From Methanospirillum lacunae (lineage in GTDB: Archaea; Halobacteriota; Methanomicrobia; Methanomicrobiales; Methanospirillaceae): DNA of 64,000 bases. The position numbers and the translations under genes were made by a program. A model generated the notes under the pieces. That model was given only the letters and a program-made list of their open reading frames with translations. It did no database searches and was not told where the DNA came from. Within the stretch, counting starts at the first letter, position 1; every line of letters begins with the position of its first letter. The stretch covers positions 62,001 to 126,000 of the forward strand of contig NZ_QGMY01000003.1 in assembly GCF_003173355.1 (NCBI RefSeq), given 5' to 3'. Below, in pieces: positions 1 through 64,000 of this stretch.

Positions 1-1508
1 TCATTATTTATAAATAAATCCTGAATCTGTCGATCACGATTGGTGATATCAGATCGGAGAGCCTCTTCTTGTGATCGTGATGAAGACTGAAGATTTGCGA
101 GTTCCTGATGAATTCCACTGATTTCATCACGATAATAATCCTCCCGGGCCTGCCTTTCAGATAGAAGATGATCCCGTTCATTACCCAGTTTTTTTATCTC
201 ATCATGAATATGGTTGATCTCATGTTGGTACCTTTGTTTAGATTCAGATAGTTTTTCCCGCTCAAGTAACATCTCATTGCTATGCTTTTCTCTCTCCTGC
301 CTGAGATTAATTTCCAGTTCTTCTACCCTGATTTTTTCTTTTTCATACTGAGAAATCTTTGAATCAAGTTCAACCTGAATTAATTGATTCGATTCTGTAG
401 TTTCCCGGAGAGTTCTCTCTAATTCATCCCTCTGGTGACTTAATTCAGTAATTTTTTCATGCAGATCCTGGAGAGTTTGAGCATGGGAAGCAACAGTTGA
501 CCGTAGTTCTTCATGTTGACTGTTGATCTGATCCTGAAGGTTTTCCTTCGTACGCGAGAAATCAGATGATATGTGTGCAAGTTTCTCCTCATACTCCTGT
601 CTTATCAATGAAAGATTATCAGATAGGATCCTGCTTTCTTCTTCATACCGCTGACGCTTCACACTTTCATCAGAAAGGAGATTCTGTAACCTGGAGATTT
701 CACGCTCTGTATCGGCAGTTACTTTTTTCAGAAGGATTCCAAGATCTGAATAAGCTTTTTGACTTGTTTTTAATTGCTCCTCGAATTCTTTCTCCTGAAG
801 ATCCCGTTCCTTCAGTTCACGTGCACGGATCTGTCTTTCAGTGTTGATTAATAGGTGGAGATGATCAATGGTTTCACGTGATTTCTCTTCGAGGGTTTTT
901 TCCCGGTCAGCATACTCATGCAGGCGTTGGTCCATTATCTTGAGGGCTTCTCCGGCATTTCGAAGATCTTCCTCATTATGTTTTATTTGAGTAGTAAACC
1001 GGTGGTGATCCAGTTTTAATGTCTCAGAAAGTTCACGAGCCTGGGAAGAAAGGATTTCCTGTTCATGTCGAAAAGCTACTGCCTGATCTTCAAGATTTAT
1101 CAGCAGAGATGAGATCTTTTCTTCATAAATGGTAATCAGTTTGCTTTTATCGTCAGTGAGAACAGCAATTTCTTTTTCTTTCTCTTCGAGAGTACCTGTA
1201 AGTGACTCAATCTTTTCTTCAAACTGAGATACCCGGGTCTGGAAAATATTTCTGACCTCACTGATCTCATTAATCAGCGCGTCCCTTCTCTCCTCCAATT
1301 CATGAATTTCTGCGTCATATCTTCGGGCAGAACGTGATTTTTCATCTTGTTCGTGTTTGAGACTCTTTTGTAATTCCTCTATTTTCGTCTCAAATTGTTT
1401 GATGATAATATCTGATTCATGCTCGAGTTTGATGATTATCCGGGCCAGTTCTTCGTTTTTGCTCTGAAGCGTAATCAGTTCTTTTAATATAGATTGCGCA
1501 AGATCCAT
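1..1508 (-). CDS. Long coiled-coil protein, C-terminal part outside the window
   Basis: An uninterrupted minus-strand frame begins with ATG at 1508 (MDLAQSILKELITL) and is still open at base 1, giving about 502 residues with no stop. Almost the whole sequence is Glu/Lys/Gln/Arg-rich with hydrophobic heptad spacing, so it is predicted to be one long coiled coil of SMC/tropomyosin-like composition. I see no signal peptide, membrane segment or P-loop in the visible part. A G-rich stretch (CCGGGGGGC) lies just upstream of the start. It follows the MCP-like gene at 1611-3182 on the same strand, about 100 bp downstream, so the two may be co-transcribed. A structural, cytoskeletal or signalling-scaffold role is possible but only a guess. 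The reading frame is certain; the function is not known. Confidence 0.75.
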   Translation of the reverse strand, partial: MDLAQSILKELITLQSKNEELARIIIKLEHESDIIIKQFETKIEELQKSLKHEQDEKSRSARRYDAEIHELEERRDALINEISEVRNIFQTRVSQFEEKIESLTGTLEEKEKEIAVLTDDKSKLITIYEEKISSLLINLEDQAVAFRHEQEILSSQARELSETLKLDHHRFTTQIKHNEEDLRNAGEALKIMDQRLHEYADREKTLEEKSRETIDHLHLLINTERQIRARELKERDLQEKEFEEQLKTSQKAYSDLGILLKKVTADTEREISRLQNLLSDESVKRQRYEEESRILSDNLSLIRQEYEEKLAHISSDFSRTKENLQDQINSQHEELRSTVASHAQTLQDLHEKITELSHQRDELERTLRETTESNQLIQVELDSKISQYEKEKIRVEELEINLRQEREKHSNEMLLEREKLSESKQRYQHEINHIHDEIKKLGNERDHLLSERQAREDYYRDEISGIHQELANLQSSSRSQEEALRSDITNRDRQIQDLFINN

Positions 1509-1610
1509 CAAAGCCCCCCGGAGAGAGATAAGTCGTACTAAAACACTCGTGTATCAATATTTATAGTATGTGTTTTTCTGCCAGACCAGAAAATTAAGAA
1601 AAAAGTGAAA

Positions 1611-3182
1611 TTATAGTTTGAAACGTGACATTGAAACCGAGACCTGTTCGGCGATTCCAGCAACCTGATCCACAATAACTCTGAGCTGGTTAGCAGATGC
1701 TGAAGTCTCACCGGTTGCATGGGCTGATTCTACAGCTTCTTTAGCGGTATCTTTAAGCATAGCTGATACTTCGTGCATACTACTGGTAATCTCCTCCACA
1801 GCAGCAGCCTGCTCCTCATTCATACTTGCAACCTGCTCAATATTGGTTGAAATGTCCTCCACCGAGGTAACAAGTTGCCCAAAAACCCGCAAGGTGTCTG
1901 ATAGCATCACATTACCATCTTTGACCGCAGTAGATGTTGCAGATACCGCATCTGTCGCAACCTGTGACTTCTTCTGCAGATTACTTATCATATCGGTTAT
2001 CTTCTCTGCAGACTGGCGAGACTCAAGTGCTAGTGCTTTCACCTCTGAGGCGACGACTGCAAAACCTCGACCCATCTCTCCTGCACGGGCAGCCTCAATT
2101 GCAGCATTAAGAGCTAGTAAATTGGTTTGATTTGCAATATCAGTGATCAATTTGACGATCTCATTGATCTTTTTCATCTCCTGTTGAATCTCACTGATAA
2201 CCTGATCTACTTCTCCAGCATTTCGAGTGATAACATTCATTCCCTCTTCTGCTTTTTTTGCATAGTCAGATCCTTCCCTGGAAAGGATAGTGGAATCCTG
2301 GGCAATCCTGGAAACAGATTCTGCTTTTTGAGATACCTCACCAACAGTAACTGAGAGATCTTCCATCGCCCTGAGAACCTGCCTTACTCCTGCATCACTC
2401 TGTTCAGTATTCTGCGATACTGCATCCGAATTTTTCGCTAGTTGCTCTGAATTATTTGCTACTTCCTGTACACTGGCATTTGCCTGCTCTGCATTTGCAG
2501 ATAATTCCATTACCTGCCGGTTTATCATACCAAATGCATCGTTGATCTGCTCACCAATTGCGTCAAATGAGGTTTTTAATTCCAGCCACTCACCACTTAC
2601 CTGAAGAGATGGATTAAATCTTGCTGCAAAATCATAGGCGGCGTATTGTCTCGAAACACGAAGTGCTTCATGAAATGGAATATTAACAGAAGTCAGAGTA
2701 TTATTCAGATGTAAGGCTATCTGCTGATAACATCCCTGATAATTATTGAGATTAATGGAATCCTTTAAATCACCCTTGCCGACCTGTCGTGATATAGTTG
2801 AAGAATCCTGTTCTAATAATTTAAGCGAGTCCCGAATTGTTTGTAAAAACTTGCTTAATGTTATACATTGATCATGCGCATGACCTGCCTGTGGATCAGA
2901 CGTTGGATCATGAAAAACCGATTCAATCTTCCCTTCAGAAAGGTCTGACACTTCTTTAATAATTGAGTGTATCTCCCGATCATAGTATTCAGACAGATGC
3001 CGACTTTCATCTGCTTCTCTCATTTTTCCGGCGCAGATCTGTTCAATAGAATCAAGCAGACGATTCACCTGGTCAGCAACCCTAATGAGATCAGGATCCT
3101 GATCATCAGAATGAACTCGTGAATTAAATATCCCTGATGAAAAATCTCTGGTGACTGTTTCAAGTGCAGATATGAGGTTCAA
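1611..3182 (-). CDS. Soluble methyl-accepting chemotaxis-like protein
   Basis: The 523-residue product has the MCP signalling hairpin at about residues 350-385 ([15 protein letters not shown] followed by [15 protein letters not shown]). Long alanine/glutamate-rich helices carrying possible methylation sites flank it. The N-terminal 200 residues contain no membrane helix, and HAMP-like linker segments precede a [14 protein letters not shown] block that recurs in the MCP at 51378-53651. It is therefore a cytoplasmic receptor that would work through CheW and CheA, neither of which is encoded in this window. The start is TTG at 3182, chosen because GGAGG lies 7 nt upstream and no better ATG is nearby. 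The ligand is unknown. Confidence 0.9.
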
Positions 3183-3389
3183 CCCTATCCCTCCGCAGGA
3201 GCATGAGATTACATTGTGCCGGGTTTGGTTTAATGATGTCCGTCAATTAACCGGAAAGAAACCTAGGGGATCAGGGTGAAAGAAAGTCAGAGAAGTTTAT
3301 CTGCGGACAATATACGCTCATAACCCTGAATATTATTCCAGTTTATAATAGTTTATTAGTACTAATGCCCTCTGAAATCCAAAAATAAA

Positions 3390-3400
3390 AACACATATAC
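3390..3400 (+). promoter_or_regulatory. Candidate TATA box of the ATP synthase operon
   Basis: The AT-rich segment AACACATATAC lies about 55 nt before the atpH start. That would allow transcription to begin about 25 nt downstream and leave a short leader containing the strong AGGAGGG ribosome site at 3436-3444. A second TATA-like string (TTTATAG) lies at 3415-3421. This is position and composition only. Confidence 0.3.
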
Positions 3401-3448
3401 TGATCTCTGTCCACTTTATAGTTGTACCATCAATGAGAGGAGGGTTGG

Positions 3449-3778
3449 ATGAAAATTGAGGTCCTGAAGGATATCAAGAACGCAGAAGAAGACTATAAAA
3501 AGATGATTTCGCAGGCACAGGAGAGGCGCAAGTCTCTGATTGCCAGTGCCGAGCTGGAAGCTGATAACCTGATCCACAAGGCTCAGGAAGATGCGGAAGA
3601 GTTTAAGAAACAGCAGATTGCTGATGCCCGTAAAGAAGCTGAAATGCGGCATGCCAGAATTATCAGTGACGGAAAGGCAGAAGCAGTAGCTCTCGAAAGC
3701 AGGGGACGGCAGAACCTCGCGAAGGCCGTGGATCTGCTTGTTACACGCTTCAAGGAGCAACTTAATGTTTCAGCCTAA
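3449..3778 (+). CDS. atpH: A-type ATP synthase subunit H
   Basis: The 109-residue, highly charged all-helical protein (MKIEVLKDIKNAEEDYKKMI) matches the archaeal AhaH/AtpH stalk subunit. This subunit pairs with subunit E to form the peripheral stalk that stops the catalytic head from rotating. The alternating E/K/A pattern over residues 10-90 is the expected right-handed coiled coil. A very strong ribosome site (GAGAGGAGGG) precedes the ATG. It is the first gene of the nine-gene operon H-I-K-E-C-F-A-B-D, all on the plus strand, and it overlaps the start of atpI by 14 nt, so translation is probably coupled. Confidence 0.92.
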   Translation: MKIEVLKDIKNAEEDYKKMISQAQERRKSLIASAELEADNLIHKAQEDAEEFKKQQIADARKEAEMRHARIISDGKAEAVALESRGRQNLAKAVDLLVTRFKEQLNVSA

Positions 3779-5747
3779 ACAGATGAGCAAGTTGCTCATC
3801 GTCGCATCTAAACAGCAACTAGAACCGATCGTAACCGAACTGTACCGAATGAACATCTTCCATATCGATGACTATGTCGAGAAAGGGGATGATCAGTGGG
3901 AAGGGTTTAAGATCGGTATGCCGCTGAAAGGAGCTGACACCATCTCATCAAGTCTTGTGAAGATCAGATCGATTGCCAGTGCATTCGGAATCGGGTCTGA
4001 ACAACTAGATGATGTGGCCAAAGCTAAAGTCCAGGCACTCAAGCAAAGCATTGAAAAGGATCTTCCAGCCATAGCAGACGAAGTCGAACATCTTCTCTCC
4101 CAGCGATCCAAGCTCGAAGCTTCAATCAAGGAGTACGAGCAAAAGATCGAGGCACTCAGGCCATTTACTGGTGCTCCATTCCCAATGGAACTGCTGACAG
4201 GGTATGACTCAATCAGTTGTATCGCCGGAACGGTAAAGAGTAAACCTGTTATCAGTGTTTCTCATGAGTTGTGGGAGAATCAGCAGAAGAACGGGATGTT
4301 CATCACCGTCGCAGTAAGAAATGAAGATCTTGCTGCAGTGGAGAAAAGCCTTCTTGATCTGCAGCTGCAGAAAGTTGCGATCCCTGCCGAAACCGGATCT
4401 GCATCTGCTTTAATCGCTGATTATGAGCAGAAGATTGCCGGAATTCACAAGGAAATCGAACAAATTTCTGCACAAATGGCAACAATCAGGGAAAAGCATC
4501 AATACTTCCTAATGTCGTCAGAAGAACTTCTCACTGCTGATATTGAGCAGGCAGAGGCACCACTCAGGTTTGCAACCACCGACCTCGCTTTTGCAGTAGT
4601 CGGCTGGGTTCCAACCGAACAGGTGACCAAAGTCTATGAAACCCTGGATCGTGTCTGTGCCGGAAAGGTATACACTACCGAACTCGAGGTCGAGGACTAC
4701 AATGATGGTCCACCTGTCGAGTATAACAATCCGGACTTTTCACACCCAACAGAACTCTTCATGGATATCTATTCACGTCCGAAGTACACCGAGGTTGACC
4801 CGACTCTTTTGATGTCGATAGTTTACCCGATTATGTTCGGTCTGATCCTTGGAGATGTTGGATATGGTCTTATCCTGCTCGCGATGAGCTTTGGACTTCG
4901 ATCAATGGTGAAAGGAAGCGAAGCAGGCAATCAACTCATGAATGTCCTGCGAAACTGCAGTATCAGCAGCATCATCTTTGGTGTAATTTTCTCTGAGTTC
5001 TTTGGGTTCTCCTTACCCTGGGGACCATTGTGGTTCTCACGCCATATTCCAATCGGGGCAACTGCCGAAGGAGCACATCATGCATCTGCAATTCCGCAGC
5101 TGCTTGTGGTCTCGATCTGGATTGGTATTCTGCATATTACCCTGGGAAGAATCTGGGGAGCCCTGAATGCTTCAAGGATGGAACACGGACACCACAAATC
5201 CCTGAAGATGTATGCAAACATCGGATGGATCCTGGTTATGTGGGGAATCATCGTCCTTATCTGGTCTAAATTCCCGATTATGCTTATGCCAGACTTGACC
5301 AAAATGCCTGAACTTGCAGGAGGCCTAAACGTGGCCACCATAGCAGGAGCAGTCATGCTTGTTCTTGGTCTTGCATTAATCGCACGGGAGAATGCACTGG
5401 ATCTGATGGAAGTTCCGACAATCATCAGTCACGTGCTCTCATATACGCGTCTTATTGCGGTCGGTCTCTCCTCGGTTGCTATCGCACTGGTCACAAACTT
5501 TATCTCGATCGGTCTGATTATCAACCCGCAGCTGGCGAACCTGACCCCGGTAGGAGTCGTGCTCATCATCGTGGGGGTTGTCGTTTTCCTCTTCGGTCAT
5601 GCACTCAATACCGCACTTGGTATCCTGGGTGGCGGACTGCATCCCCTTCGTCTTCACTACGTAGAATTCTTTACCAAGTTCTACCGCGGTGGAGGAAAGA
5701 AATACAATCCGTTTGGAATGATAAGAAAACTAACAGAACAGAACTAG
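3765..5747 (+). CDS. atpI: A-type ATP synthase subunit I (membrane a-subunit)
   Basis: The protein has 660 residues. The N-terminal half (about 1-330) is soluble with coiled-coil arms that hold the peripheral stalks. The C-terminal half has about seven or eight membrane helices, starting around SIVYPIMFGLILGDVGYG. The conserved LSYTRLIAVGLSSVAIALV helix, with its essential arginine, forms the ion half-channels against the K ring. Length and motifs are typical for archaeal AtpI/NtpI. The ATG at 3765 is preferred over in-frame alternatives upstream because AAGGAGC lies just before it and the start falls inside the end of atpH, as expected for coupling. Confidence 0.95.
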   Translation: MFQPKQMSKLLIVASKQQLEPIVTELYRMNIFHIDDYVEKGDDQWEGFKIGMPLKGADTISSSLVKIRSIASAFGIGSEQLDDVAKAKVQALKQSIEKDLPAIADEVEHLLSQRSKLEASIKEYEQKIEALRPFTGAPFPMELLTGYDSISCIAGTVKSKPVISVSHELWENQQKNGMFITVAVRNEDLAAVEKSLLDLQLQKVAIPAETGSASALIADYEQKIAGIHKEIEQISAQMATIREKHQYFLMSSEELLTADIEQAEAPLRFATTDLAFAVVGWVPTEQVTKVYETLDRVCAGKVYTTELEVEDYNDGPPVEYNNPDFSHPTELFMDIYSRPKYTEVDPTLLMSIVYPIMFGLILGDVGYGLILLAMSFGLRSMVKGSEAGNQLMNVLRNCSISSIIFGVIFSEFFGFSLPWGPLWFSRHIPIGATAEGAHHASAIPQLLVVSIWIGILHITLGRIWGALNASRMEHGHHKSLKMYANIGWILVMWGIIVLIWSKFPIMLMPDLTKMPELAGGLNVATIAGAVMLVLGLALIARENALDLMEVPTIISHVLSYTRLIAVGLSSVAIALVTNFISIGLIINPQLANLTPVGVVLIIVGVVVFLFGHALNTALGILGGGLHPLRLHYVEFFTKFYRGGGKKYNPFGMIRKLTEQN

Positions 5748-5765
5748 ATTATTGGAGATTTAAAT

Positions 5766-6023
5766 ATGGCAGCAGAAGCAGTAGCAGTAGAAGTTGCAGC
5801 AGCAACAGCATCGGCAGCAGGACTCAAGGCAGTAGGTGCAGGTCTCGCAGTAGGCCTTGCAGGTGTAGGTTCAGGTCTTGGTGAGATGGGAATCGGAGCA
5901 GCAGCAATGGGAGCAGTCGCAGAGAACAAGGATATGTTCGGTCTGGCCCTCCTCTTTACCGTGCTTCCAGAAACCATCGTCATCTTCGGTCTTGTCGTGG
6001 CACTCCTGCTCATGTTCCAGTGA
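5766..6023 (+). CDS. atpK: A-type ATP synthase subunit K (c-ring proteolipid)
   Basis: The 85-residue hydrophobic protein forms a single two-helix hairpin. An Ala/Gly-rich first helix contains GAGLAVGLAGVGSGLGE, and the second helix carries the ion-binding carboxylate Glu69 in FTVLPETIVIF. This is the rotor ring subunit, present in many copies per complex. It is the simple one-hairpin type rather than the duplicated or multi-hairpin versions found in some methanogens. It lies 18 nt after atpI. Whether the ring carries H+ or Na+ cannot be settled from reading alone. Confidence 0.95.
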   Translation: MAAEAVAVEVAAATASAAGLKAVGAGLAVGLAGVGSGLGEMGIGAAAMGAVAENKDMFGLALLFTVLPETIVIFGLVVALLLMFQ

Positions 6024-6036
6024 GTGAGGATAGATC

Positions 6037-6612
6037 ATGGGACTGGATGCAGTCATTGCAGAGATCAAAGAGAAAGGACGGGCAGAGTCTGAGGTAATCA
6101 ACAGGGAAGCTGACGCTAAAAAGGTCGAACTCCTGAATGTTGCCCAGCAGAAGGCAGAGACAGTCAAGGCAGCAGTGCGGGAAGAGACTGGCAAAACAGC
6201 CTCTCAAATCATCACCCAGGAAGAAGCTGCAGGCCACCTTGTAGTAAAACGCCAGATCCTCAATGCTCAGAAGGAGTTGATGGACGAGGTATACAAACAG
6301 GCACTTGACAAGATAGAAGCCATGCCCGATTCCTTTCACAAAGGTGCAATCTCATCACTTCTGCGTAAAGCTATGACAGAGATTCCAAAAGGAACTGTCA
6401 GCTGTTGCGCAAGGGATGAAAAAGCATTGAAAGATGTTCTGAAAGAGTCAGAATTCAGTGCTTTCACCTTTGGAAACGTAGTAGGTATCGATGGTGGTGT
6501 CATCGTCGAGAGCACAGACGGTCAACTTCAGGTAGACTTCAGTTACCATACCTTTATGAGCCAGGTATGGGAGTCAGGACTTAAAGACGCGTCAGACATT
6601 CTCTTCGCATAA
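6037..6612 (+). CDS. atpE: A-type ATP synthase subunit E
   Basis: The 191-residue protein has an N-terminal charged helix (residues 1-100, rich in A, E, K, Q) and a C-terminal globular domain ending VDFSYHTFMSQVWESGLKD. This is the arrangement of AtpE/VatE, the peripheral-stalk partner of subunit H that binds the catalytic head. A GAGGATAG ribosome site lies just before the ATG. It sits between atpK and atpC in standard operon order. Confidence 0.93.
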   Translation: MGLDAVIAEIKEKGRAESEVINREADAKKVELLNVAQQKAETVKAAVREETGKTASQIITQEEAAGHLVVKRQILNAQKELMDEVYKQALDKIEAMPDSFHKGAISSLLRKAMTEIPKGTVSCCARDEKALKDVLKESEFSAFTFGNVVGIDGGVIVESTDGQLQVDFSYHTFMSQVWESGLKDASDILFA

Positions 6613-6629
6613 ACTCAGGGGGATAAAAA

Positions 6630-7685
6630 ATGGTTCAGAACACGGGCGGTCCGGCACCATACATCTATGTCAGCACCAGGCTGCGTGTACGGAAAGCCAA
6701 ACTGCTCGCCCCTGAGGAATACCAGCGTATGCTCAATATGAGCCTTCCTGAGATCATCCGCCTGATCGGGGAGACTGAGTACCAGAAAGAAGTGGACGAA
6801 CTGGGAACATCCTTCGAAGGAATCGATCTCATTGAGGTCGCTCTCTCATGGAACCTGGCCAAAGAGTACCAGCGGGTCATTGACCTCGCTCCCGGTGCTC
6901 TAAAGGAGTTCACCATGGCCTACCTCCGTCGCTGGGACATATACAATGTCCTGACCATCCTCCGTGGCAAGATGCAGGGGATGAAGGAAGGTAAGATCAA
7001 AGAGGTGCTCATCCCGGCCGGTAGTCTTGACAAGGTTATTCTTGATCGAGTTCTTGGCGAAGAATCATGCGAACGGGTTGCTGACGCCCTGAAAGGGTGG
7101 AAGATGTACCCGACTCTTGCTGCAGGAATCCAGGAAGGATGTGCAGCCGGATCATTTGCCAAGCTCGAGAATGAGCTCTACAAGCAGTTATACGCTGATC
7201 TTCTCACCATCGCACGTCGCGGAGTGAAAGGAGGAAGTCAGTTCCTTAAGTTTGTCCAGTTGGAGATTGATGTCAAGAACATCAAGACTCTCTTCAGGAT
7301 GAGAGGTGACGGAAAATATGAGGATGCACGAGAATTCTTTATTTCCGGGTCTACTTTTACTCCAGAAGAACTTCAGCAGATGAACCAGATGGGCAGCAGA
7401 AACGAGGTTATTGATGCCATTGTAGGCAGGATAAAATCAGTTTCTGTACTCACTGCCCTGGAGGAGTTGAGAAGCGAAAAGTCAGAGCAGGAGGTCGACG
7501 CAGAACTGACCAAAACCCAGCTCGACCATATGGAGCAGCTCTCCAAGATCAATCCGTTCTCCATTCATCCGATTCTGGTGTACCTTGAGAAGAAGAAGTA
7601 TGAAGTCTTCAATCTGCGGGCAATAGCCCGTGGTAAGGAGTCCAGACTTGCAGGTGATACAATCGCGAAATACCTGGTGATCTGA
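6630..7685 (+). CDS. atpC: A-type ATP synthase subunit C
   Basis: The 351-residue, largely helical protein belongs to the AtpC/V-type d-subunit family. It caps the K ring and couples it to the central stalk (D and F). Recognisable segments are [16 protein letters not shown] at the N-terminus and the end [20 protein letters not shown], which is very typical of the family. CAGGGGGAT precedes the ATG. Its stop lies 1 nt before the atpF start. Confidence 0.93.
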
Positions 7686-7686
7686 A

Positions 7687-7989
7687 ATGGAGATCGCGGT
7701 TATCGGTAATAGTGAGTTCATCCTCGGGTTCAGGCTTGCAGGGATCACCAAGACCTATGCTGCCGAGTCTGATGAGAAGGTTGTTGAGCAGGTTCACAAG
7801 GTATTAGATGATAGTACCGTGGGAATCCTTGTTCTTAACAGCGGCGATATGGCAAAAATACCACCGAGGCTCCGGACAACCCTGGAAAATTCAGTTCACC
7901 CAACGGTTATTACCCTGGGCGAACAGGAAGGGGGGCTGTCAATGCGGGAGAGAATTAAACGATCAGTGGGTGTAGATCTGTGGAAGTAA
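7687..7989 (+). CDS. atpF: A-type ATP synthase subunit F
   Basis: The 100-residue Rossmann-like small subunit begins [20 protein letters not shown], a hallmark of AtpF/VatF. It binds the D subunit in the central rotor stalk. It follows atpC after 1 nt and overlaps the GTG start of atpA by 10 nt, which suggests tight translational coupling. Confidence 0.93.
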
Positions 7990-9728
7990 AACGCAACAAG
8001 GGTGTTTTAAAGAGGATTGCAGGACCTGTGGTCACTGCAATCAATCTCGACGCCCACATGTATGATGTGGTGAAGGTCGGGAACGAGCAGCTGATGGGGG
8101 AGGTCATCAAGATCAAGGGTGATAATGTCATCATTCAGGTCTACGAGGATACTTCAGGCATCAGACCCGGAGAGCCGGTTGAGAATACAAACCTGCCACT
8201 CTCTGTTGAACTCGGACCCGGTCTTCTTACCAGCATTTATGATGGTATCCAGCGTCCTCTCGAATTCCTCTTCGAGAAGATGGGCAGTTTCATTGAACGT
8301 GGTGTCAATGCACCAGGACTTTCCCATGATAAGAAGTGGGAGTTCAAGCCGGTTGTCAAGGCCGGCGATGCTGTGAAAGCCGGAACCATCATCGGAACTG
8401 TTCAGGAGACCAACATCGTTCACAAGGTCATGGTTCCTCCACGCTCCGAAGGTGGAAAGATCAAGGATATCAAGAGCGGTTCATTTACCATCGATGAGGT
8501 AGTCTGTGTCCTTGAAAATGGTGAAGAGATCACGATGCTTCAGAAGTGGCCGGTCCGGGTACCCCGTCCGGTTACTGAGAAGCTGAATCCTGACATTCCA
8601 CTGATCACTGGTCTGCGTATTCTCGATGGTCTCTTCCCTGTTGCAAAGGGTGGAACTGCCGCAATTCCAGGTCCTTTCGGATCTGGTAAGACAGTTACCC
8701 AGCAGTCACTGGCCAAATGGTCTGACGCTGAGATCGTGGTATACATCGGTTGCGGAGAACGTGGCAACGAGATGACTGAGGTTCTTACTGAGTTCCCTGA
8801 ACTCGAAGACCCGAAGACCGGCCGGCCGCTCATGGAGAGAACAGTGCTTATCGCAAACACCTCTAACATGCCAGTGGCAGCCCGTGAAGCATCCGTTTAC
8901 ACCGGAATCACCATTGCAGAATATTTCCGTGACATGGGATACGATGTCTCCCTGATGGCAGATTCAACCTCCCGGTGGGCAGAAGCAATGCGTGAAATTT
9001 CCTCACGTCTTGAAGAGATGCCTGGTGAGGAAGGATATCCAGCATACCTTGCAGCACGTCTTTCAGAGTTCTATGAGCGTGCAGGACGTGTCAACACTCT
9101 GAACAAGGACATGGGATCTATCACCGTTATCGGTGCAGTTTCCCCGCCTGGTGGAGACTTTTCAGAGCCTGTTACCCAGAACACTCTGCGTATCGTGAAG
9201 TGTTTCTGGGCACTGGATGCCAAGCTCTCTCAGCGCCGTCACTTCCCGGCTATCAATTGGCTGCAGTCATACTCTCTTTACCTGGACACCCTTGGCCCGT
9301 ACTACGATGAGAAGGTCTCACCAGAGTGGAACCCACTTCGTACCTGGGCAATGGAAGTTCTCCAGAAGGAAGCAGAACTGCAGGAGATTGTTCAGCTCGT
9401 CGGATCTGATGCACTGCCTGATGAACAGCAGGTTACCATCGAAGTCGCACGTATGCTTCGAGAGATATTCCTCCAGCAGAATGCATACGACCCAGTTGAT
9501 ACCTACTGTGACATGACCAAACAGTTTGATATGCTGAAGGCAATCCGCTTCTACTCAGACCAGGCAAACACTGCCCTTAAAGCAGGTGTTGTAATCACTC
9601 AGATTACTGGCCTGAAGGCAAAGTCGGACCTTCCACAGATCAAGTACATCAAGGAATACAAGCCTGAGATCGAGAAGATCGTCAAAGGTATGGAAGCAGA
9701 ATTCACCAAACTCAGGGAGGCAGCCTGA
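7980..9728 (+). CDS. atpA: A-type ATP synthase catalytic subunit A
   Basis: The 582-residue catalytic subunit has the P-loop GPFGSGKT at residues 231-238. The A-subunit-specific non-homologous region lies at about residues 110-190, and the [20 protein letters not shown] segment follows downstream. It carries out ATP synthesis or hydrolysis in the A3B3 head on the cytoplasmic side of the membrane. No intein interrupts the P-loop region. The start is GTG at 7980, inside the 3' end of atpF; starting there gives the family N-terminus ([15 protein letters not shown]). It shares one base with atpB (TGATG). Confidence 0.97.
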
Positions 9729-11110
9729 TGAAGGAATACCGAACGATCTCCCAGATTGCTGGTCCACTGGTCTTTGTTGAGAAGACAGAACCAATCGGAT
9801 ACCAGGAACTGGTCAACATCGTTCTCTCTGATGGAACTGAGAAGCGTGGTCAGGTTCTTGATACCTCTGACGATATTGTCGTTGTTCAGGTCTTCGAGTC
9901 CACCACTGGTATCGGAAAGGACAGTGGTGTCAGGTTCACCGGCGAGACGATCAAGATGCCGGTGGGCAAGGATATGCTCGGACGTATCCTCTCCGGTGCA
10001 GGTAAACCAAAAGACGGCGGTCCTGAGATCGTTCCAGAAAAGCGGCTCGAGATCACTGGTGCTGCTATCAACCCATGGGCACGTGCATCACCACGTCAGT
10101 TTATCCAGACCGGTATCTCAACAATCGACCTGACAAACACACTCGTTCGTGGTCAGAAACTTCCGATCTTCTCTGGAGCAGGTCTGCCACACAACGAGAT
10201 TGCACTCCAGATCGCCCGTCAGGCAAAGGTGCCAGGCTCAGACGAAGAGTTCGCAGTCGTGTTCGCTGCAATGGGTATCACCAAGGAAGAAGAGAACCAG
10301 TTCATGGCTGAGTTCGAGCGGACTGGTGCTCTAGAGCACGCCGTAGTTTTCCTGAACCTTGCAGATGATCCGGCTGTCGAGCGTATTATCACACCACGTC
10401 TCGCACTGACCACAGCAGAGTACCTCGCATTCGAGCTTGGATACCATGTGCTGGTTATCTTGACCGATATGACCAACTACTGTGAAGCACTGCGTCAGAT
10501 CGGTGCAGCACGTGAAGAAGTGCCAGGCCGTCGTGGATATCCGGGATACATGTACACCGATCTTGCATCCCTGTACGAGCGTGCCGGTATCATCAAGGGC
10601 AAGAAAGGATCTGTGACCCAGCTCTCGATCCTGACCATGCCAGGTGATGATATCACCCACCCGATCCCTGATCTCTCCGGGTACATCACCGAAGGGCAGA
10701 TCGTGGTTAACCGTGATCTTCACCGTAAGGGTATCTACCCACCGATCAATGTACTTCCGTCCCTTTCCCGTCTGATGAACCTCGGTATCGGAAAAGGATT
10801 CACCCGTGAAGACCACAAGAAGGTTTCAGACCAACTGTATGCAGGATATGCAGAAGGTATGGACCTTCGTGGTCTCGTGGCAATCGTCGGAAAGGATGCA
10901 CTCTCAGAGCGTGACCGTGGGTTCCTTGACTTTGCTGATGAATTCGAGAAGCGATTCGTCAGACAGGGCAAGGATGAAGACCGGACGATCGAGGATTCCC
11001 TTGACCTCGGCTGGGACCTCCTCAAAGATATGGCAGAAGAACAGCTCGGCCGTATCGACCGTGAGACAATCCAGAAGTATCATCCCAAGTACCGTAAAAA
11101 GGCGGAGTGA
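9728..11110 (+). CDS. atpB: A-type ATP synthase regulatory subunit B
   Basis: The 460-residue non-catalytic partner of subunit A has the diagnostic [14 protein letters not shown] segment in place of a P-loop, and [20 protein letters not shown] further on. It alternates with A in the A3B3 head and binds but does not hydrolyse nucleotide. Length is normal. Its ATG overlaps the last base of the atpA stop codon, and GGGAGGCAG provides the ribosome site inside atpA. Confidence 0.97.
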
Positions 11111-11116
11111 GCCTCC

Positions 11117-11740
11117 ATGGCAGACATCAAGCCGACCCGATCTGAGTTCATTGACACCAAGCGGAAGATCAAACTCTCCCAGAATGGGTACAAGATCCTC
11201 AAGATGAAGCGTGATGGGCTGATCATGGAGTTCTTTAAAATTCTGGAACAGGCACGGGATACTCGTGGTGCACTGATGACTAACTATCAGCGTGCCCAGG
11301 AGATGATGGCAATCGCAAACACCATTGAGGGTTCAATCGGTGTGAAGGCTGCCGCATTTTCTGTCCGTGAAAATCCTGAGATCACTCTGAAAAGCAAGAA
11401 CATCATGGGTGTCGTGGTTCCGGAGATCGAATCCTCCCAGGTCCGCAAGGGTATTGCGGACCGTGGGTATGGTGTGATCGGGACCACTCCGGTCATCGAT
11501 GATACAGCAAAAGCCTTTGAGGAGCTTGTTGAAGCGATCATTAAGAGCGCTGAGATAGAGACGACGATGAAAAGGCTCCTCAATGAGATCGAGAGTACCA
11601 AACGCCGGGTTAATGCTCTGGAATTTAAGGTTATTCCAAATCTCATTTCAACGAGGGATTTCATCAAGATGCGTCTTGACGAGATGGAGAGAGAAGAACT
11701 CTTCAGGCTCAAAAAGATCAAAGCCAGAACCCAGGCTTAA
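11117..11740 (+). CDS. atpD: A-type ATP synthase subunit D
   Basis: The 207-residue protein begins with the family signature KPTRSEFIDTKRKIKLSQNG. The long N- and C-terminal helices form the central shaft that rotates inside A3B3. The C-terminal NALEFKVIPNLISTRDFI segment is also characteristic. It is the last gene of the operon and is followed by a hairpin and a T tract. Confidence 0.95.
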   Translation: MADIKPTRSEFIDTKRKIKLSQNGYKILKMKRDGLIMEFFKILEQARDTRGALMTNYQRAQEMMAIANTIEGSIGVKAAAFSVRENPEITLKSKNIMGVVVPEIESSQVRKGIADRGYGVIGTTPVIDDTAKAFEELVEAIIKSAEIETTMKRLLNEIESTKRRVNALEFKVIPNLISTRDFIKMRLDEMEREELFRLKKIKARTQA

Positions 11741-11755
11741 CCAATTAGTGAAAAT

Positions 11756-11808
11756 GCCCATATTTCATGGGCTCTGAGTATGATGGAAAGCCCATTATAC
11801 TTTTTTTT
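11756..11808 (+). terminator. Hairpin plus T8 tract after atpD
   Basis: The inverted repeat GCCCAT-ATTTC-ATGGGC lies at 11756-11772, and eight consecutive T residues follow at 11801-11808. Archaeal termination mainly uses T tracts, so the T8 run is the likelier signal. It begins about 60 bp after the atpD stop. Confidence 0.5.
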
Positions 11809-12012
11809 AGGAACGTGGAAGTTTCCATATAGTTTTCATGATTAGTATCAGAGTATCCTGATTTTGTACAGTGATACTGAACCATCGCACTCTGAATTGA
11901 ATAAAGATCATTATTCATCAAATAAAAGAATCACTCATCAATTGGAGAAATTATTCTCATATATCGTAGATGAGTATTTACAACTCTCAAATACCTCTCA
12001 CAAAAGATGAAT

Positions 12013-12759
12013 TCAATTTTCCTGGGTCACACCAAGTTTTCGGTCATCAGGTGTATTTCTCATTGAGGACAACTCCTCTTCAAGTGCCTCCCTGATTACA
12101 TCTCTATACGCAGGCAGTTTATCAGGATCAATAAAAATCCGGAACGGAGCCCTGATACTCCACGGTTGGTCAACTCCTTTGCGGACCCCTACATAATGAT
12201 TATTCAAAAATAACCTGATCTCTGTCTTCCCATCTTTGATCAGGACAACCTGCCTGATATCAAGAAATGGAGCAAATAGTTTTCCAAGGATAGCTCCCCG
12301 GACAAGAAGTTCGTACAGAGGCTTTCCAAATGTAATAGATTCCAAAATCCTTCGGTGTATAGATACCCGGTATCTGAAGTATATCCTTCCCCAGATTTCT
12401 CCTCTGACTGATGATGATACATCAAACCTCCGCTTCCGGATTACTTTTCCGATAATTGACTGACGATCAATCGAATACGAATCAGGACTTCGGTTATTAT
12501 CACCAGCAGTCTGAACCTGTTCTCCCTGGATTTCAATCACCCGGTGGATAATATACCTATGACCCCCTGGTTCAGGATAGACGATCACGTCTCCATGTTT
12601 TATTTGAGAAAATCGGTCAAATATTACCTTATCACCATCGATGAATGTTGGGTACATACTCATCCCTGAATATACGATCTCATCTCCATTGATCTCTGGC
12701 AGATTATCCAGATAATATCCCACATTTAACTGGGTGATTTGAGGGGGATTGTGGTTCAT
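12013..12759 (-). CDS. S26B (Sec11-type) signal-peptidase-like protease without membrane anchor
   Basis: The 248-residue protein carries the catalytic boxes of archaeal/ER signal peptidase: Ser34 in YSGMSMYP, His72 in IIHRVIEI and Asp87 in TAGDNNR. The Ser-His-Asp set, rather than Ser-Lys, places it in the S26B group. Unlike true signal peptidases it has no clear N-terminal or C-terminal membrane helix, and a basic C-terminal domain of about 130 residues follows the protease fold. It borders the radical-SAM island, so it may be the leader peptidase for the precursors, which have no GG motif and whose exporter has no C39 domain. That role is inferred from position. A housekeeping or S24-like regulatory function is the alternative. 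The ATG at 12759 has GTGAGAA upstream. Confidence 0.7.
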   Translation of the reverse strand: MNHNPPQITQLNVGYYLDNLPEINGDEIVYSGMSMYPTFIDGDKVIFDRFSQIKHGDVIVYPEPGGHRYIIHRVIEIQGEQVQTAGDNNRSPDSYSIDRQSIIGKVIRKRRFDVSSSVRGEIWGRIYFRYRVSIHRRILESITFGKPLYELLVRGAILGKLFAPFLDIRQVVLIKDGKTEIRLFLNNHYVGVRKGVDQPWSIRAPFRIFIDPDKLPAYRDVIREALEEELSSMRNTPDDRKLGVTQEN

Positions 12760-12954
12760 CGTTTCTCACTTTATGTACTATATGAACGAAGACGCGAATA
12801 GGACAGGATGAGATTTCTCACATGGTATCCGGCTGAATATTGCCAGCAGAAATAAGTACACTACTCTCTTTCCGTTTTTAATGGATTTTGATTATTAATA
12901 CATTAATTATTATTTCCCTCGGTATTGAGTTATAACTATTATAAAAATATCTTC

Positions 12955-13588
12955 TACTCAATTATATCCCGGAACCTGCCGGTTTGTATATTACTGAGGA
13001 GATTGACCGGGATATCCTGACCAGAGGAGATACATTATCAAAACTAAGAGTTCTCATCTCGTTCTGAAGTTCCTTATCCGTGAGGCAGAACTGGATTCCA
13101 GGTTGCCTGAATGAATTTGTCATTCAGACTGCTGTCTGTGATTGAGGAAATGGTTTTATAGTATCCTCATAAGCCTGGTTGAGAATGCAGATCGCTTTCA
13201 GTTGATATGCGAGGGTCGGATTCCAGAAAAATCCCTCTTCTCCGGCTCCGATTTTCCTTATGGTTGTATGCATTGAGACGCAATGTCCCTCGGATCCCTC
13301 CAGAATGAAAAGGTAATTTTCATCACCGGGATCTGACCAGGGGGGATGAAACCACCGGGATGATGTTGGTTTTCCTCCTCCAATGGATACTGCTAACAGA
13401 ACCGCCTGCCCATCGCGGACCTGGGTTGCAACCTGAAGATGAAGGCAATTCTCACAAAGAAGAATGGTATTACTACAAACCATCAATATTTTTCTCCAAA
13501 TGGAGGTGTTTAGTATTATCTGTAGGCATATCAGGAATTCCTATCTCAATCAATTTGTTTCTGATTAAATGCTGTTATCCCATACATA
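12955..13588 (-). pseudogene. Decayed second copy of the HprK-like kinase gene
   Basis: The minus strand is clearly similar along this whole stretch to the intact kinase at 16566-17417, covering roughly its residues 64 to the C-terminus. Shared segments include GEEGFFWNPTLAYQLKAICI and, in the 3' part, the bases for a degraded EMRTLSF region. The frame is broken by several indels, and only about 120 codons in the middle stay open. The P-loop has changed from SSGGGKST to SIGGGKPTS, which would abolish nucleotide binding. The 5' end is fused to a remnant of the preceding radical SAM gene. It is a dead relic of a duplicated kinase/radical-SAM pair. Confidence 0.8.
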
Positions 13589-13589
13589 C

Positions 13590-13690
13590 AGGCCGACATA
13601 GACATTATTCACATGACACCGGGAAAAGATCAATTAAGATCCTTGAACAGATACTCACGGATCTGGTTTATTAGGTCTGTTTTTTTCAGA
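13590..13690 (-). pseudogene. Remnant of the SPASM end of radical SAM gene 2
   Basis: About 100 bp align base for base, with scattered mismatches, to 17567-17670 of the intact radical SAM gene; the blocks GACACCGGGAA and CACGGATCT are shared. It lies directly upstream, in the minus-strand sense, of the kinase relic. The gene order of the intact locus is therefore kept, but about 350 bp of the junction is deleted. Confidence 0.65.
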
Positions 13691-13778
13691 TGTCTTCGGT
13701 GGTGTCTTAAGGGAGGGAGATCTGGGAATATGGGATTAGGAAAGTAACCGGTTATCTCACCGTGAACATTACAAGAGG

Positions 13779-13990
13779 CTACGAGAACCTTCCTGCGTCA
13801 CTACTGCCATCAACACAATAATTCGCAGTTCCACCCGGATTACAATCAAAAGATACACGGTACCAGTAACTCCATTACCACACATCGCATTCTGTCCAGA
13901 CATAGTATCCCCAACAAAACATGTTCTTGACAGGAATGTAGGTCTGAATAAAATGATATACGTGTCTTTTTCTTCCAGATGGTAACAAAT
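13779..13990 (-). pseudogene. Remnant of a Cys-repeat precursor gene
   Basis: Reading the minus strand with one frameshift near 13865 gives RTCFVGDTMSGQNAMCGNG, then DCNPGGTANYC and VDGSSDAGRFS followed by TAG at 13781-13779. The C-x2-G spacing and the terminal serine match the intact precursors of the island. No leader remains: the 5' side runs into the sequence that forms the upstream module of the plus-strand copies. It therefore looks like the 3' half of a precursor truncated by a rearrangement. Confidence 0.5.
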
Positions 13991-14587
13991 GAGGGTGTCC
14001 AGTGAGATCTTCACACTGGACAACCTCAACGCCAATCTCTGTATCAATTCGATAATTAGTAAATCCGTCTCTCCATATATTTTGAAAGGATTCGAACATG
14101 ACTGTTGATAGCCTCAAGCGTGTGAACACAAATTGACTCGGTGCATATCACAGGTATGTTTCTTCTGGTCGTCGCATTCCTGCATAGTACCCTCACCGAT
14201 TATCACCCTAGTGTCCGGTATCTCACCGTGATCCGTAAGAGAGTCGTTTCGCAACTCTCAAAACCTGAATAGGAAAGATTCTCATTTGAGATAGGAAATC
14301 ACCACCCGGGGGCTGTCCGCCCTCTCGATTATCCTTCTCGCTGGGAGCATCTTTTTCTATCGAAACGAGTCTTGAATGGATTCTTCCCGCTGGGAGCATC
14401 TTTTTCTATCGAAACGAGTCTTGAATGGATTCTTCCCGGATATAAGATCTTATCATTATAAACGGCACCGTCTCTGTCCAGGTCGAATTATCGTTCAGGA
14501 AAACAAGCGGGGAAGGTATTGGTACAGGCATTAACACGAGAGAGACGACTCCTTACCATAATGAAAAATAATTGAGATGAGTAACAG
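13936..14587 (+). repeat. Upstream module A of the plus-strand precursors
   Basis: About 650 bp of non-coding DNA before precursor 1 recurs with 80-90% similarity by eye before precursor 2 (15239-15686) and precursor 7 (about 23915-24379). Shared blocks include GTGAACACAAATTGA, GGTATCTCACCGTG, GCAACTCTC and the last 40 bp with GAGATGAGTAACAG directly before the ATG. The final GAGATGAG serves as ribosome site. Open frames inside it are not conserved between copies, so I treat it as promoter/leader or structured-RNA sequence. Confidence 0.7.
14339..14436 (+). repeat. 49-bp direct tandem repeat, two copies
   Basis: Two adjacent identical copies of a 49-bp unit starting CGCTGGGAGCATCTTTTTCT occupy 14339-14387 and 14388-14436. 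The corresponding stretch before precursor 7 (around 24180-24230) has only one, diverged copy. It sits about 150 bp upstream of the precursor 1 start, so it may change promoter or leader spacing. Confidence 0.85.
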
Positions 14588-14977
14588 ATGGGAAAGAAAC
14601 AGTATATTATACCAAAAATTATCGATCTCTCCATCGAGACCATAACCGGGGTCGGGGCGAGATATTGTACGTACGGGGGAAATATTGGTACCTCTACTTG
14701 TCATCAGGGTCAGGGTGCAACAGGCACATGTATTGGTGGGAATGGTGCTTCTGCAGGCTGTTCCTCTGGAAATCTTCCCTATCAGTCAGGAGTATTATGT
14801 TGGAGTGGAAGTGCAGCGGGAACAATCTGTGAAGCTGGGAATTCTGCCAGTGGGACATTTGGTAAGTGTTTCAGTGGAAGTTCTGCTACTGGGTACTGTC
14901 TCGGCGGGTCGGCTGCTCTTTCACCAAGCGTCCTTTGCACTTCTGGTAACAGTCAGGTTTCCCTCGATAGTTCATAG
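14588..14977 (+). CDS. Cys-repeat precursor peptide 1
   Basis: The 129-residue product has the leader MGKKQYIIPKIIDLSIETIT, then GVGAR, then nine cysteines spaced mostly 10-13 residues apart in units such as CHQGQGATGT, CIGGNGASAG and CEAGNSASG. It ends LDSS. It is rich in Gly, Ser, Ala, Thr and Cys and nearly devoid of charge after the leader. It has no Sec signal peptide. It is one of seven full-length related copies in the island and lies near two radical SAM/SPASM genes and a PqqD-like gene, so I read it as their ribosomal substrate. GAGATGAG lies 8 nt before the ATG. The alternative is an unmodified Cys-rich structural protein. Confidence 0.75.
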   Translation: MGKKQYIIPKIIDLSIETITGVGARYCTYGGNIGTSTCHQGQGATGTCIGGNGASAGCSSGNLPYQSGVLCWSGSAAGTICEAGNSASGTFGKCFSGSSATGYCLGGSAALSPSVLCTSGNSQVSLDSS

Positions 14978-15238
14978 TCTCTCATGGTTCACTCCCCCAT
15001 TTTAGACTACAGCATACCACCCTTCCTTTTTTACAGCAATAATTTCCACGAAAAACTTCTTTGAAATGGTACAGAGAACCATTCGCATATTGTGCCTTCA
15101 TGTATTTCTTCTTCAATGGTTGCAATTTATGGGATTCTACGTATTGCAGTAAAATTTCCTTGTTTATGCATCCTATCGGACTACCAGAGTAGTCTCAATA
15201 TGGAGATATCAAGCCTAAAATTGACCCTCTGTGTGGCG

Positions 15239-15686
15239 GGAATATATACCTGGATAAAGTGATATATGTGTCCTTTTCTTTCAGATGGTAACGAATGAGG
15301 ATGTCCAGTGAGATTCTTAACACTGGACAACCTCAACACGAATCCCTGTATCAATTCGGTAATTATAAAATCCGTCTCTCCTTATATTTGTAAAGGATTA
15401 GAACATGACTGTTGATACCATCAAGCGTGTGTACACAAATTGACTCGGTGCATATCACAGGTATGTTTCTTCTGGCCGTCGCATTCCTGTATAGTACACA
15501 CAAGATTACCACCCCACCAGTACCCGGTATCCCACCGTGATCCTTAAGTTAGTCGTTTCGTAACTCTCACTGAACAGGAAAGATACTCATGCGAGATGGA
15601 AAACAAGCGGAAAAGGTAGCGGTACAGACGCAAAGACAGGAGAGACGACTTCTTGCATATTGAAAAAATGTTGAGATGAGTAACAG
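15239..15686 (+). repeat. Upstream module B of the plus-strand precursors
   Basis: This is the second copy of the non-coding module that precedes precursor 1. It is shorter because about 170 bp (the part holding the 49-bp repeat and the CCCGGGGGCTGTCC block) is missing between GAGATGGAAA and ACAAGCGG. The 5' part from AGATGGTAACGAATGAGG onward and the 3' part ending GAGATGAGTAACAG are retained. Confidence 0.7.
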
Positions 15687-16100
15687 ATGGGAAAGAAACA
15701 GTATATTGCACCAAAAATTATCGATCTCTCGATTGAGACATTAACCGGGGTCGGGGCGGGAAGTTGCAATACAGGGGGAGGAGTTACCTCTTCTTGTACT
15801 ACTCATGGGACTAGTGCAAACACTGCATGTGATCTCGGGTATGGTGCTTCAGCAAGTTGTGCAGGTGGAGAGTTACCCTTTCAAACGGGAGAATATTGTG
15901 GTCTTGGGAATTCAGCGGGACAATGTAGGAGTGGGAATAATGCCACTCGTGCAGATGGAGAGTGTCATAGTGGAAATACTGCTACTGGGGTGTGTGATCC
16001 CGTTGGAGGTACTCCGAACCCTTCGAATTTTTGCCTTAGTGGACCAACTAATGCGAATTGCTACTCAGGAGGCGCTCAGGCTCCACACGGGAGTTCATAA
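15687..16100 (+). CDS. Cys-repeat precursor peptide 2
   Basis: The 137-residue paralogue of precursor 1 has leader MGKKQYIAPKIIDLSIETLT then GVGAG. Ten cysteines follow in units such as CDLGYGASAS, CRSGNNATRADGE and CHSGNTATGV, and it ends PHGSS. The leader is almost identical to that of precursor 1 while the repeats differ at most variable positions, as expected if the leader is the enzyme recognition part and the repeats are the varied product part. The same ribosome site and start context are used. It is followed by a pyrimidine/T-rich stretch (CCCCCCTTTTTTCTG) that may end transcription. Confidence 0.75.
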   Translation: MGKKQYIAPKIIDLSIETLTGVGAGSCNTGGGVTSSCTTHGTSANTACDLGYGASASCAGGELPFQTGEYCGLGNSAGQCRSGNNATRADGECHSGNTATGVCDPVGGTPNPSNFCLSGPTNANCYSGGAQAPHGSS

Positions 16101-16565
16101 TCACTCATGGTTCCACCCCGTTTCCGACAATAGTATACTTACCCCCCTTTTTTCTGAACAATCCTGCATCGATTCAACATTTGTTCAGGACACCCCTTTT
16201 TGTGACATTCATTGACAAGGCAAGAACGAAATCAGATTCACCGGTTTATTCATGCATCAACTCTCTCCTACCGGGTGCCACAGGGCCAGAGTACGACGGA
16301 TATTGTTCATGAATTACTGAGACAGGGCACACAACTACCGACTCATGTTTATTACTTGTATACCAATGGCATATGAGCAGCAGCTTTTATCAAGCGTTTC
16401 CATTTTACAATATGAATAATTATATTTATCACTTTGATTCTGAAGAGATTACAAAGATTTTAGCGAAAAATTTGTGCTATGCGGATGCAGACTCATCACG
16501 AGAAACCCAGTCTGAAAACCATCACTTCAGAGACTCGTAATACAAAATAGATACAGGTATCCCTG
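16101..16565. other. Intergenic region with no recognised gene
   Basis: 465 bp separate precursor 2 (plus strand) from the converging kinase gene. The first 60 bp resemble the 3' flanks of precursors 1 and 7 and carry a T6 run. A 42-codon ATG frame at 16412-16540 has no ribosome site and no recognisable similarity. I see no RNA gene or repeat. Confidence 0.5.
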
Positions 16566-17417
16566 TTATCTGAATAGTTTCTGTTCAATAACTTCCCAGA
16601 ACCTGCCGGTCAACGTAGCATTGAGGAGATAGACCGGGATCTTCCTGACCAAGGTACATGCATTCGCAAAACTAAGAGTTCTCATCTCGTTCTGAAGTTC
16701 TTTATCCATAAGGTGGAACTGGTTCCAGGTTGCCTGACTGAACGAATTGGTCATACAGACTGCTGCTTGGGATTGAGGAAATGATTCTATGGTATCCTCA
16801 TCAGCCTGTTTGAGAATGCAGATCGCTTTCAGTGGATATGCAAGGGTCGGATTCCAGAAAAGTCCCTCTTGTCCGGCTGCAATTTTACTTGCGGTTGGAA
16901 GCACCGAGACGAGATATCCTCCGGAGCCATCAGGAATGACCAGACAATTCTCATCGCCGGGTGCTGACCAGGGTGAAGGAACCCGCCGGGCTGATGTGGA
17001 TTTTCCTCCTCCGCTGGATGCGGCTAACAGAACCGCCTGTCCATCGCGGACCAGGGTTGCAGCATGAAGAAGAAGGCAATGCTCACACAGAAGTATGGCA
17101 CTAATACCAACCATCAGTAATTTTACCCCTGATGAAAAATGTTCGGGGCAATCTGCGGCCGAATCCGGAATTCCGATATCTATCAATTTTTGTTTCTGGT
17201 TGAGAGCTATCTTCCCATATACACTGCCAAAAACCTTCCAGTCTTCAGAACGGACGGGATCTTCAGGTAAAAGCGGAGCAACTGATATCAGTCCTGAGTT
17301 GAGAATCTCTCCCGGAGAGAGGGTGAGGAGAGGAACAATGGTTTCCAGCCACCAGAACCGGTCAGGATCGGCAGTGATCGTCCAGTGGTGTTCCTGTGGC
17401 AATGAAAGGGTATACAT
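16566..17417 (-). CDS. HPr-kinase-like P-loop protein of the RiPP island
   Basis: The 283-residue protein has a P-loop SSGGGKST at about residues 134-141, preceded by LLLHAATLVRDGQAVLLAA, and a downstream PGDENCLVI acidic motif. This is the layout of the HprK/PEP-carboxykinase-like kinases found in RiPP clusters. Family members in paeninodin-type lasso clusters (PadeK, ThcoK) phosphorylate the hydroxyl of the precursor's C-terminal serine, and all complete precursors here end in Ser. The gene follows radical SAM gene 2 on the same strand. ATG at 17417 is preferred; an in-frame TTG at 17438 would add seven residues but neither has a clear ribosome site. A decayed duplicate lies at 12955-13588. 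The substrate is inferred. Confidence 0.7.
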   Translation of the reverse strand: MYTLSLPQEHHWTITADPDRFWWLETIVPLLTLSPGEILNSGLISVAPLLPEDPVRSEDWKVFGSVYGKIALNQKQKLIDIGIPDSAADCPEHFSSGVKLLMVGISAILLCEHCLLLHAATLVRDGQAVLLAASSGGGKSTSARRVPSPWSAPGDENCLVIPDGSGGYLVSVLPTASKIAAGQEGLFWNPTLAYPLKAICILKQADEDTIESFPQSQAAVCMTNSFSQATWNQFHLMDKELQNEMRTLSFANACTLVRKIPVYLLNATLTGRFWEVIEQKLFR

Positions 17418-17442
17418 GAAAAATGATCTTTTGTCCAAACAT

Positions 17443-18546
17443 TCAGTGTACTTGTCCTTCAGCCAGCCGAGTCATCGGAAATATACCGGCCTTTAGTGCA
17501 TCTTCACAGAATTTATGGCCGGCAAGGAGATCTTTTTCCACATAGTAATTATTTGCAACACACTGACCGATACAGACATTCTTCACCAGACACCGGGAAC
17601 AGACCCCTTTCAGATCCTTTGGAAGATGTTCACGGATCTCGTTTAATGCGTCTGCTTTCTCCCAGATACCTTTGATCTGATCCCTGGATGCATGACCGAA
17701 ACAGAGTTCAGAAACACTAGTTCCGATACCACAGAGGGCATAGGTTCCATCTGAAAGGACTCCGAGTATGGAGAAGATACCGCATCGTCCACAGTTCCCC
17801 TGCGGTCCATACAGCGATGAGAGCGATCTGAATGCAAAGGGAAGATTCGTCATCAACGGGATCTTCAGTTCTTTTTGTAGCTCGTTCTGCACCCACCGGG
17901 AGAGTTCAATCTGTTCCTGCACTGTGACCGTTGCTCCTTCAGCTTCCATCGCTTCGCCTCGTGCAGTCGGGGTGACAAAATTGTATTTAACAGAGCCAGC
18001 TCCCATCTGCTGCGCATATTTTGCCAGATCTGCCATTTCACCTTTGTTTCTTCCGGCAACAGCCATGATCACCTGAGGATGGATACCGGTTTCTACGAGG
18101 GTTTTCACTCCCTGGCTTGCCCGGTCAAAGGATCCCCTAACTCCCCGCATCCATTCATGAGATTCACGGTTTCCGTCGATACTAATGGAAATAAATGAAC
18201 CGGGACAGGATTTTATCAGGTCTGCAATATGCGGAGTTACCGCAACTCCGTTTGACTCGATGGTAAGATTGAGATGCTGATCCCTGATGAACCGGAGCAT
18301 AGGGATGATGTCAGGGTGGATGAGAGGTTCTCCTCCGGTGAGTTTCACTCCCGAGAGGCCGATTTCTTTTGCTTCAGTAACGATCTTTTTGAAGAGATCG
18401 AATGGGAGAGCTTTCTGAGACCGGTCAGAGTGTTCAAAGGTCGGTGCGATCCAGCAGTGACGGCAGGCCATGTTGCAGTCACCGGTGAGATAAAAGTACA
18501 ACGTCCCAAGAGGAGGAACGGTTTTTGGTATTGTCTCTTCAGTCAT
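17443..18546 (-). CDS. Radical SAM/SPASM peptide-modifying enzyme 2 (ScmF-like)
   Basis: The 367-residue protein has the radical SAM cluster motif C24-x3-C28-x2-C31 (GDCNMACRHCW), the GGEP motif in KLTGGEPLIHP, and a C-terminal SPASM region with cysteines in GNCGRCGIF, YALCGIG and GVCSRCLVKNVCIGQC for auxiliary Fe-S clusters. Such enzymes form thioether or C-C bonds, epimerise or trim residues on ribosomal peptides. The sequence style resembles ScmF of the SynChlorMet cassette as I remember it; this was not checked. An AT-rich segment at 18595-18640 may be its promoter. The HprK-like gene follows it. Confidence 0.85.
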   Translation of the reverse strand: MTEETIPKTVPPLGTLYFYLTGDCNMACRHCWIAPTFEHSDRSQKALPFDLFKKIVTEAKEIGLSGVKLTGGEPLIHPDIIPMLRFIRDQHLNLTIESNGVAVTPHIADLIKSCPGSFISISIDGNRESHEWMRGVRGSFDRASQGVKTLVETGIHPQVIMAVAGRNKGEMADLAKYAQQMGAGSVKYNFVTPTARGEAMEAEGATVTVQEQIELSRWVQNELQKELKIPLMTNLPFAFRSLSSLYGPQGNCGRCGIFSILGVLSDGTYALCGIGTSVSELCFGHASRDQIKGIWEKADALNEIREHLPKDLKGVCSRCLVKNVCIGQCVANNYYVEKDLLAGHKFCEDALKAGIFPMTRLAEGQVH

Positions 18547-18660
18547 AGGAATCGGGTATCATCAGTATTCAAAATCTGAAATATTTCATAACGCTGATAA
18601 ATTATTATTTATTCAATAATTTTGCAATTTTTATGGGATGGAGGTTGTTTTGAAGAGAAA

Positions 18661-19770
18661 TCACGGAATACTGACGATTCGTCCTCCCTCTGCAAGGAAC
18701 TTCTTTAGACATCCACCTGGACTCGGGACATAAACATCACCGGTTCGTGAATACCCGTCTGCAGGACAATTTCCGGTGCAGGTCATCCGGTACCCACAAT
18801 CTGCGCAATCCGGAAATGTCGAGAGAGGGATGGTATACCGTTGCCGGAGCCGGTTGAATTCGGGATGGTTCTGCCATACATCAAGGAGTTTATGCTGATT
18901 GATCTTCCCGAGTTCAATGTGGGAAAGCATCCCGCAGGGAACATAGGTCCCGTCCGGCCGAACTGCCATCTTACTCCACATACATCCGCATCCGGTCAGA
19001 AAACCACGTCCGGGGATGGTTCGACCCTCAATCCGTGCCTGTTCCATCTCCTGGAAATTTTTCCCTTGTGCAAGTGGACCGGCAGATGCAGTAATCCGGT
19101 TGTTGTACCGTTTCGCAAGTTTGAGGATCTTTTCCATCGCAATGCAGGTCTCTGCCGGGGTAAGGCTCACTTCTTCCTCGTTTTCCCGGGCCAGTCCCTG
19201 ATAACTGGCACTATTGGTAGAAATGGATCCCATTCCCATCTCATCCAGGAGCAGATGAGCAATGTTTTCAAGATCATTCAGGTTATACCGGTGAATGGTA
19301 ACCCGTGATGTAACCCACACTCCGGCATCCTGCAGGGTTTTAATTCCCCGGATTGCCCCATCAAATGCCCCGGTACCCCGAAGACGATCATGTACGGCTG
19401 TACAGGATCCATCAACCGATATCTGGACATAGTTACATCGTCCTGTCGATGCGATGAACGTTGCAATATCCGGGGTGATCAGACCACCATTGGAGAGGAC
19501 GGCAAACCGCATCTTGTTTGCGACAATCCCTTCGATCATCTCCCTGAGATCTTCCTTGATGAACGGTTCTCCTCCGCCGATGGTGATATCCATAATCCCG
19601 GCATTCCCGCATTCTTCAAAGAAGGGTCGCCACCCGGATGCAGGGATTTCTCCCCCGGTATCTGCAGGGCTTGTCCGGTGAAAGCAGTACTTGCATTTCA
19701 GGTTGCACCGGGAGGTGATATCGATGTCAATGGACTTGGGAGTTTTCATCACCCTGCGGTTTTCGGTCAT
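18661..19770 (-). CDS. Radical SAM/SPASM peptide-modifying enzyme 1 (ScmE-like)
   Basis: The 369-residue protein has C22-x3-C26-x2-C29 (SRCNLKCKYCF), GGGEPF at about residue 66, and a SPASM tail with CGCMW, VPCGML, CADCGYRMTCTGNC and a final CLKKF, enough cysteines for two auxiliary clusters. It lies 9 nt downstream of the PqqD-like gene, which follows a precursor gene, so precursor, recognition protein and enzyme form one transcription unit. Truncated copies of its first 20-30 codons occur at 20650-20711 and 21629-21718. The ATG at 19770 is used; a second ATG at codon 8 (MKTPKSIDID), preceded by AGGGTG, is equally possible. Confidence 0.87.
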   Translation of the reverse strand: MTENRRVMKTPKSIDIDITSRCNLKCKYCFHRTSPADTGGEIPASGWRPFFEECGNAGIMDITIGGGEPFIKEDLREMIEGIVANKMRFAVLSNGGLITPDIATFIASTGRCNYVQISVDGSCTAVHDRLRGTGAFDGAIRGIKTLQDAGVWVTSRVTIHRYNLNDLENIAHLLLDEMGMGSISTNSASYQGLARENEEEVSLTPAETCIAMEKILKLAKRYNNRITASAGPLAQGKNFQEMEQARIEGRTIPGRGFLTGCGCMWSKMAVRPDGTYVPCGMLSHIELGKINQHKLLDVWQNHPEFNRLRQRYTIPLSTFPDCADCGYRMTCTGNCPADGYSRTGDVYVPSPGGCLKKFLAEGGRIVSIP

Positions 19771-19779
19771 AATCTTCCG

Positions 19780-20058
19780 TCATCTAACCTGAGCGTATCC
19801 GAGTCGTACAATCTGATCCAGGAAATTTTTGATGTCTTCAGTCAGATCGTCAGGCAGGTTTTCGTATTCATCCTGAATCTGTGCAATGATTCCGTTCAGA
19901 TCTTTGCCTTCATTCAGAGATTTCCAAATGGTAACCCCGGTAGGAGTCAGGCCAACGGCTTTTCCGGTATCAGGATTGAACAGGAGTGCCCAGTCATCAA
20001 ACTCTTCGCGGAGTGAGATCTGAGATCCTGGTGTTGGGATTGAAATCTGGTTAGTCAT
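19780..20058 (-). CDS. PqqD-like RiPP recognition protein
   Basis: The 92-residue protein matches PqqD/RRE proteins: an N-terminal beta region (DDWALLFNPDTGKAVGLTP), then helices with GVTIWKSLNEGKDLNGIIAQ and a C-terminal DQIVRLGYAQ. Such domains bind the precursor leader and present it to the radical SAM enzyme. The ATG at 20058 overlaps the TGA of precursor 3 (CATGA), coupling the two. A longer in-frame reading upstream lies inside the precursor gene and is rejected. Two further copies occur upstream, one broken and one fused to a radical SAM fragment. Confidence 0.85.
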   Translation of the reverse strand: MTNQISIPTPGSQISLREEFDDWALLFNPDTGKAVGLTPTGVTIWKSLNEGKDLNGIIAQIQDEYENLPDDLTEDIKNFLDQIVRLGYAQVR

Positions 20059-20465
20059 GATGAAAAATTTTCGTGTTGTGCATTGCCTGAACGGCATAAA
20101 AGAAGGTCTGCATTACCAGAATCACATTTAGGTTTGTCTTGCCCTACTCCGACGTAACATGTTGAGGGTGAACCCCCAAAACCACAGAAACTCCGGTTGG
20201 CAGATCCACCAAGATTACAAGTTCCCTGTAGATTTGAATTCCCAGGAGTACACATGGTGGCGGTATGGTTGGGAATATAACCATCAGCGCATGCACCAGT
20301 TGCAGCACCACCAAAATTAGTACAACTGGTTTGTGCTCCACTTCTGGTACTACACCCGGAACTACTAAAATGGAATCCATCTTGGCATAGTGTCGCCCCG
20401 ATCCCGGTGACCCCTTCTATACTCAGATCGATTACAAGTGGCTTTTCATGTAATTTCTTCACCAT
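20055..20465 (-). CDS. Cys-repeat precursor peptide 3
   Basis: The 136-residue protein has leader MVKKLHEKPLVIDLSIEGVT then GIGA. Ten cysteines follow in units such as CTNFGGAATGA, CNLGGSANRSF and CDSGNADLLL, and it ends HENFSS. The leader shares VIDLSIEG-TG-G with the plus-strand copies, but the first residues differ (MVKK rather than MGKK), defining a second leader subfamily shared with precursors 4-6. It heads the transcription unit precursor, PqqD, radical SAM 1. CAGGG lies 8 nt before the ATG, and a TATA-like GAGTATATCT lies about 56 nt upstream. Confidence 0.78.
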   Translation of the reverse strand: MVKKLHEKPLVIDLSIEGVTGIGATLCQDGFHFSSSGCSTRSGAQTSCTNFGGAATGACADGYIPNHTATMCTPGNSNLQGTCNLGGSANRSFCGFGGSPSTCYVGVGQDKPKCDSGNADLLLCRSGNAQHENFSS

Positions 20466-20520
20466 GTTAAACCCTGATAATTAACCTCTATTAAGGACTG
20501 TTTTCAAAATCAGTCAGAAC

Positions 20521-20530
20521 AGATATACTC
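20521..20530 (-). promoter_or_regulatory. TATA-like element of precursor 3
   Basis: GAGTATATCT on the minus strand lies about 56 nt before the precursor 3 ATG. The same string is at the same distance before precursor 5 (AGTATATCAA), while the dead precursor 4 has GAGTCTATCAG in its place. Confidence 0.45.
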
Positions 20531-20613
20531 TACGTAATAATTATTTAGGCACGTAGGAATAATGATATCGATTTGATTTTCGATACCATGGTAATGAGGA
20601 TCGCGTATGATTA

Positions 20614-20649
20614 CGTATGGAGATCTGATTTACAGATCTCTCCCATACG
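20614..20649. repeat. 14-bp inverted repeat at a duplication junction
   Basis: The arms CGTATGG+AGATCTG (20614-20627) and CAGATCT+CCATACG (20633-20639 and 20643-20649) enclose a 5-nt loop, with a 3-nt bulge on the right side. It sits exactly where the radical SAM 5' fragment of tandem unit 2 ends and the upstream region of precursor 3 begins. Unit 3 lacks it. Confidence 0.7.
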
Positions 20650-20711
20650 AAATAATATTTCAGGTTGCACCGTGAGGTGATATCGATATCAATGGACTTC
20701 AGGGTTTTCAT
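20650..20711 (-). pseudogene. 5' fragment of radical SAM gene 1, tandem unit 2
   Basis: From an ATG at 20711 the minus strand reads MKTLKSIDIDITSRCNLK, the N-terminus of radical SAM enzyme 1. It diverges immediately after the first cysteine of the CxxxCxxC motif and runs into the inverted repeat. It is a truncated duplicate without function. Confidence 0.75.
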
Positions 20712-20750
20712 GACCTAGCGGTTTTCGGTTGTAATCCTCCATCATCCGGC

Positions 20751-20996
20751 TTAAGCGTACTCGAGTCGTACAATCTGATCAAAGAAGTTTTTGATATCTT
20801 CAGTCAGATCCTCAGGAATGTTCTCGTATTCATCCTGAATCGCTGCAATGATTCCCTTCAGATCTTTGCCTTCATTCAGAGATTTCCAGATGGTAACCTC
20901 TGTCGGGGTCAGGGTTGAACAGGAGTGTCCAGTCATCAAACTCTTCGCGGAGTGAGATCTGAGAACCTGGTGTTGGGATCGAAATCTGTTAGTCAT
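20751..20996 (-). pseudogene. Frameshifted PqqD-like gene, tandem unit 2
   Basis: The minus strand starts MTNRFRSQHQV, where the intact gene reads MTNQISIPTP; one base is missing in the fifth codon region. About 25 bp are deleted around the GKAVGLTP region, between two TCAGG words. The rest (EVTIWKSLNEGKDLKGI to FFDQIVRLEYA) is intact but ends one codon after YA. The two lesions bring the frame back, but the central beta region is scrambled. Confidence 0.8.
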
Positions 20997-21024
20997 GATG
21001 AAAAATGTCCGGGTTGTGCATTGC

Positions 21025-21399
21025 CTAAATTGCATACAAAGATTCTGCAGCACCAGCATTACAAGAACTGGTGGTTCGTCCTCCTCCGGTGTAGCATATT
21101 GAGGGTCCACCCCCACTACTGCAGATACTTTGGCTCGCAGATCCCCCCGTTTGACATTATCCCTGTAGATTTGAATGCCCAGAAACACACATGGCGGCGT
21201 TATGGTTGGGAGCAAAACCATTAGTGTATGCACCAGTTACCATACCACCATCATTACAACTGCTTTGTGCACCCCTTCCGATATTACACGCGGAACTATT
21301 AACCTTTGGTCCAGATTGACATTCTGTCGCCCCGATCCCGGTGACGCCTTCTATACTCAGATCTATTACAAGTGGCTTTCCATATGATTTCTTTACAAT
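21025..21399 (-). pseudogene. Precursor 4: start codon lost and internal stop
   Basis: The minus strand encodes VKKSYGKPLVIDLSIEGVT then GIGA and a set of Cys units, but the ATG of its relatives is ATT here (21399-21397). An in-frame TAA follows SNLQG, where precursor 3 has ACT. After the stop the Cys pattern continues (CQTGGSASQS, CSSGGGPSI) and ends AESLYAI rather than in serine. Together with the broken PqqD downstream this shows that the whole tandem unit is dead. Confidence 0.85.
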
Positions 21400-21628
21400 A
21401 TTAAACTCCGGTTATCCCCATATGATGGGATAACGGTTTAAAATCAGTCAGAACTGATAGACTCAAGTTATTGTTATTCGAATAAGTAAGAATAATGATA
21501 TCAAATTAATTTTTCAAATATGGTAATTACGATCATTACGTATGATTACGAATGGGGTTTTGATTTGCAGATCTCCCATCTTTGTAAATCATTATGGATT
21601 ATCTGATTCAACCTCCATGTACCAAAAA

Positions 21629-22024
21629 TCATGCCCGATTTGTCAAGTGAAAGCAGTTCTTGCATTTCAGGTTGCACCGGGAGGTGATATCGATATCAAT
21701 GGACTTTGGGGTTTTCATGACGTGGTTCTCGGTTATGATCTTGTATGATCCAGCCTGGGCGTATCCGAGCCATACAACCTGATCACAGAAATTTTTGATA
21801 TCTTCAGTCAGATCAGCAGGGAGGCTCTCGTATTCATCCTGAATCAGTGCAATGATTCCATTCAGATCTTTGCCTTCATTCAGATATTTCCAGATGGTAA
21901 CTCCGGTAGGAGTCAGGCCAACGGCCTTTCCGGTATCAGGGTTGAACAGGAGTGCCCAGTCATCATACTCTTCGCGGAGTGAGATATGAGATTCTGGTGT
22001 TGGGATTGAAATCTGGTTAGTCAT
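21629..22024 (-). CDS. PqqD-like protein fused to a radical SAM N-terminal fragment, tandem unit 3
   Basis: From the ATG at 22024 the frame encodes a full PqqD-like domain (MTNQISIPTPESHISLREEY through DQVVWLGYAQ). The stop codon present in the unit 1 copy has changed (TGA to TCA), so the frame runs on through GSYKIITENHV into MKTPKSIDIDITSRCNLKC and KNCFHLTNRA before a stop. The product has about 131 residues. The PqqD part looks intact and may still bind leaders; the radical SAM part has the three cluster cysteines but no barrel. A start at 22027 is equally possible and overlaps the precursor 5 stop. It could be a functional RRE with a short tail or an early pseudogene. Confidence 0.65.
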   Translation of the reverse strand: MTNQISIPTPESHISLREEYDDWALLFNPDTGKAVGLTPTGVTIWKYLNEGKDLNGIIALIQDEYESLPADLTEDIKNFCDQVVWLGYAQAGSYKIITENHVMKTPKSIDIDITSRCNLKCKNCFHLTNRA

Positions 22025-22434
22025 CATGAAAAATGTTGGAGTTGTCCATTGCCAGAACGGCATAAAAGAGAATCTGCATTACCATCAGAATTACACATAG
22101 GTTTGTCTTGCCCTACTCCGGTATTACATATTGAGGGTGAACCCCCAAAATTGCACAAACTCCGGTTCGCAGATGCCCCACGACTACAAGCTCCCTGTAG
22201 ATTTAAATCCCCAAACCAACACATGGTGGTTGTATTGTTGGGAGTATCACCATCAGCGCATGTACCAGTTACAGCACTACCAAAATTCGTACAACTGGTT
22301 TGTGCTCCACTTCCGGTACTACACACGGAACTACTAACATGTAATCCATGATTACATTCTGTCGCCCCGATCCCGGTAGCGCCTTCTATACTCAGATCTA
22401 TTACAAGTGGCTTTCCATACGTTTTTTTTACCAT
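22024..22434 (-). CDS. Cys-repeat precursor peptide 5
   Basis: The 136-residue precursor closely related to precursor 3 has leader MVKKTYGKPLVIDLSIEGAT then GIGA. Ten cysteines follow in units such as CTNFGSAVTGT, CADGDTPNNTTTM and CSRGASANRSL, and it ends LQHFS. CGGAG lies 6-7 nt before the ATG. Its TGA overlaps the ATG of the PqqD-like gene (ATGATGA), keeping the coupling seen in unit 1. All parts needed for expression look intact. Confidence 0.75.
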   Translation of the reverse strand: MVKKTYGKPLVIDLSIEGATGIGATECNHGLHVSSSVCSTGSGAQTSCTNFGSAVTGTCADGDTPNNTTTMCWFGDLNLQGACSRGASANRSLCNFGGSPSICNTGVGQDKPMCNSDGNADSLLCRSGNGQLQHFS

Positions 22435-22490
22435 ATTAAACTCCGATTATTACCGGATAATGAGATGAACGGTTTCAAAATCAACCAGAA

Positions 22491-22500
22491 TTGATATACT
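22491..22500 (-). promoter_or_regulatory. TATA-like element of precursor 5
   Basis: AGTATATCAA on the minus strand lies 57 nt before the ATG, the same spacing as in precursor 3. The flanking region up to about 22600 is homologous to the upstream regions of precursors 3 and 4. Confidence 0.45.
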
Positions 22501-22600
22501 TTAAGTTATGACTATTCGAGCACGTAGGAATAATGATATCGATTTGATTTTCGATTTTGATATGGTAATTACGATCATCGCGTCTGATTACTAATGGATT

Positions 22601-23212
22601 CCGATTTGAATAGTATCGGATCTGAATTTTGTAGTGTACCCCTTCTTCACTAATCAGGCTTTAGAAGGATGGGAAAGGGTAACCCATCTTGTCTATTCAA
22701 CTAACGTGTGGCTGGTTTTCACGACGAACAGGAGGTATCGCAATGTACGAGATATGTTCAATTTCGCTTACACTCGAGGACATCTCGGATAAAGAATAAA
22801 AAATTCTTTGTCAAGCGACTACTTCCACGAATCTCAAAAGCAGTGAAAATAGCATGTTCCATCCCTGGAAGATGGGGAGGGATTAATCTCTCCTTGCTAT
22901 TTGACGATCTGATGCTGCGAAACTGTGGGCACGGTTATTATTAACGTTGTTAATAGATATGGATCTTTTTATTATGAAAGATAACTATATAACACTGATC
23001 TCTATTGCCACCTGAAATAAGACCTTTAGTTGTATTGACGGCCTGAATAGTTACAAAAACAATTTACGTACCAAGGGTCGGAATGTTTGACAGAAATCAA
23101 TCTCATTCTCTCTGGACAGGAAAGGGAGTTAAAGAAAAGCAGATAGAAAAAAGAAGGTACCGCTTGGACCCTCATCGAATCAATCGTATTGATCTGATTC
23201 ACAACGCCTTTG
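22601..23212. other. Region between precursors 5 and 6 with no recognised gene
   Basis: About 600 bp without a supported gene. A 78-codon plus-strand frame at 22708-22944 shows no family resemblance that I recognise and no good ribosome site. It could be a worn fragment of a mobile element, but I cannot show this. The part next to precursor 6 is AT-rich 3' flank. Confidence 0.4.
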
Positions 23213-23647
23213 TCAGCTTGATGATATGAAGGGCTGTTGAGTACTACCATTATTGTTACAGAACCCGGCACCAGAACCATTATTACATGTGCCATTAGTC
23301 TGAGAATATTTTACAGAGGAACCTGATCCACAGTAAAGGGATGGAGAATTTCCTGAAAAACATTCACTAAAAGCCCCTGATGCATTAGCACCATTAACCC
23401 AACATGCTCCTGCTGCATCTGATCCAGTAGCATTACACACAACTGCATTGTAATTAGGACTCGTTCCGTCATTACATGATGATGATGCCCATCCTCCGAC
23501 ATGGCAAGTATTCACATACCCACCACCATCGCCGCAGTCTGAATCGCTAAAACTGGGTCCTGTATCGCATAAAGAACCACCAATTCCAGTCACACCTTCT
23601 ATGCTTAAATCGATTACTATTGGAGGGACATACACCTTTTTTACCAT
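23213..23647 (-). CDS. Cys-repeat precursor peptide 6
   Basis: The 144-residue precursor, the longest of the set, has leader MVKKVYVPPIVIDLSIEGVT then GIGG. Ten cysteines follow in units such as CHVGGWASSS, CNDGTSPNYNAVV and CWVNGANASGAFSE, and it ends PFISSS. It stands alone: no PqqD or radical SAM fragment follows it, so its modification would depend on enzymes made elsewhere in the island. CGGAAG lies about 8 nt before the ATG, and a good TATA box lies at 23700-23712. Confidence 0.75.
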   Translation of the reverse strand: MVKKVYVPPIVIDLSIEGVTGIGGSLCDTGPSFSDSDCGDGGGYVNTCHVGGWASSSCNDGTSPNYNAVVCNATGSDAAGACWVNGANASGAFSECFSGNSPSLYCGSGSSVKYSQTNGTCNNGSGAGFCNNNGSTQQPFISSS

Positions 23648-23699
23648 GATTTTCTTCCGTTCGCTTGGAAATTGATCCGAACAATCTGTTTAACTTGTG

Positions 23700-23712
23700 A
23701 AATAAATATAAC
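23700..23712 (-). promoter_or_regulatory. TATA box of precursor 6
   Basis: GTTATATTTATT on the minus strand lies about 55-60 nt before the ATG. This is a good match to the archaeal TATA consensus and leaves a leader of about 30 nt. It is unrelated in sequence to the promoters of precursors 3 and 5. Confidence 0.5.
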
Positions 23713-23914
23713 AGATGCTCTTTTTTTATAGATAGAAAAATTTCTTTCGGTTTTATCCTGATATCTCATTGAGGTTGTCCATTGTAGAGAATCAAAGGCC
23801 AAATTATCTTCCGTTTTGGCTAATTTCAAGAAAGATCTATATGCAAAATCCTTCATTGGACAGCCTCTCTTCAATCCCCGTATCTAACAGGTAATGTTAA
23901 AATCCCCCCACTAA

Positions 23915-24379
23915 ATATCTTGAATAGGTTCGAACGTGACTGCTGATACATCAAGAGCGTGAACACAAATTGAATCGCTGTATATCGCAGTTATGTTTAT
24001 TCTGGTTGTCGCATTCCTGCATACTACCCACACCAGATAACCCCCCCACCGGTACCCGGTATCTCACCGTGCTCCTTGAGAGAGCAGTTCCGCAACTCTC
24101 AAAAACCTGAACGGGAAAGATTCTCATGTGAGATGGAAAACCAACACCCGGGGGCTGTCCACCCTCCCAATCATCCTTCTCGCTGGGAGCAGCCTTTTCT
24201 ATCGTATCGGGTCTGGAATGGAACCGTCCCAGATAAAGGAAATTTTTATCATTATGAACGGCACTTTCTTGGTCGGATTCTCCTTCTGGGAAAGCGAGTG
24301 AGGAAGGTATTGGTACAGGTACGAAGACAGGAGAGACGACTCCTTACCGTAATGAAAAAATAATTGAGATGAGTAACAG
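23915..24379 (+). repeat. Upstream module C of the plus-strand precursors
   Basis: This is the third copy of the non-coding module seen before precursors 1 and 2. It shares GGTTCGAACGTGACTG, GTGAACACAAATTGA, CACCCGGGGGCTGTCC and the terminal GAGATGAGTAACAG. It is about 8.5 kb from the other two, so the module travels together with its precursor gene. Confidence 0.7.
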
Positions 24380-24792
24380 ATGGGAAAGAAACAGTATATT
24401 GCACAAAAATTATCGATCTCTCTTTAGAGACAATAACCGGGGTCGGGGCGGGAAATTGCCTTACTGGGAGAGACTTTGGTACCGCTTCTTGTACAACTGA
24501 GGGTCAAGGTGCAACCAGCACATGCAATCACGGGGATGCTGTTTCAGCAAGCTGTTCCACTGGAAACCTCCCCCATCAGTCGGGAGAAATGTGTTATCCT
24601 GGGAGTAATGCGGGAACATTCTGTGAGGATGGAGGATCTGCCAGTGGGGCATTTGGAAGGTGTACCCCTGGAAGTGCAGCTACTGGGATGTGTGTGGATG
24701 GCAATTTTGCGACCGCCAGCTTTTGTGATACGGGATCAGGTAAGGGTCTTTGCTCTAATGGAAATGATCAGGTTTCCTACGGGAATTCATAA
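24380..24792 (+). pseudogene. Precursor 7: single-base deletion in the leader
   Basis: The start context and first eight codons (MGKKQYIA) match precursors 1 and 2. One C is missing from GCACCAAAAATT, so the frame leaves the leader and stops at TAG seven codons later. In the other frame everything downstream is perfectly kept: IIDLSLETIT, GVGAGN, ten cysteines (CNHGDAVSAS, CEDGGSASGAFGR, CVDGNFATASF) and the end VSYGNS. With no other damage this is a very recent mutation, a phase-variable or slipped site next to an A5 run, or a sequencing error. Confidence 0.8.
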
Positions 24793-25003
24793 TCTCTCAT
24801 AGTTCCCCCCAATTTTCTATTGCAGTATGCCAACTTTTCTTTGTCCTGAAAAACCCGGTCATGTAACACCAAGTTTTTCATGGCATCATCACTAGCGGCT
24901 AGAGATAAAACGTGATTAATAAAATAATTCGCTAAACATCAATTCCTGTTGACTTATATTCTGTACTATCAATATCTATCGACACTGATATGGTGATCTC
25001 TTC

Positions 25004-26872
25004 ATGACCTCCCAAAGCGGCCCGATCGGTAAAATTCCCTTGCGAGGTCGACTTCGTCTTTTGAGAGATTCTCTGACCTATGTACCTCCTGGCAAAGATG
25101 GAGAATTTAAATATCGCGACATACTCTATTTTACCCGGTATCTCATCCCATTAAAATATGCCATCATTTCATCGCTCATCCTCACTTTCATCTCCTCACT
25201 CCTCGGGACCGCCCTCCCGCTCTCCGGGAAATGGATCATCGACTATATCTTTATGCATCAGAGTATAGAGCCGGTTCTGGATAGACTCTCGGCTCATCAT
25301 CTGGCATTTCTCGTCCCATTTGCCTCACAAGTCTTCTCATCATTGCCACTTCTGATCGGAACACTTGCGGTAGTTTCAATTGTTAAATACCTCATCGGAA
25401 ACGAGCTGTCACTCATCAACTATCGGATCAATACCGAGTATGGGTACCGGGTGAAGATGGCAGTCTTTACCCATGTGATGAAATACCCGGTCTCATTCTT
25501 CAAATCCACCAGGAGCGGATATCTTCTCGCCAGAATCAGTTCAGATACGGCGGGTCTCTCAGGAATCTCGGGAAGTTTTCTTCAGAACATTATCACTGCC
25601 GGCACATCGCTTTGTGTGACTGCAACAGTCCTTTCTGCCTTGTCTCTTCCCCTGACGCTCTTTGTAATAATTACTGTCCCGGTATCGGTTATCATCAGTT
25701 ACTGGGTTGTCAGGTTCACCAGATCCTATAGTATCAGGATGCGGGAGTCCGGCCTACAGATGGCAGCTGACGGACAGGACCTCTTCAGTTCAATCGACCT
25801 TATCAAAACCCATGCAGCAGAAGAGCGGGAACTTAACCGGTACATGAAGAGAACCCTCGATAATATCTCCCTAAACATCGCAAGCATGCTCTTTGGTCAG
25901 GTAACCGGTGGCGTCCAGATGGCATTCACCAATATTGTCAGGCTTATCGTTATGCTCTATGGAGGAAGCCTCGTCCTCTCGAACCAGATGTCCATCGGAT
26001 CATATACTGCATTCCTTGCAATGTACCCACAGCTTACCGGTGCCATCTCAACGTTCCTGCAGATGCCACTTAATCTGCAGGGAACCGCTCTTGCTGCCGG
26101 AAGAGTAAAAGAACTCCTTGACATGACCACCGAGTATGAACATGACGATCCGAAAAAGACCCTGCTCTATCCTGATATCAGAACAAACGGGCACATTATC
26201 GTAGATTGTGTTTCATTTTCCTATGATCCTGATACTCCGGTGCTGAAAGATGTCAGCCTGGAGATACAACCCGGCGACCGAATCGGACTCATCGGTCAGA
26301 CAGGGGCAGGAAAGACCACTTTTATCAACTTACTTCTCAAATTTTATCGCCCTAATCAGGGAAAGATACTCATCGACGATTATGATTATGCTGATCTGAA
26401 CCCAGCCTGGATTAGAAATCAGATAGCGGTCGTCTCACAGGATCTGATGCTCTTTCATGATACGGTGATGAACAATATCAGGTATAGCAGACCTGAAGCG
26501 GATGATGAGGAAGTCATGAGAGCAGCACAATCGGCAGGCATTCATGATGAAATTATCAGGCTCCAAAACGGGTATGATACAATAGTTGGAGAAAGAGGAA
26601 GCAAACTTTCAGGCGGGCAGAAACAACGGATCGCTATCGCACGTGCCTTTCTGCGTAATGCCCAGATTGTTATTCTGGATGAACCAACCGCTCACCTTGA
26701 TATCGAAACTGAAGAACTACTAATCAGGGAGTTTATTAGTGTCTGTTCTGGAAGAACCATGGTTGTTATCACTCACCGGGAGAGTCTGCTCCGGTTGGTG
26801 GATCGGGTATATCGGTTGAAGAAAGGAAAGATACACGAAGAAAAGAGGGATGCATCATTAATCAGTGCATAG
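25004..26872 (+). CDS. ABC exporter (membrane domain fused to ATPase)
   Basis: The 622-residue protein of the MsbA/lasso-D type has six membrane helices in residues about 50-330. The nucleotide-binding domain follows, with Walker A GQTGAGKTT at about 430-438, signature LSGGQKQR at about 534, Walker B IVILDEPTAHLD and the H-loop THRE. It works as a dimer. It has no N-terminal C39 peptidase domain, so leader removal needs another protease. It lies 210 bp after precursor 7 and is followed by the nucleotidyltransferase, matching its use as exporter of the modified peptides. CTTATATTCTG at 24954-24964 is a plausible TATA box. Confidence 0.9.
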   Translation: MTSQSGPIGKIPLRGRLRLLRDSLTYVPPGKDGEFKYRDILYFTRYLIPLKYAIISSLILTFISSLLGTALPLSGKWIIDYIFMHQSIEPVLDRLSAHHLAFLVPFASQVFSSLPLLIGTLAVVSIVKYLIGNELSLINYRINTEYGYRVKMAVFTHVMKYPVSFFKSTRSGYLLARISSDTAGLSGISGSFLQNIITAGTSLCVTATVLSALSLPLTLFVIITVPVSVIISYWVVRFTRSYSIRMRESGLQMAADGQDLFSSIDLIKTHAAEERELNRYMKRTLDNISLNIASMLFGQVTGGVQMAFTNIVRLIVMLYGGSLVLSNQMSIGSYTAFLAMYPQLTGAISTFLQMPLNLQGTALAAGRVKELLDMTTEYEHDDPKKTLLYPDIRTNGHIIVDCVSFSYDPDTPVLKDVSLEIQPGDRIGLIGQTGAGKTTFINLLLKFYRPNQGKILIDDYDYADLNPAWIRNQIAVVSQDLMLFHDTVMNNIRYSRPEADDEEVMRAAQSAGIHDEIIRLQNGYDTIVGERGSKLSGGQKQRIAIARAFLRNAQIVILDEPTAHLDIETEELLIREFISVCSGRTMVVITHRESLLRLVDRVYRLKKGKIHEEKRDASLISA

Positions 26873-26989
26873 AGACGTTGTCGAAATATCACGTTTAAAT
26901 ATTGAATCTGTAACCTGATTTTATGAATTTATATAAAAGGTTCGTTAATGATGCTTGAATTTTCCCTCATATTAAACCGGTGACTTAAT

Positions 26990-28219
26990 ATGATCCCGTT
27001 ATCTCATATCTTTGAAGATGATAATTCACTTTTTGAACTCATTCAGTTGTTAAGCCCTGACTACTTTAGACGGGAATCGATCCCCAATGATCACTGGCCT
27101 CAGATCATCTCATACGCTGACCGGATGCGGGTTATCCCTCTCCTTTTTTATACACTAAAACAGTATGATGGGATTGAACTACCAACTGAAATCTACCGTA
27201 CCCTCATGACGAGGTATCTCGCAAATGGGGGACGAAATCTCATGTTATCCTCAGAACTGAAAAAAATCCTGAACGCATTTGACCAAAATGATATACAGGT
27301 AGTACCACTCAAAGGTGCATATCTTGCATATGCAGTGTATGAACGCTCCTCCATGCGGCAGATGCTTGACCTGGATCTCATGGTAAAATGGGAAGATATG
27401 CCAAAGGCAATCACTATCCTTGAAACACTCGGATATATGGCCACCGGCACTTTCCATTGGGATGAGGAATGTCGAAGATTTGATCATCATGGTCCTGGTT
27501 ACCGACATCCATCCGGTTCAATGGTAGAACTCCATTGGAATATAATTGATGCTCACAGTATGGGTGAAAGAGAAATTGCAATTGGAGAGATTTTCATAAA
27601 CCGGGCCCGACCAGGATTACTTTTAGAGACAAAGACATACCTTTTGACACCAGAGGATCTCATCCTGCATAGTGTTGTCCATCAGACTCTTCATCATACC
27701 TTTCATTTGGGAATCCGGGAATTTTATGATATAAAACAAATATATGTAAAATTCAAAGACAGTATCGACTGGGGTTTACTCATCTCATCAGCAAAAGAGT
27801 TAAAAATCGAACGCCCGGTAATGCTAATCTTAACTCTTACCGATCTCATTACGGGATCTGATATAACAAAAAAGATGAGTCGAGAAGGATTTACGTATGA
27901 AATCCCGGATCAATATCTTATTTCCGCCCTGGGAGAGATAGAACTGGAGAAATCTGCATATGGCGTATCTTTCAGATTATCTCACTCGAAAAAAGGGATC
28001 CTCGGGCTGATATATCCTACACTGAATCGGGTATTTCTCAGTCGCAAGTCCATGCAGATGAAGTATCAGGTACCTTCTGATTCCTTTCGAATCTATCTTT
28101 GTTATCCACACCGGCTTTTTTATCTCATTTGGCAATTTGGCCCGAACCTGATTAATGGGTATTTCTCACATCATGAAGATGGAAATAAACACTTTTGGAA
28201 ATGGTTGTACGGAGGATAA
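26990..28219 (+). CDS. Nucleotidyltransferase-like protein (NTP_transf_5 family)
   Basis: The 409-residue protein contains VPLKGAYLAYAVY at about residues 105-117 and RQMLDLDLMV at 123-132. The paired aspartates D127 and D129 are the metal-binding DxD of the NTP_transf_5 group of polymerase-beta-like folds. Members occur in RiPP clusters, including PadeN of paeninodin-type lasso clusters beside an HprK-like kinase, where they act on the phosphorylated peptide or are of unproven role. It lies 117 bp after the ABC exporter on the same strand and ends the island. Its substrate here is unknown. Confidence 0.75.
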   Translation: MIPLSHIFEDDNSLFELIQLLSPDYFRRESIPNDHWPQIISYADRMRVIPLLFYTLKQYDGIELPTEIYRTLMTRYLANGGRNLMLSSELKKILNAFDQNDIQVVPLKGAYLAYAVYERSSMRQMLDLDLMVKWEDMPKAITILETLGYMATGTFHWDEECRRFDHHGPGYRHPSGSMVELHWNIIDAHSMGEREIAIGEIFINRARPGLLLETKTYLLTPEDLILHSVVHQTLHHTFHLGIREFYDIKQIYVKFKDSIDWGLLISSAKELKIERPVMLILTLTDLITGSDITKKMSREGFTYEIPDQYLISALGEIELEKSAYGVSFRLSHSKKGILGLIYPTLNRVFLSRKSMQMKYQVPSDSFRIYLCYPHRLFYLIWQFGPNLINGYFSHHEDGNKHFWKWLYGG

Positions 28220-28972
28220 TTTCAAAATAAAAATTATCTTCAATGAAGTTAATGTTGAGTCACAAATTTAATGAATATAATTTATGAGTGTCAATGCAGG
28301 GTAATGACTTTGAAAGTAATAGATGATACAAATCCATTGTATTTTTATATTCTATCAAAAAGGACGTCCATGGCCTTGTTCCAGATCCTGTTCAGTTGAT
28401 AGTTATTATCGAATTTGAGGGCATATCATCAACCAAGGTGATAAATAAGAGTTTTAGAGACAAAATTAGTTATTTAGAAATTTTAAGCGAGATATGAGGT
28501 CAAATCCGGGGCATATATGGAGTCAGGCAAATAGAGGGTATTTTTCGGTTTAATTTGCGAATGCTCAAAAAATCATTCACTCATATTACAATGCTATTGG
28601 GCTCATTTTTCAAATTCGATCAGATGTCAGGCAATGACCCTGATCAGGTGATATAACTAGGTTATAAAAACGAGATATGGGCTCCGATTAGTAGTATCCG
28701 TGAACCGGATACCTTCATGGTTACGATACAACTTAGTTTGAAACCTCCCGCTCGTAAGACTATTCTCAACTGATAATCTTACGACTTAATTGCCTTTGAT
28801 ATTGTATATATGATTTACATTTGTTGATCAGATGAGCATACATCTCCAAAACACCCAGAACCAGGAGACAGGATTACTTGAATTTATTATTACACTAACC
28901 AGCAAACACTCTGATCCAAACCCAAATACATAAAAATAAAGCGATCAAGTATTAACGCTACTGATATTCGTT
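28220..28972. other. Long AT-rich intergenic region at the island edge
   Basis: About 750 bp with no open frame that I can support on either strand. It holds an 8-bp inverted repeat TCGTAAGA/TCTTACGA (28752-28759 and 28777-28784, 17-nt spacer). An AT-rich AAAAATAAAG at about 28933-28942 may be the promoter of the pgk gene. It marks the boundary between the accessory island and core genes. Confidence 0.5.
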
Positions 28973-28999
28973 ATGATCGGCCGCCGGCCGCTGATTGTT

Positions 29000-30211
29000 A
29001 TGATTAAAAATTTATCCCAGATTGACATCTCCCGAAAGAAAATACTCCTCAGGGTTGACTTCAATTCACCGATTGATCCCCAGGCAGGAGTTATACTTGA
29101 TGACAAACGCTTCAGGGAACATTTGAGAACAATCCAGGCGCTCAGAGATGCGATATGTATCATCGTAACCCACCAGAGCAGGCCGGGAAAAAAAGATTTC
29201 ACCTCCCTTGAGGCTCATGCATCAAGGCTCCAGCAGCTTTTGGGAAAACCTGTTACATTCATCGATGACATCTTCGGCCATACTGCCCAGGATGCAGTTA
29301 GAAATGCCCATCCTGGAGATGTTATTATGCTTGAAAATGTCAGGTTCAATGCGGAGGAGAACCTGAAGCTTAACGGAGAAGAATCAGCAAAGACACTCCT
29401 TATCAGAAACCTCTCTAAGATGGGAGATATTTTTGTCAATGATGCCTTCGGAACAGCACATCGTTCACAACCCACCATAGTGGGCCTTCCAGAGGTTATG
29501 CCGTCAGTGGCAGGTCTTCTTATGGAGAAAGAGATTTCAAACCTTTCCCGGGTCTTTGAGGGAGCTCCTAGGCCGGTCACCTTCATCCTGGGTGGTACTA
29601 AGGTTGATGATTCTATCGATGTAGCTCATCACGTACTTTCCAATGGTATTGCTGATCGTGTCATTACCATCGGCGTAGTTGCTAATATCTTCCTTGCAGC
29701 TCAGGGAATTACAATAGGTAAACCTTCTTCGGATCTTATCACTCAGCTTGGATATGATAATCAGATTGCAATTGCTAAGGCAATATTGGATGAATTCGGA
29801 GAGAAGGTCTTTGTTCCAGAGGCAGTAGCAATCCGAAAAGATGGTATTAGGGTTGAGATTCCGGTTGACCAAATCCCTGCCGACTGTCCAATCCTTGATA
29901 TCGGCGGAACAGGCCTGAAATCCTGTCTTGATATTATCAAAAATTCTAAAACTGTTGTTCTGAACGGGCCAGCAGGTCTCTTTGAAGAGACAGATTTTGC
30001 ACTTGGTACCTATGAAATTATCAAGGCTGCAGCAGATGTCCAGTTTTCGGTTGTAGGTGGCGGACATACAGCAGCTGTTATTGAAAAGATGGGATATGAT
30101 AAACGGTTCACACATATTTCAACCGGTGGCGGAGCATGCATTGAATTCCTGACCGGAAAAAAATTACCAGCAATTGCAGCACTTGAAAAAAGTGCAGCCA
30201 AATTTTCATAA
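29000..30211 (+). CDS. pgk: Phosphoglycerate kinase
   Basis: The protein has about 403 residues and transfers phosphate between 1,3-bisphosphoglycerate and ADP, mainly in the gluconeogenic direction in methanogens. The substrate-binding LLRVDFNSPIDP at the N-terminus, the TIVGLPEVMPSVAGLLMEKE segment, FILGGTKVDDS in the middle and the C-terminal VVGGGHTAAVIEKMG are all present. The ATG at 29000 (MIKNLSQIDIS) fits the usual archaeal N-terminus; an in-frame ATG at 28973 adds nine unusual residues and cannot be ruled out. Neither has a clear ribosome site, so the message may be nearly leaderless. Confidence 0.95.
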   Translation: MIKNLSQIDISRKKILLRVDFNSPIDPQAGVILDDKRFREHLRTIQALRDAICIIVTHQSRPGKKDFTSLEAHASRLQQLLGKPVTFIDDIFGHTAQDAVRNAHPGDVIMLENVRFNAEENLKLNGEESAKTLLIRNLSKMGDIFVNDAFGTAHRSQPTIVGLPEVMPSVAGLLMEKEISNLSRVFEGAPRPVTFILGGTKVDDSIDVAHHVLSNGIADRVITIGVVANIFLAAQGITIGKPSSDLITQLGYDNQIAIAKAILDEFGEKVFVPEAVAIRKDGIRVEIPVDQIPADCPILDIGGTGLKSCLDIIKNSKTVVLNGPAGLFEETDFALGTYEIIKAAADVQFSVVGGGHTAAVIEKMGYDKRFTHISTGGGACIEFLTGKKLPAIAALEKSAAKFS

Positions 30212-30273
30212 CTTTTTTCAGACTCAAATAGTCACGTTCATTCCTCTTGACGCAGAATATGATTTGAGAATTC

Positions 30274-31203
30274 GTGAACCCAATGGGAGACGAGCAGATA
30301 GTACTTACTCATATTGCTTTGTATGTAACAAACCTACAGCGGAGCATGGATTTTTATAAAAAAATCCTACGTATGAATGTCTCAGAACCAATCTCACTTA
30401 AAGATCAATCAGCCGGACTGAAATATGGACATTCACTGGTAACAAAAGGTCCAGTATTGGTTAGGAATATTATAAACCGGGCTAATCCTTCAGCATATCA
30501 ACAGATGTTTACAGATATCTGCCACTGCAGTACCGCTGATGGAACTGTCAACCTGATTCTGGTCCAACAAACACATCCTGAAAAAGGATACATCAGATCA
30601 GTTACCGGAAATACCCTGTATGGATTCTCGTGTTACCTGTCATCTGATATTGACACCGACGATCTTGCCTGGGATATGGCTATTGCAGATCTCTCTTTTC
30701 AGCATGGAGATACTGGAACAGACGGGCTAGATTACTCACTAAATTCCAATAATCATTCACTCTTTGTCAAAGATCCTGACGAGCGGATGATAGAACTCAT
30801 AACATCAACAGACAGGAAAGGGGAATTTATCACAGGTCTCGGACACGCTGTTATCTATGTCAATAATATTCAGGCAAGCAGAAGATTTTACCAGGAAAAA
30901 TGTGGTCTGGTCGATATTACCCCTCATTCCCTTGTCCAAAATGAATGGAAAAAGAAGTATGCCTGGATGGGAACAGCAGAGGGATCACCAGTAATTATCC
31001 TATACCAGGTTGTAAAACCGGATGGAACCCCGATAATAGCCGGCGGATATGGACTAGATCACATGGGTCTGTCAGCGATTTACAAAGGAGAAGGAGCAAT
31101 CAGTGAACCAGGATGTGTCACAATACATCCTCCAAATTCAAAAGAGGTATCTGGAAATTACCTTCAGGATCCTGATGGTTATTTGATTGAGATTATGAAA
31201 TAG
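30274..31203 (+). CDS. VOC-superfamily protein, two glyoxalase/dioxygenase-like domains
   Basis: The 309-residue protein has two vicinal-oxygen-chelate modules. The first begins LTHIALYVTNLQRSMDFYKK and ends near DPDERMIELI; the second begins GLGHAVIYVNNIQASRRFYQ and ends DPDGYLIEIM. The paired H and E positions that bind a metal in each module are visible. The family includes ring-cleaving dioxygenases, glyoxalases and antibiotic-resistance proteins, so the substrate cannot be told. The start is GTG at 30274, with an ATG three codons later as alternative. Confidence 0.75.
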   Translation: MNPMGDEQIVLTHIALYVTNLQRSMDFYKKILRMNVSEPISLKDQSAGLKYGHSLVTKGPVLVRNIINRANPSAYQQMFTDICHCSTADGTVNLILVQQTHPEKGYIRSVTGNTLYGFSCYLSSDIDTDDLAWDMAIADLSFQHGDTGTDGLDYSLNSNNHSLFVKDPDERMIELITSTDRKGEFITGLGHAVIYVNNIQASRRFYQEKCGLVDITPHSLVQNEWKKKYAWMGTAEGSPVIILYQVVKPDGTPIIAGGYGLDHMGLSAIYKGEGAISEPGCVTIHPPNSKEVSGNYLQDPDGYLIEIMK

Positions 31204-31208
31204 GAGAG

Positions 31209-31484
31209 TCAGAGTTTTTCATCGGTATCAGAACGAATTCCGCTTTCTTCCGCATACCTTCTCCGCTTGATCTTCTCCAGTTCCAAAGGGGTTGGAACCT
31301 TGGTCATCGGATCTTTGCGGGTCAGCGAAATATATGCGGCAAAGAGAATCATGAGAACTGAAAGCAACATTAATGAATTAAGCGAAGAGAGAAAGCCGCT
31401 TAAATAACCGATGAAGATGAACAGCAGGAGGGTAAAGACCAGTGTAATGCTCCAAACTTTCAAGCCCATAAATTGAATATACAT
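31209..31484 (-). CDS. Small membrane protein, function unknown
   Basis: The 91-residue protein has two hydrophobic stretches (VWSITLVFTLLLFIFIGYLS and LMLLSVLMILFAAYISL) and a positively charged C-terminal tail (LEKIKRRRYAEES). It is probably a two-helix inner-membrane protein with a cytoplasmic tail. It converges on the VOC gene, ending 6 bp from it. I do not recognise a family. Confidence 0.6.
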   Translation of the reverse strand: MYIQFMGLKVWSITLVFTLLLFIFIGYLSGFLSSLNSLMLLSVLMILFAAYISLTRKDPMTKVPTPLELEKIKRRRYAEESGIRSDTDEKL

Positions 31485-31583
31485 CGTATCTGATGAAAAA
31501 TAAAAGTTTCACTTCATAATATCATTCCGGAAAAATTCTATGTTTTCAGACAATAGACCGTTGACATCACACACAGGTATACC

Positions 31584-32531
31584 ATGAAAAAAGGAACTGG
31601 ATATCCAATATGGAAGGTTGTAGCGGGGCATGGATCGCACATAAAGGCAACCCGTGAAATTCTTTCAGTTCAGTACCATGGCGCTACCACCGATATCCCT
31701 CTCACAAATCTCGATCATTTGATGATCATGGGAGGGCATCAGATTCAGACATCAGCGATCACCACCTTATTAAAACATCACATTTTTATTTCATTTCTTG
31801 AATCTGATGGTGAACCCGCCGGGTATCTGAAACCCTATGGATATACAATGGATGAAACCATGAGGGAGAATCAGGCCCGGGCTACACCTTTTAGTTATGC
31901 TCTTGCCTGTGCAAAAGGAGTGGTACGTGAACGGATGCTAACTGTTGAACGCTGGAATGAAGAAGGAGATGGAAAAATTCTCTTCAGTGGTGAACTGGAT
32001 ATACTCAATCAAGCAGCAGATGAATTGGACAGCCTTATAAAAATCGATGAAATAAGCAGAGTTGACAGGCTTATTGGTGATATGTATTATGAAATTATGA
32101 GCAGATTGATATCACCTGACCTGAACTATAAACGAAGAACAAGCAGACCTTACCGTGACCCGGTTAATGCTATTCTCTCTTTCGGATACGCTATGCTCAC
32201 CACAGACTGTACAAGGGCACTCATCGGAGTGCATCTCGATCCAGATCAAGGTATGCTCAATCGGGGAAAGCGATCTTTGGCAACCGATCTTGTAAATTGC
32301 TGGAAGACCAGGATGATTGATCTCGTAACTCTTGATCTACTTAATACCGGAGAAATCAGAGAAGATTCATATGAATGTGGAGAAAAACGCTGTATCCTTT
32401 CAGAGATGCTCATCCGGAGGCTTATTGAACGGTACCAACATAGTATCAGACAGGATGTTATCGATACACAGGTCAAAACGTTGGTTGAAGCAATAAACGG
32501 AAACTCAAACTTTCAAATACACAGATTTTAA
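31584..32531 (+). CDS. Stand-alone Cas1-like protein with degenerate active site
   Basis: The 315-residue protein follows the Cas1 fold: an N-terminal beta domain (ILSVQYHGATTDIPLTNLDH and MIMGGHQIQTSAITTLLKHH) and a C-terminal helical domain with SRPYRDPVNAILSFGYAML, GVHLDPDQGMLN and RSLATDLVN. In active Cas1 the GLDP element ends in FLH, but here it ends MLN, so the metal-binding His is Asn226. The E-G-x-A-A-R helix with the catalytic Glu is shortened to IGDMYYE. Asp235 is kept. No cas2, CRISPR repeats, PolB or HNH genes are nearby. Solo Cas1 proteins are known in methanogens, but integrase activity is doubtful here. Confidence 0.72.
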   Translation: MKKGTGYPIWKVVAGHGSHIKATREILSVQYHGATTDIPLTNLDHLMIMGGHQIQTSAITTLLKHHIFISFLESDGEPAGYLKPYGYTMDETMRENQARATPFSYALACAKGVVRERMLTVERWNEEGDGKILFSGELDILNQAADELDSLIKIDEISRVDRLIGDMYYEIMSRLISPDLNYKRRTSRPYRDPVNAILSFGYAMLTTDCTRALIGVHLDPDQGMLNRGKRSLATDLVNCWKTRMIDLVTLDLLNTGEIREDSYECGEKRCILSEMLIRRLIERYQHSIRQDVIDTQVKTLVEAINGNSNFQIHRF

Positions 32532-32590
32532 GAACAGTAATATTTGGTAGAACAAATAGAGTCCAAAAAAGTTTGGAAAGTTCGGCTAAA

Positions 32591-34177
32591 TTATTGCTGC
32601 CGAGGTTTTGCCGGGCTTACACCGATTCTGACTCCCCTGATCTCTGCTCCATCAAGCCGGGATATTACCCGGTTTACATATGATGATGGGATCTGAACAA
32701 AGGAATATGCAGGGTACATCTGGATATCTCCCACTGCACGCTCAGGCATGTTACATGCTGAAGATACTGCATATACAATATCACGAGGACTGAATCCATC
32801 TTTGCGTCCTGCAGAGATAAACAATCGGGCTGAACCAGGTTGCTCTGAAAACTCTCCACCCACTACTTCGTTAGCACCTGAAGAACCGGTGTAGGCACTC
32901 TTTTCTTTCAGGAATGCTGCAGCCAGTTGTACTGGATCAAATCCTTCTGCAACGAGACTCTCGATTACTTCCTGATATTTTGTGAGGTCTTCACTTCCAA
33001 TAACTGTTTTTATCTTGGATATTGTTTCTTTTGCCCGTGCTTCTGCAATCTCTGCAGCAGTTGGGATAGACATTCGGTGCATGTGTGTGTTGGTCTGCCG
33101 CTGGATATCTTTCATCCTCCAACGGTCGCGTGGCATTACAAAACTCACCGATTTTCCACCTTTACCAGCCCGGGCTGTCCGTCCAATCCGGTGGACATAA
33201 TACTCAATGTCCTGTGGAAGATCATAATTGAAGACCATCTCAACATCTTCAACATCAATACCACGAGCTGCCACATCACTTGCAACAAGAATACTGATAG
33301 ATCCATGCCGGAATCCACCCATAACACGATCCCGCTCACGCTGTTTCATGTCACCATGAAGAGCCTCTGCAAGATATCCCTGTGCTTTTAGCTTGCTGGC
33401 GATGAGATCTACCATCCGACGGGTGTTGGCAAAAACCATAGCCCTGGAAGGGGTATGCCGATCAAGCAGCCTGAAGAGAGCATCGTCCTTTGCTGATTCA
33501 ACCAGTTCTATGAAATATTGATCAATTCCCGGACCGGTGAGTTCTTTGTGAGCAATCCGGACCATTTCAGGATCACGCTGGTATCTGCGTGATATTTGAA
33601 GAATTGGTTTTGGGAGAGTTGCTGAGAAGATAACAGTCTGTCGTTCTCGGGGAACATATGAAAGAATACTTTCAATGTCTGGCCTGAAACCCATGTCAAG
33701 CATCTGATCAGCCTCATCAAGAACAACAAGATGAACATTAGACAGACTGAGAGTCGTGCGCGCAATATGGTCCAGAATCCGTCCAGGAGTTCCAATGCAA
33801 ATATGAACTCCGCGTTTTAACTCACGAATCTGTCCATCAATCGCCTGACCGCCATATATCGGAAGTACATGTATATCTTTTCTGTATTTGAGAAGGCGGG
33901 TGTATTCTGCAGCGATCTGCACACAAAGTTCTCTGGTTGGACAAAGGACAAGGACCTGAACTGCCCTGAGTTCCTCCTTACATCGTTCGATGCCCGGGAT
34001 TGCATACGCTGCTGTCTTCCCGGTACCGGTTTGAGCCTGGCCGGCAATGTCCTGCCCGGCCATGAGGAGAGGGATCGCCTGTTTTTGTATCGGCGTGGGT
34101 TCTTCAAATCCCATATCGGAGAGGGCACGAAGGATAGGTGGCGAGAGATCTAGGTCCGAAAAAGAGGATATAGTCAT
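32591..34177 (-). CDS. DEAD-box ATP-dependent RNA helicase with DbpA-type RNA-binding domain
   Basis: The 528-residue protein has a full set of helicase motifs: Q-motif GFEEPTPIQKQAIP, Walker A AQTGTGKT at 48-55, VLDEADQML, SATLP, ARGIDVEDV and HRIGRTARAG. The last 75 residues (RLFISAGRKDGFSPRDIVYA onwards) match the DbpA-like RNA-binding domain that targets rRNA or structured RNA in DeaD/CshA/DbpA proteins. It probably acts in ribosome assembly or RNA unfolding, perhaps in the cold. It is transcribed towards the Cas1-like gene, and nothing suggests a joint function. Confidence 0.93.
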   Translation of the reverse strand: MTISSFSDLDLSPPILRALSDMGFEEPTPIQKQAIPLLMAGQDIAGQAQTGTGKTAAYAIPGIERCKEELRAVQVLVLCPTRELCVQIAAEYTRLLKYRKDIHVLPIYGGQAIDGQIRELKRGVHICIGTPGRILDHIARTTLSLSNVHLVVLDEADQMLDMGFRPDIESILSYVPRERQTVIFSATLPKPILQISRRYQRDPEMVRIAHKELTGPGIDQYFIELVESAKDDALFRLLDRHTPSRAMVFANTRRMVDLIASKLKAQGYLAEALHGDMKQRERDRVMGGFRHGSISILVASDVAARGIDVEDVEMVFNYDLPQDIEYYVHRIGRTARAGKGGKSVSFVMPRDRWRMKDIQRQTNTHMHRMSIPTAAEIAEARAKETISKIKTVIGSEDLTKYQEVIESLVAEGFDPVQLAAAFLKEKSAYTGSSGANEVVGGEFSEQPGSARLFISAGRKDGFSPRDIVYAVSSACNMPERAVGDIQMYPAYSFVQIPSSYVNRVISRLDGAEIRGVRIGVSPAKPRQQ

Positions 34178-34424
34178 CCCACATCATGGGACTTTTCGAC
34201 ATATATATGCACGGATGGCAGGAGTTCTGCTTTGATTCTATGAATAATAATCAGTCAATCTCCAGAGGTATAATTTTTTGGAAATTATCTTTGTTTTTCG
34301 TTTTTTGTATCTGACGTGGCATATAGCAACATAATATTTATTATATAAATATTACTATATTAGATTTAAGCATAGAGATTAATATAATAAAAATCGAATA
34401 AAATAAATGTAAAAAAATTTAGCG

Positions 34425-35792
34425 TTATGCTAAAATTGGGCTAATAGAATCCAGAATTTCTTTCTCAAAAGCTTTTGCTACTGTTTCATCTTGAGATTCA
34501 ATAAATAACCGAACCAATGGTTCTGTCCCAGAAGGCCGAATAAGAGCCCAGGCATCATCTCTGTCAATTCTAAGGCCATCAATTGTATTGATCCTATCAC
34601 TTGAAAATTTCTTACTGACAACTTCAATCATAGCCGGGGCTTTATCAGTATGAAATTTATGCTTCAACATTACAGATGGGGGAAGATCATCAACCAAACT
34701 GCTCAAAGTCTGTTTTTTAATTGAAAGCAGAAGAACCATCATTGCAGCAGTCATGCCACCATCACGACAAAACTGATGATCCGGATAGATGAGTCCTCCA
34801 TTTCCTTCACCCCCAAAGATCACCGATTTTCCTGCTTCAATCAGAGATCTCATTCGCCTTGCCACATAGATACTCCCAACAGCAGTGTAATCCACTGTAC
34901 AGGCGTGACGTTTTCCAATCTGTTCAATAAGTCGGGAAGAACTAACTGGTGTTACAATAATTCCGGACTTTCCATGGCAGACCGCATCAGCAATAAGGGC
35001 AAACTCCTTATTCTCTTCAACAAACCGACCCTTGTCATCGATAAAAACTGCACGGTCGGCATCTCCGTCATGAGCAACACCAAATGCTGCTCCAACTGAC
35101 TTAACCAAATCAGCCAGTGGAGCAAGACCTTCTTCTGATGGCTCAGGATTGCGTGCCGGAAATCGACCATCAGGTTGTGCATTCAGAGTCAGCACACGGC
35201 ATCCAAGATCAGATAAAATAGATGCAGTTGTCCGGTATGCAGCCCCACAGCCGGGATCAATGGCGACAGTCATTCCTTTGCCTATTCCAGCAGGAACTTT
35301 GCTAACAACACCGTCAATGTATTCCTGAAACATATCCGGAGCAGATCGGCTGGATGCTACTTCTTCCCATGATTTAATCGCAAAAGAACTTGAGAAAACC
35401 CGTTCTTCTACGAGAATCGAATTTTCATCCCCCATTTCTGTTCCATCGGGCTCAATTACCTTGACCCCATTGTAATTTCCAGGATTATGTGAGGCAGTGA
35501 TGACAATTCCAGCATCAAAGTGATCCTTCACCAGATACTGAAGACCCGGGGTCGGCAAAATCCCACAATCCACAACATTACATCCAACTGCCATCAGACC
35601 TGCTTTTGCAGCTTCGATAAAAGCTGGCCCCGACGTCCTGGTATCTCTTCCAACAGCAATCGTGCCCGGGCGCATACTCCCAACTGCCATTGCGATCTTC
35701 ATAACCAATTCCGGTGTCATCAATTCACCGACAACACCCCTGACCCCATTTGTTCCAAACAACTGTTTTTTCTTTGCTTCTGCCATGAACAT
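34425..35792 (-). CDS. glmM: Phosphoglucosamine/phosphohexomutase
   Basis: The protein of about 455 residues belongs to the alpha-D-phosphohexomutase family. Its features are FGTNGVRGVVGE at the N-terminus, the phosphoserine loop TASHNPGNYNG with catalytic Ser101, the metal loop DGDADRAVF, GGEGNGGL for sugar recognition and RPSGTEPLVRLFIE for phosphate binding. The FGTNGVRG start and overall style favour glucosamine-1-phosphate mutase over phosphomannomutase. The ATG at 35792 overlaps the TGA of the preceding gene (TGATG); an ATG two codons later at 35786 is also possible. It feeds sugar-nucleotide synthesis for the cell surface. Confidence 0.88.
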   Translation of the reverse strand: MFMAEAKKKQLFGTNGVRGVVGELMTPELVMKIAMAVGSMRPGTIAVGRDTRTSGPAFIEAAKAGLMAVGCNVVDCGILPTPGLQYLVKDHFDAGIVITASHNPGNYNGVKVIEPDGTEMGDENSILVEERVFSSSFAIKSWEEVASSRSAPDMFQEYIDGVVSKVPAGIGKGMTVAIDPGCGAAYRTTASILSDLGCRVLTLNAQPDGRFPARNPEPSEEGLAPLADLVKSVGAAFGVAHDGDADRAVFIDDKGRFVEENKEFALIADAVCHGKSGIIVTPVSSSRLIEQIGKRHACTVDYTAVGSIYVARRMRSLIEAGKSVIFGGEGNGGLIYPDHQFCRDGGMTAAMMVLLLSIKKQTLSSLVDDLPPSVMLKHKFHTDKAPAMIEVVSKKFSSDRINTIDGLRIDRDDAWALIRPSGTEPLVRLFIESQDETVAKAFEKEILDSISPILA

Positions 35793-36409
35793 CACATCAT
35801 ATCGGATTCTGAATCATTGACTTCGATGTCAACGCCATCAGAATCACTCTGATCATCTGCTTCTTTCGTCTGTTTGCGTCGTTTTTCTAACTTTGCTTTC
35901 TGTTGATCTTCCCGAAGTTTCAATAATCGTGCTGATGCTTCGGCAACCTGGCGCATGATATCAGTGACCTGATCTTCAATTTCTATCTCTTCATCGACTC
36001 CAATTGCTGTACTCTCAATTTCAAGTAAAAACCGGGCAACCTCACTAGCTTCAAAGAGGAGATCATCAAGTTCTTCAGGAGTATAAAAACCACACATCGC
36101 ACCATACAGGAAGGTTGCTCCTGCTTTGTTCACCTTTTTCTTAAACGAACTCCGGGCCTGGTTCACCGCCTGAGGCGAATAGGTACCAGTCATGAAGGGA
36201 ACAAGTTCTGGCAGGTTACGTCCGATGAAGGTCATCTCTGCGCCCGAAGAGGTCTGAAAGTCAGCACAAAGACGTGATATAGCCCATTCTCGCGCGGTAA
36301 TGAATGTCCGCTTGCGTAGAAACTGATTCACCTGGTTGTATGAGGCTCCGTCTACCTTCTTGAACTTATGATACTTGCCTGGATCATGTGAACGATGCGA
36401 CAAATCCAT
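35792..36409 (-). CDS. Archaeal conserved protein, DUF5806-like
   Basis: The 205-residue soluble protein contains KFKKVDGASYNQVNQFLRKR, TFITAREWAISRLCADF and VPFMTGTYSPQAVNQARSSF. The C-terminal tail is long and strongly charged (KLEKRRKQTKEADDQSDSD). From memory this matches a family widespread in euryarchaea and named DUF5806, with no known function. It overlaps glmM by 1-4 nt and is probably co-transcribed with it. The REW-x-I-x-RL-x-ADF motif may indicate nucleic-acid binding, but that is a guess. Confidence 0.65.
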   Translation of the reverse strand: MDLSHRSHDPGKYHKFKKVDGASYNQVNQFLRKRTFITAREWAISRLCADFQTSSGAEMTFIGRNLPELVPFMTGTYSPQAVNQARSSFKKKVNKAGATFLYGAMCGFYTPEELDDLLFEASEVARFLLEIESTAIGVDEEIEIEDQVTDIMRQVAEASARLLKLREDQQKAKLEKRRKQTKEADDQSDSDGVDIEVNDSESDMM

Positions 36410-36532
36410 TGTATTACCATGGATCTCTGAATGAGATAAGTACCACTGATATTATCTAAAGAGAAAAGTCGTATGCTGGATTTATAAGCTGTAAGTGATA
36501 ACATATAGAAGGTTCCAAGCGACCAAATTTGT

Positions 36533-36605
36533 GCCCAGATAGTGTAGTGGCCTATCATGTCGGCCTGTCACGCCGACGACTCGGATTCGAATTCCGATCT
36601 GGGCG
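36533..36605 (+). tRNA. tRNA-Asp (GTC)
   Basis: A full cloverleaf: acceptor GCCCAGA (36533-36539) pairs with TCTGGGC (36598-36604), discriminator G at 36605, anticodon loop CTGTCAC with GTC, T-arm CGGATTCGAATTCCG. No CCA is encoded. A TATA-like ACATATAGAA lies about 30 nt upstream. Confidence 0.96.
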
Positions 36606-36659
36606 TATCCTTCTTTGATTTTTTTATTCAGTAGTTAAATAATATAGAGATTAAACAGG

Positions 36660-39560
36660 CTAGTTGATACGGTAACATCCATCTGGTACTACAATCTCAA
36701 AGCAAGCTCCACTGCCTGAGATTCCAATCTCCTTAATTGTAATTCCGGTTATCGAGAGGATCTCCCGGACAAGAAAAAGACCAAGACCAGTATTTTTCCC
36801 ATACCCACGTTCAAAGATCCGTTCCTTGAGATCATAGGGAATCCCAGTTCCGTCATCTTCAATTGTAATAATAACCCGCTTATCATCACTCACATAAGAG
36901 GCACGAATATGTGATACATGACCCCCATGCCTCCCAGCATTATCAATCAGATTGTAAAACACACGTTCAAGAAGCGGATCTGCGTAGATAGACAGACCAT
37001 GAAGTTTATTCTCAATTACACCATCTGTAACTAGTCCCTGCTTAGATATCTGATCGAGCATTTCACCGATCTCCCGCCATTCAGGAGCATGAACTCCCAT
37101 ATCCTGATAATCACCGGTGAACTCAATCTGGTCCCTGATAGTATATGCTGCTTTTTCAAGCATTTCAACCATTTCAGTCATCTCCGGATTGGTACTCATC
37201 CTCTTTATAATCGGGAGTATACCAAATAACACCGTAATCCGGTTCCGGATATCATGCCTTGTAATGCTTGAAAGTAGGTTGAGTTTCTCGTTGGTTCTCA
37301 TCAGAGCTTCTTCAACAAGTTTACGGGAACTAACGTCACGGATACTCTGGACCGCTCCAATAAGTCTTCCCTGTGAATCGAACAACGGATTTGCCACAAT
37401 CGAAAGATACATAGGACCATTTACTGTCTTTGGAAGATACTCTTCCGTTGAGAGAGTTCCATCATGCATAGATAAATCAGTATAATATTGGTCGGCAAGC
37501 AGGGCAGGTTTGAGAATAAGATCCAGAAGCATGGGGCGTTTGTATCCATAAAATGGTATCGCATATTCCTGCTGTCCCCTACCAATGATCTGGTCTTCAG
37601 TGATCTTAGTAAGACTCTCCATCGCAGCATTCCAGAGAATTACCCAGCCATCCTTATCAACGACAAACGTTGCATCAGGGAGACGGGAGAGTACATCTTT
37701 GATTTGACGATGTGATTCACGGAGTGATTCACTCTCCATAAGAATTTTCCATGCAAGCCGATGCTCAGTAATGTCCTGCACATTCAGGATCCAGTATGGC
37801 ATACCCCCCATATCAGAGATGAGCGTAAGATCATTCAGGGTAGGAAAGAGAGTCCCATCCCGGTGCTGATGATCTGCTTCAAACACGAAATGTCCATACA
37901 ACTCAGCTTTACGGAGATATGCAGGAAAGTCTTTGCGTAAATCAGATGAGAAAAGCGAGGTCATAGGGACAGAATAAATCTCTTCCCTGGTATACCCATG
38001 CATCAAAGCATATGCTGGATTGATAACATCAACCTCATCATGGATACCGGTAATTATTCCTGCCTGAGTATGCTGAACAATATCAGCAAGTTTCCGGTTT
38101 GATACTTCCATCTTTTTACGTTCGGTGATATCTATTGCAAACCCGCGTAATCCAACAACATCCTCATTTTCGAGGACTCTGATAGTATAGAAGACCATGG
38201 GAAATTGGGTGCCATCCCGACGTGTAGCCATATATTCCTGACCAGATATTCGTTCACCTGCCAAAATCCGGCCCATGTTTTGTGCAAGACGTTTCTGGTC
38301 TTCAAGAGCGACCAGATCTCTTGCAAATAACCCTTCCTCAAGATCTTTAGGAGTATATCCAGAGACCTGAAATCCGAGCCGGTTTAGAAATGACAAGCGA
38401 CCAGATAAATCAACTTCAAAGACAAATTCAGGTAATGAATCGGCAAGTTCACGATACTTACGTTCACTTTCTTCAGTCTTACGCAGTGCCTCAAGAAGTT
38501 CTGTCTCCGAGCGTGTTACCCTATCAAAAACTGGAATTAGAGCTTGTGCAAGTTCAGAGAGTTCATCACCACTGGATAACGGGGATTCGAAAACTTCGGT
38601 AGAGGATTTATTTTTCTTTTGGGCACAGGTTATAAGAACAGCAAGTCGCCTGAGAACCAGACGATCCATGAACAACAATGTAATAACAATAAAGATGAGA
38701 CCTATAGCCACCAGGAGAACTAGAAAACTCCCGATTGTGATTAAACCCTGATTATAGATAGTCCGATCACTAGTAACCTGTAATAGAAACTTTTTTGTCC
38801 CAGTAATATCCCTGACCGGAATAGATCCAACAACTCTGTCAGGGCCTGATACATTAAATTGTACCAAGGGAGTTATAGAACTCATATTCCGGACATCCCC
38901 CCAATCTAGCCCTGAGCCTTCATCAGTATCAGATATGGGAACGATTGAAAGATCAAGTGATGTTATGTCAGATACTTTGTGAATCTCTTCAGGATCAAGA
39001 TACTTACCAAATATGAGATAACCTGTAGAGGGTCCATCATATGTGCTTGTCAAAATTGGTTGAGATACAACTATAAGTGGATCAGATCCAGTGATAAGAA
39101 ATCCAGATCTACTGCTGATGAGAGCATCATGTGAAAAGAGGTAAGGAGTGGAGAGGATAGAAGATAGTTCGCTATCATTTATTTCTCGAGCCTGATGAGA
39201 TGAGGTGTTATATCCAGTTGCATACACGACACCATGGCTCAGATTCAGAAAGACCAGTAAATCGACATCAAGGTTTTCAAATGAATCAGGGTTGAGATTT
39301 TGATCAATGTATGCCTGATTATCTCCTTTAACAAAAAAATAGGTCTCATTCCATCGTGACCATTCTCCACATTTTGATTCAACGAGACTCTGTTCATAGT
39401 CAATTGCTTTGAGTGCCTGCACAACTGAGTTACGGGTATTCTTCTCTTCAAACCCTGCATAACTTTCTGTTAAAACTAAATGTGAGAGACCAAGAATCAG
39501 TGCAATCGCTCCAAGGAGCGTAAGACCCAGAATTAACAATGTCTTAATGCGCAGATTCAT
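36660..39560 (-). CDS. Membrane sensor histidine kinase with CHASE4-like and three PAS domains
   Basis: The 966-residue protein has a membrane helix at residues 7-27, an extracellular sensor of about 240 residues (CHASE4-like), a second helix at about 270-295, then PAS domains near 370-480, 490-610 and 640-760. The H-box SSITRHDIRNR is at about 765, and an HATPase domain follows with NLIDNAGRHGG, EDDGTGIP and GYGKNTGLGLFLVREIL. The kinases at 47056 and 62208 share the same H-box style and G-box. The response regulator at 39598 lies just upstream on the same strand, about 38 bp away, so they likely form a pair. The signal is unknown. Confidence 0.92.
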   Translation of the reverse strand: MNLRIKTLLILGLTLLGAIALILGLSHLVLTESYAGFEEKNTRNSVVQALKAIDYEQSLVESKCGEWSRWNETYFFVKGDNQAYIDQNLNPDSFENLDVDLLVFLNLSHGVVYATGYNTSSHQAREINDSELSSILSTPYLFSHDALISSRSGFLITGSDPLIVVSQPILTSTYDGPSTGYLIFGKYLDPEEIHKVSDITSLDLSIVPISDTDEGSGLDWGDVRNMSSITPLVQFNVSGPDRVVGSIPVRDITGTKKFLLQVTSDRTIYNQGLITIGSFLVLLVAIGLIFIVITLLFMDRLVLRRLAVLITCAQKKNKSSTEVFESPLSSGDELSELAQALIPVFDRVTRSETELLEALRKTEESERKYRELADSLPEFVFEVDLSGRLSFLNRLGFQVSGYTPKDLEEGLFARDLVALEDQKRLAQNMGRILAGERISGQEYMATRRDGTQFPMVFYTIRVLENEDVVGLRGFAIDITERKKMEVSNRKLADIVQHTQAGIITGIHDEVDVINPAYALMHGYTREEIYSVPMTSLFSSDLRKDFPAYLRKAELYGHFVFEADHQHRDGTLFPTLNDLTLISDMGGMPYWILNVQDITEHRLAWKILMESESLRESHRQIKDVLSRLPDATFVVDKDGWVILWNAAMESLTKITEDQIIGRGQQEYAIPFYGYKRPMLLDLILKPALLADQYYTDLSMHDGTLSTEEYLPKTVNGPMYLSIVANPLFDSQGRLIGAVQSIRDVSSRKLVEEALMRTNEKLNLLSSITRHDIRNRITVLFGILPIIKRMSTNPEMTEMVEMLEKAAYTIRDQIEFTGDYQDMGVHAPEWREIGEMLDQISKQGLVTDGVIENKLHGLSIYADPLLERVFYNLIDNAGRHGGHVSHIRASYVSDDKRVIITIEDDGTGIPYDLKERIFERGYGKNTGLGLFLVREILSITGITIKEIGISGSGACFEIVVPDGCYRIN

Positions 39561-39597
39561 AAAATAATATATTTATATTAAAATTCAGGATACGATT

Positions 39598-40359
39598 TTA
39601 TTCGCTAGCCGGGTTGAGCTCCAGGAAATATCCGCTGATATCTCCAAATGAATCATTGATCATAAATATCTTTGGCACTACCTGTTTTGAATGCTGAACT
39701 TGTTTTAATTTAAGTGGACGTTCAAATACAGGATCAAGTGAAAAAATATCTACTGATTCGCCAGATGTTGGATCTTCCATCATAATTAATGATGGAGCGT
39801 CAGATAACAGAAGATCAGAATATGATTTCTCAAGTAGGAATTCTGCAGCATCATTCATCCATATGATGCGGTTACGGTCATTTAAGAGGACAACAGGTTT
39901 TAACGATCCTGTCAACTCTTCACATTGAATCTGTGTCAGGCCTCCAGTCTTACCTTCTGTGGTACCTGTAAGTTTTTCGTGCAGATTGATACTTACCTGT
40001 ATTGTTGTATTAAGGATATTCTGGTTGATCGGTTTTACAAGAAAACCGAAAGGATCTGCTTCTTTGGCATGTATGAGAACCTCTTCCTCATCATGGCCTG
40101 TAACAAAGATCACCGGTATATTGAATATATGAAAAAGGATGCGGGCTGTCTCAATTCCGGATATATGACCCAGAAGATCGATGTCCATGAGCACGATACC
40201 AGGCTTTCTGGCTGCAACCCGTGAGATAGCTTTTTCACCTGAGTTTACAGGTTCATCAGCTGAAAAGCCACTGTCTTTGAGGATCGTCTCAAGAACGCGG
40301 GCTATGATTGGATCATCCTCAACAATGAGGATGCTGTAATCCTTTTTTGAATCATTCAT
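39598..40359 (-). CDS. Response regulator: receiver plus PAS-like domain
   Basis: The protein has about 253 residues. A receiver domain at residues 9-125 has acidic residues in IVEDDP, phospho-acceptor Asp59 in VLMDIDL, Thr in VTGHDEEE and Lys in FLVKPIN. The C-terminal half (LNDRNRIIWMNDAAEFLLEK) is PAS-like. There is no DNA-binding domain, so it probably passes the signal by protein contact. The ATG at 40359 is chosen because GCAGGAG lies 8-9 nt before it; an upstream in-frame ATG at 40380 has none. It is the likely partner of the downstream histidine kinase. Confidence 0.85.
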   Translation of the reverse strand: MNDSKKDYSILIVEDDPIIARVLETILKDSGFSADEPVNSGEKAISRVAARKPGIVLMDIDLLGHISGIETARILFHIFNIPVIFVTGHDEEEVLIHAKEADPFGFLVKPINQNILNTTIQVSINLHEKLTGTTEGKTGGLTQIQCEELTGSLKPVVLLNDRNRIIWMNDAAEFLLEKSYSDLLLSDAPSLIMMEDPTSGESVDIFSLDPVFERPLKLKQVQHSKQVVPKIFMINDSFGDISGYFLELNPASE

Positions 40360-40554
40360 CGGCGTTACTCCTGCACTCATTGAACACGGGGGGGTTCAGG
40401 ATACTATTGTTATGTGTAATACAGAGATATAGGGGTTATGAAAAAAATTCCTGTATAAATAATCGTAAAAACCTGGATGAGAATATGTATGTAAGTAAGT
40501 GGCAGACCTCATGGTCTTAAATTTACATATCGGGAATGATGCCTGGAACATAAT

Positions 40555-41364
40555 ATGATCAAACCGACACGATTTGGAGCAGGTTGTCTGCTCACCCAAC
40601 CTGAAGTCTTTCCATCAGTTGCAGAACTTCTGGACAATGAGGCCATCGGACATATTCAGTTATTGGTAATACCCCAGTCTGATGTAACATTTCAGACCAA
40701 CATAGAAATTTTTGAGCCATACTCTGGAAAAATACGGATCCATGCCCCACACCATTTCCATCAGGTGAACCCATGTGATCCAGATCTCTACTCTTCAGGG
40801 ATATTCAATATAAGAGATCACATCGAATCGGCGATGAGTCAGACCCTGGAGTCGGCAGATCGGACAGGTTCAGAGATCATTGTACTTCATGCAGGAAGAT
40901 ATCGACATGGCCAAAAGGAGGAAGCAATTGCCAGGTTCCATAATTTCCTGGATCTGTACCCAGATCCACGATATATCCTTGAAAGCCTTCCCGATCTTCA
41001 GCGTGGCCCAACATATCTTGGTACAACCCCAGATGAACTCAAAATTCTTGGAGCAGGTACTGTCAAAGGGGTTTGCCCTGACTTTCCACATCTCTGGTGT
41101 ACGTCAAAAGTCAGAGATATACCGTACCTAGATCTTCTTGATGGAATGGCACAACTTGGAATGAAATTCAGTCATCTTTCAGGAAGTCCGGGACCTGATT
41201 CAGACAGACAGCATCTTCTCTTTGATGATCCTGACAACATTTTTAACTTAGGGCTTCTTAGATCATTCCTGACTGTTCATAAGGATCTTGAACTTAGCCT
41301 TGAGTTTCCAGTTGATGACCCAGCCATAATAATGCGACAGGTTGCCATAGGATCAGAATGTTGA
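40555..41364 (+). CDS. TIM-barrel protein, sugar isomerase/AP endonuclease-like
   Basis: The 269-residue protein begins MIKPTRFGAGCLLTQPEVFP and shows beta-alpha repeats with candidate metal ligands: HAPHHFHQV, IIVLHAGRYR, YILESLPD and KFSHLSGSPG. This is the pattern of the xylose isomerase-like TIM-barrel superfamily (PF01261 type), which covers sugar-phosphate isomerases and endonuclease IV. The segment order fits the superfamily, but the His/Glu/Asp set is not clearly that of endonuclease IV, so I leave the reaction open. It stands alone on the plus strand. Confidence 0.6.
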   Translation: MIKPTRFGAGCLLTQPEVFPSVAELLDNEAIGHIQLLVIPQSDVTFQTNIEIFEPYSGKIRIHAPHHFHQVNPCDPDLYSSGIFNIRDHIESAMSQTLESADRTGSEIIVLHAGRYRHGQKEEAIARFHNFLDLYPDPRYILESLPDLQRGPTYLGTTPDELKILGAGTVKGVCPDFPHLWCTSKVRDIPYLDLLDGMAQLGMKFSHLSGSPGPDSDRQHLLFDDPDNIFNLGLLRSFLTVHKDLELSLEFPVDDPAIIMRQVAIGSEC

Positions 41365-41505
41365 TCCTTTCCTTTTTTGATCAAGTCTGCTAGGATCATG
41401 AAGATGAGAGATCGTAAAAATGATATGAATATTATAATTCATAGATTGCGCAGAATAGGTATTCTGCGTAAAACTTATTAAAATAGAAATTATACGTATA
41501 ATCAA

Positions 41506-42420
41506 GTGAATTCAGGATATTTTTCAGAATGGATTCCCCGGTTTATCCAGTATCTGAAAATGCGCAATTATTCGGCGAAAACTTTGGTCAGTTATGACCA
41601 GACACTAACACGGTTTGGTCATTACATCTGGATGACCCGAAATAGCCGGGCTGCCATCACCCCTGAGTCATTTCAAAAACATCCTTTACGACTTGAGACC
41701 GAAGTAGAAGTCAGTGCAATTGAGATCACAGGATACCTCTCATTCCTGACTCAGAGTAGGGAGTATCATGCCACCACTCTGAACAGGATCCTCTCCTCGC
41801 TCTCCTCTTTTTATAGGTTTATGATCATGCAGGATGTACTCTCAGCAAATCCGGTACCTCGCATTGATCGGCCACGAGTGAAAGATGTCGAACTCAGATA
41901 TCTCAAACATAGTCAGGTTATCAGACTACTCAGATCAATCCCAGACCCCAGGGACAAACTGATCGTCAGGATCATCTATGCCACCGGAGTGCGAGTATCA
42001 GAACTTTGTTCAATCAATGTTGAAGATATTGATATCGATGACCAGATGATCAGAGTCAAAGGGAAAGGAGGAAAGATCAGAATGGTATTTGTCGATCAAG
42101 AGACCCTGGATGATATTGATCTCATGATAGGAGACCGCCTAACAGGTCCACTTTTCTATGGGCAACAGGGGCACCATATCTCACCGCGAACTGTGCAACA
42201 TATCTTTAGGAAATATGCACCAGAAGGTATCACCCCTCATAAGATTAGGCATAGTTACGCAAGTGAACTCTATCGGAGGTCCAAAAACCTTAGAGTCGTA
42301 CAGGAAAATCTGGGCCATGCATCAATAAAGACAACCGAGGTGTATCTGCATACTGATCTTGATGAGCGTCGCAGAGTCTATCATGACTTCTTCCCACTTT
42401 CTTCTTCAGAGCATGAGTGA
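41506..42420 (+). CDS. Tyrosine recombinase, XerA/XerC type
   Basis: The 304-residue protein has an N-terminal SAM-like core-binding domain (residues 8-110) and a catalytic domain with Arg163 (ATGVRVSEL), Lys in VKGKGGK, His245-x2-Arg248 (TPHKIRHSY), His271 (LGHAS) and the nucleophile Tyr280 (TTEVYLHT). All active-site residues are present. The chromosomal position and size fit the archaeal XerA that resolves chromosome dimers. A phage or plasmid integrase is less likely since no element boundary is visible. The start is GTG at 41506. Confidence 0.88.
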   Translation: MNSGYFSEWIPRFIQYLKMRNYSAKTLVSYDQTLTRFGHYIWMTRNSRAAITPESFQKHPLRLETEVEVSAIEITGYLSFLTQSREYHATTLNRILSSLSSFYRFMIMQDVLSANPVPRIDRPRVKDVELRYLKHSQVIRLLRSIPDPRDKLIVRIIYATGVRVSELCSINVEDIDIDDQMIRVKGKGGKIRMVFVDQETLDDIDLMIGDRLTGPLFYGQQGHHISPRTVQHIFRKYAPEGITPHKIRHSYASELYRRSKNLRVVQENLGHASIKTTEVYLHTDLDERRRVYHDFFPLSSSEHE

Positions 42421-42808
42421 GCAGCAGTATAGTATATCAGGCCATCCCATTACCGATACGAGAATGAAAAAAACTATACGGACTGCTGATGGAAAATGGC
42501 TTGACATTAATCCTGATACAGATGTCAACATTATTCGCCAGCCACGAAATGTTACTCGGACAGGGACTGATTTCGCCCATGGTGAGGATCTCTATCTTAC
42601 AACAGACACACATAATGTCAGACATTACTATGTGATCTCCTGGGTAGCTGAAGGAAGAAGCACTAAAGAGTCATACAGGACCTTGACCGAGGAACAGAAA
42701 GATACATTCATCCGCGACCATGTTCACAGAGCAGGAAAAATAGGCCTTGATCCAGATGTTGCTGATCACATAGAAAAATTATTTCCAGGCTTTTTGAAAC
42801 GAAAATAG
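42413..42808 (+). CDS. Hypothetical protein coupled to the recombinase gene
   Basis: The product is 131 residues, starting at the ATG at 42413 that overlaps the 3' end of the recombinase gene (CATGAGTGA); a longer in-frame reading lies inside that gene and is rejected. It is soluble and polar, with segments HGEDLYLTTDTHNVRHYYVI and WVAEGRSTKESYRTLTEEQK and a basic end. I do not recognise a family. The overlap suggests coupled translation with the recombinase. Confidence 0.65.
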   Translation: MSEQQYSISGHPITDTRMKKTIRTADGKWLDINPDTDVNIIRQPRNVTRTGTDFAHGEDLYLTTDTHNVRHYYVISWVAEGRSTKESYRTLTEEQKDTFIRDHVHRAGKIGLDPDVADHIEKLFPGFLKRK

Positions 42809-42941
42809 CCAGATGTTATTGATTGAACTACTCGGGTATACCAACCACGGCAACCGGATGAATCAGCACGGTCTTTAAGAGATCAGATCCAATAGATACA
42901 GGCCTTGTAGTCATATGTTAGCATGGACTCATAGGCATAAT

Positions 42942-43014
42942 ACCCCCGTAGTGTAGCGGTCAATCATCTCGGATTTTGGTTCCGATGACGACGGTTCGAA
43001 TCCGTCCGGGGGTA
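42942..43014 (+). tRNA. tRNA-Gln (TTG)
   Basis: Acceptor ACCCCCG (42942-42948) pairs with CGGGGGT (43007-43013), discriminator A. The anticodon stem TCGGA/TCCGA encloses the loop TTTTGGT with anticodon TTG. T-arm GACGGTTCGAATCCGTC. No encoded CCA. It lies just upstream of the glucan phosphorylase gene. Confidence 0.94.
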
Positions 43015-43127
43015 CTTATTTTTTTACATTTTATGATGGATTATTGGTATATGATATCCAGCCATCACAACAGTTATGTACTCGTCCAAATAATCTCCTA
43101 TCACCGAGTACCGGAGTAGTTACACAT

Positions 43128-45305
43128 ATGATAGGCATTCGATGGATCGATTTTGATCATATCCCTGACCGGTTATCCGGACTTATAGACCTGTCCTATA
43201 ATCTCTGGTCATCATGGCATCCGGAAGCCCAGATGCTATTTAAAAACCTGAACAAGCAGGGCTGGAAGGAGAGTATTCATAACCCGGTACTGATGCTGCA
43301 GCAGCTTCCGCCTGAAATTCTCCAGGAGGGAAGCGAAAATCCGGAGTACACCAATCAATATGATGCTGTCATTGCCAAATTCCAAAGGTATATGCTAGCC
43401 AAAAATCAGTGGTTTACCGAGTATTACCCTGAACATCAACGTCATAAGATTGCGTACTTTTCAGCAGAGTACGGATTGCAGCACTCACTTCCATTTTATG
43501 CCGGTGGGCTAGGATTTCTAGCCGGCGACCATTTAAAAGAATGTAGTGATCTTGGAGTTCCGGTTGTAGCTATCGGATTCATGTACTCAGACGGATATCT
43601 TCACCAACGGATTAGAAGTGACGGATGGCAGGAGGACGTTGAAGAAAAACTTGACCGGGATAACGCTCCTATCAAACGGGTCTTGAACAAAGATGGAGAA
43701 CAACTCATTCTACAGGTCCCGTTCATCACTCCGCAGATACATTTCTCTATCTGGCGGGTAGACATCGGCAGGATCATTCTCTATCTCATTGACACAGAAA
43801 TTGAACAGAATCCCCCACACCTGCGTAATATCAGTAGCCGCCTTTACAGTAGTATAAACGAAATGCGACTTCTACAGGAGATTGTTCTTGGAGTAGGAGG
43901 TACTCACCTCCTTCATGAATTAGGAATCCAGTACTCTGCGATTCACTTGAATGAGGGACACGCATCGTTCGCTCTTGTGGAACGGTTTAGGCAGAAAGTC
44001 GAGGCAGGACTTGATCCCACTGAGGCCTGGCGTCAGGTTAAGGAGACATCCCTTTTCACAACCCATACCCCAGTACCTGCTGGGCATGACAAATTCCCCC
44101 ATTGGATGCTTGATAAGTACTTTGGTCAGTATTATGGGGCATTGACAATGACACGTGATGAGTTCCTAAAAGCAGGATCTCATCAGGAAGATCCACCAGA
44201 CATGTTCAACATGGCTGCGTTTGCCCTCAGGATGTCTGCCTATTCAAACGGAGTGAGTGTAAAACACGGGGAAGTTGCAAGAAAGATGTGGCATTTCCTC
44301 TGGCCTGAAGAGAAACTCGATGATGTTCCAATTGGATCAATCACCAACGGAGTCCATGTTCCAACCTGGATGAACCCGCGGTTGATCCAATTGATGAACA
44401 GATACCTCTCACCTATCTGTCCGGACTGGCTCGATCACCATGACAAGGATTATGTGTGGGCACTCATTGACAGGATTCCTGATGAAAAACTCTGGGAACT
44501 CCATTATAATCTAAAAATAAAACTGATAAACCGTATCCTCCAATTCAAGCGACGTGATTGGATGAAATACCAGGCAGATTGTGCAAACGTAGTCGCCGGA
44601 GGGGCCCTGATTGATCCAAACACACTTACAATAGGGTTTGCACGAAGATTCTCAACGTATAAACGTGCTGATCTTATCTTCAGAGATCTTGACCGCATTA
44701 AAAAAATTCTGAACAATCCCTGGAAACCAGTGCAGATCATCTTTGCAGGAAAAGCACACCCTGCAGACGATGAAGGAAAGCGGATATTACAGCGTATCTA
44801 CCAGTATGCCCAACAACCAGAGTTTGGTGGAAGGATCGCTTTTATTGAAGACTATGGTGAACAGATTGCCAAATATCTCGTTCAGGGTGTTGATATCTGG
44901 ATGAACAACCCGGTTCCACCTCTTGAGGCAAGTGGTACAAGCGGGATGAAGGCCGCAGTGAATGGAGTACTCAATCTCTCTATCGGAGATGGATGGTGGC
45001 TTGAGGGATACAACAAGAAAAACGGATGGATATTTGGAGATAACCAAAAAAACTCGGGTGGAGATCGTGACTGGGAGGATGCCATTGAACTGTATGATCT
45101 TCTGGAAAAAGAGATCGTTCCACTCTACTATGATACAAATCTTGATAATGTCCCCCATGCCTGGGTGCAGATGATGAAAGAGACGATAAAGAGTAATGCA
45201 CCTAAGTTTTCAGCCAGAAGAATGGTGAAAGAGTACGTGCATAAATATTACATTCCGGCAATCTCATGCACAGAATGCAATAACGCATTCGAACCATTCC
45301 ATTAA
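43128..45305 (+). CDS. glgP: Alpha-glucan (glycogen) phosphorylase
   Basis: The protein of about 725 residues belongs to the GT35 family, short archaeal/bacterial subgroup. It shows YFSAEYGLQHSLPFYAGGLG, HLNEGHASFALVER, SITNGVHVPTW and FARRFSTYKRADLI. Near the C-terminus, EASGTSGMKAAVNGVLNLS holds the lysine that binds pyridoxal phosphate. It releases glucose-1-phosphate from glycogen with phosphate. The ATG at 43128 (MIGIRWIDFDHIPD) is preferred; 28 extra codons from an upstream TTG look like leader sequence. With FBPase and PGK nearby it points to glycogen storage and use. Confidence 0.93.
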   Translation: MIGIRWIDFDHIPDRLSGLIDLSYNLWSSWHPEAQMLFKNLNKQGWKESIHNPVLMLQQLPPEILQEGSENPEYTNQYDAVIAKFQRYMLAKNQWFTEYYPEHQRHKIAYFSAEYGLQHSLPFYAGGLGFLAGDHLKECSDLGVPVVAIGFMYSDGYLHQRIRSDGWQEDVEEKLDRDNAPIKRVLNKDGEQLILQVPFITPQIHFSIWRVDIGRIILYLIDTEIEQNPPHLRNISSRLYSSINEMRLLQEIVLGVGGTHLLHELGIQYSAIHLNEGHASFALVERFRQKVEAGLDPTEAWRQVKETSLFTTHTPVPAGHDKFPHWMLDKYFGQYYGALTMTRDEFLKAGSHQEDPPDMFNMAAFALRMSAYSNGVSVKHGEVARKMWHFLWPEEKLDDVPIGSITNGVHVPTWMNPRLIQLMNRYLSPICPDWLDHHDKDYVWALIDRIPDEKLWELHYNLKIKLINRILQFKRRDWMKYQADCANVVAGGALIDPNTLTIGFARRFSTYKRADLIFRDLDRIKKILNNPWKPVQIIFAGKAHPADDEGKRILQRIYQYAQQPEFGGRIAFIEDYGEQIAKYLVQGVDIWMNNPVPPLEASGTSGMKAAVNGVLNLSIGDGWWLEGYNKKNGWIFGDNQKNSGGDRDWEDAIELYDLLEKEIVPLYYDTNLDNVPHAWVQMMKETIKSNAPKFSARRMVKEYVHKYYIPAISCTECNNAFEPFH

Positions 45306-45334
45306 TTTTTAAAATCAGAAGGGAAGTATTACAG

Positions 45335-45703
45335 TTATGCTTCTTCTTCCTCTTCAGGATTCTCAACTTCAACATCAGAGATTGCAAGTTGATACATCCA
45401 ATCCAGGAGAAGATTACACTCATTCACTGAGCATTCCAAATCACAGGCTATACAAGGGATTAACTCTTCACCGGCAAGAAGACAGCGGGGGTCAACCGGG
45501 CCTTTCTTAGCTATCAGACGAAATGTCTTGATGCCATCCTGCCTGTACTCAATCCTCTCCACCCGGTTGGTATCAAGGAGCTTTTTAACGATACGGGAGC
45601 ATTTCCGGCTGTCAACTCCCAGCATCTTCCAGAGTTCACTCTGCAGAACACCTTCAGGCTGACTAGCTATCAGCCTGAAAGCGTCTTCTTCGGATCCGGT
45701 CAT
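45335..45703 (-). CDS. Winged-helix regulator with C-terminal cysteine cluster
   Basis: The 122-residue protein has an N-terminal winged helix of MarR/Lrp-like type (EGVLQSELWKMLGVDSRKCS, then KKLLDTNRVERIEYRQDGIK), followed by a Cys cluster CLLAGEELIPCIACDLECSV and NEC. The cysteines could hold an Fe-S cluster or zinc, making a redox- or metal-sensing regulator, but the ligand is not provable here. It lies 7 bp after the Lsm gene on the same strand, so the two are surely co-transcribed. The tail ends in five glutamates. Confidence 0.7.
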   Translation of the reverse strand: MTGSEEDAFRLIASQPEGVLQSELWKMLGVDSRKCSRIVKKLLDTNRVERIEYRQDGIKTFRLIAKKGPVDPRCLLAGEELIPCIACDLECSVNECNLLLDWMYQLAISDVEVENPEEEEEA

Positions 45704-45710
45704 GATCAGA

Positions 45711-45947
45711 TTATGCTACCGGTGCAATCGAGAGAATGTTGTTACCCCTGATGACAAGCGATCCAAGGTCACGCCTATTTGCTGCATCAGTTGTCTCTAT
45801 ACTATCTTCAAGATGCAGATTCAGATACTCATCAACGGCGACCAGCCTGCCCTGGAAGATCCGTCCTTCGTCTTTCATCTCCACTGAAATGGTACTGTCA
45901 ACGAGAGAATATACCTTTTTTATTGGAAGGACAATGCTGCTAACCAT
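45711..45947 (-). CDS. Archaeal Sm-like (Lsm) RNA-binding protein
   Basis: The 78-residue protein is a single Sm fold: Sm1 in SISVEMKDEGRIFQGRLVAVD and EYLNLHLED, Sm2 in LGSLVIRGNNILSI. It should form heptameric rings that bind U-rich or 3' RNA ends. It is co-transcribed with the winged-helix/Cys protein downstream (7 bp apart). The ATG at 45947 gives the usual short N-terminus. Confidence 0.9.
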   Translation of the reverse strand: MVSSIVLPIKKVYSLVDSTISVEMKDEGRIFQGRLVAVDEYLNLHLEDSIETTDAANRRDLGSLVIRGNNILSIAPVA

Positions 45948-46012
45948 CTGCCTTAGGTGAGGGACCCTGGCATATTAAAGGTTCCTAAACAGGGGAGATG
46001 GGATCAAAGGAA

Positions 46013-47005
46013 TTATTGTTCCCTGTAAATTTCTTCGATCTTTTTAATGATACCCGCACTCCCAATATAGATAGGAGTCCTCTGATGAACTTTTTCAGGC
46101 TGTATATCTAGTGGACTTTGATACCCATCAGTTATGGCGCCACCTGCCTGGGTGATAATGTATCCTAGCGGATTTGCTTCAAAGAGTAGGCGAAGCTTAC
46201 CCTTGGGACTCTTTTTAAGGGCAGGATAAGTGTAGATTCCTCCATAGACTAAGAGTTGGTGACAGTCTGCAACAAATGAACCAGAGTACCTGACCTTGAA
46301 ACCCTTTTCATCAAAGTAACTAAGAACCTTTTCATGGGCTGGAATGTAGTCTTTATACACCCCGCCTGATCCATATATCTTCCCTTCAGGAATATCAAAT
46401 GACTTTTTCAAGAGGTAATAATGCTCGGATTTAGGATCCCAGGCAAAACTTTGAACTCCCTTACCTACAGAAACGACCAGAACAGTCAGAGGGCCAAAGA
46501 GTGTGTAACAGGCAGCTTTGAGGTTTGAACCTTTCTGCATTACCCCTCCACTTTCGTAAATACCTACAATAGTTCCGACGGCAAGGTTTGTTGAGATCAA
46601 TGATGAGCCATCGAGTGGGTCCATCACCATTGCATATTCACGCCTGGAATTCTCAAACCTTATGATGTCTTCCTGTTCTTCTGAAGCAATCTCCCTGACG
46701 TATCCAGATTCACCAATAACTTTGATCAGATGAGCATCAGCCCACTTGTCTAAAGCTGCCTGAACTTCACCTGAGGCATTCAGGGTATGTTCATAAAACT
46801 GATTATCTAAAAAGGCTTTTCTGATTGGCTCCATCTGGCGTGAGATGAGGCGGATGAGTTGAACAAGATCGGGATCACAGCCACAATCTTCGAGATATTT
46901 CTGAAGATAAACCATTCTATTACTCTGTGTCAATGAAGGTGGATCATTATTGTATATACCGGCTTGGATCTGGAGATAAGAACACTCCGAGTCTTTCAAA
47001 CTCAT
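46013..47005 (-). CDS. fbp: Fructose-1,6-bisphosphatase, class I
   Basis: The 330-residue protein has the metal-binding MVMDPLDGSSLI, the conserved VRYSGSFVADCHQLLVYGGI and YPALKKSPKGKLRLLFEANP. The last holds the substrate lysine and the Glu metal ligand. It hydrolyses fructose-1,6-bisphosphate to fructose-6-phosphate, a key gluconeogenic step. Many archaea use the bifunctional aldolase/phosphatase instead; a class I enzyme is found in some Methanomicrobiales. It is divergent from the kinase at 47056, with about 50 bp between the starts. Confidence 0.95.
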   Translation of the reverse strand: MSLKDSECSYLQIQAGIYNNDPPSLTQSNRMVYLQKYLEDCGCDPDLVQLIRLISRQMEPIRKAFLDNQFYEHTLNASGEVQAALDKWADAHLIKVIGESGYVREIASEEQEDIIRFENSRREYAMVMDPLDGSSLISTNLAVGTIVGIYESGGVMQKGSNLKAACYTLFGPLTVLVVSVGKGVQSFAWDPKSEHYYLLKKSFDIPEGKIYGSGGVYKDYIPAHEKVLSYFDEKGFKVRYSGSFVADCHQLLVYGGIYTYPALKKSPKGKLRLLFEANPLGYIITQAGGAITDGYQSPLDIQPEKVHQRTPIYIGSAGIIKKIEEIYREQ

Positions 47006-47055
47006 CCAAAGACATTTTATATATTCAATGAATATTCTCTACCCAGAGGTTTTAC

Positions 47056-48903
47056 TTGGTCTCACTGCTTCTGATAGATACAGATTTTGATTTTTGTTCG
47101 GGTATCTATACGGAATTCGGAAAAAACCAAAACTATTCGCTCCATATTATTTCATCATGGAATGAGGCACGAGAAACACTGGTTCATCACAGCATCGATA
47201 TTATTATTTCTGGCTTTGACTTGAAAGAGAGCCTTGAATTCTTAAGGGAGATCAGGAGTTCAAAAAATTTAACTCCCTTTATTATTCTGATAAAACATGG
47301 TGATGAAACGGGGATTATTGAAGGAATTAGTCAGGGGGCAGATCTTGTCCTTCCAAAAACTGATCCTATCTCACTCTGCCCTGCATTGGATACTGCCATT
47401 AACCGTTTTTTATCACAAATATCAACCTCTTCCTCGTGGAAAGAGGTTGTGCCTATATCTATGCAAGATAATGTATCATCAGAGTCAGATTACGCTGTCA
47501 GAGATTATAGAGTTGTCTTAAATGCAATTCCCTTACCAGTCTTTTTACGAAACCTCAATGGAATTTATATTGATTGTAATACTGCATTTGAAAAGTTCGT
47601 TAGAATTAATAAAAACGATATTGTAGGTAAGTCAAACTATGATTTCTTTCCAAGAGAGGTCGCTGACCACTATCACTACATGGATGAACTCATTATTGAA
47701 AACCCATATGTCCAGCAATATGAATATAGTTTCGAGAATCACCAGGGAGGGACCAATAATATACTCATTTCAAAAAATGTCCTTCAAATTGGAGACGGAA
47801 AAATTTGCGGAATTATCGGAGTCATTTTTGATATCAGTGATCGTAAGAAGTTTGAGGAGATCGTTTATACCAGTGAAGAAAAATACAGGACGTTAGCAGA
47901 TTACACATATGACTGGGAGGCATTGATAAGTCCAGAAAGAATATACCGGTATGTCTCGCCATCCTGTGAGAGGATAACGGGATATCTGCCTATTGATTTT
48001 ATTTCAAATCCCGATCTTGTAATCAACATTACTCATCCTGATGACATGGAGAAGATACAACGCCATTACCTGGGTGGTTTCAACCAAGATACCGGTCCTT
48101 TCCAGACAGACTATCGGATCATTACCCGTTCAGGAGAAGAACGCTGGTTAAGTCATATCTGTCAGTCCGTATTTAGGGATGATGGCTCCTGGATTGGACG
48201 CCGAGAGAGTAAATGCGATATCACATTCAGAAAAGAGATCGAAAAGGCATATTTAGAGACAAATCTGAAACTTAATCTCCTTTCAAGTATAACCAGGCAC
48301 GATGTTTTAAATCAACTATCAGCTCTTGTTGGCTATACAGACATTGCATTAGAAATGACCACCGATCCTGATATCGGTGTCATGCTGAAACGGGTTATGT
48401 CAACTGCGAAAACCATATCAGACCAGATTTCTTTCACACGGACATATCAGGATATCGGAATCAAGGCTCCGGCATGGCAGGAAGTGAATGATGTTATCAA
48501 ACGAGCAACAGCCGGTGTCTCAATTGAATTTATTGAGATAGACGTAACATTAACAGGTCTTGAGGTGCTTGCTGATCCACTCCTTGAAAGGGTGTTCTTC
48601 TGTCTGCTTGACAACTCAGAGAGACATGGAAAATACGTTACACGATCACGGTTCTCATGCCGGGATGAGAATGAATGTTTGATTATCGTGTACGAAGATA
48701 ATGGAGTTGGAATCGATACTCGCGAAAAAGATCGGGTTTTTGATAGAGGATATGGAAAAAACACGGGGTTTGGACTCTTTCTTGCCAAAGAAATCCTTGC
48801 AATATCTGGAGAGTCAATTACTGAGAAAGGAGAACCCGGAAAGGGAGTTGTATTTGAGATTAGATTCCAACCAGGATCATTCAGACGTCGTCCGTCAACC
48901 TGA
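47056..48903 (+). CDS. Receiver-like/PAS histidine kinase, soluble
   Basis: The 615-residue protein begins with a receiver-like domain (LLLIDTDFDFCSGIY, then LPKTDPISLCP) that has IIISGFDL where the phospho-Asp would lie. Two PAS domains follow (about 155-270 and 285-400), then the H-box SSITRHDVLNQ at about 415 and an HATPase domain with CLLDNSERHGK, EDNGVGID and GYGKNTGFGLFLAKEIL. There is no membrane segment, so it senses from the cytoplasm. The start is TTG at 47056, with AGAGGT just upstream. It is very like the other two kinases in the window. Confidence 0.88.
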   Translation: MVSLLLIDTDFDFCSGIYTEFGKNQNYSLHIISSWNEARETLVHHSIDIIISGFDLKESLEFLREIRSSKNLTPFIILIKHGDETGIIEGISQGADLVLPKTDPISLCPALDTAINRFLSQISTSSSWKEVVPISMQDNVSSESDYAVRDYRVVLNAIPLPVFLRNLNGIYIDCNTAFEKFVRINKNDIVGKSNYDFFPREVADHYHYMDELIIENPYVQQYEYSFENHQGGTNNILISKNVLQIGDGKICGIIGVIFDISDRKKFEEIVYTSEEKYRTLADYTYDWEALISPERIYRYVSPSCERITGYLPIDFISNPDLVINITHPDDMEKIQRHYLGGFNQDTGPFQTDYRIITRSGEERWLSHICQSVFRDDGSWIGRRESKCDITFRKEIEKAYLETNLKLNLLSSITRHDVLNQLSALVGYTDIALEMTTDPDIGVMLKRVMSTAKTISDQISFTRTYQDIGIKAPAWQEVNDVIKRATAGVSIEFIEIDVTLTGLEVLADPLLERVFFCLLDNSERHGKYVTRSRFSCRDENECLIIVYEDNGVGIDTREKDRVFDRGYGKNTGFGLFLAKEILAISGESITEKGEPGKGVVFEIRFQPGSFRRRPST

Positions 48904-48971
48904 CCACTATGGGTCCCAAATTACCATGTAGCTTTATCGGGAAAGGTAACTGAATATGAGGTATGAAATCA

Positions 48972-49115
48972 ATGAGATGCACGATATGTGGACATATCTA
49001 TAATCCAGATACCGGAGACGGGGAAATTCAGGCTGGAGTTGATTTTGCTGATGTCCCAGATACATGGAAATGCCCGATATGCATGGCTGACAAATCCATG
49101 TTTATTACAGTATGA
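48972..49115 (+). CDS. Rubredoxin
   Basis: A 47-residue product (MRCTICGHIYNPDTGDGEIQ at the N-terminus, then WKCPICMADKS). It has the two CxxC knuckles, C3-x2-C6 and C34-x2-C37, that bind a single iron, plus YNP and the aromatic core typical of rubredoxin. It is a one-electron carrier, usually for oxygen or superoxide detoxification in methanogens. ATG 48972 is preferred because GAGGT lies 9 nt upstream; an in-frame ATG at 48963 would put that site against the start and adds three residues. It lies 60 bp after the kinase. Confidence 0.88.
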   Translation: MRCTICGHIYNPDTGDGEIQAGVDFADVPDTWKCPICMADKSMFITV

Positions 49116-49132
49116 AACCGTCAAGGATCAAT

Positions 49133-50731
49133 TCACCCAATAACCTTTACAATTTTTCCATCCTTTATCACCGAGACACGGCCACCACTTTCAGATACAA
49201 CAAATCCAACTGTCCGGGTGACTGTTGTTATTGCTGCTGTTGATGAATGCCGGGTTCCCATTCCTTTTGGAAGAGATGCCTGACTGGCGTCTACAGTAAT
49301 GTATCGTCCGGCAGCCTCAAGCATACCATCCCCTGAAACAACGAAAGCACCATCGAGAAGGGCATATTCTTTTAGCATCTCTCGTACATCTTTCTTAATA
49401 ACCGTCCGCATATCAGCTGGATGACCATAAAACGGATTAAGAATAAGTTGACGGGAGCGGGCCATCACTCCATCACGGTCACCAACAAGAAAAGCTGTAC
49501 CAACAGGTTTACCTTCGCGACCTTCACGTGCTATCTCAATACATGCCTGTAGAATGGCATCAAATACTTCAGGAGTTATATCTGTCCCTTCAATCACCCG
49601 ATCACGCCAAATCCGGGTACTGATTCGACCTTCACCTTCCGGGGTCTGATCAGTCATATCAGTGCCAATACAAAGAAGGCCGGTAAGCTCCCCTGATGGT
49701 GTATAGTATGCTTTTGTTGTCCAGGCGATGTAGATTTTACCACCATCTCTTCTTTGATGTTCCATGATATGGATAGCAGTTGGTTCAGATTCATTTGCCA
49801 CCCCAAGAAAAAGATTGAGAGGGGCAACAGATTCATGATCAACTCCGGGAGGGAGTAACATACTGATGTGATCTCCCTCAAGTCCCAGATCCATATATCC
49901 AAAACACCGGAGAGTCGCATTGTTTGCAAAGGTGATGACGCCATCTGGATCCATCTTAAGAACAAGTGTCTCAGACAACCAGAGTTTCTCCCTACATTCC
50001 CGTTCGGTCTCACGAAGCCTGGCTTTAAGTTCCTCAGGTTCGCGACGATCCTCAAGAAAAATTATTCCCGACGATACATCAGAATCCCTATGTAGAATGA
50101 AAACACTCACTGGGATTGGCCCTTCAGGGGTGATTAAACTCGCTTCATACCGGGTACCTGACTCTTCATCTGAAGAGAGCAGATCCGAAATATGGAGTCC
50201 TTTTATTTGATCTGATGATCTTCCTAAAAGGTTCAGACACGCCTGATTAAAATCAGTGATCTTACCATCTTCAACATAAAAATAGGCAAGAGGCATCGAG
50301 GCAATGATACGTCTTTGAAGATCATATCCTGTTCTGAATGAACGTTCCAAACGTCCCCGGTTTGAAGCCTGTCTTATTGAAGAAATCAGTGAACGGGACG
50401 CAGCCTGACCCGGAGAAATGATTGTTATACCAGCAGTAACATCAGTAACAACGAGAGAGGAATCAATAACATTGTAGAGCAGAAAGACACTGGAATCTCC
50501 CCGTGACCTGACGTCATGATTCCATTGTATTAGATCTAAAGAGTGGGTTGGTTCTGTAGAACCCGGATATCCAGGTCCAGGAACTAGAATAATATCAAAG
50601 GCAATTCTGGCATCCTGTACCTTCCCCGCCTGTAAAGAAGCAGCCTGGACCAGGTCAACCTCCATCTGACCGGTGAGATCAGAGACCAGTATATCACCGC
50701 CAGGGCCATGAATCAGAAGAACCCGGATCAT
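49133..50731 (-). CDS. PAS-domain diadenylate cyclase (c-di-AMP synthase fusion)
   Basis: The 532-residue protein has an N-terminal receiver-like region (about 1-120), two PAS domains (about 135-230 and 245-370) and a C-terminal DAC/DisA_N domain. The DAC motifs are DGAFVVSGDG at 460 and GTRHSSTAAIT at about 492. DAC enzymes condense two ATP to c-di-AMP; the usual motif is DGA plus RHR, and here the latter is RHS. There is no membrane helix. The layout suggests c-di-AMP production controlled by a PAS-sensed cue, unlike the PAS-free archaeal DacZ. Activity is inferred. Confidence 0.8.
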   Translation of the reverse strand: MIRVLLIHGPGGDILVSDLTGQMEVDLVQAASLQAGKVQDARIAFDIILVPGPGYPGSTEPTHSLDLIQWNHDVRSRGDSSVFLLYNVIDSSLVVTDVTAGITIISPGQAASRSLISSIRQASNRGRLERSFRTGYDLQRRIIASMPLAYFYVEDGKITDFNQACLNLLGRSSDQIKGLHISDLLSSDEESGTRYEASLITPEGPIPVSVFILHRDSDVSSGIIFLEDRREPEELKARLRETERECREKLWLSETLVLKMDPDGVITFANNATLRCFGYMDLGLEGDHISMLLPPGVDHESVAPLNLFLGVANESEPTAIHIMEHQRRDGGKIYIAWTTKAYYTPSGELTGLLCIGTDMTDQTPEGEGRISTRIWRDRVIEGTDITPEVFDAILQACIEIAREGREGKPVGTAFLVGDRDGVMARSRQLILNPFYGHPADMRTVIKKDVREMLKEYALLDGAFVVSGDGMLEAAGRYITVDASQASLPKGMGTRHSSTAAITTVTRTVGFVVSESGGRVSVIKDGKIVKVIG

Positions 50732-50875
50732 TCCATCCCCATTGACTAACCAGTTATTCTGCGATAAGGTGTTCTATGTTTTTATTTATTATATGATGTT
50801 TTAGTCTGTCGGATACCTTGGAAAGTAATGATACACATTTATTGATCAGAATCACACGATGTCGTACTGATTCAT

Positions 50876-51154
50876 ATGGCGATAAAGAGGAGTCGGGTTA
50901 TTGCGGAGGGGCGTGTGCAGGGTGTTGGGTACCGGATGTTTGTCAGGGATCTTGCAGCCATGTACCATCTAAACGGATGGGTGAAGAATTGTACAGATGG
51001 TACGGTTGAAGTAGTGATCGAAGGTGAAGAAGAGAGTGTTAATGAAATGATTGAGGCGATGTATGCCAGGGATTCATACGTAATCAGGGTTGATCGCCTC
51101 ATTACTAAAAAGGAAACCCCGATTGGTGACACCGGATTTGAAATCCGTAGATAA
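50876..51154 (+). CDS. acyP: Acylphosphatase
   Basis: The 92-residue protein has the signature GRVQGVGYRMFVRDLA, with the catalytic Arg in GYR, and GWVKNCTDGTVEVVIEG, with the catalytic Asn. It hydrolyses acyl phosphates such as acetyl phosphate or carbamoyl phosphate. Length and motifs are standard. It is a single gene, divergent from the diadenylate cyclase gene. Confidence 0.95.
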   Translation: MAIKRSRVIAEGRVQGVGYRMFVRDLAAMYHLNGWVKNCTDGTVEVVIEGEEESVNEMIEAMYARDSYVIRVDRLITKKETPIGDTGFEIRR

Positions 51155-51377
51155 TTAAGGGCATATAAGAAGTACAACCATGCAATAATCGAGAATGTTC
51201 TAACATAAGTTCTACCGCTCGATAAACAGAATTAATTATCTCCTGTTTTCTTATGAGAACCTTGACATTACAGAAGAGTATATTTATTTATACTGTATGG
51301 ATAAGATGCTATACTACTGGGTACATCGTCAATCATCGTGCCCTGTTTCACTCGGGCATAATTATGGAGATTAAATT

Positions 51378-53651
51378 ATGGGCGAAGATTCTTTAGATAT
51401 CGTCAATTCTTTTGACAGCCCTGCTGTACAATCATTGATTGATAATATTCCCTGCCCGGTCCTAATCATGAAAGAAAACCACTTTTGTGGTTGTAACCAG
51501 ACAGCCGGGAAATTATTCAAATCTTTAGATAAATCATTTATCATCGGAAGGGATCTGCTTGGAATTTCTCCATTAAAACAACCAGATGGTTCAGACTCAG
51601 CAAATCATGTTGGATCCCTCCTCTCCCGTGTTACTCCAGGAAAAATTCTCAATATTGAGTGGAGATTTTCCCGTTCTGATAATACTACATTTGATGGGAA
51701 AGGAACGATACGCCAGACAGACCCGGCCTATGGGGACTTTCTTATCTTTTCTTTCATAGATAATAGTGCAGAATCCAGGGCTATCAGAGATATTCTCGAG
51801 ATATCAGAAGAGATGAAGAAAGGAAATCTTCGCACACGAATCTCTTCTGAAGGATACCATGGGGATCTTGAGACATTAATAAACAGAATAAACGAGATGC
51901 TGGATGATATCCTTTACCCATTCAGAGATATGAGCAAGGTTCTGGTCAAAATTTCCAACGGCAATATCCATTCTCGGATAAACCAGACATATCAAGGAGA
52001 TCATGAACGTATCAGAACGGCCGTAAATAGTGTCGCAGATGTTATCATAGAACTACAGAATGAGATACTTCGCATTACAAAAGCCGCACAGAATGGTTCC
52101 ATTACCGAACGTGGCAATCCTAGTAAGTTCAAAGGTGCTTATGCAGAGGTAATCACCGAGATAAATGATATGCTCAACACGATCATAAACCCCGTAATGC
52201 AGGGATACCGTGTTTTGAGAAAGATAAAGGGAGGTGATTTAAGCGACCGTATGGAGATAGAATGCGTAGGAGACCACGCAAAACTGAAGAATGCTATTAA
52301 TAATGTGCATGATTGGCTGACTGAGTTGATAGTATATGTAACACGTATTTCAGAGGGAGATCTCACAGCCTCGATTAAAAAGGCGTCTGATCAGGATCAG
52401 ATATATGAACCCCTCATGAAGATGCGTGACAATATCAGGTCACTAATTGATGATGTAAATGCTCTTGGAAAAGCTGGGACGGATGGAAAACTGTCAGTCA
52501 GGGCTGATCCAATGCGTCATAAGGGAGAGTTCAGAACCATTATCGAAGGGATGAACAAGACTCTTGACTCTGTAGTTATTCCTGTCAATGAGGCAATGGT
52601 GGTTTCTGAAACCTATGCTAATTATAATTTCGCACGACGGATAAATCCTGCTTTACCCATGCTGGGAGACTGGGCAGATTTTAAAATCGCGCTAGATCAG
52701 GTCGGATCCAATGTCTCTCAGGCAGTCAGCATAATTAATGAGCAGGTAGTTAGCCTGAATTCAGTCGTCACTCAGACTCATGGAAGTATTAACGATGTTA
52801 GTCAGGGAACAAATGCTCTCGCAGATATCGCCCAGGCTGTGAGTCTAAACGCAGAGAGAGGTAAGGATGGGATTGCACAGATTCTGAAGGCCATGGAAGA
52901 TCTCGCAATAAATGTGACAGATGTTTCAGCACGGGCTGACGAAGTGAATCACCTGGCAATAGATACGAGTCATCTCTCATCGAAAGGAACTGATCTCGCC
53001 AAAGGGGCTGAAAATGGAATGGAAGAGATAACCCATTCCACAGATCAGGTTGTAAAGATCGTTCATGAGATTATGGACGAGATGAAGACCATCAGTAAGA
53101 TCACAAAAGTCATTTCAGATATTGCTAGCCAGACAAATCTTCTTGCACTCAATGCTGCAATCGAGGCAGCCCGGGCTGGAGAGGCAGGAAGAGGATTTGC
53201 AGTAGTGGCAAGTGAAGTCAAATCACTAGCTCTCGAATCACGTCAATCAGCAGAAAATATCACAGGTATGATAGAGAGTCTGCAGAAGAAAACCGAACTT
53301 GCATCAAGCACAATGGATCAGAGTGCAGTGTCTGTCCAGAGTGGAGGAAAGGCACTTTCTGAGACACTCAAAGTATTCAACGAGATCATAGGATCTATTT
53401 CCACAATCAGTGAGAGAATGGATCAGGTTGCACGATCAGCTGAGCAACAGGCAGCGGCAGTTGAAGAGATCACTGCTTCTATCAATGAAGTAAATGAGAT
53501 GGTTATGAATACATCCAAAGAAGCAGTATCAGCAGCAGCAGCAAGTCAGCAGGCGGCAGCAGCAACAGACCAGTTAACAGACCAGTCTGAACTGGTCTTT
53601 TCAGTCGCAACCCGTCTGCATAGTGAGATGCAGAAATTTACAGTCAGTTAA
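51378..53651 (+). CDS. Soluble methyl-accepting chemotaxis protein with PAS and tandem HAMP-like domains
   Basis: The 757-residue protein begins with a PAS domain (about 15-125; [20 protein letters not shown]), followed by three or four HAMP-like repeats each marked by a RxNEM or INDML helix ([47 protein letters not shown]). It then has a [14 protein letters not shown] block as in the MCP at 1611, and a signalling hairpin at about 586-600 ([15 protein letters not shown]). There is no membrane helix. It is a cytoplasmic receptor signalling to CheA/CheW. Confidence 0.92.
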
Positions 53652-53712
53652 ATTGTTTACCCATTATTCACCTTTTTCAGGTGAAAAAGATACAGGTTTC
53701 TCTGTAATTTCT

Positions 53713-54510
53713 TCACGGCACAGTCAATCTAATCCGGTGCTGTCCAGTATAAATTGTCATTTTGGGAGGACGGACAAAACCTGCAATAGTCATATTGGTA
53801 TTCTTTGCAAACTCGATTCCACCAGCAAATGCCGCGTTGTTGCTGATAACGACAGGTATTCCAGCACGGTAGGCTTTTGCTACCATATCAACAGGGAGCC
53901 GACCGGAACAGACCAGATAACAATGGTTGATGTCCACACCTTTTTGAAGTGCTACACCTACCGCCTTGTCAACAGTTGTGTGACGACCCATGTCCTCAAC
54001 TCCACAGATCACTTCTCCATCCTCTCTTATTATCAGGCTGCAGTGCATACCACCGGTACGCTTCCAGATAACTGAGTACTCATTTACCTTCTCCATCGAA
54101 CTGAAGATCGTGTCCACCCCCAGGCACATCCCATCCGGGAGAGGAGGTAGTGAGCAGTCAGGGAGAAGATCACGGCATGAACCCCCAGAACTATTTTTTG
54201 AGAACTGTCCTTTGATGGTACTTTCAGAATTACATTCAGATAGGACTCTGATTTCAGGCAGATCAATATGTATTGAAGTGATCTCCTTGACTTCACGGAT
54301 ATACCCCTCACATATCAGATGTCCAATTGCAAATGATTCAAGATCGACAGGGGTAATTGAGAGATCTCCGATGAGAATGTCATTGAGAAATAGCATCACC
54401 CGTGATTCAGTACACACCTCCACTGAACTCTGATTGATAGAATCACCAGATACTTTAACAGACGAATACATGATGGTTACACCAGGGATACCCTCATTCT
54501 GAGAAGACAT
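53713..54510 (-). CDS. fdhD: FdhD-type formate dehydrogenase accessory sulfurtransferase
   Basis: The 265-residue protein has MLFLNDILIGDLSITP, ESFAIGHLICEGYI, TGGMHCSLI, GVEDMGRHTTVDKAVG and CSGRLPVDMVAKAYRAGIPV, all hallmarks of FdhD. It passes sulfur from a desulfurase to the Mo/W-bis-MGD cofactor of formate dehydrogenase, fitting a formate-using methanogen. The mobile loop reads SSGGSCRDLL, with one cysteine instead of the CxxC of E. coli FdhD; many family members have only one. GAGGATCT lies before the ATG. Confidence 0.92.
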   Translation of the reverse strand: MSSQNEGIPGVTIMYSSVKVSGDSINQSSVEVCTESRVMLFLNDILIGDLSITPVDLESFAIGHLICEGYIREVKEITSIHIDLPEIRVLSECNSESTIKGQFSKNSSGGSCRDLLPDCSLPPLPDGMCLGVDTIFSSMEKVNEYSVIWKRTGGMHCSLIIREDGEVICGVEDMGRHTTVDKAVGVALQKGVDINHCYLVCSGRLPVDMVAKAYRAGIPVVISNNAAFAGGIEFAKNTNMTIAGFVRPPKMTIYTGQHRIRLTVP

Positions 54511-54642
54511 ACAGATCCTCTGTGATTAGAAGTGTAGTAAGGATGATGATGCAAAGTTTTGTGATAGATTCAGGTAAAAAAGGGAAAATATAAGATAAGC
54601 AGTCAGGAGGGATTCCTGATGCTAGCATTCAGTTATCTTACT

Positions 54643-56901
54643 TTATTTTTTCTCATGATCCAGAGGGTGGATATGAAGCACTTCTTCTTCAACCTCCTCA
54701 ACCCGGTGAACTATCTGATCAACAAGTGAGAGAACAGCTGGCATTACTGCTACTGCACCGATCAATGAGAACATTACTGCAATGATTGTTGTAAGTCCAA
54801 AGTTGCTAATGATCGGAAATGACGAGAGGATCAAAGCAGAGAAACCAAAGAAGGTCGCAAGTCCTGAAACAAGAATTGCTGATCCAATCTTTCGGACACT
54901 GTTTTTGATAGCCTCGATAACATCATCGGTAATCTCTCTCTCCTCCAGATAGCGTTCCATCACCAGGATGGTATACTCTGCAGCAACACCTATCGTCATC
55001 GAACCGAGACATGCTGTCATCGGGTTGTAATCAATGCCGAGAATATACATTGCAACAGCATTCCACCCGACAATGGCTACTATCGGAACTATTGGGGTAA
55101 GTGCATTGATATTACGATATACCAGACCAAGGAATAAAGCCACGAGGACAAATCCCAGGTATGTCATTGCTTCTTTACTCTCAATCAGCTGGCTGATCAG
55201 GGTGGTGAAGAGATCAAAGCTACCGGTAATACTGGTCTGGATTCCTGGTGGAGGTTGATGGAGCTCGAGATCACCTTTCATCTGATCTTTCAGATTACTC
55301 TTTGCAGGAGTTTCCATCTTGGTTGTATACAACTGAATGACAGCTTCTGTTTTTCCGTTCAGGTACTGTTTTTTCGTTCCTGCAGGAATTTTCTCCAGAG
55401 CATTATCAAGTTCACTCTGGGTTTGAGGCATCGTCCCATTGTTATAAGTGATTACATAATCTGCAATACTCACTGCATTGGTAAGTCTTGTCGGATGAAG
55501 ATCCATCTCCAGGGTTGTGAACTCTTTCATCCACTTAACAGTGTCAAGTGCAAGAACATTATCACCATACACAAGAATTGGAGCCGGATCAGTGGATCCC
55601 ACGATCCTTGTCACCTTGTCAAGCGTGACCTTTGCCGGCATATCAGGCGGAACAAAGGCATTCTGATTGGTGTCAATAGGGATCCGGGAATCCATCTGAA
55701 TTCCAACAAATGCAACAAAGAAAACTACAAGCAGAACAGGCACCGGGTTCTTTGCAATACCTACTGCAAGTTTGGACAGGCCGAAATCAATACTGTCAGT
55801 AAGCTTTGACTTTCCAGCTCCTTTTGCTTTATAATCAATCAGAATTGCAATAAGCGGAATTCCAATGAGAGATGTCAGGTAACATACAACCACACCGATG
55901 ATACTCACAAGACCGAAGCCCTGGATCATCGGGACCGGGGAGATAAACATGGCGAAAAAACCCATTGATGTAGCAAGCATTGCATACATCACAGCCGGGC
56001 CGGTTTTGGTTACCGTTATCCGGATAGCTTCTGGAAGTGGGTGCGTGCGTGCCTCTTCTTCAAGACGCGAATGGAACTGAATAGCATAATCGATTCCAAG
56101 TCCGATCATGACAGGGAATGCAGATATGACCGCCATACTCACGGTCACGTGCCCAAGTCCTACCACACCAAAAGTGAGGAGTAGTCCTATCGTTACTATC
56201 AGAACAGGCAGGAACCGGTGACTGACATAAGAGAAGAGCAAACCCATTACAACAACCATTAGCAACAAGGCTGCCATAATGAGAGTCATCATGGATTTAC
56301 CCATCTCATTCTTCATCTCCATGCTGAAGGCTGCATCACCGGTTAATTTTACAGATAAGCCAGGAGGGATATCAGTACTGTCGATGAATGAAAGAATATT
56401 CTTCATCGCAGATTCTTTCTTTGTGTCACTAAGGCCCGGTTCGAGGGTCACCATCGCCATATTCAATAGGTTAGATGGAATGTACCGCTTAAGAACCGAG
56501 GGAGCAATCTTCTGCTCAACTTCTGTGACTTCACCGGACGAAAGCGGAAGGGTGCCATTGTTTGCCTGCTTGATTACATCTGTGACACTGGCAGTGCCTG
56601 AAACATACTGAAGTTTCTGAATCGGCCCCATGATCGAGTCGATGTAAGCAAGAATTTCAGGACTCGTGGGATCGTTACATTCAAAGAGCAGAACAAGAGT
56701 GTTCTGCTGGAACGTGTCGGAATAATGGTTTGAGATGATACCGCTTTGTGAATTTTTATCAAGATAGGTATCATTTCCGGTAGCCATGGATATCATGCTC
56801 ATCCCAACAAGGGATATCAGCATGAGAACCAGCATTACTTCAGCAAGGAGCCGGGGCCGGTGAACCACAAGATCTGCAACACCGGAAAAAAATGATTGCA
56901 T
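54643..56901 (-). CDS. RND-superfamily (MMPL/HAE3-like) exporter
   Basis: The protein of about 752 residues has twelve predicted membrane helices in two similar halves, each with one helix, a large external loop and five helices. Typical segments are FPVMIGLGIDYAIQFHSRLE in the first half and GSMTIGVAAEYTILVMERYL in the second, where the acidic residues belong to the proton path. Archaeal members are thought to move hydrophobic molecules or lipids. The ATG at 56901 is chosen because GTGAGGTACCT precedes it; a longer frame would overlap the upstream gene. It follows a COG1361 gene by 25 bp. Confidence 0.88.
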   Translation of the reverse strand: MQSFFSGVADLVVHRPRLLAEVMLVLMLISLVGMSMISMATGNDTYLDKNSQSGIISNHYSDTFQQNTLVLLFECNDPTSPEILAYIDSIMGPIQKLQYVSGTASVTDVIKQANNGTLPLSSGEVTEVEQKIAPSVLKRYIPSNLLNMAMVTLEPGLSDTKKESAMKNILSFIDSTDIPPGLSVKLTGDAAFSMEMKNEMGKSMMTLIMAALLLMVVVMGLLFSYVSHRFLPVLIVTIGLLLTFGVVGLGHVTVSMAVISAFPVMIGLGIDYAIQFHSRLEEEARTHPLPEAIRITVTKTGPAVMYAMLATSMGFFAMFISPVPMIQGFGLVSIIGVVVCYLTSLIGIPLIAILIDYKAKGAGKSKLTDSIDFGLSKLAVGIAKNPVPVLLVVFFVAFVGIQMDSRIPIDTNQNAFVPPDMPAKVTLDKVTRIVGSTDPAPILVYGDNVLALDTVKWMKEFTTLEMDLHPTRLTNAVSIADYVITYNNGTMPQTQSELDNALEKIPAGTKKQYLNGKTEAVIQLYTTKMETPAKSNLKDQMKGDLELHQPPPGIQTSITGSFDLFTTLISQLIESKEAMTYLGFVLVALFLGLVYRNINALTPIVPIVAIVGWNAVAMYILGIDYNPMTACLGSMTIGVAAEYTILVMERYLEEREITDDVIEAIKNSVRKIGSAILVSGLATFFGFSALILSSFPIISNFGLTTIIAVMFSLIGAVAVMPAVLSLVDQIVHRVEEVEEEVLHIHPLDHEKK

Positions 56902-56926
56902 AGGTACCTCACAACCGGAATGTCGG

Positions 56927-58252
56927 TTAACGGACCTGCTTCTGGCGCCGGGTGTGAATGGTATATCCGGCACCGATGATGATTACGAGCAGTAGGGCAA
57001 TCACGATTGGGTTTCCAAGCAGCGATGCAATACCACCGGAAGGCACAACAGATACTGGTACCTTTACAGTGTCAGAGATCTGGCTGTTATCAAGGGCATC
57101 ACGATATCTAACCTCTGAATCGAGTCCATAGGTCTTCTGTGTGGCATCTGATGCTGTACTTATCTCGAACTTTGCTGTTCCGGACTCGCCTGGTTTAAGG
57201 TCTCCAAGGTATGCCAAATCATCATTGCTTGTAAAGGGATCTACTGCACTGATACGAGCTTCTGCACTGTATGCTGTTGCAGCACCATCATTGCGATAGG
57301 TGACAGAGACTGCCTGTTTCTTTCCAGGTGAGGTTTCACCTGCAGGGCTGGTTACCGTAAATGCAACTTTAGATCCAACCGGAACACCAAATTCCTCTAC
57401 AGGCGTTTCAAGGGTTTCTCCGTCAGCGTTTTCATACGAGACGAGAACTGAGAGTGGATAGGTCTGTGGTTCTCCATCTTTGGAAACAGATACCTTGAAC
57501 TTTGTATCTACTGTCTGCCCTGGTTCAAATGTTCCGATATACACAGTACTGTCAACAGGAACGATCGGGGAGTTGCCGTTACGGCTCAGTTTGGCGATAG
57601 CTTTCTTTCCAGTGTCAGCACCGCTGTTCTTCAATTTAAGAGTAACATACCCTGATCCACCTGCATTAATGTTTTCAGGAGTAACGGAGAGAACATCAAG
57701 ATTGATTGCTGATTTGACAACGAATGGCAACTCTATCTGAAGTTCCTTCTTTATATACCGGTAGGTGAGACTATCTGTTCCCTGTTGATCAGCATCAGCG
57801 AGGTAGGTGTACTCAATGGTAAGCGGAAGAGTGTAGGTACCTGCTTTTGCATCGTCCTTTACCCTGATATCAAAGGTAACCTGACTGTTGTTGGATGCTT
57901 TAACATCACCGATCATCTGTGGATCTGATTTAATCAGAACCGGAGCATCTCCCGCTCCAAGGGTTACTTTTACCATCTTCGCAGTACTTGGAACATCGTC
58001 ACGATCTACGATTCCGGTCTGAACCATCTTGATGGTGTTCAGGCCGGTATTCTGGATCAGAACCTTCATCTGAACTGTAGTTCCGGGAGTAAATTCATTA
58101 CTTCCTGCAATACTAGCAGTGATGTTTGGTGAACCGGACATATACTTCGTTCCTGCAAGTGCAGGTGAGGTTATCAATGCTGCAATAAGCAGACCAAATA
58201 CAACCAGGATGAATGATTTGCGTATCATACTTAAACTCATAGTAATTCTCAT
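56927..58252 (-). CDS. COG1361 exported repeat protein, copy 2
   Basis: The 441-residue protein has a signal peptide (SFILVVFGLLIAALITSPAL then AG), three or four beta-sandwich CARDB/NEW-like modules (IQNTGLNTIKM, KNSGADTGKKAIAK, YRNDGAATAYSAEARI) and a C-terminal anchor (GNPIVIALLLVIIIGAGYTI) with a basic tail. It is closely related to the protein at 58841-60220. COG1361 proteins are often encoded next to RND exporters in methanogens, as here, and may form the outer part of the export complex. The first ATG is taken; ATGs at codons 5 and 9 are also possible. Confidence 0.82.
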   Translation of the reverse strand: MRITMSLSMIRKSFILVVFGLLIAALITSPALAGTKYMSGSPNITASIAGSNEFTPGTTVQMKVLIQNTGLNTIKMVQTGIVDRDDVPSTAKMVKVTLGAGDAPVLIKSDPQMIGDVKASNNSQVTFDIRVKDDAKAGTYTLPLTIEYTYLADADQQGTDSLTYRYIKKELQIELPFVVKSAINLDVLSVTPENINAGGSGYVTLKLKNSGADTGKKAIAKLSRNGNSPIVPVDSTVYIGTFEPGQTVDTKFKVSVSKDGEPQTYPLSVLVSYENADGETLETPVEEFGVPVGSKVAFTVTSPAGETSPGKKQAVSVTYRNDGAATAYSAEARISAVDPFTSNDDLAYLGDLKPGESGTAKFEISTASDATQKTYGLDSEVRYRDALDNSQISDTVKVPVSVVPSGGIASLLGNPIVIALLLVIIIGAGYTIHTRRQKQVR

Positions 58253-58342
58253 GAAATTTTTGTGTTGATTATTTTTCTTAGGTGTTGTGTTCGTAATGTG
58301 ATGGACACAATTTGGACAGATTCATGCGTAACTTAAGATATA

Positions 58343-58780
58343 TTACCGGATTTTTCCCAGAATAGAGGTTACCACCTCAGATGATGAACAGAGATTATTT
58401 AAATCATCTTCATCAAGATCCGCAAGAATCTTTATGATTTCGTCTTTAAACAGACGGTGTGCTTCATGCAGGTGTTCTATTCCAGTCCCAGTAATTGAGA
58501 TGTTGATTACCCTCCTGTCCTTTGTGTCAGGCTGTCTTTCTACATATCCTTCCCTGATAAGAGAATCAACCAGACTTGTCATGTATGGTTTTGAGATATA
58601 CAGTCGAGAGCCTAGTGCAGTCATAGATAATGTTCCTTCTTTTTTAAGAAGACCTAACAGACGGTACTGCGCGGTTTGTACACCAGTAATACCATGATCA
58701 GATTTGAATATCTGTTTGTGATAGAAGATCAGGAGAGCCAGGATGTTTCCGGCTGCTCTGTCTAGAGTTGTAACATCCAT
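58343..58780 (-). CDS. MarR-family transcriptional regulator
   Basis: The 145-residue winged-helix protein has recognition-helix region LSMTALGSRLYISKPYMTSL, wing IREGYVERQPDTKDRRVINI and dimerising terminal helices. It lies between the two COG1361 genes, upstream of the RND exporter, on the same strand. The usual MarR logic would make it a local repressor of the exporter genes, relieved by a small ligand. The ligand and operator are not identifiable. Confidence 0.88.
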   Translation of the reverse strand: MDVTTLDRAAGNILALLIFYHKQIFKSDHGITGVQTAQYRLLGLLKKEGTLSMTALGSRLYISKPYMTSLVDSLIREGYVERQPDTKDRRVINISITGTGIEHLHEAHRLFKDEIIKILADLDEDDLNNLCSSSEVVTSILGKIR

Positions 58781-58840
58781 TTCAACTGTCTACTATCTAC
58801 TTTAGTTCTTGAGGTTAATATTTTTATCATTGAACTATTC

Positions 58841-60220
58841 TTATGGAAAACCATCTCCGGCAGATTTTGTTACAGTTTCCTTCCTGCGAACCCCGAAGTA
58901 GTATCCACCGCCGACTATTATTGCGAGTAGAACTAGAATTGCCAGAGGATCAGCGGTGATCAGCCCAACTGCTCCGGCTGTGGTAACTTCGACTGGTACC
59001 TTAATTGTATCAGAAGTCTGACTAGTACCAAGAGCATCACGGAACCTGATTTCAGAGTCTACTGCATATTCTTTTGTTTCTGCATCGCCTGATGTACTGA
59101 TCTCAAATATAGCAGTGGCAGTCTCTCCTGATTTAATATCACCGAGGTAAGCAAGATTGTCAGAACTCTTAAGCGAACCAACAGGTTTTATCCTTGCTTC
59201 TGCCAGATAAGCAGTTGTATCAGCATCATTGCGATAGGTTACCTCAATGCGCTTATTCTCACCCTGACTAATTTCTATCGGTTTGCCGACTGTTGAGAAC
59301 TTTATCTTCGGTGCTACCGAAATACCCAGTCTTTTTACAGGAGTATCAAGAGTTACTCCATCAGCATTCTCATAGGTAGCGTACAGATCGAGAGGATAAT
59401 TCTGACCTTGTGCATCTTTTGAGACGGAGACTTTGAACTTGGTATTTACCTCGTCTCCCGGCGAAAACGATCCAATGTAAACAGAACTGTCAACAGGGAT
59501 CACTGGCGATCCTTCACTGCGTGCAATCTTTGCAATCGTCTTCGATCCTGATTCAACCCCGGTGTTCTTCAATGTTGCAAGCAGGTATCCAGAACCACCG
59601 GCATTGATATCCTGCGCCTTAACCTGTGTAACATCAAGATTGATTGCTGATCTAACAACAAAGGGGAGATCAATTGTCATGTCCCGATCAGTATACCGAT
59701 ATGTGACACTTTCAGTTCCCTGTTGATCAGCCTCTGCCAGATATGTATACTTGACGTGGAGTGGGAGAGTATACTTCCCTGGACGAGCATCATCTGTTAC
59801 CCAGATCTGAAAAGTAGCTGGTTTTGAATTGGAAGCGGCAATATCACCAAGCATCTGTGAGTCAGATTTTACTACTACCGGGGCATTGCCCGCATCAAGT
59901 GAAACCAACGTCATTTTTGCGGTACTAGGGCTGGCATCACCATCTAATACACCAGATTGTGCCATTTTGGATGATAGCAAACCCGTATTCTGGATAGAAA
60001 CTGTAAAAGGATTTGTCGAACCGGGAGAAAACTCGTTGCTCCCGGATATGGATGCAGATATGGCTGGAGAACCGGAAAGGAATTTGGTATCAGCTGATAC
60101 TGGCAAACATACCAGAGCAGCCAAAACTACCAACATCAGGAGAATACCTGATGCCTTTCGGTATTCCTTTCCTCCCAGGACACCTGCTACCAATAGTTGA
60201 TGTTTCATACGTGTACTCAA
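58841..60220 (-). CDS. COG1361 exported repeat protein, copy 1
   Basis: The 459-residue paralogue of the protein at 56927-58252 has hydrophobic signal GILLMLVVLAALVCLPVSAD, modules beginning KFLSGSPAISASISGSNEF, KNTGVESGSKTIAKIAR and YRNDADTTAYLAEARI, and a C-terminal helix LAILVLLAIIVGGGYYFGV then RRKE. The N-terminus before the signal is long (about 25 residues), so the true start may lie at an internal Met. It is the first gene of the cluster COG1361, MarR, COG1361, RND. Confidence 0.82.
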   Translation of the reverse strand: MSTRMKHQLLVAGVLGGKEYRKASGILLMLVVLAALVCLPVSADTKFLSGSPAISASISGSNEFSPGSTNPFTVSIQNTGLLSSKMAQSGVLDGDASPSTAKMTLVSLDAGNAPVVVKSDSQMLGDIAASNSKPATFQIWVTDDARPGKYTLPLHVKYTYLAEADQQGTESVTYRYTDRDMTIDLPFVVRSAINLDVTQVKAQDINAGGSGYLLATLKNTGVESGSKTIAKIARSEGSPVIPVDSSVYIGSFSPGDEVNTKFKVSVSKDAQGQNYPLDLYATYENADGVTLDTPVKRLGISVAPKIKFSTVGKPIEISQGENKRIEVTYRNDADTTAYLAEARIKPVGSLKSSDNLAYLGDIKSGETATAIFEISTSGDAETKEYAVDSEIRFRDALGTSQTSDTIKVPVEVTTAGAVGLITADPLAILVLLAIIVGGGYYFGVRRKETVTKSAGDGFP

Positions 60221-60351
60221 TCGTGTTTGTACTTACAGATGTAGTTACAACATCATGTTAATGGTTGCGGTCATTTGTTACATACAAATGCAAATGATAA
60301 TTGCTACACAGAAGAGTAACATATTTCGGTTCTTATGATCCACATATCAGC

Positions 60352-61692
60352 ATGCAACGGATCGCAGAGGAGCTCGCACGGGTTAAAGAGCTACTCAGGC
60401 AACAGCATCAGGGGATGACTATCACCGATATTGCTGAAAAATTAGGTAAGAACAAGCATTCAGTCGGGAGATATCTGGATATCCTGCATGCATCAGGCCA
60501 CGTCGATCTGAGAACCTTCGGTATGGCAAAGGTGTATACTCTTTCATCCAGAGTTCCCCTCTCAGCCCTTCTCAGTTATACAACCGATCTTGTAATGGTC
60601 GTTGACAAAAATCTCCGGGTACTTCAGGTCAATGATCCATTTCTCTCCCTTATTGGAGTTGACAAAGATCAGGTATTATTCCAGGAGATTAGATATATCG
60701 CAGCACCGGATCCGGCAATTCATACCCTCCTTGATATCATGGCGGAACAGATTTTAATCGGAAAAGATCTTGAGGAAGTGGCACTTGAGATTGAACCGAA
60801 GCGCTATTACCACCTAAAAGTAGTTCCAACAGTTTTTGAAGATGGTACCGCAGGTACAACAGTCATTCTAGAAGACAAAACTACTGAACGACTGGCACAC
60901 GATGAGATTAAAAGAAGCAGAGAATTTTTTGAAGAGATGATCGCCAACATGAGTGATGGCTTGCTTGTCGTGGAAATTCGAGAGGGGAAAAAAGAAACAC
61001 TCTATGTCAATAAACGATTCACCGAGATAACAGGTTATAGTAGTGAAGAATTGGCAACTATTGAGCCACCCCAGTTTGCCGGAAAGGAAGAAAAAGAAAA
61101 GGTTAGATGCAAATTTAAAGAAATGGGCGATAATCCTGCATCAATACAGGAGTTTAGTTTCTGGTCTGAGCGAAGAGATGGAAAATCGCGATACCTGAAT
61201 ATTAGGATGTCTTCCAACCGTTACGGTGATGCTGACCGATATTATGTACTTATTTCAGATATGACCGAGAAACGGGTTCAGGAAGAACAGCAACAACTCC
61301 AGTGGAAAGTAATGCGCAAAGTTGTAGACCAGTTCCCACATCCAATCTCCTGTTATCGCCAGGATGAACGAGTTTTTTTGGTTAATAAGGAGTTTTGCAG
61401 ACTATTCGGATGCACCCATGAAGAAGAAGCGACAGGTAAAAATCTACAGGAATTACTTCCGGCTGACCTTTATCGAGCATTTGTTAATGGCGACACAGAA
61501 CTTCTTAAACACGGAGGCCACAAAAGTGGATCAATTCAAATTTATTCGCCTGGAGGGAATATGAGAGAAGTCCCTATTGAAAAATCTGTAGTATCGGTTG
61601 GAGATAGTGGAGATCAGTATATTTTTTCAATTATTATTTCAGATTTTGATTATTCCGCGGGAAGTAATAAGAAATCAAGCGGATCCTTCTGA
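60352..61692 (+). CDS. Winged-helix/PAS sensory regulator
   Basis: The protein of about 446 residues has an N-terminal helix-turn-helix (MTITDIAEKLGKNKHSVGRY then LDILHASGHVDLR) followed by three PAS domains (about 85-185, 200-315 and 325-430; for example SDGLLVVEIREGKKETLYVN). It has no kinase or output domain, so it likely senses directly and binds DNA. The ATG at 60352 (MQRIAEELARVKELL) fits the HTH domain; in-frame starts up to 60301 would add about 17 residues. It is divergent from the COG1361/RND cluster. Confidence 0.82.
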   Translation: MQRIAEELARVKELLRQQHQGMTITDIAEKLGKNKHSVGRYLDILHASGHVDLRTFGMAKVYTLSSRVPLSALLSYTTDLVMVVDKNLRVLQVNDPFLSLIGVDKDQVLFQEIRYIAAPDPAIHTLLDIMAEQILIGKDLEEVALEIEPKRYYHLKVVPTVFEDGTAGTTVILEDKTTERLAHDEIKRSREFFEEMIANMSDGLLVVEIREGKKETLYVNKRFTEITGYSSEELATIEPPQFAGKEEKEKVRCKFKEMGDNPASIQEFSFWSERRDGKSRYLNIRMSSNRYGDADRYYVLISDMTEKRVQEEQQQLQWKVMRKVVDQFPHPISCYRQDERVFLVNKEFCRLFGCTHEEEATGKNLQELLPADLYRAFVNGDTELLKHGGHKSGSIQIYSPGGNMREVPIEKSVVSVGDSGDQYIFSIIISDFDYSAGSNKKSSGSF

Positions 61693-61823
61693 AATTTGTA
61701 CTATAGAGTAAACACATATACTGGAATAATCATGTGTATTATCTAGAGACAAATTATTAAAGGACTGCTTCGGATATTGAAGATTTTGTTTTTAAAAAAA
61801 AGAATTCATTCATCAAACCTGAA

Positions 61824-61835
61824 ACTTTATATACA
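61824..61835 (+). promoter_or_regulatory. TATA box of the histone gene
   Basis: ACTTTATATACA is a near-perfect archaeal TATA box 31 bp before the ATG, so the leader is very short and holds only the AGGT at 61856-61859. It is the strongest promoter in the window by eye. Confidence 0.7.
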
Positions 61836-61865
61836 GCTTATAAGATATAATTCCAGGTAAAACCT

Positions 61866-62072
61866 ATGGCTGATTTACCAATTGCAGCAGTTAGCCGTAT
61901 CGCTAAGGCGAACGGAGCAGAACGTGTCGGAGCAGATGCAGCTGAACTGTTAGTAAAAAAAGCAGAAGCATACATCGGAAAAGTCGCTAAAGAGGCTAAT
62001 AAACTCGCATCTCATGCTGGAAGAAAAACAATTAAGGCAGAAGATATCGAGATGGCCTTAGAAAACATCTAA
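61866..62072 (+). CDS. Archaeal histone
   Basis: The 68-residue protein is a single histone fold without tails: LPIAAVSRIAKANGAERVGA, then AYIGKVAKEANKLASHAGRK and TIKAEDIEMALENI. The RVGADAAELL and GRKTIKAEDI segments carry the DNA-contact arginine and lysine. It dimerises and wraps DNA in chromatin-like fibres. A strong TATA box suggests high expression, as usual for histones. Confidence 0.97.
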   Translation: MADLPIAAVSRIAKANGAERVGADAAELLVKKAEAYIGKVAKEANKLASHAGRKTIKAEDIEMALENI

Positions 62073-62207
62073 CTTTTTTATTCGTTTATTCTAACAAATA
62101 TCTCTTACATGATTATTCTTAGTGAATAGAGGACTCTTTTGATTGAGTGTCAGATTTTATCTGATTTCGATTGTATAGACTAGACTGACAATTATCTTTT
62201 ACTGAGG

Positions 62208-64000
62208 TCAAGTAAACTGATATGTTCCTCTTGGAAACAGAAATTCAAATCTGGCACCAATCCCTGGTTTTCCTGTCTCTTTTATAGTGATCCCGGTAAG
62301 AGAAAGAATTTCTCGGACTAGAAATAACCCATATCCCGTATTTTTTCCAAAACCTAACTCAAATATCTGTTCTTTAAGATCCATGGGAATTCCAATACCG
62401 TTGTCTTCCCATAGGACTATCAGATTTTCAGTATCCAAATAATATCCAACCCGAATGTTTGTTACCACCTGGCCATGACGAATGGAGTTATCAAGAAGAT
62501 TGAAAAATATTTTTTCGAGCATCTGATCAGCATATACCCTTACTCCTTTCAGTTTATTCTCAAAATTAATATTTGTCGGAATATATGCAAATGGCATACA
62601 GGAGTCAAGATCAAGCCATTGAGCAGTATGAGAACTCATATCCTGGTAAAATCGGGTAAATTCAATCTGCGCTTTTATAGTATCTGCAGCAGTTCTCATC
62701 TTCATAATATACTCAATTAATCCCGGCTCTGAGAACTCCATCTGAATTATTTCCAGAGAACCCTGGATCACCATTATCATATTCAGAATATCATGGCGGG
62801 TTATACTTGAGAGAAGGTTAAGTTGCTTATTTTTTCGGAGGATTGCATCTTCCATCTGTTTCCGTAAGGTGATATCCCGGAGTGATAATAAGACCGCTGG
62901 TGAATCGCGATATAGGATCTCTTTTCCTATTCCCTCAATCCATATCGTCCTACCTGATGATGTTATAGCCTGATAATCTACAGTATATGGCTCTATGACA
63001 TCTGCAACATGCCCGATCTCATAGATTACACGATCATGTGATTCAGGAGAAATAAAGTCAAGGACATTTTGTTGACCTGATTCTATCAGGTCCTCAATAT
63101 CCAGATCGAAAATCCTACCTGCAGCCTGATTTCCAAATAAGAGTATCCCCTTTTTATCGATAATAATAATACCATCTAAAGAAAGATCAACAAGCATCCT
63201 GAATTTTTCTTCACTCTCTCTGAGGGCATCTTCAATCTGAGATCGTTCTATTTCAGCAGCCACTTTACCAGCGATGATATCCATAATCTCTCTGGTTCCT
63301 TCTGGTGGAACCAGTGGTTTTCTGGATAATACACAAAGCACCCCAATAGTTTTTCCCTCATAATTGCGTATAGGTGTCCCACAATATCCGCGAAATTTAA
63401 ATTGTTTTAAAATATCAGCCTCTGGGAAATTCATGATGACGTTATCAGTACAGATGTGAAATTCCTGTTCGCAGGTTTTTTCACAGGGTGTACCAGATAA
63501 CGAATAATAACCGTCAGAGATTTCTTCTCCATCAAGTATCATTGAAATCGCATTCACTCCAGTGTGATCCGGGTTTAATTTTCCAACAATAACACAGTCA
63601 GCCTGGAGCCATGAGCGGAGAATGTTTGAAATATTTCGTACTGCTGAAAGTCCAGTTTTTCGAACCAGGGTTCCAATAAGTTTTTGAAAATTCGACTCTG
63701 TATCTCTGCGTTTAGTGATATCTTCACTAACACCATAATAGCCCGAGATTCTCCCTCTTATGTCATAAGCAGGTGTGCTACTGATATTGAGAACAACAGT
63801 ACTTCCATTTTTATGCTTGAATAAAATTGTTGAGTCTTTTATAGGGGCAAAGTTAGAGAGTGCAATTACAGAATCATTGTATGGGTCATCCCTGGTTGCT
63901 GGGTCGAGAAGACTAGAAAAGTGTTCTTTCCCTACAAGTTCTTCGGAACGATATCCCAGAATCTGTTCTACAACAGAACTTGAATACCGATAGATACCTT
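62208..64000 (-). CDS. PAS/GAF histidine kinase, N-terminus beyond the right edge
   Basis: The minus-strand frame is open from the right edge (base 64000) to the stop at 62208, giving about 596 visible residues. In order: a PAS domain (SSVVEQILGYRSEELVGKEH near the edge, ending GVSEDITKRRD), a GAF domain (WLQADCVIVGKLNPDH to IGVLCVLSRKPL), a second PAS (LVDLSLDGIIIIDKKGIL), the H-box SSITRHDILNM and an HATPase domain with LLDNSIRHGQ, WEDNGIGIP and GFGKNTGYGLFLVREIL. GTG and ATG codons near 63557 are internal, not the start. No membrane helix is seen in the visible part. Confidence 0.88.
   Translation of the reverse strand, partial: GIYRYSSSVVEQILGYRSEELVGKEHFSSLLDPATRDDPYNDSVIALSNFAPIKDSTILFKHKNGSTVVLNISSTPAYDIRGRISGYYGVSEDITKRRDTESNFQKLIGTLVRKTGLSAVRNISNILRSWLQADCVIVGKLNPDHTGVNAISMILDGEEISDGYYSLSGTPCEKTCEQEFHICTDNVIMNFPEADILKQFKFRGYCGTPIRNYEGKTIGVLCVLSRKPLVPPEGTREIMDIIAGKVAAEIERSQIEDALRESEEKFRMLVDLSLDGIIIIDKKGILLFGNQAAGRIFDLDIEDLIESGQQNVLDFISPESHDRVIYEIGHVADVIEPYTVDYQAITSSGRTIWIEGIGKEILYRDSPAVLLSLRDITLRKQMEDAILRKNKQLNLLSSITRHDILNMIMVIQGSLEIIQMEFSEPGLIEYIMKMRTAADTIKAQIEFTRFYQDMSSHTAQWLDLDSCMPFAYIPTNINFENKLKGVRVYADQMLEKIFFNLLDNSIRHGQVVTNIRVGYYLDTENLIVLWEDNGIGIPMDLKEQIFELGFGKNTGYGLFLVREILSLTGITIKETGKPGIGARFEFLFPRGTYQFT

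Follow-up and report, generated by a model that had tools for sequence, protein, structure and literature searches.

The window examined here, a 64,000-nucleotide stretch of the Methanospirillum lacunae genome, contains a gene cluster at 12013-28219 that, according to the ORF translations, is flanked by the operon of an A-type ATP synthase and the gene for phosphoglycerate kinase (Table 1). Between 13.8 and 24.8 kb, this cluster carries a family of precursor ORFs, which comprises five intact members of 129-144 aa and three broken copies. As an earlier note on this sequence had described, the precursors combine a constant leader with a variable core that contains a ladder of cysteines, and they are located beside radical SAM and PqqD genes. 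The lesions in copies 4 and 7 bear out its view that these are real but broken family members. The eighth copy was absent from that note, as was the set of kinase, peptidase, NTP-transferase and exporter genes discussed below.

Table 1. Precursor ORFs and cassette genes in the window
Feature	Position	Strand	Remarks
S26 archaeal-type signal peptidase I, candidate leader peptidase	12013..12759	-	TIGR02228 above cut-off; Pfam S26/S24
Fragment of second ScmC, decayed	13124..13486	-	
Eighth precursor copy, decayed by frameshifts	about 13782..14129	-	tblastn with L041 5472-5864; outside 14588-24792
Precursor 1	14588..14977	+	129 aa, 9 Cys
Precursor 2	15687..16100	+	137 aa, 10 Cys
ScmC, HprK-like kinase	16566..17438	-	TIGR04249 149.8 bits, cut-off 125
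ScmF, radical SAM/SPASM enzyme	17443..18546	-	TIGR04251 449 bits, cut-off 400; Pfam Radical_SAM and SPASM
ScmE, radical SAM/SPASM enzyme	18661..19770	-	TIGR04250 491.9 bits, cut-off 400; Pfam Radical_SAM and SPASM
ScmD, PqqD-type RRE	19780..20097	-	TIGR04248 E 9.9e-23, 80.2 bits, cut-off 100; Pfam PqqD
Precursor 3	20055..20465	-	136 aa, 10 Cys
Second ScmD copy, decayed	20751..21233	-	
Precursor copy 4, broken	21031..21399	-	ATT at start position, internal TAA, one ladder Cys replaced by Tyr
Third ScmD copy, then about 30 codons of ScmE start	21629..22063	-	
Precursor 5	22024..22434	-	136 aa, 10 Cys
Precursor 6	23213..23647	-	144 aa, 10 Cys; conserved core, omega 0.15
Precursor copy 7, broken	24380..24792	+	one-base deletion in leader; remaining frame open
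MsbA-type ABC exporter without C39 peptidase domain	25004..26872	+	
NTP_transf_5 nucleotidyltransferase-like tailoring enzyme	26990..28219	+	PF14907 E 8.1e-58

Judged by its profile matches, the cassette next to the precursors is the SynChlorMet cassette, which already has a name in NCBIfam, where models TIGR04248-TIGR04252 describe ScmA and ScmC-ScmF and ScmA is annotated as the precursor. The earlier description of the precursors as a new family was therefore too strong. ScmC, ScmE, and ScmF of the window score over the respective cut-offs, ScmD is recognized by E-value (TIGR04248 is by far its best family, with a score below the cut-off), and the gene neighbourhood is the same. The precursors differ: the ScmA model spans 49 positions, whereas those of the window are 2-3 times longer, contain 9-10 cysteines, and form many paralogues. 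The ScmA model, TIGR04252, matched none of them up to an E-value of 0.1 and nothing in the genome up to an E-value of 1. The window family is real and well supported as a RiPP precursor family, a long, multi-copy variant within a named, uncharacterised cassette, here connected to the tailoring set of the linear polyphosphorylated peptides (LPP). The enzyme cassette already had a name in databases; these precursors, their rapid evolution, and the link to the LPP pathway had none there. In the literature library searched, no paper on the SynChlorMet cassette or Methanospirillum RiPPs came up, nor any enzyme assay or mass spectrum for the cassette.

Judging by the additional ScmD copies, one of which runs on into the initial 30 codons of ScmE, the minus-strand precursors seem to have multiplied as parts of a precursor-ScmD-ScmE unit that was duplicated and then decayed; from its sequence, the third ScmD copy is a remnant of such a unit. 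A search for known RNA elements in the cluster found none. In the S26 peptidase, the Ser, His, and Asp motif residues are kept across the family. ScmC is predicted with good confidence to have an HprK fold (AlphaFold2 model, pLDDT 84; PEPCK/HprK fold by Foldseek). Its residues H125, K146, and D162 are invariant, and E163 replaces the Asp of its relatives, so that where lasso peptide kinases carry a His-Lys-Asp-Asp motif (PMC9266682), the Asp-Asp pair is Asp-Glu (D162, E163) in the window.

Residues 1-24 of the five intact precursors follow the pattern MxKKx[Y/H]xxPx(I/V)IDLSIE(G/T)xTG(V/I)G(A/G). The segment (I/V)IDLSIE(G/T)xTG(V/I)G(A/G) at residues 11-24 is present in all five (precursors 1, 2, 3, 5, and 6), in agreement with the constant leader noted before. 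Just upstream of the IDLSIE stretch, at residues 6-11, the leader contains [Y/H]xxPx(I/V), a motif that the earlier note missed; YxxP is an RRE-binding-type motif. After residue 24, the five cores diverge apart from the ladder of 9-10 cysteines. The spacing of these 49 cysteines ranges from 9 to 15 residues with a mean of 11.0 and a standard deviation of 1.46, compared with a mean standard deviation of 9.7 and a minimum of 6.4 in 500 shuffles of the cores. C-x2-G occurs at 40 of the 49 positions, against a mean of 8.6 (s.d. 2.6, maximum 17) in 2000 shuffles. The previously proposed number of 9-10 C-x2-G repeats holds for the cysteines of each core, about eight of which are followed by Gly at this distance. 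The fuller ladder motif reads C-x2-G-x2-(A/P/V), Cys+6 being the second favoured position, with A/P/V at about 60-70%.

An ordered series of crosslinks along this ladder is plausible. The beta-solenoid-like rod suggested as another possibility is without support: AlphaFold2 modelling of a precursor gave no fold (mean pLDDT 35, pTM 0.18), a result for which the unmodified chain may be uninformative, and the precursors have no solved relative, with a lectin as the best solved-structure match by sequence (E 0.051). The search for phage families yielded no match to the precursors, and no plasmid-borne relatives of precursor 1 were found. Elsewhere in the genome, the only trace of a further copy is a remnant of 47 codons on contig 2 that resembles the leader.

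The precursor family is absent from most other genomes of the genus. One related genome within it (L041, from G007) has a cluster in synteny with that of the window, in which eight precursors are intact. A GTDB-wide scan for ScmE identified 30 ScmE-like loci, with cassettes in about ten phyla. According to the record titles, these loci belong to Nitrospirae, Deltaproteobacteria, Aminicenantes, Anaerolineae and other Chloroflexi, Chlorobiaceae, Lentisphaeria/Victivallales, Brocadiia, Acidobacteria, Omnitrophota, Fermentibacteraceae, and methanogens. By a strict rule, ORFs with an N-terminal [Y/W]xxP and C-x2-G repeats are present in 20 of 36 distinct ScmE loci, and a looser inspection adds more. 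The 0.51 Mb of ScmE loci contain 35 such leader-bearing ORFs, whereas the control, 0.79 Mb of sequence surrounding 50 radical SAM genes of other kinds, contains three, which look unrelated. When the leader is not required, ORFs with at least four C-x2-G repeats number 32 and 0, respectively. Matches confined to genomes lacking radical SAM and PqqD neighbours would have spoken against the proposed family; the 36 ScmE loci gave the opposite picture.

In these loci, C-x2-G is found at 138 of 157 cysteines, compared with 32 in shuffles; Gly thus stands at Cys+3 in 88% of cases, against 82% in the window precursors. Profile comparison (hhalign) of the window precursors with the short precursors of other loci gave a probability of 98.3 and an E-value of 1.1e-14, a match that partly rests on compositionally simple repeats, although the leader aligns as well. 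The ScmA model weakly matches the short precursors of loci L038 and L075, which are tied to the window precursors by profile comparison. The number of cysteines per precursor ranges from 3 to 14 across the family, which offers a natural substrate series for asking how many crosslinks one pair of radical SAM enzymes can install.

The accompanying enzymes are similarly linked. Among the 36 ScmE loci, several of which lie on short contigs, ScmD is present in 34, ScmF in 28, ScmC in 24, the exporter in 19, the S26 peptidase in 18, and NTP_transf_5 in 15. In the 50 control loci, only the exporter was found, twice, with no S26 peptidase and no NTP_transf_5. Natural fusions of kinase and S26 peptidase (L042 and L045) and of S26 peptidase and NTP_transf_5 (L050) tie the tailoring enzymes together.

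This tailoring set is that of LPP clusters, for which a core of RRE, HprK-like kinase, SpI/S26 peptidase, NTP transferase, and MsbA-like exporter has been defined (Popov et al, 2026; PMC13381572). In that pathway, the kinase LppK phosphorylates one Ser, the SipW-like peptidase LppS, assisted by the RRE, removes the leader, and RRE binding requires the YxxP motif in the leader; the clusters were described as restricted to Bacillota (PMC13381572). The window cassette contains the full LPP core set in one cluster, including a discrete RRE and a candidate leader peptidase of the archaeal SpI/S26 type, and it shares the YxxP leader and the variable core with LPP precursors, which are 35-200 aa long. 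Two differences stand out. First, the LPP leader motif is YxxPxVLxHQxIxFETxxS, whereas the window precursors have [Y/H]xxPx(I/V)(I/V)xL without HQxIxFETxxS. Second, the LPP core set as published has no radical SAM enzymes, and the window cassette has two with SPASM domains, which makes a purely linear phosphopeptide product unlikely. The comparison links a cassette known only from databases to a pathway with published biochemistry and gives it an anatomy, consisting of a precursor family across many phyla with a predicted leader and cut site.

We think it probable that the ORFs are RiPP precursors of the SynChlorMet cassette, that ScmE and ScmF crosslink their cysteines one by one, probably to Gly+3, and that phosphorylation, trimming, and export then turn them into peptides for conflict or recognition. 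The leader-core architecture, the ladder, the linkage to the cassette, the HprK fold, and the selection emerge from the computations; the steps of RRE binding, phosphorylation, leader cleavage, and export are inferred by analogy with the known systems, and the ring chemistry and the biological role more weakly. By this analogy, ScmD would bind the constant YxxP leader and hand the core over to the two radical SAM enzymes, which would act on it repeatedly along its length. A thioether would probably connect each Cys with a residue close by, the alpha carbon of the Gly at +3 being the most likely partner, and up to 9-10 small rings would follow one another along the product without nesting. A serine would be phosphorylated by ScmC, and the NTP_transf_5 enzyme may decorate the phosphate, for which PsmN provides a precedent (PMC9266682). 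The S26 peptidase would cleave behind the run of small residues TG(V/I)G(A/G), before the first Cys, and the ABC transporter would export the product. In 38 of 40 precursors, small-x-(G/A/S) directly precedes the first Cys; composition favours such triplets, so that they hint only faintly at this cut site.

The lasso peptides paeninodin and pseudomycoidin (PMC9266682) share with the window an HprK-like kinase, an NTP transferase homologue, and a Y/WxxP leader, but employ a macrolactam synthetase and a B2 protease where the window has radical SAM enzymes; neither of the former is present among the large ORFs of 12013-28219 in the gene inventory. The C-terminal Ser of these lasso peptides recurs in all 13 precursors of the window and its close relative. 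As a family-wide kinase site it was rejected, because only 1 of 27 precursors elsewhere has it although ScmC is present there. For the genus of the window, it is tentatively predicted as the phosphorylation site.

Cys-Gly rings are our leading idea for the radical chemistry, given the frequency of Gly at Cys+3 in the window and elsewhere (82-88%) and the precedent of streptosactin, in which a SPASM radical SAM enzyme forms un-nested Cys31-Gly34 and Cys25-Ser28 alpha-thioethers (PMC8172795). As Gly has no side chain, a Gly acceptor could form only an alpha-carbon thioether. In common with sactipeptides and streptosactin, the window has a SPASM radical SAM maturase next to a Cys-containing precursor and the un-nested spacing, C-x2-G and C-x2-S in streptosactin. 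However, streptosactin contains two rings in a 14-mer, and the rings proposed for the window precursors would number 9-10 over about 110 residues; the window cassette also has an RRE, a kinase, and an exporter, unlike streptosactin. The strongest competing explanation, to which we assign a real but minor share of the probability, accepts the ORFs as RiPP precursors and assumes different radical SAM chemistry, that is, ranthipeptide-like thioethers to Ala/Val/Ser at Cys+5/+6, epimerisation, or C-C bonds, with the cysteines left for metal or disulfides. The A/P/V residue at Cys+6 could serve as an acceptor, and the two different radical SAM enzymes may have separate functions. Outside the cassette, the named proteins closest to ScmE and ScmF are a mixture (heme enzymes, WgkB, GeoRSP, StsB), so that the chemistry is not readable from homology. 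Nevertheless, the Gly at +3 is the sole near-invariant partner of the cysteines, in the window and other loci alike, and streptosactin is a direct precedent for its spacing.

The presence of the full LPP core set would also agree with an LPP-type phosphopeptide that is modified mainly by the kinase, with the Cys repeats and radical SAM enzymes as a secondary decoration. We regard this as very improbable, since ScmE, ScmF, and the ladder recur more constantly across the 36 loci than the tailoring genes do (ScmF in 28, compared with ScmC, S26, and NTP_transf_5 in 24, 18, and 15), and ScmE and ScmF are the most conserved of the proteins compared. Ordinary disulfide-rich secreted or surface proteins that lie next to radical SAM genes by chance, as the Cys-rich and Ser/Thr/Gly-rich simple composition might suggest, are likewise very unlikely, because the N-terminal region of the window precursors shows no strongly hydrophobic signal segment, core cysteines are odd in number in 18 of 40 members of the family, no relative was found in Pfam, PHROG, or PDB, and the leader motif is strictly linked to ScmE across phyla and absent around other radical SAM genes.

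The RiPP reading is further informed by the evolution of the cores, which we followed in five disjoint precursor pairs between the window and L041 (p values are uncorrected). The enzymes are constrained, with an omega of 0.10 for ScmE and 0.20 for ScmC, and so are the leaders, with a dN/dS of 0.08-0.35 in the five pairs. In contrast, the cores of three pairs have an omega of 2.55, 2.36, and 2.29 (p 0.012, 0.015, and 0.043), and a paralogue pair within L041 reaches 3.8 (p 1e-4); the two remaining disjoint pairs are at 0.9 and, for precursor 6, at 0.15. The three fast pairs differ in 39-46% of the non-Cys core residues, whereas all 9 or 10 cysteines are retained in each of the five pairs. Several cores thus show signs of positive selection between the fixed Cys and Gly residues, which reach significance in some pairs only, and values above 1 in several cores support the diversified substrate family proposed earlier. 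Such selection on an archaeal RiPP core suggests a role of the product in biological conflict or recognition. A bolder generalization, which we offer tentatively and consider rather doubtful, is that of a RiPP class, spread over archaea and many bacterial phyla, that combines an LPP-like phosphopeptide pathway with a pair of radical SAM enzymes installing up to ten Cys-Gly thioether rings, un-nested and in a row, with the inter-ring loops under positive selection in the methanogen genus of the window, yielding fast-evolving conflict or recognition molecules.

A resident diversity-generating retroelement was rejected as the source of this variation, as the 3.74 Mb genome, which is 99.9% complete, contains no PF00078 reverse transcriptase, although the proportion of variable core columns that include A is 70-74%. 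The precursor copies appear mosaic, and gene conversion therefore probably contributes to their variation.

The three intergenic stretches 5' of plus-strand precursors share 79-89% identity with the same stretches of L041, the region of a related genome (G007) that carries a syntenic precursor cluster, and each closes with a near-identical AATTGAGATGAGTAACAG 5' of the ATG. No Rfam family matched within them; they are perhaps a shared promoter or 5' region, or a recombination unit. Window and L041 also have Asp-Glu in the ScmC kinase motif (residues 162-163; window 16566-17438), a form found only in these two among the aligned sequences; relatives carry Asp-Asp.

A genome search placed the additional precursor that begins in L041 at G007:C1:806920-807369. 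The window's own genome holds a short, interrupted leader-like match outside the cluster (contig 2, 544014-544151; precursor profile E 8.5e-5).

The related genome contains a second ScmD-ScmE-ScmF set (L040, G007:C1:1362001-1382000), near which no ScmC, S26, NTP_transf_5 or exporter was found. At other ScmE loci (L042, L045, L050), tailoring enzymes occur as fusion proteins.

Coordinates of upstream stretches, ORFs and fusions
Feature	Location	Remark
Upstream intergenic stretch	window 14014-14380	~300 bp
Upstream intergenic stretch	window 15321-15604	~300 bp
Upstream intergenic stretch	window 23872-24228	~300 bp
Additional precursor, start only	L041:19920-19997	leader MQKKKYLQPMIIDLSIEAVTGIGA; ORF continues beyond L041 end
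Single small YxxP ORF with Cys	L040 14501-14713	in the region of the second ScmD-ScmE-ScmF set
ScmC kinase + S26 peptidase	L042:14699-16237	fusion
ScmC kinase + S26 peptidase	L045:5788-7347	fusion
S26 peptidase + NTP_transf_5	L050:8196-9743	fusion

A few kilobases past the cluster, an ORF at window 31584-32531 looks, by its sequence, like CRISPR Cas1.
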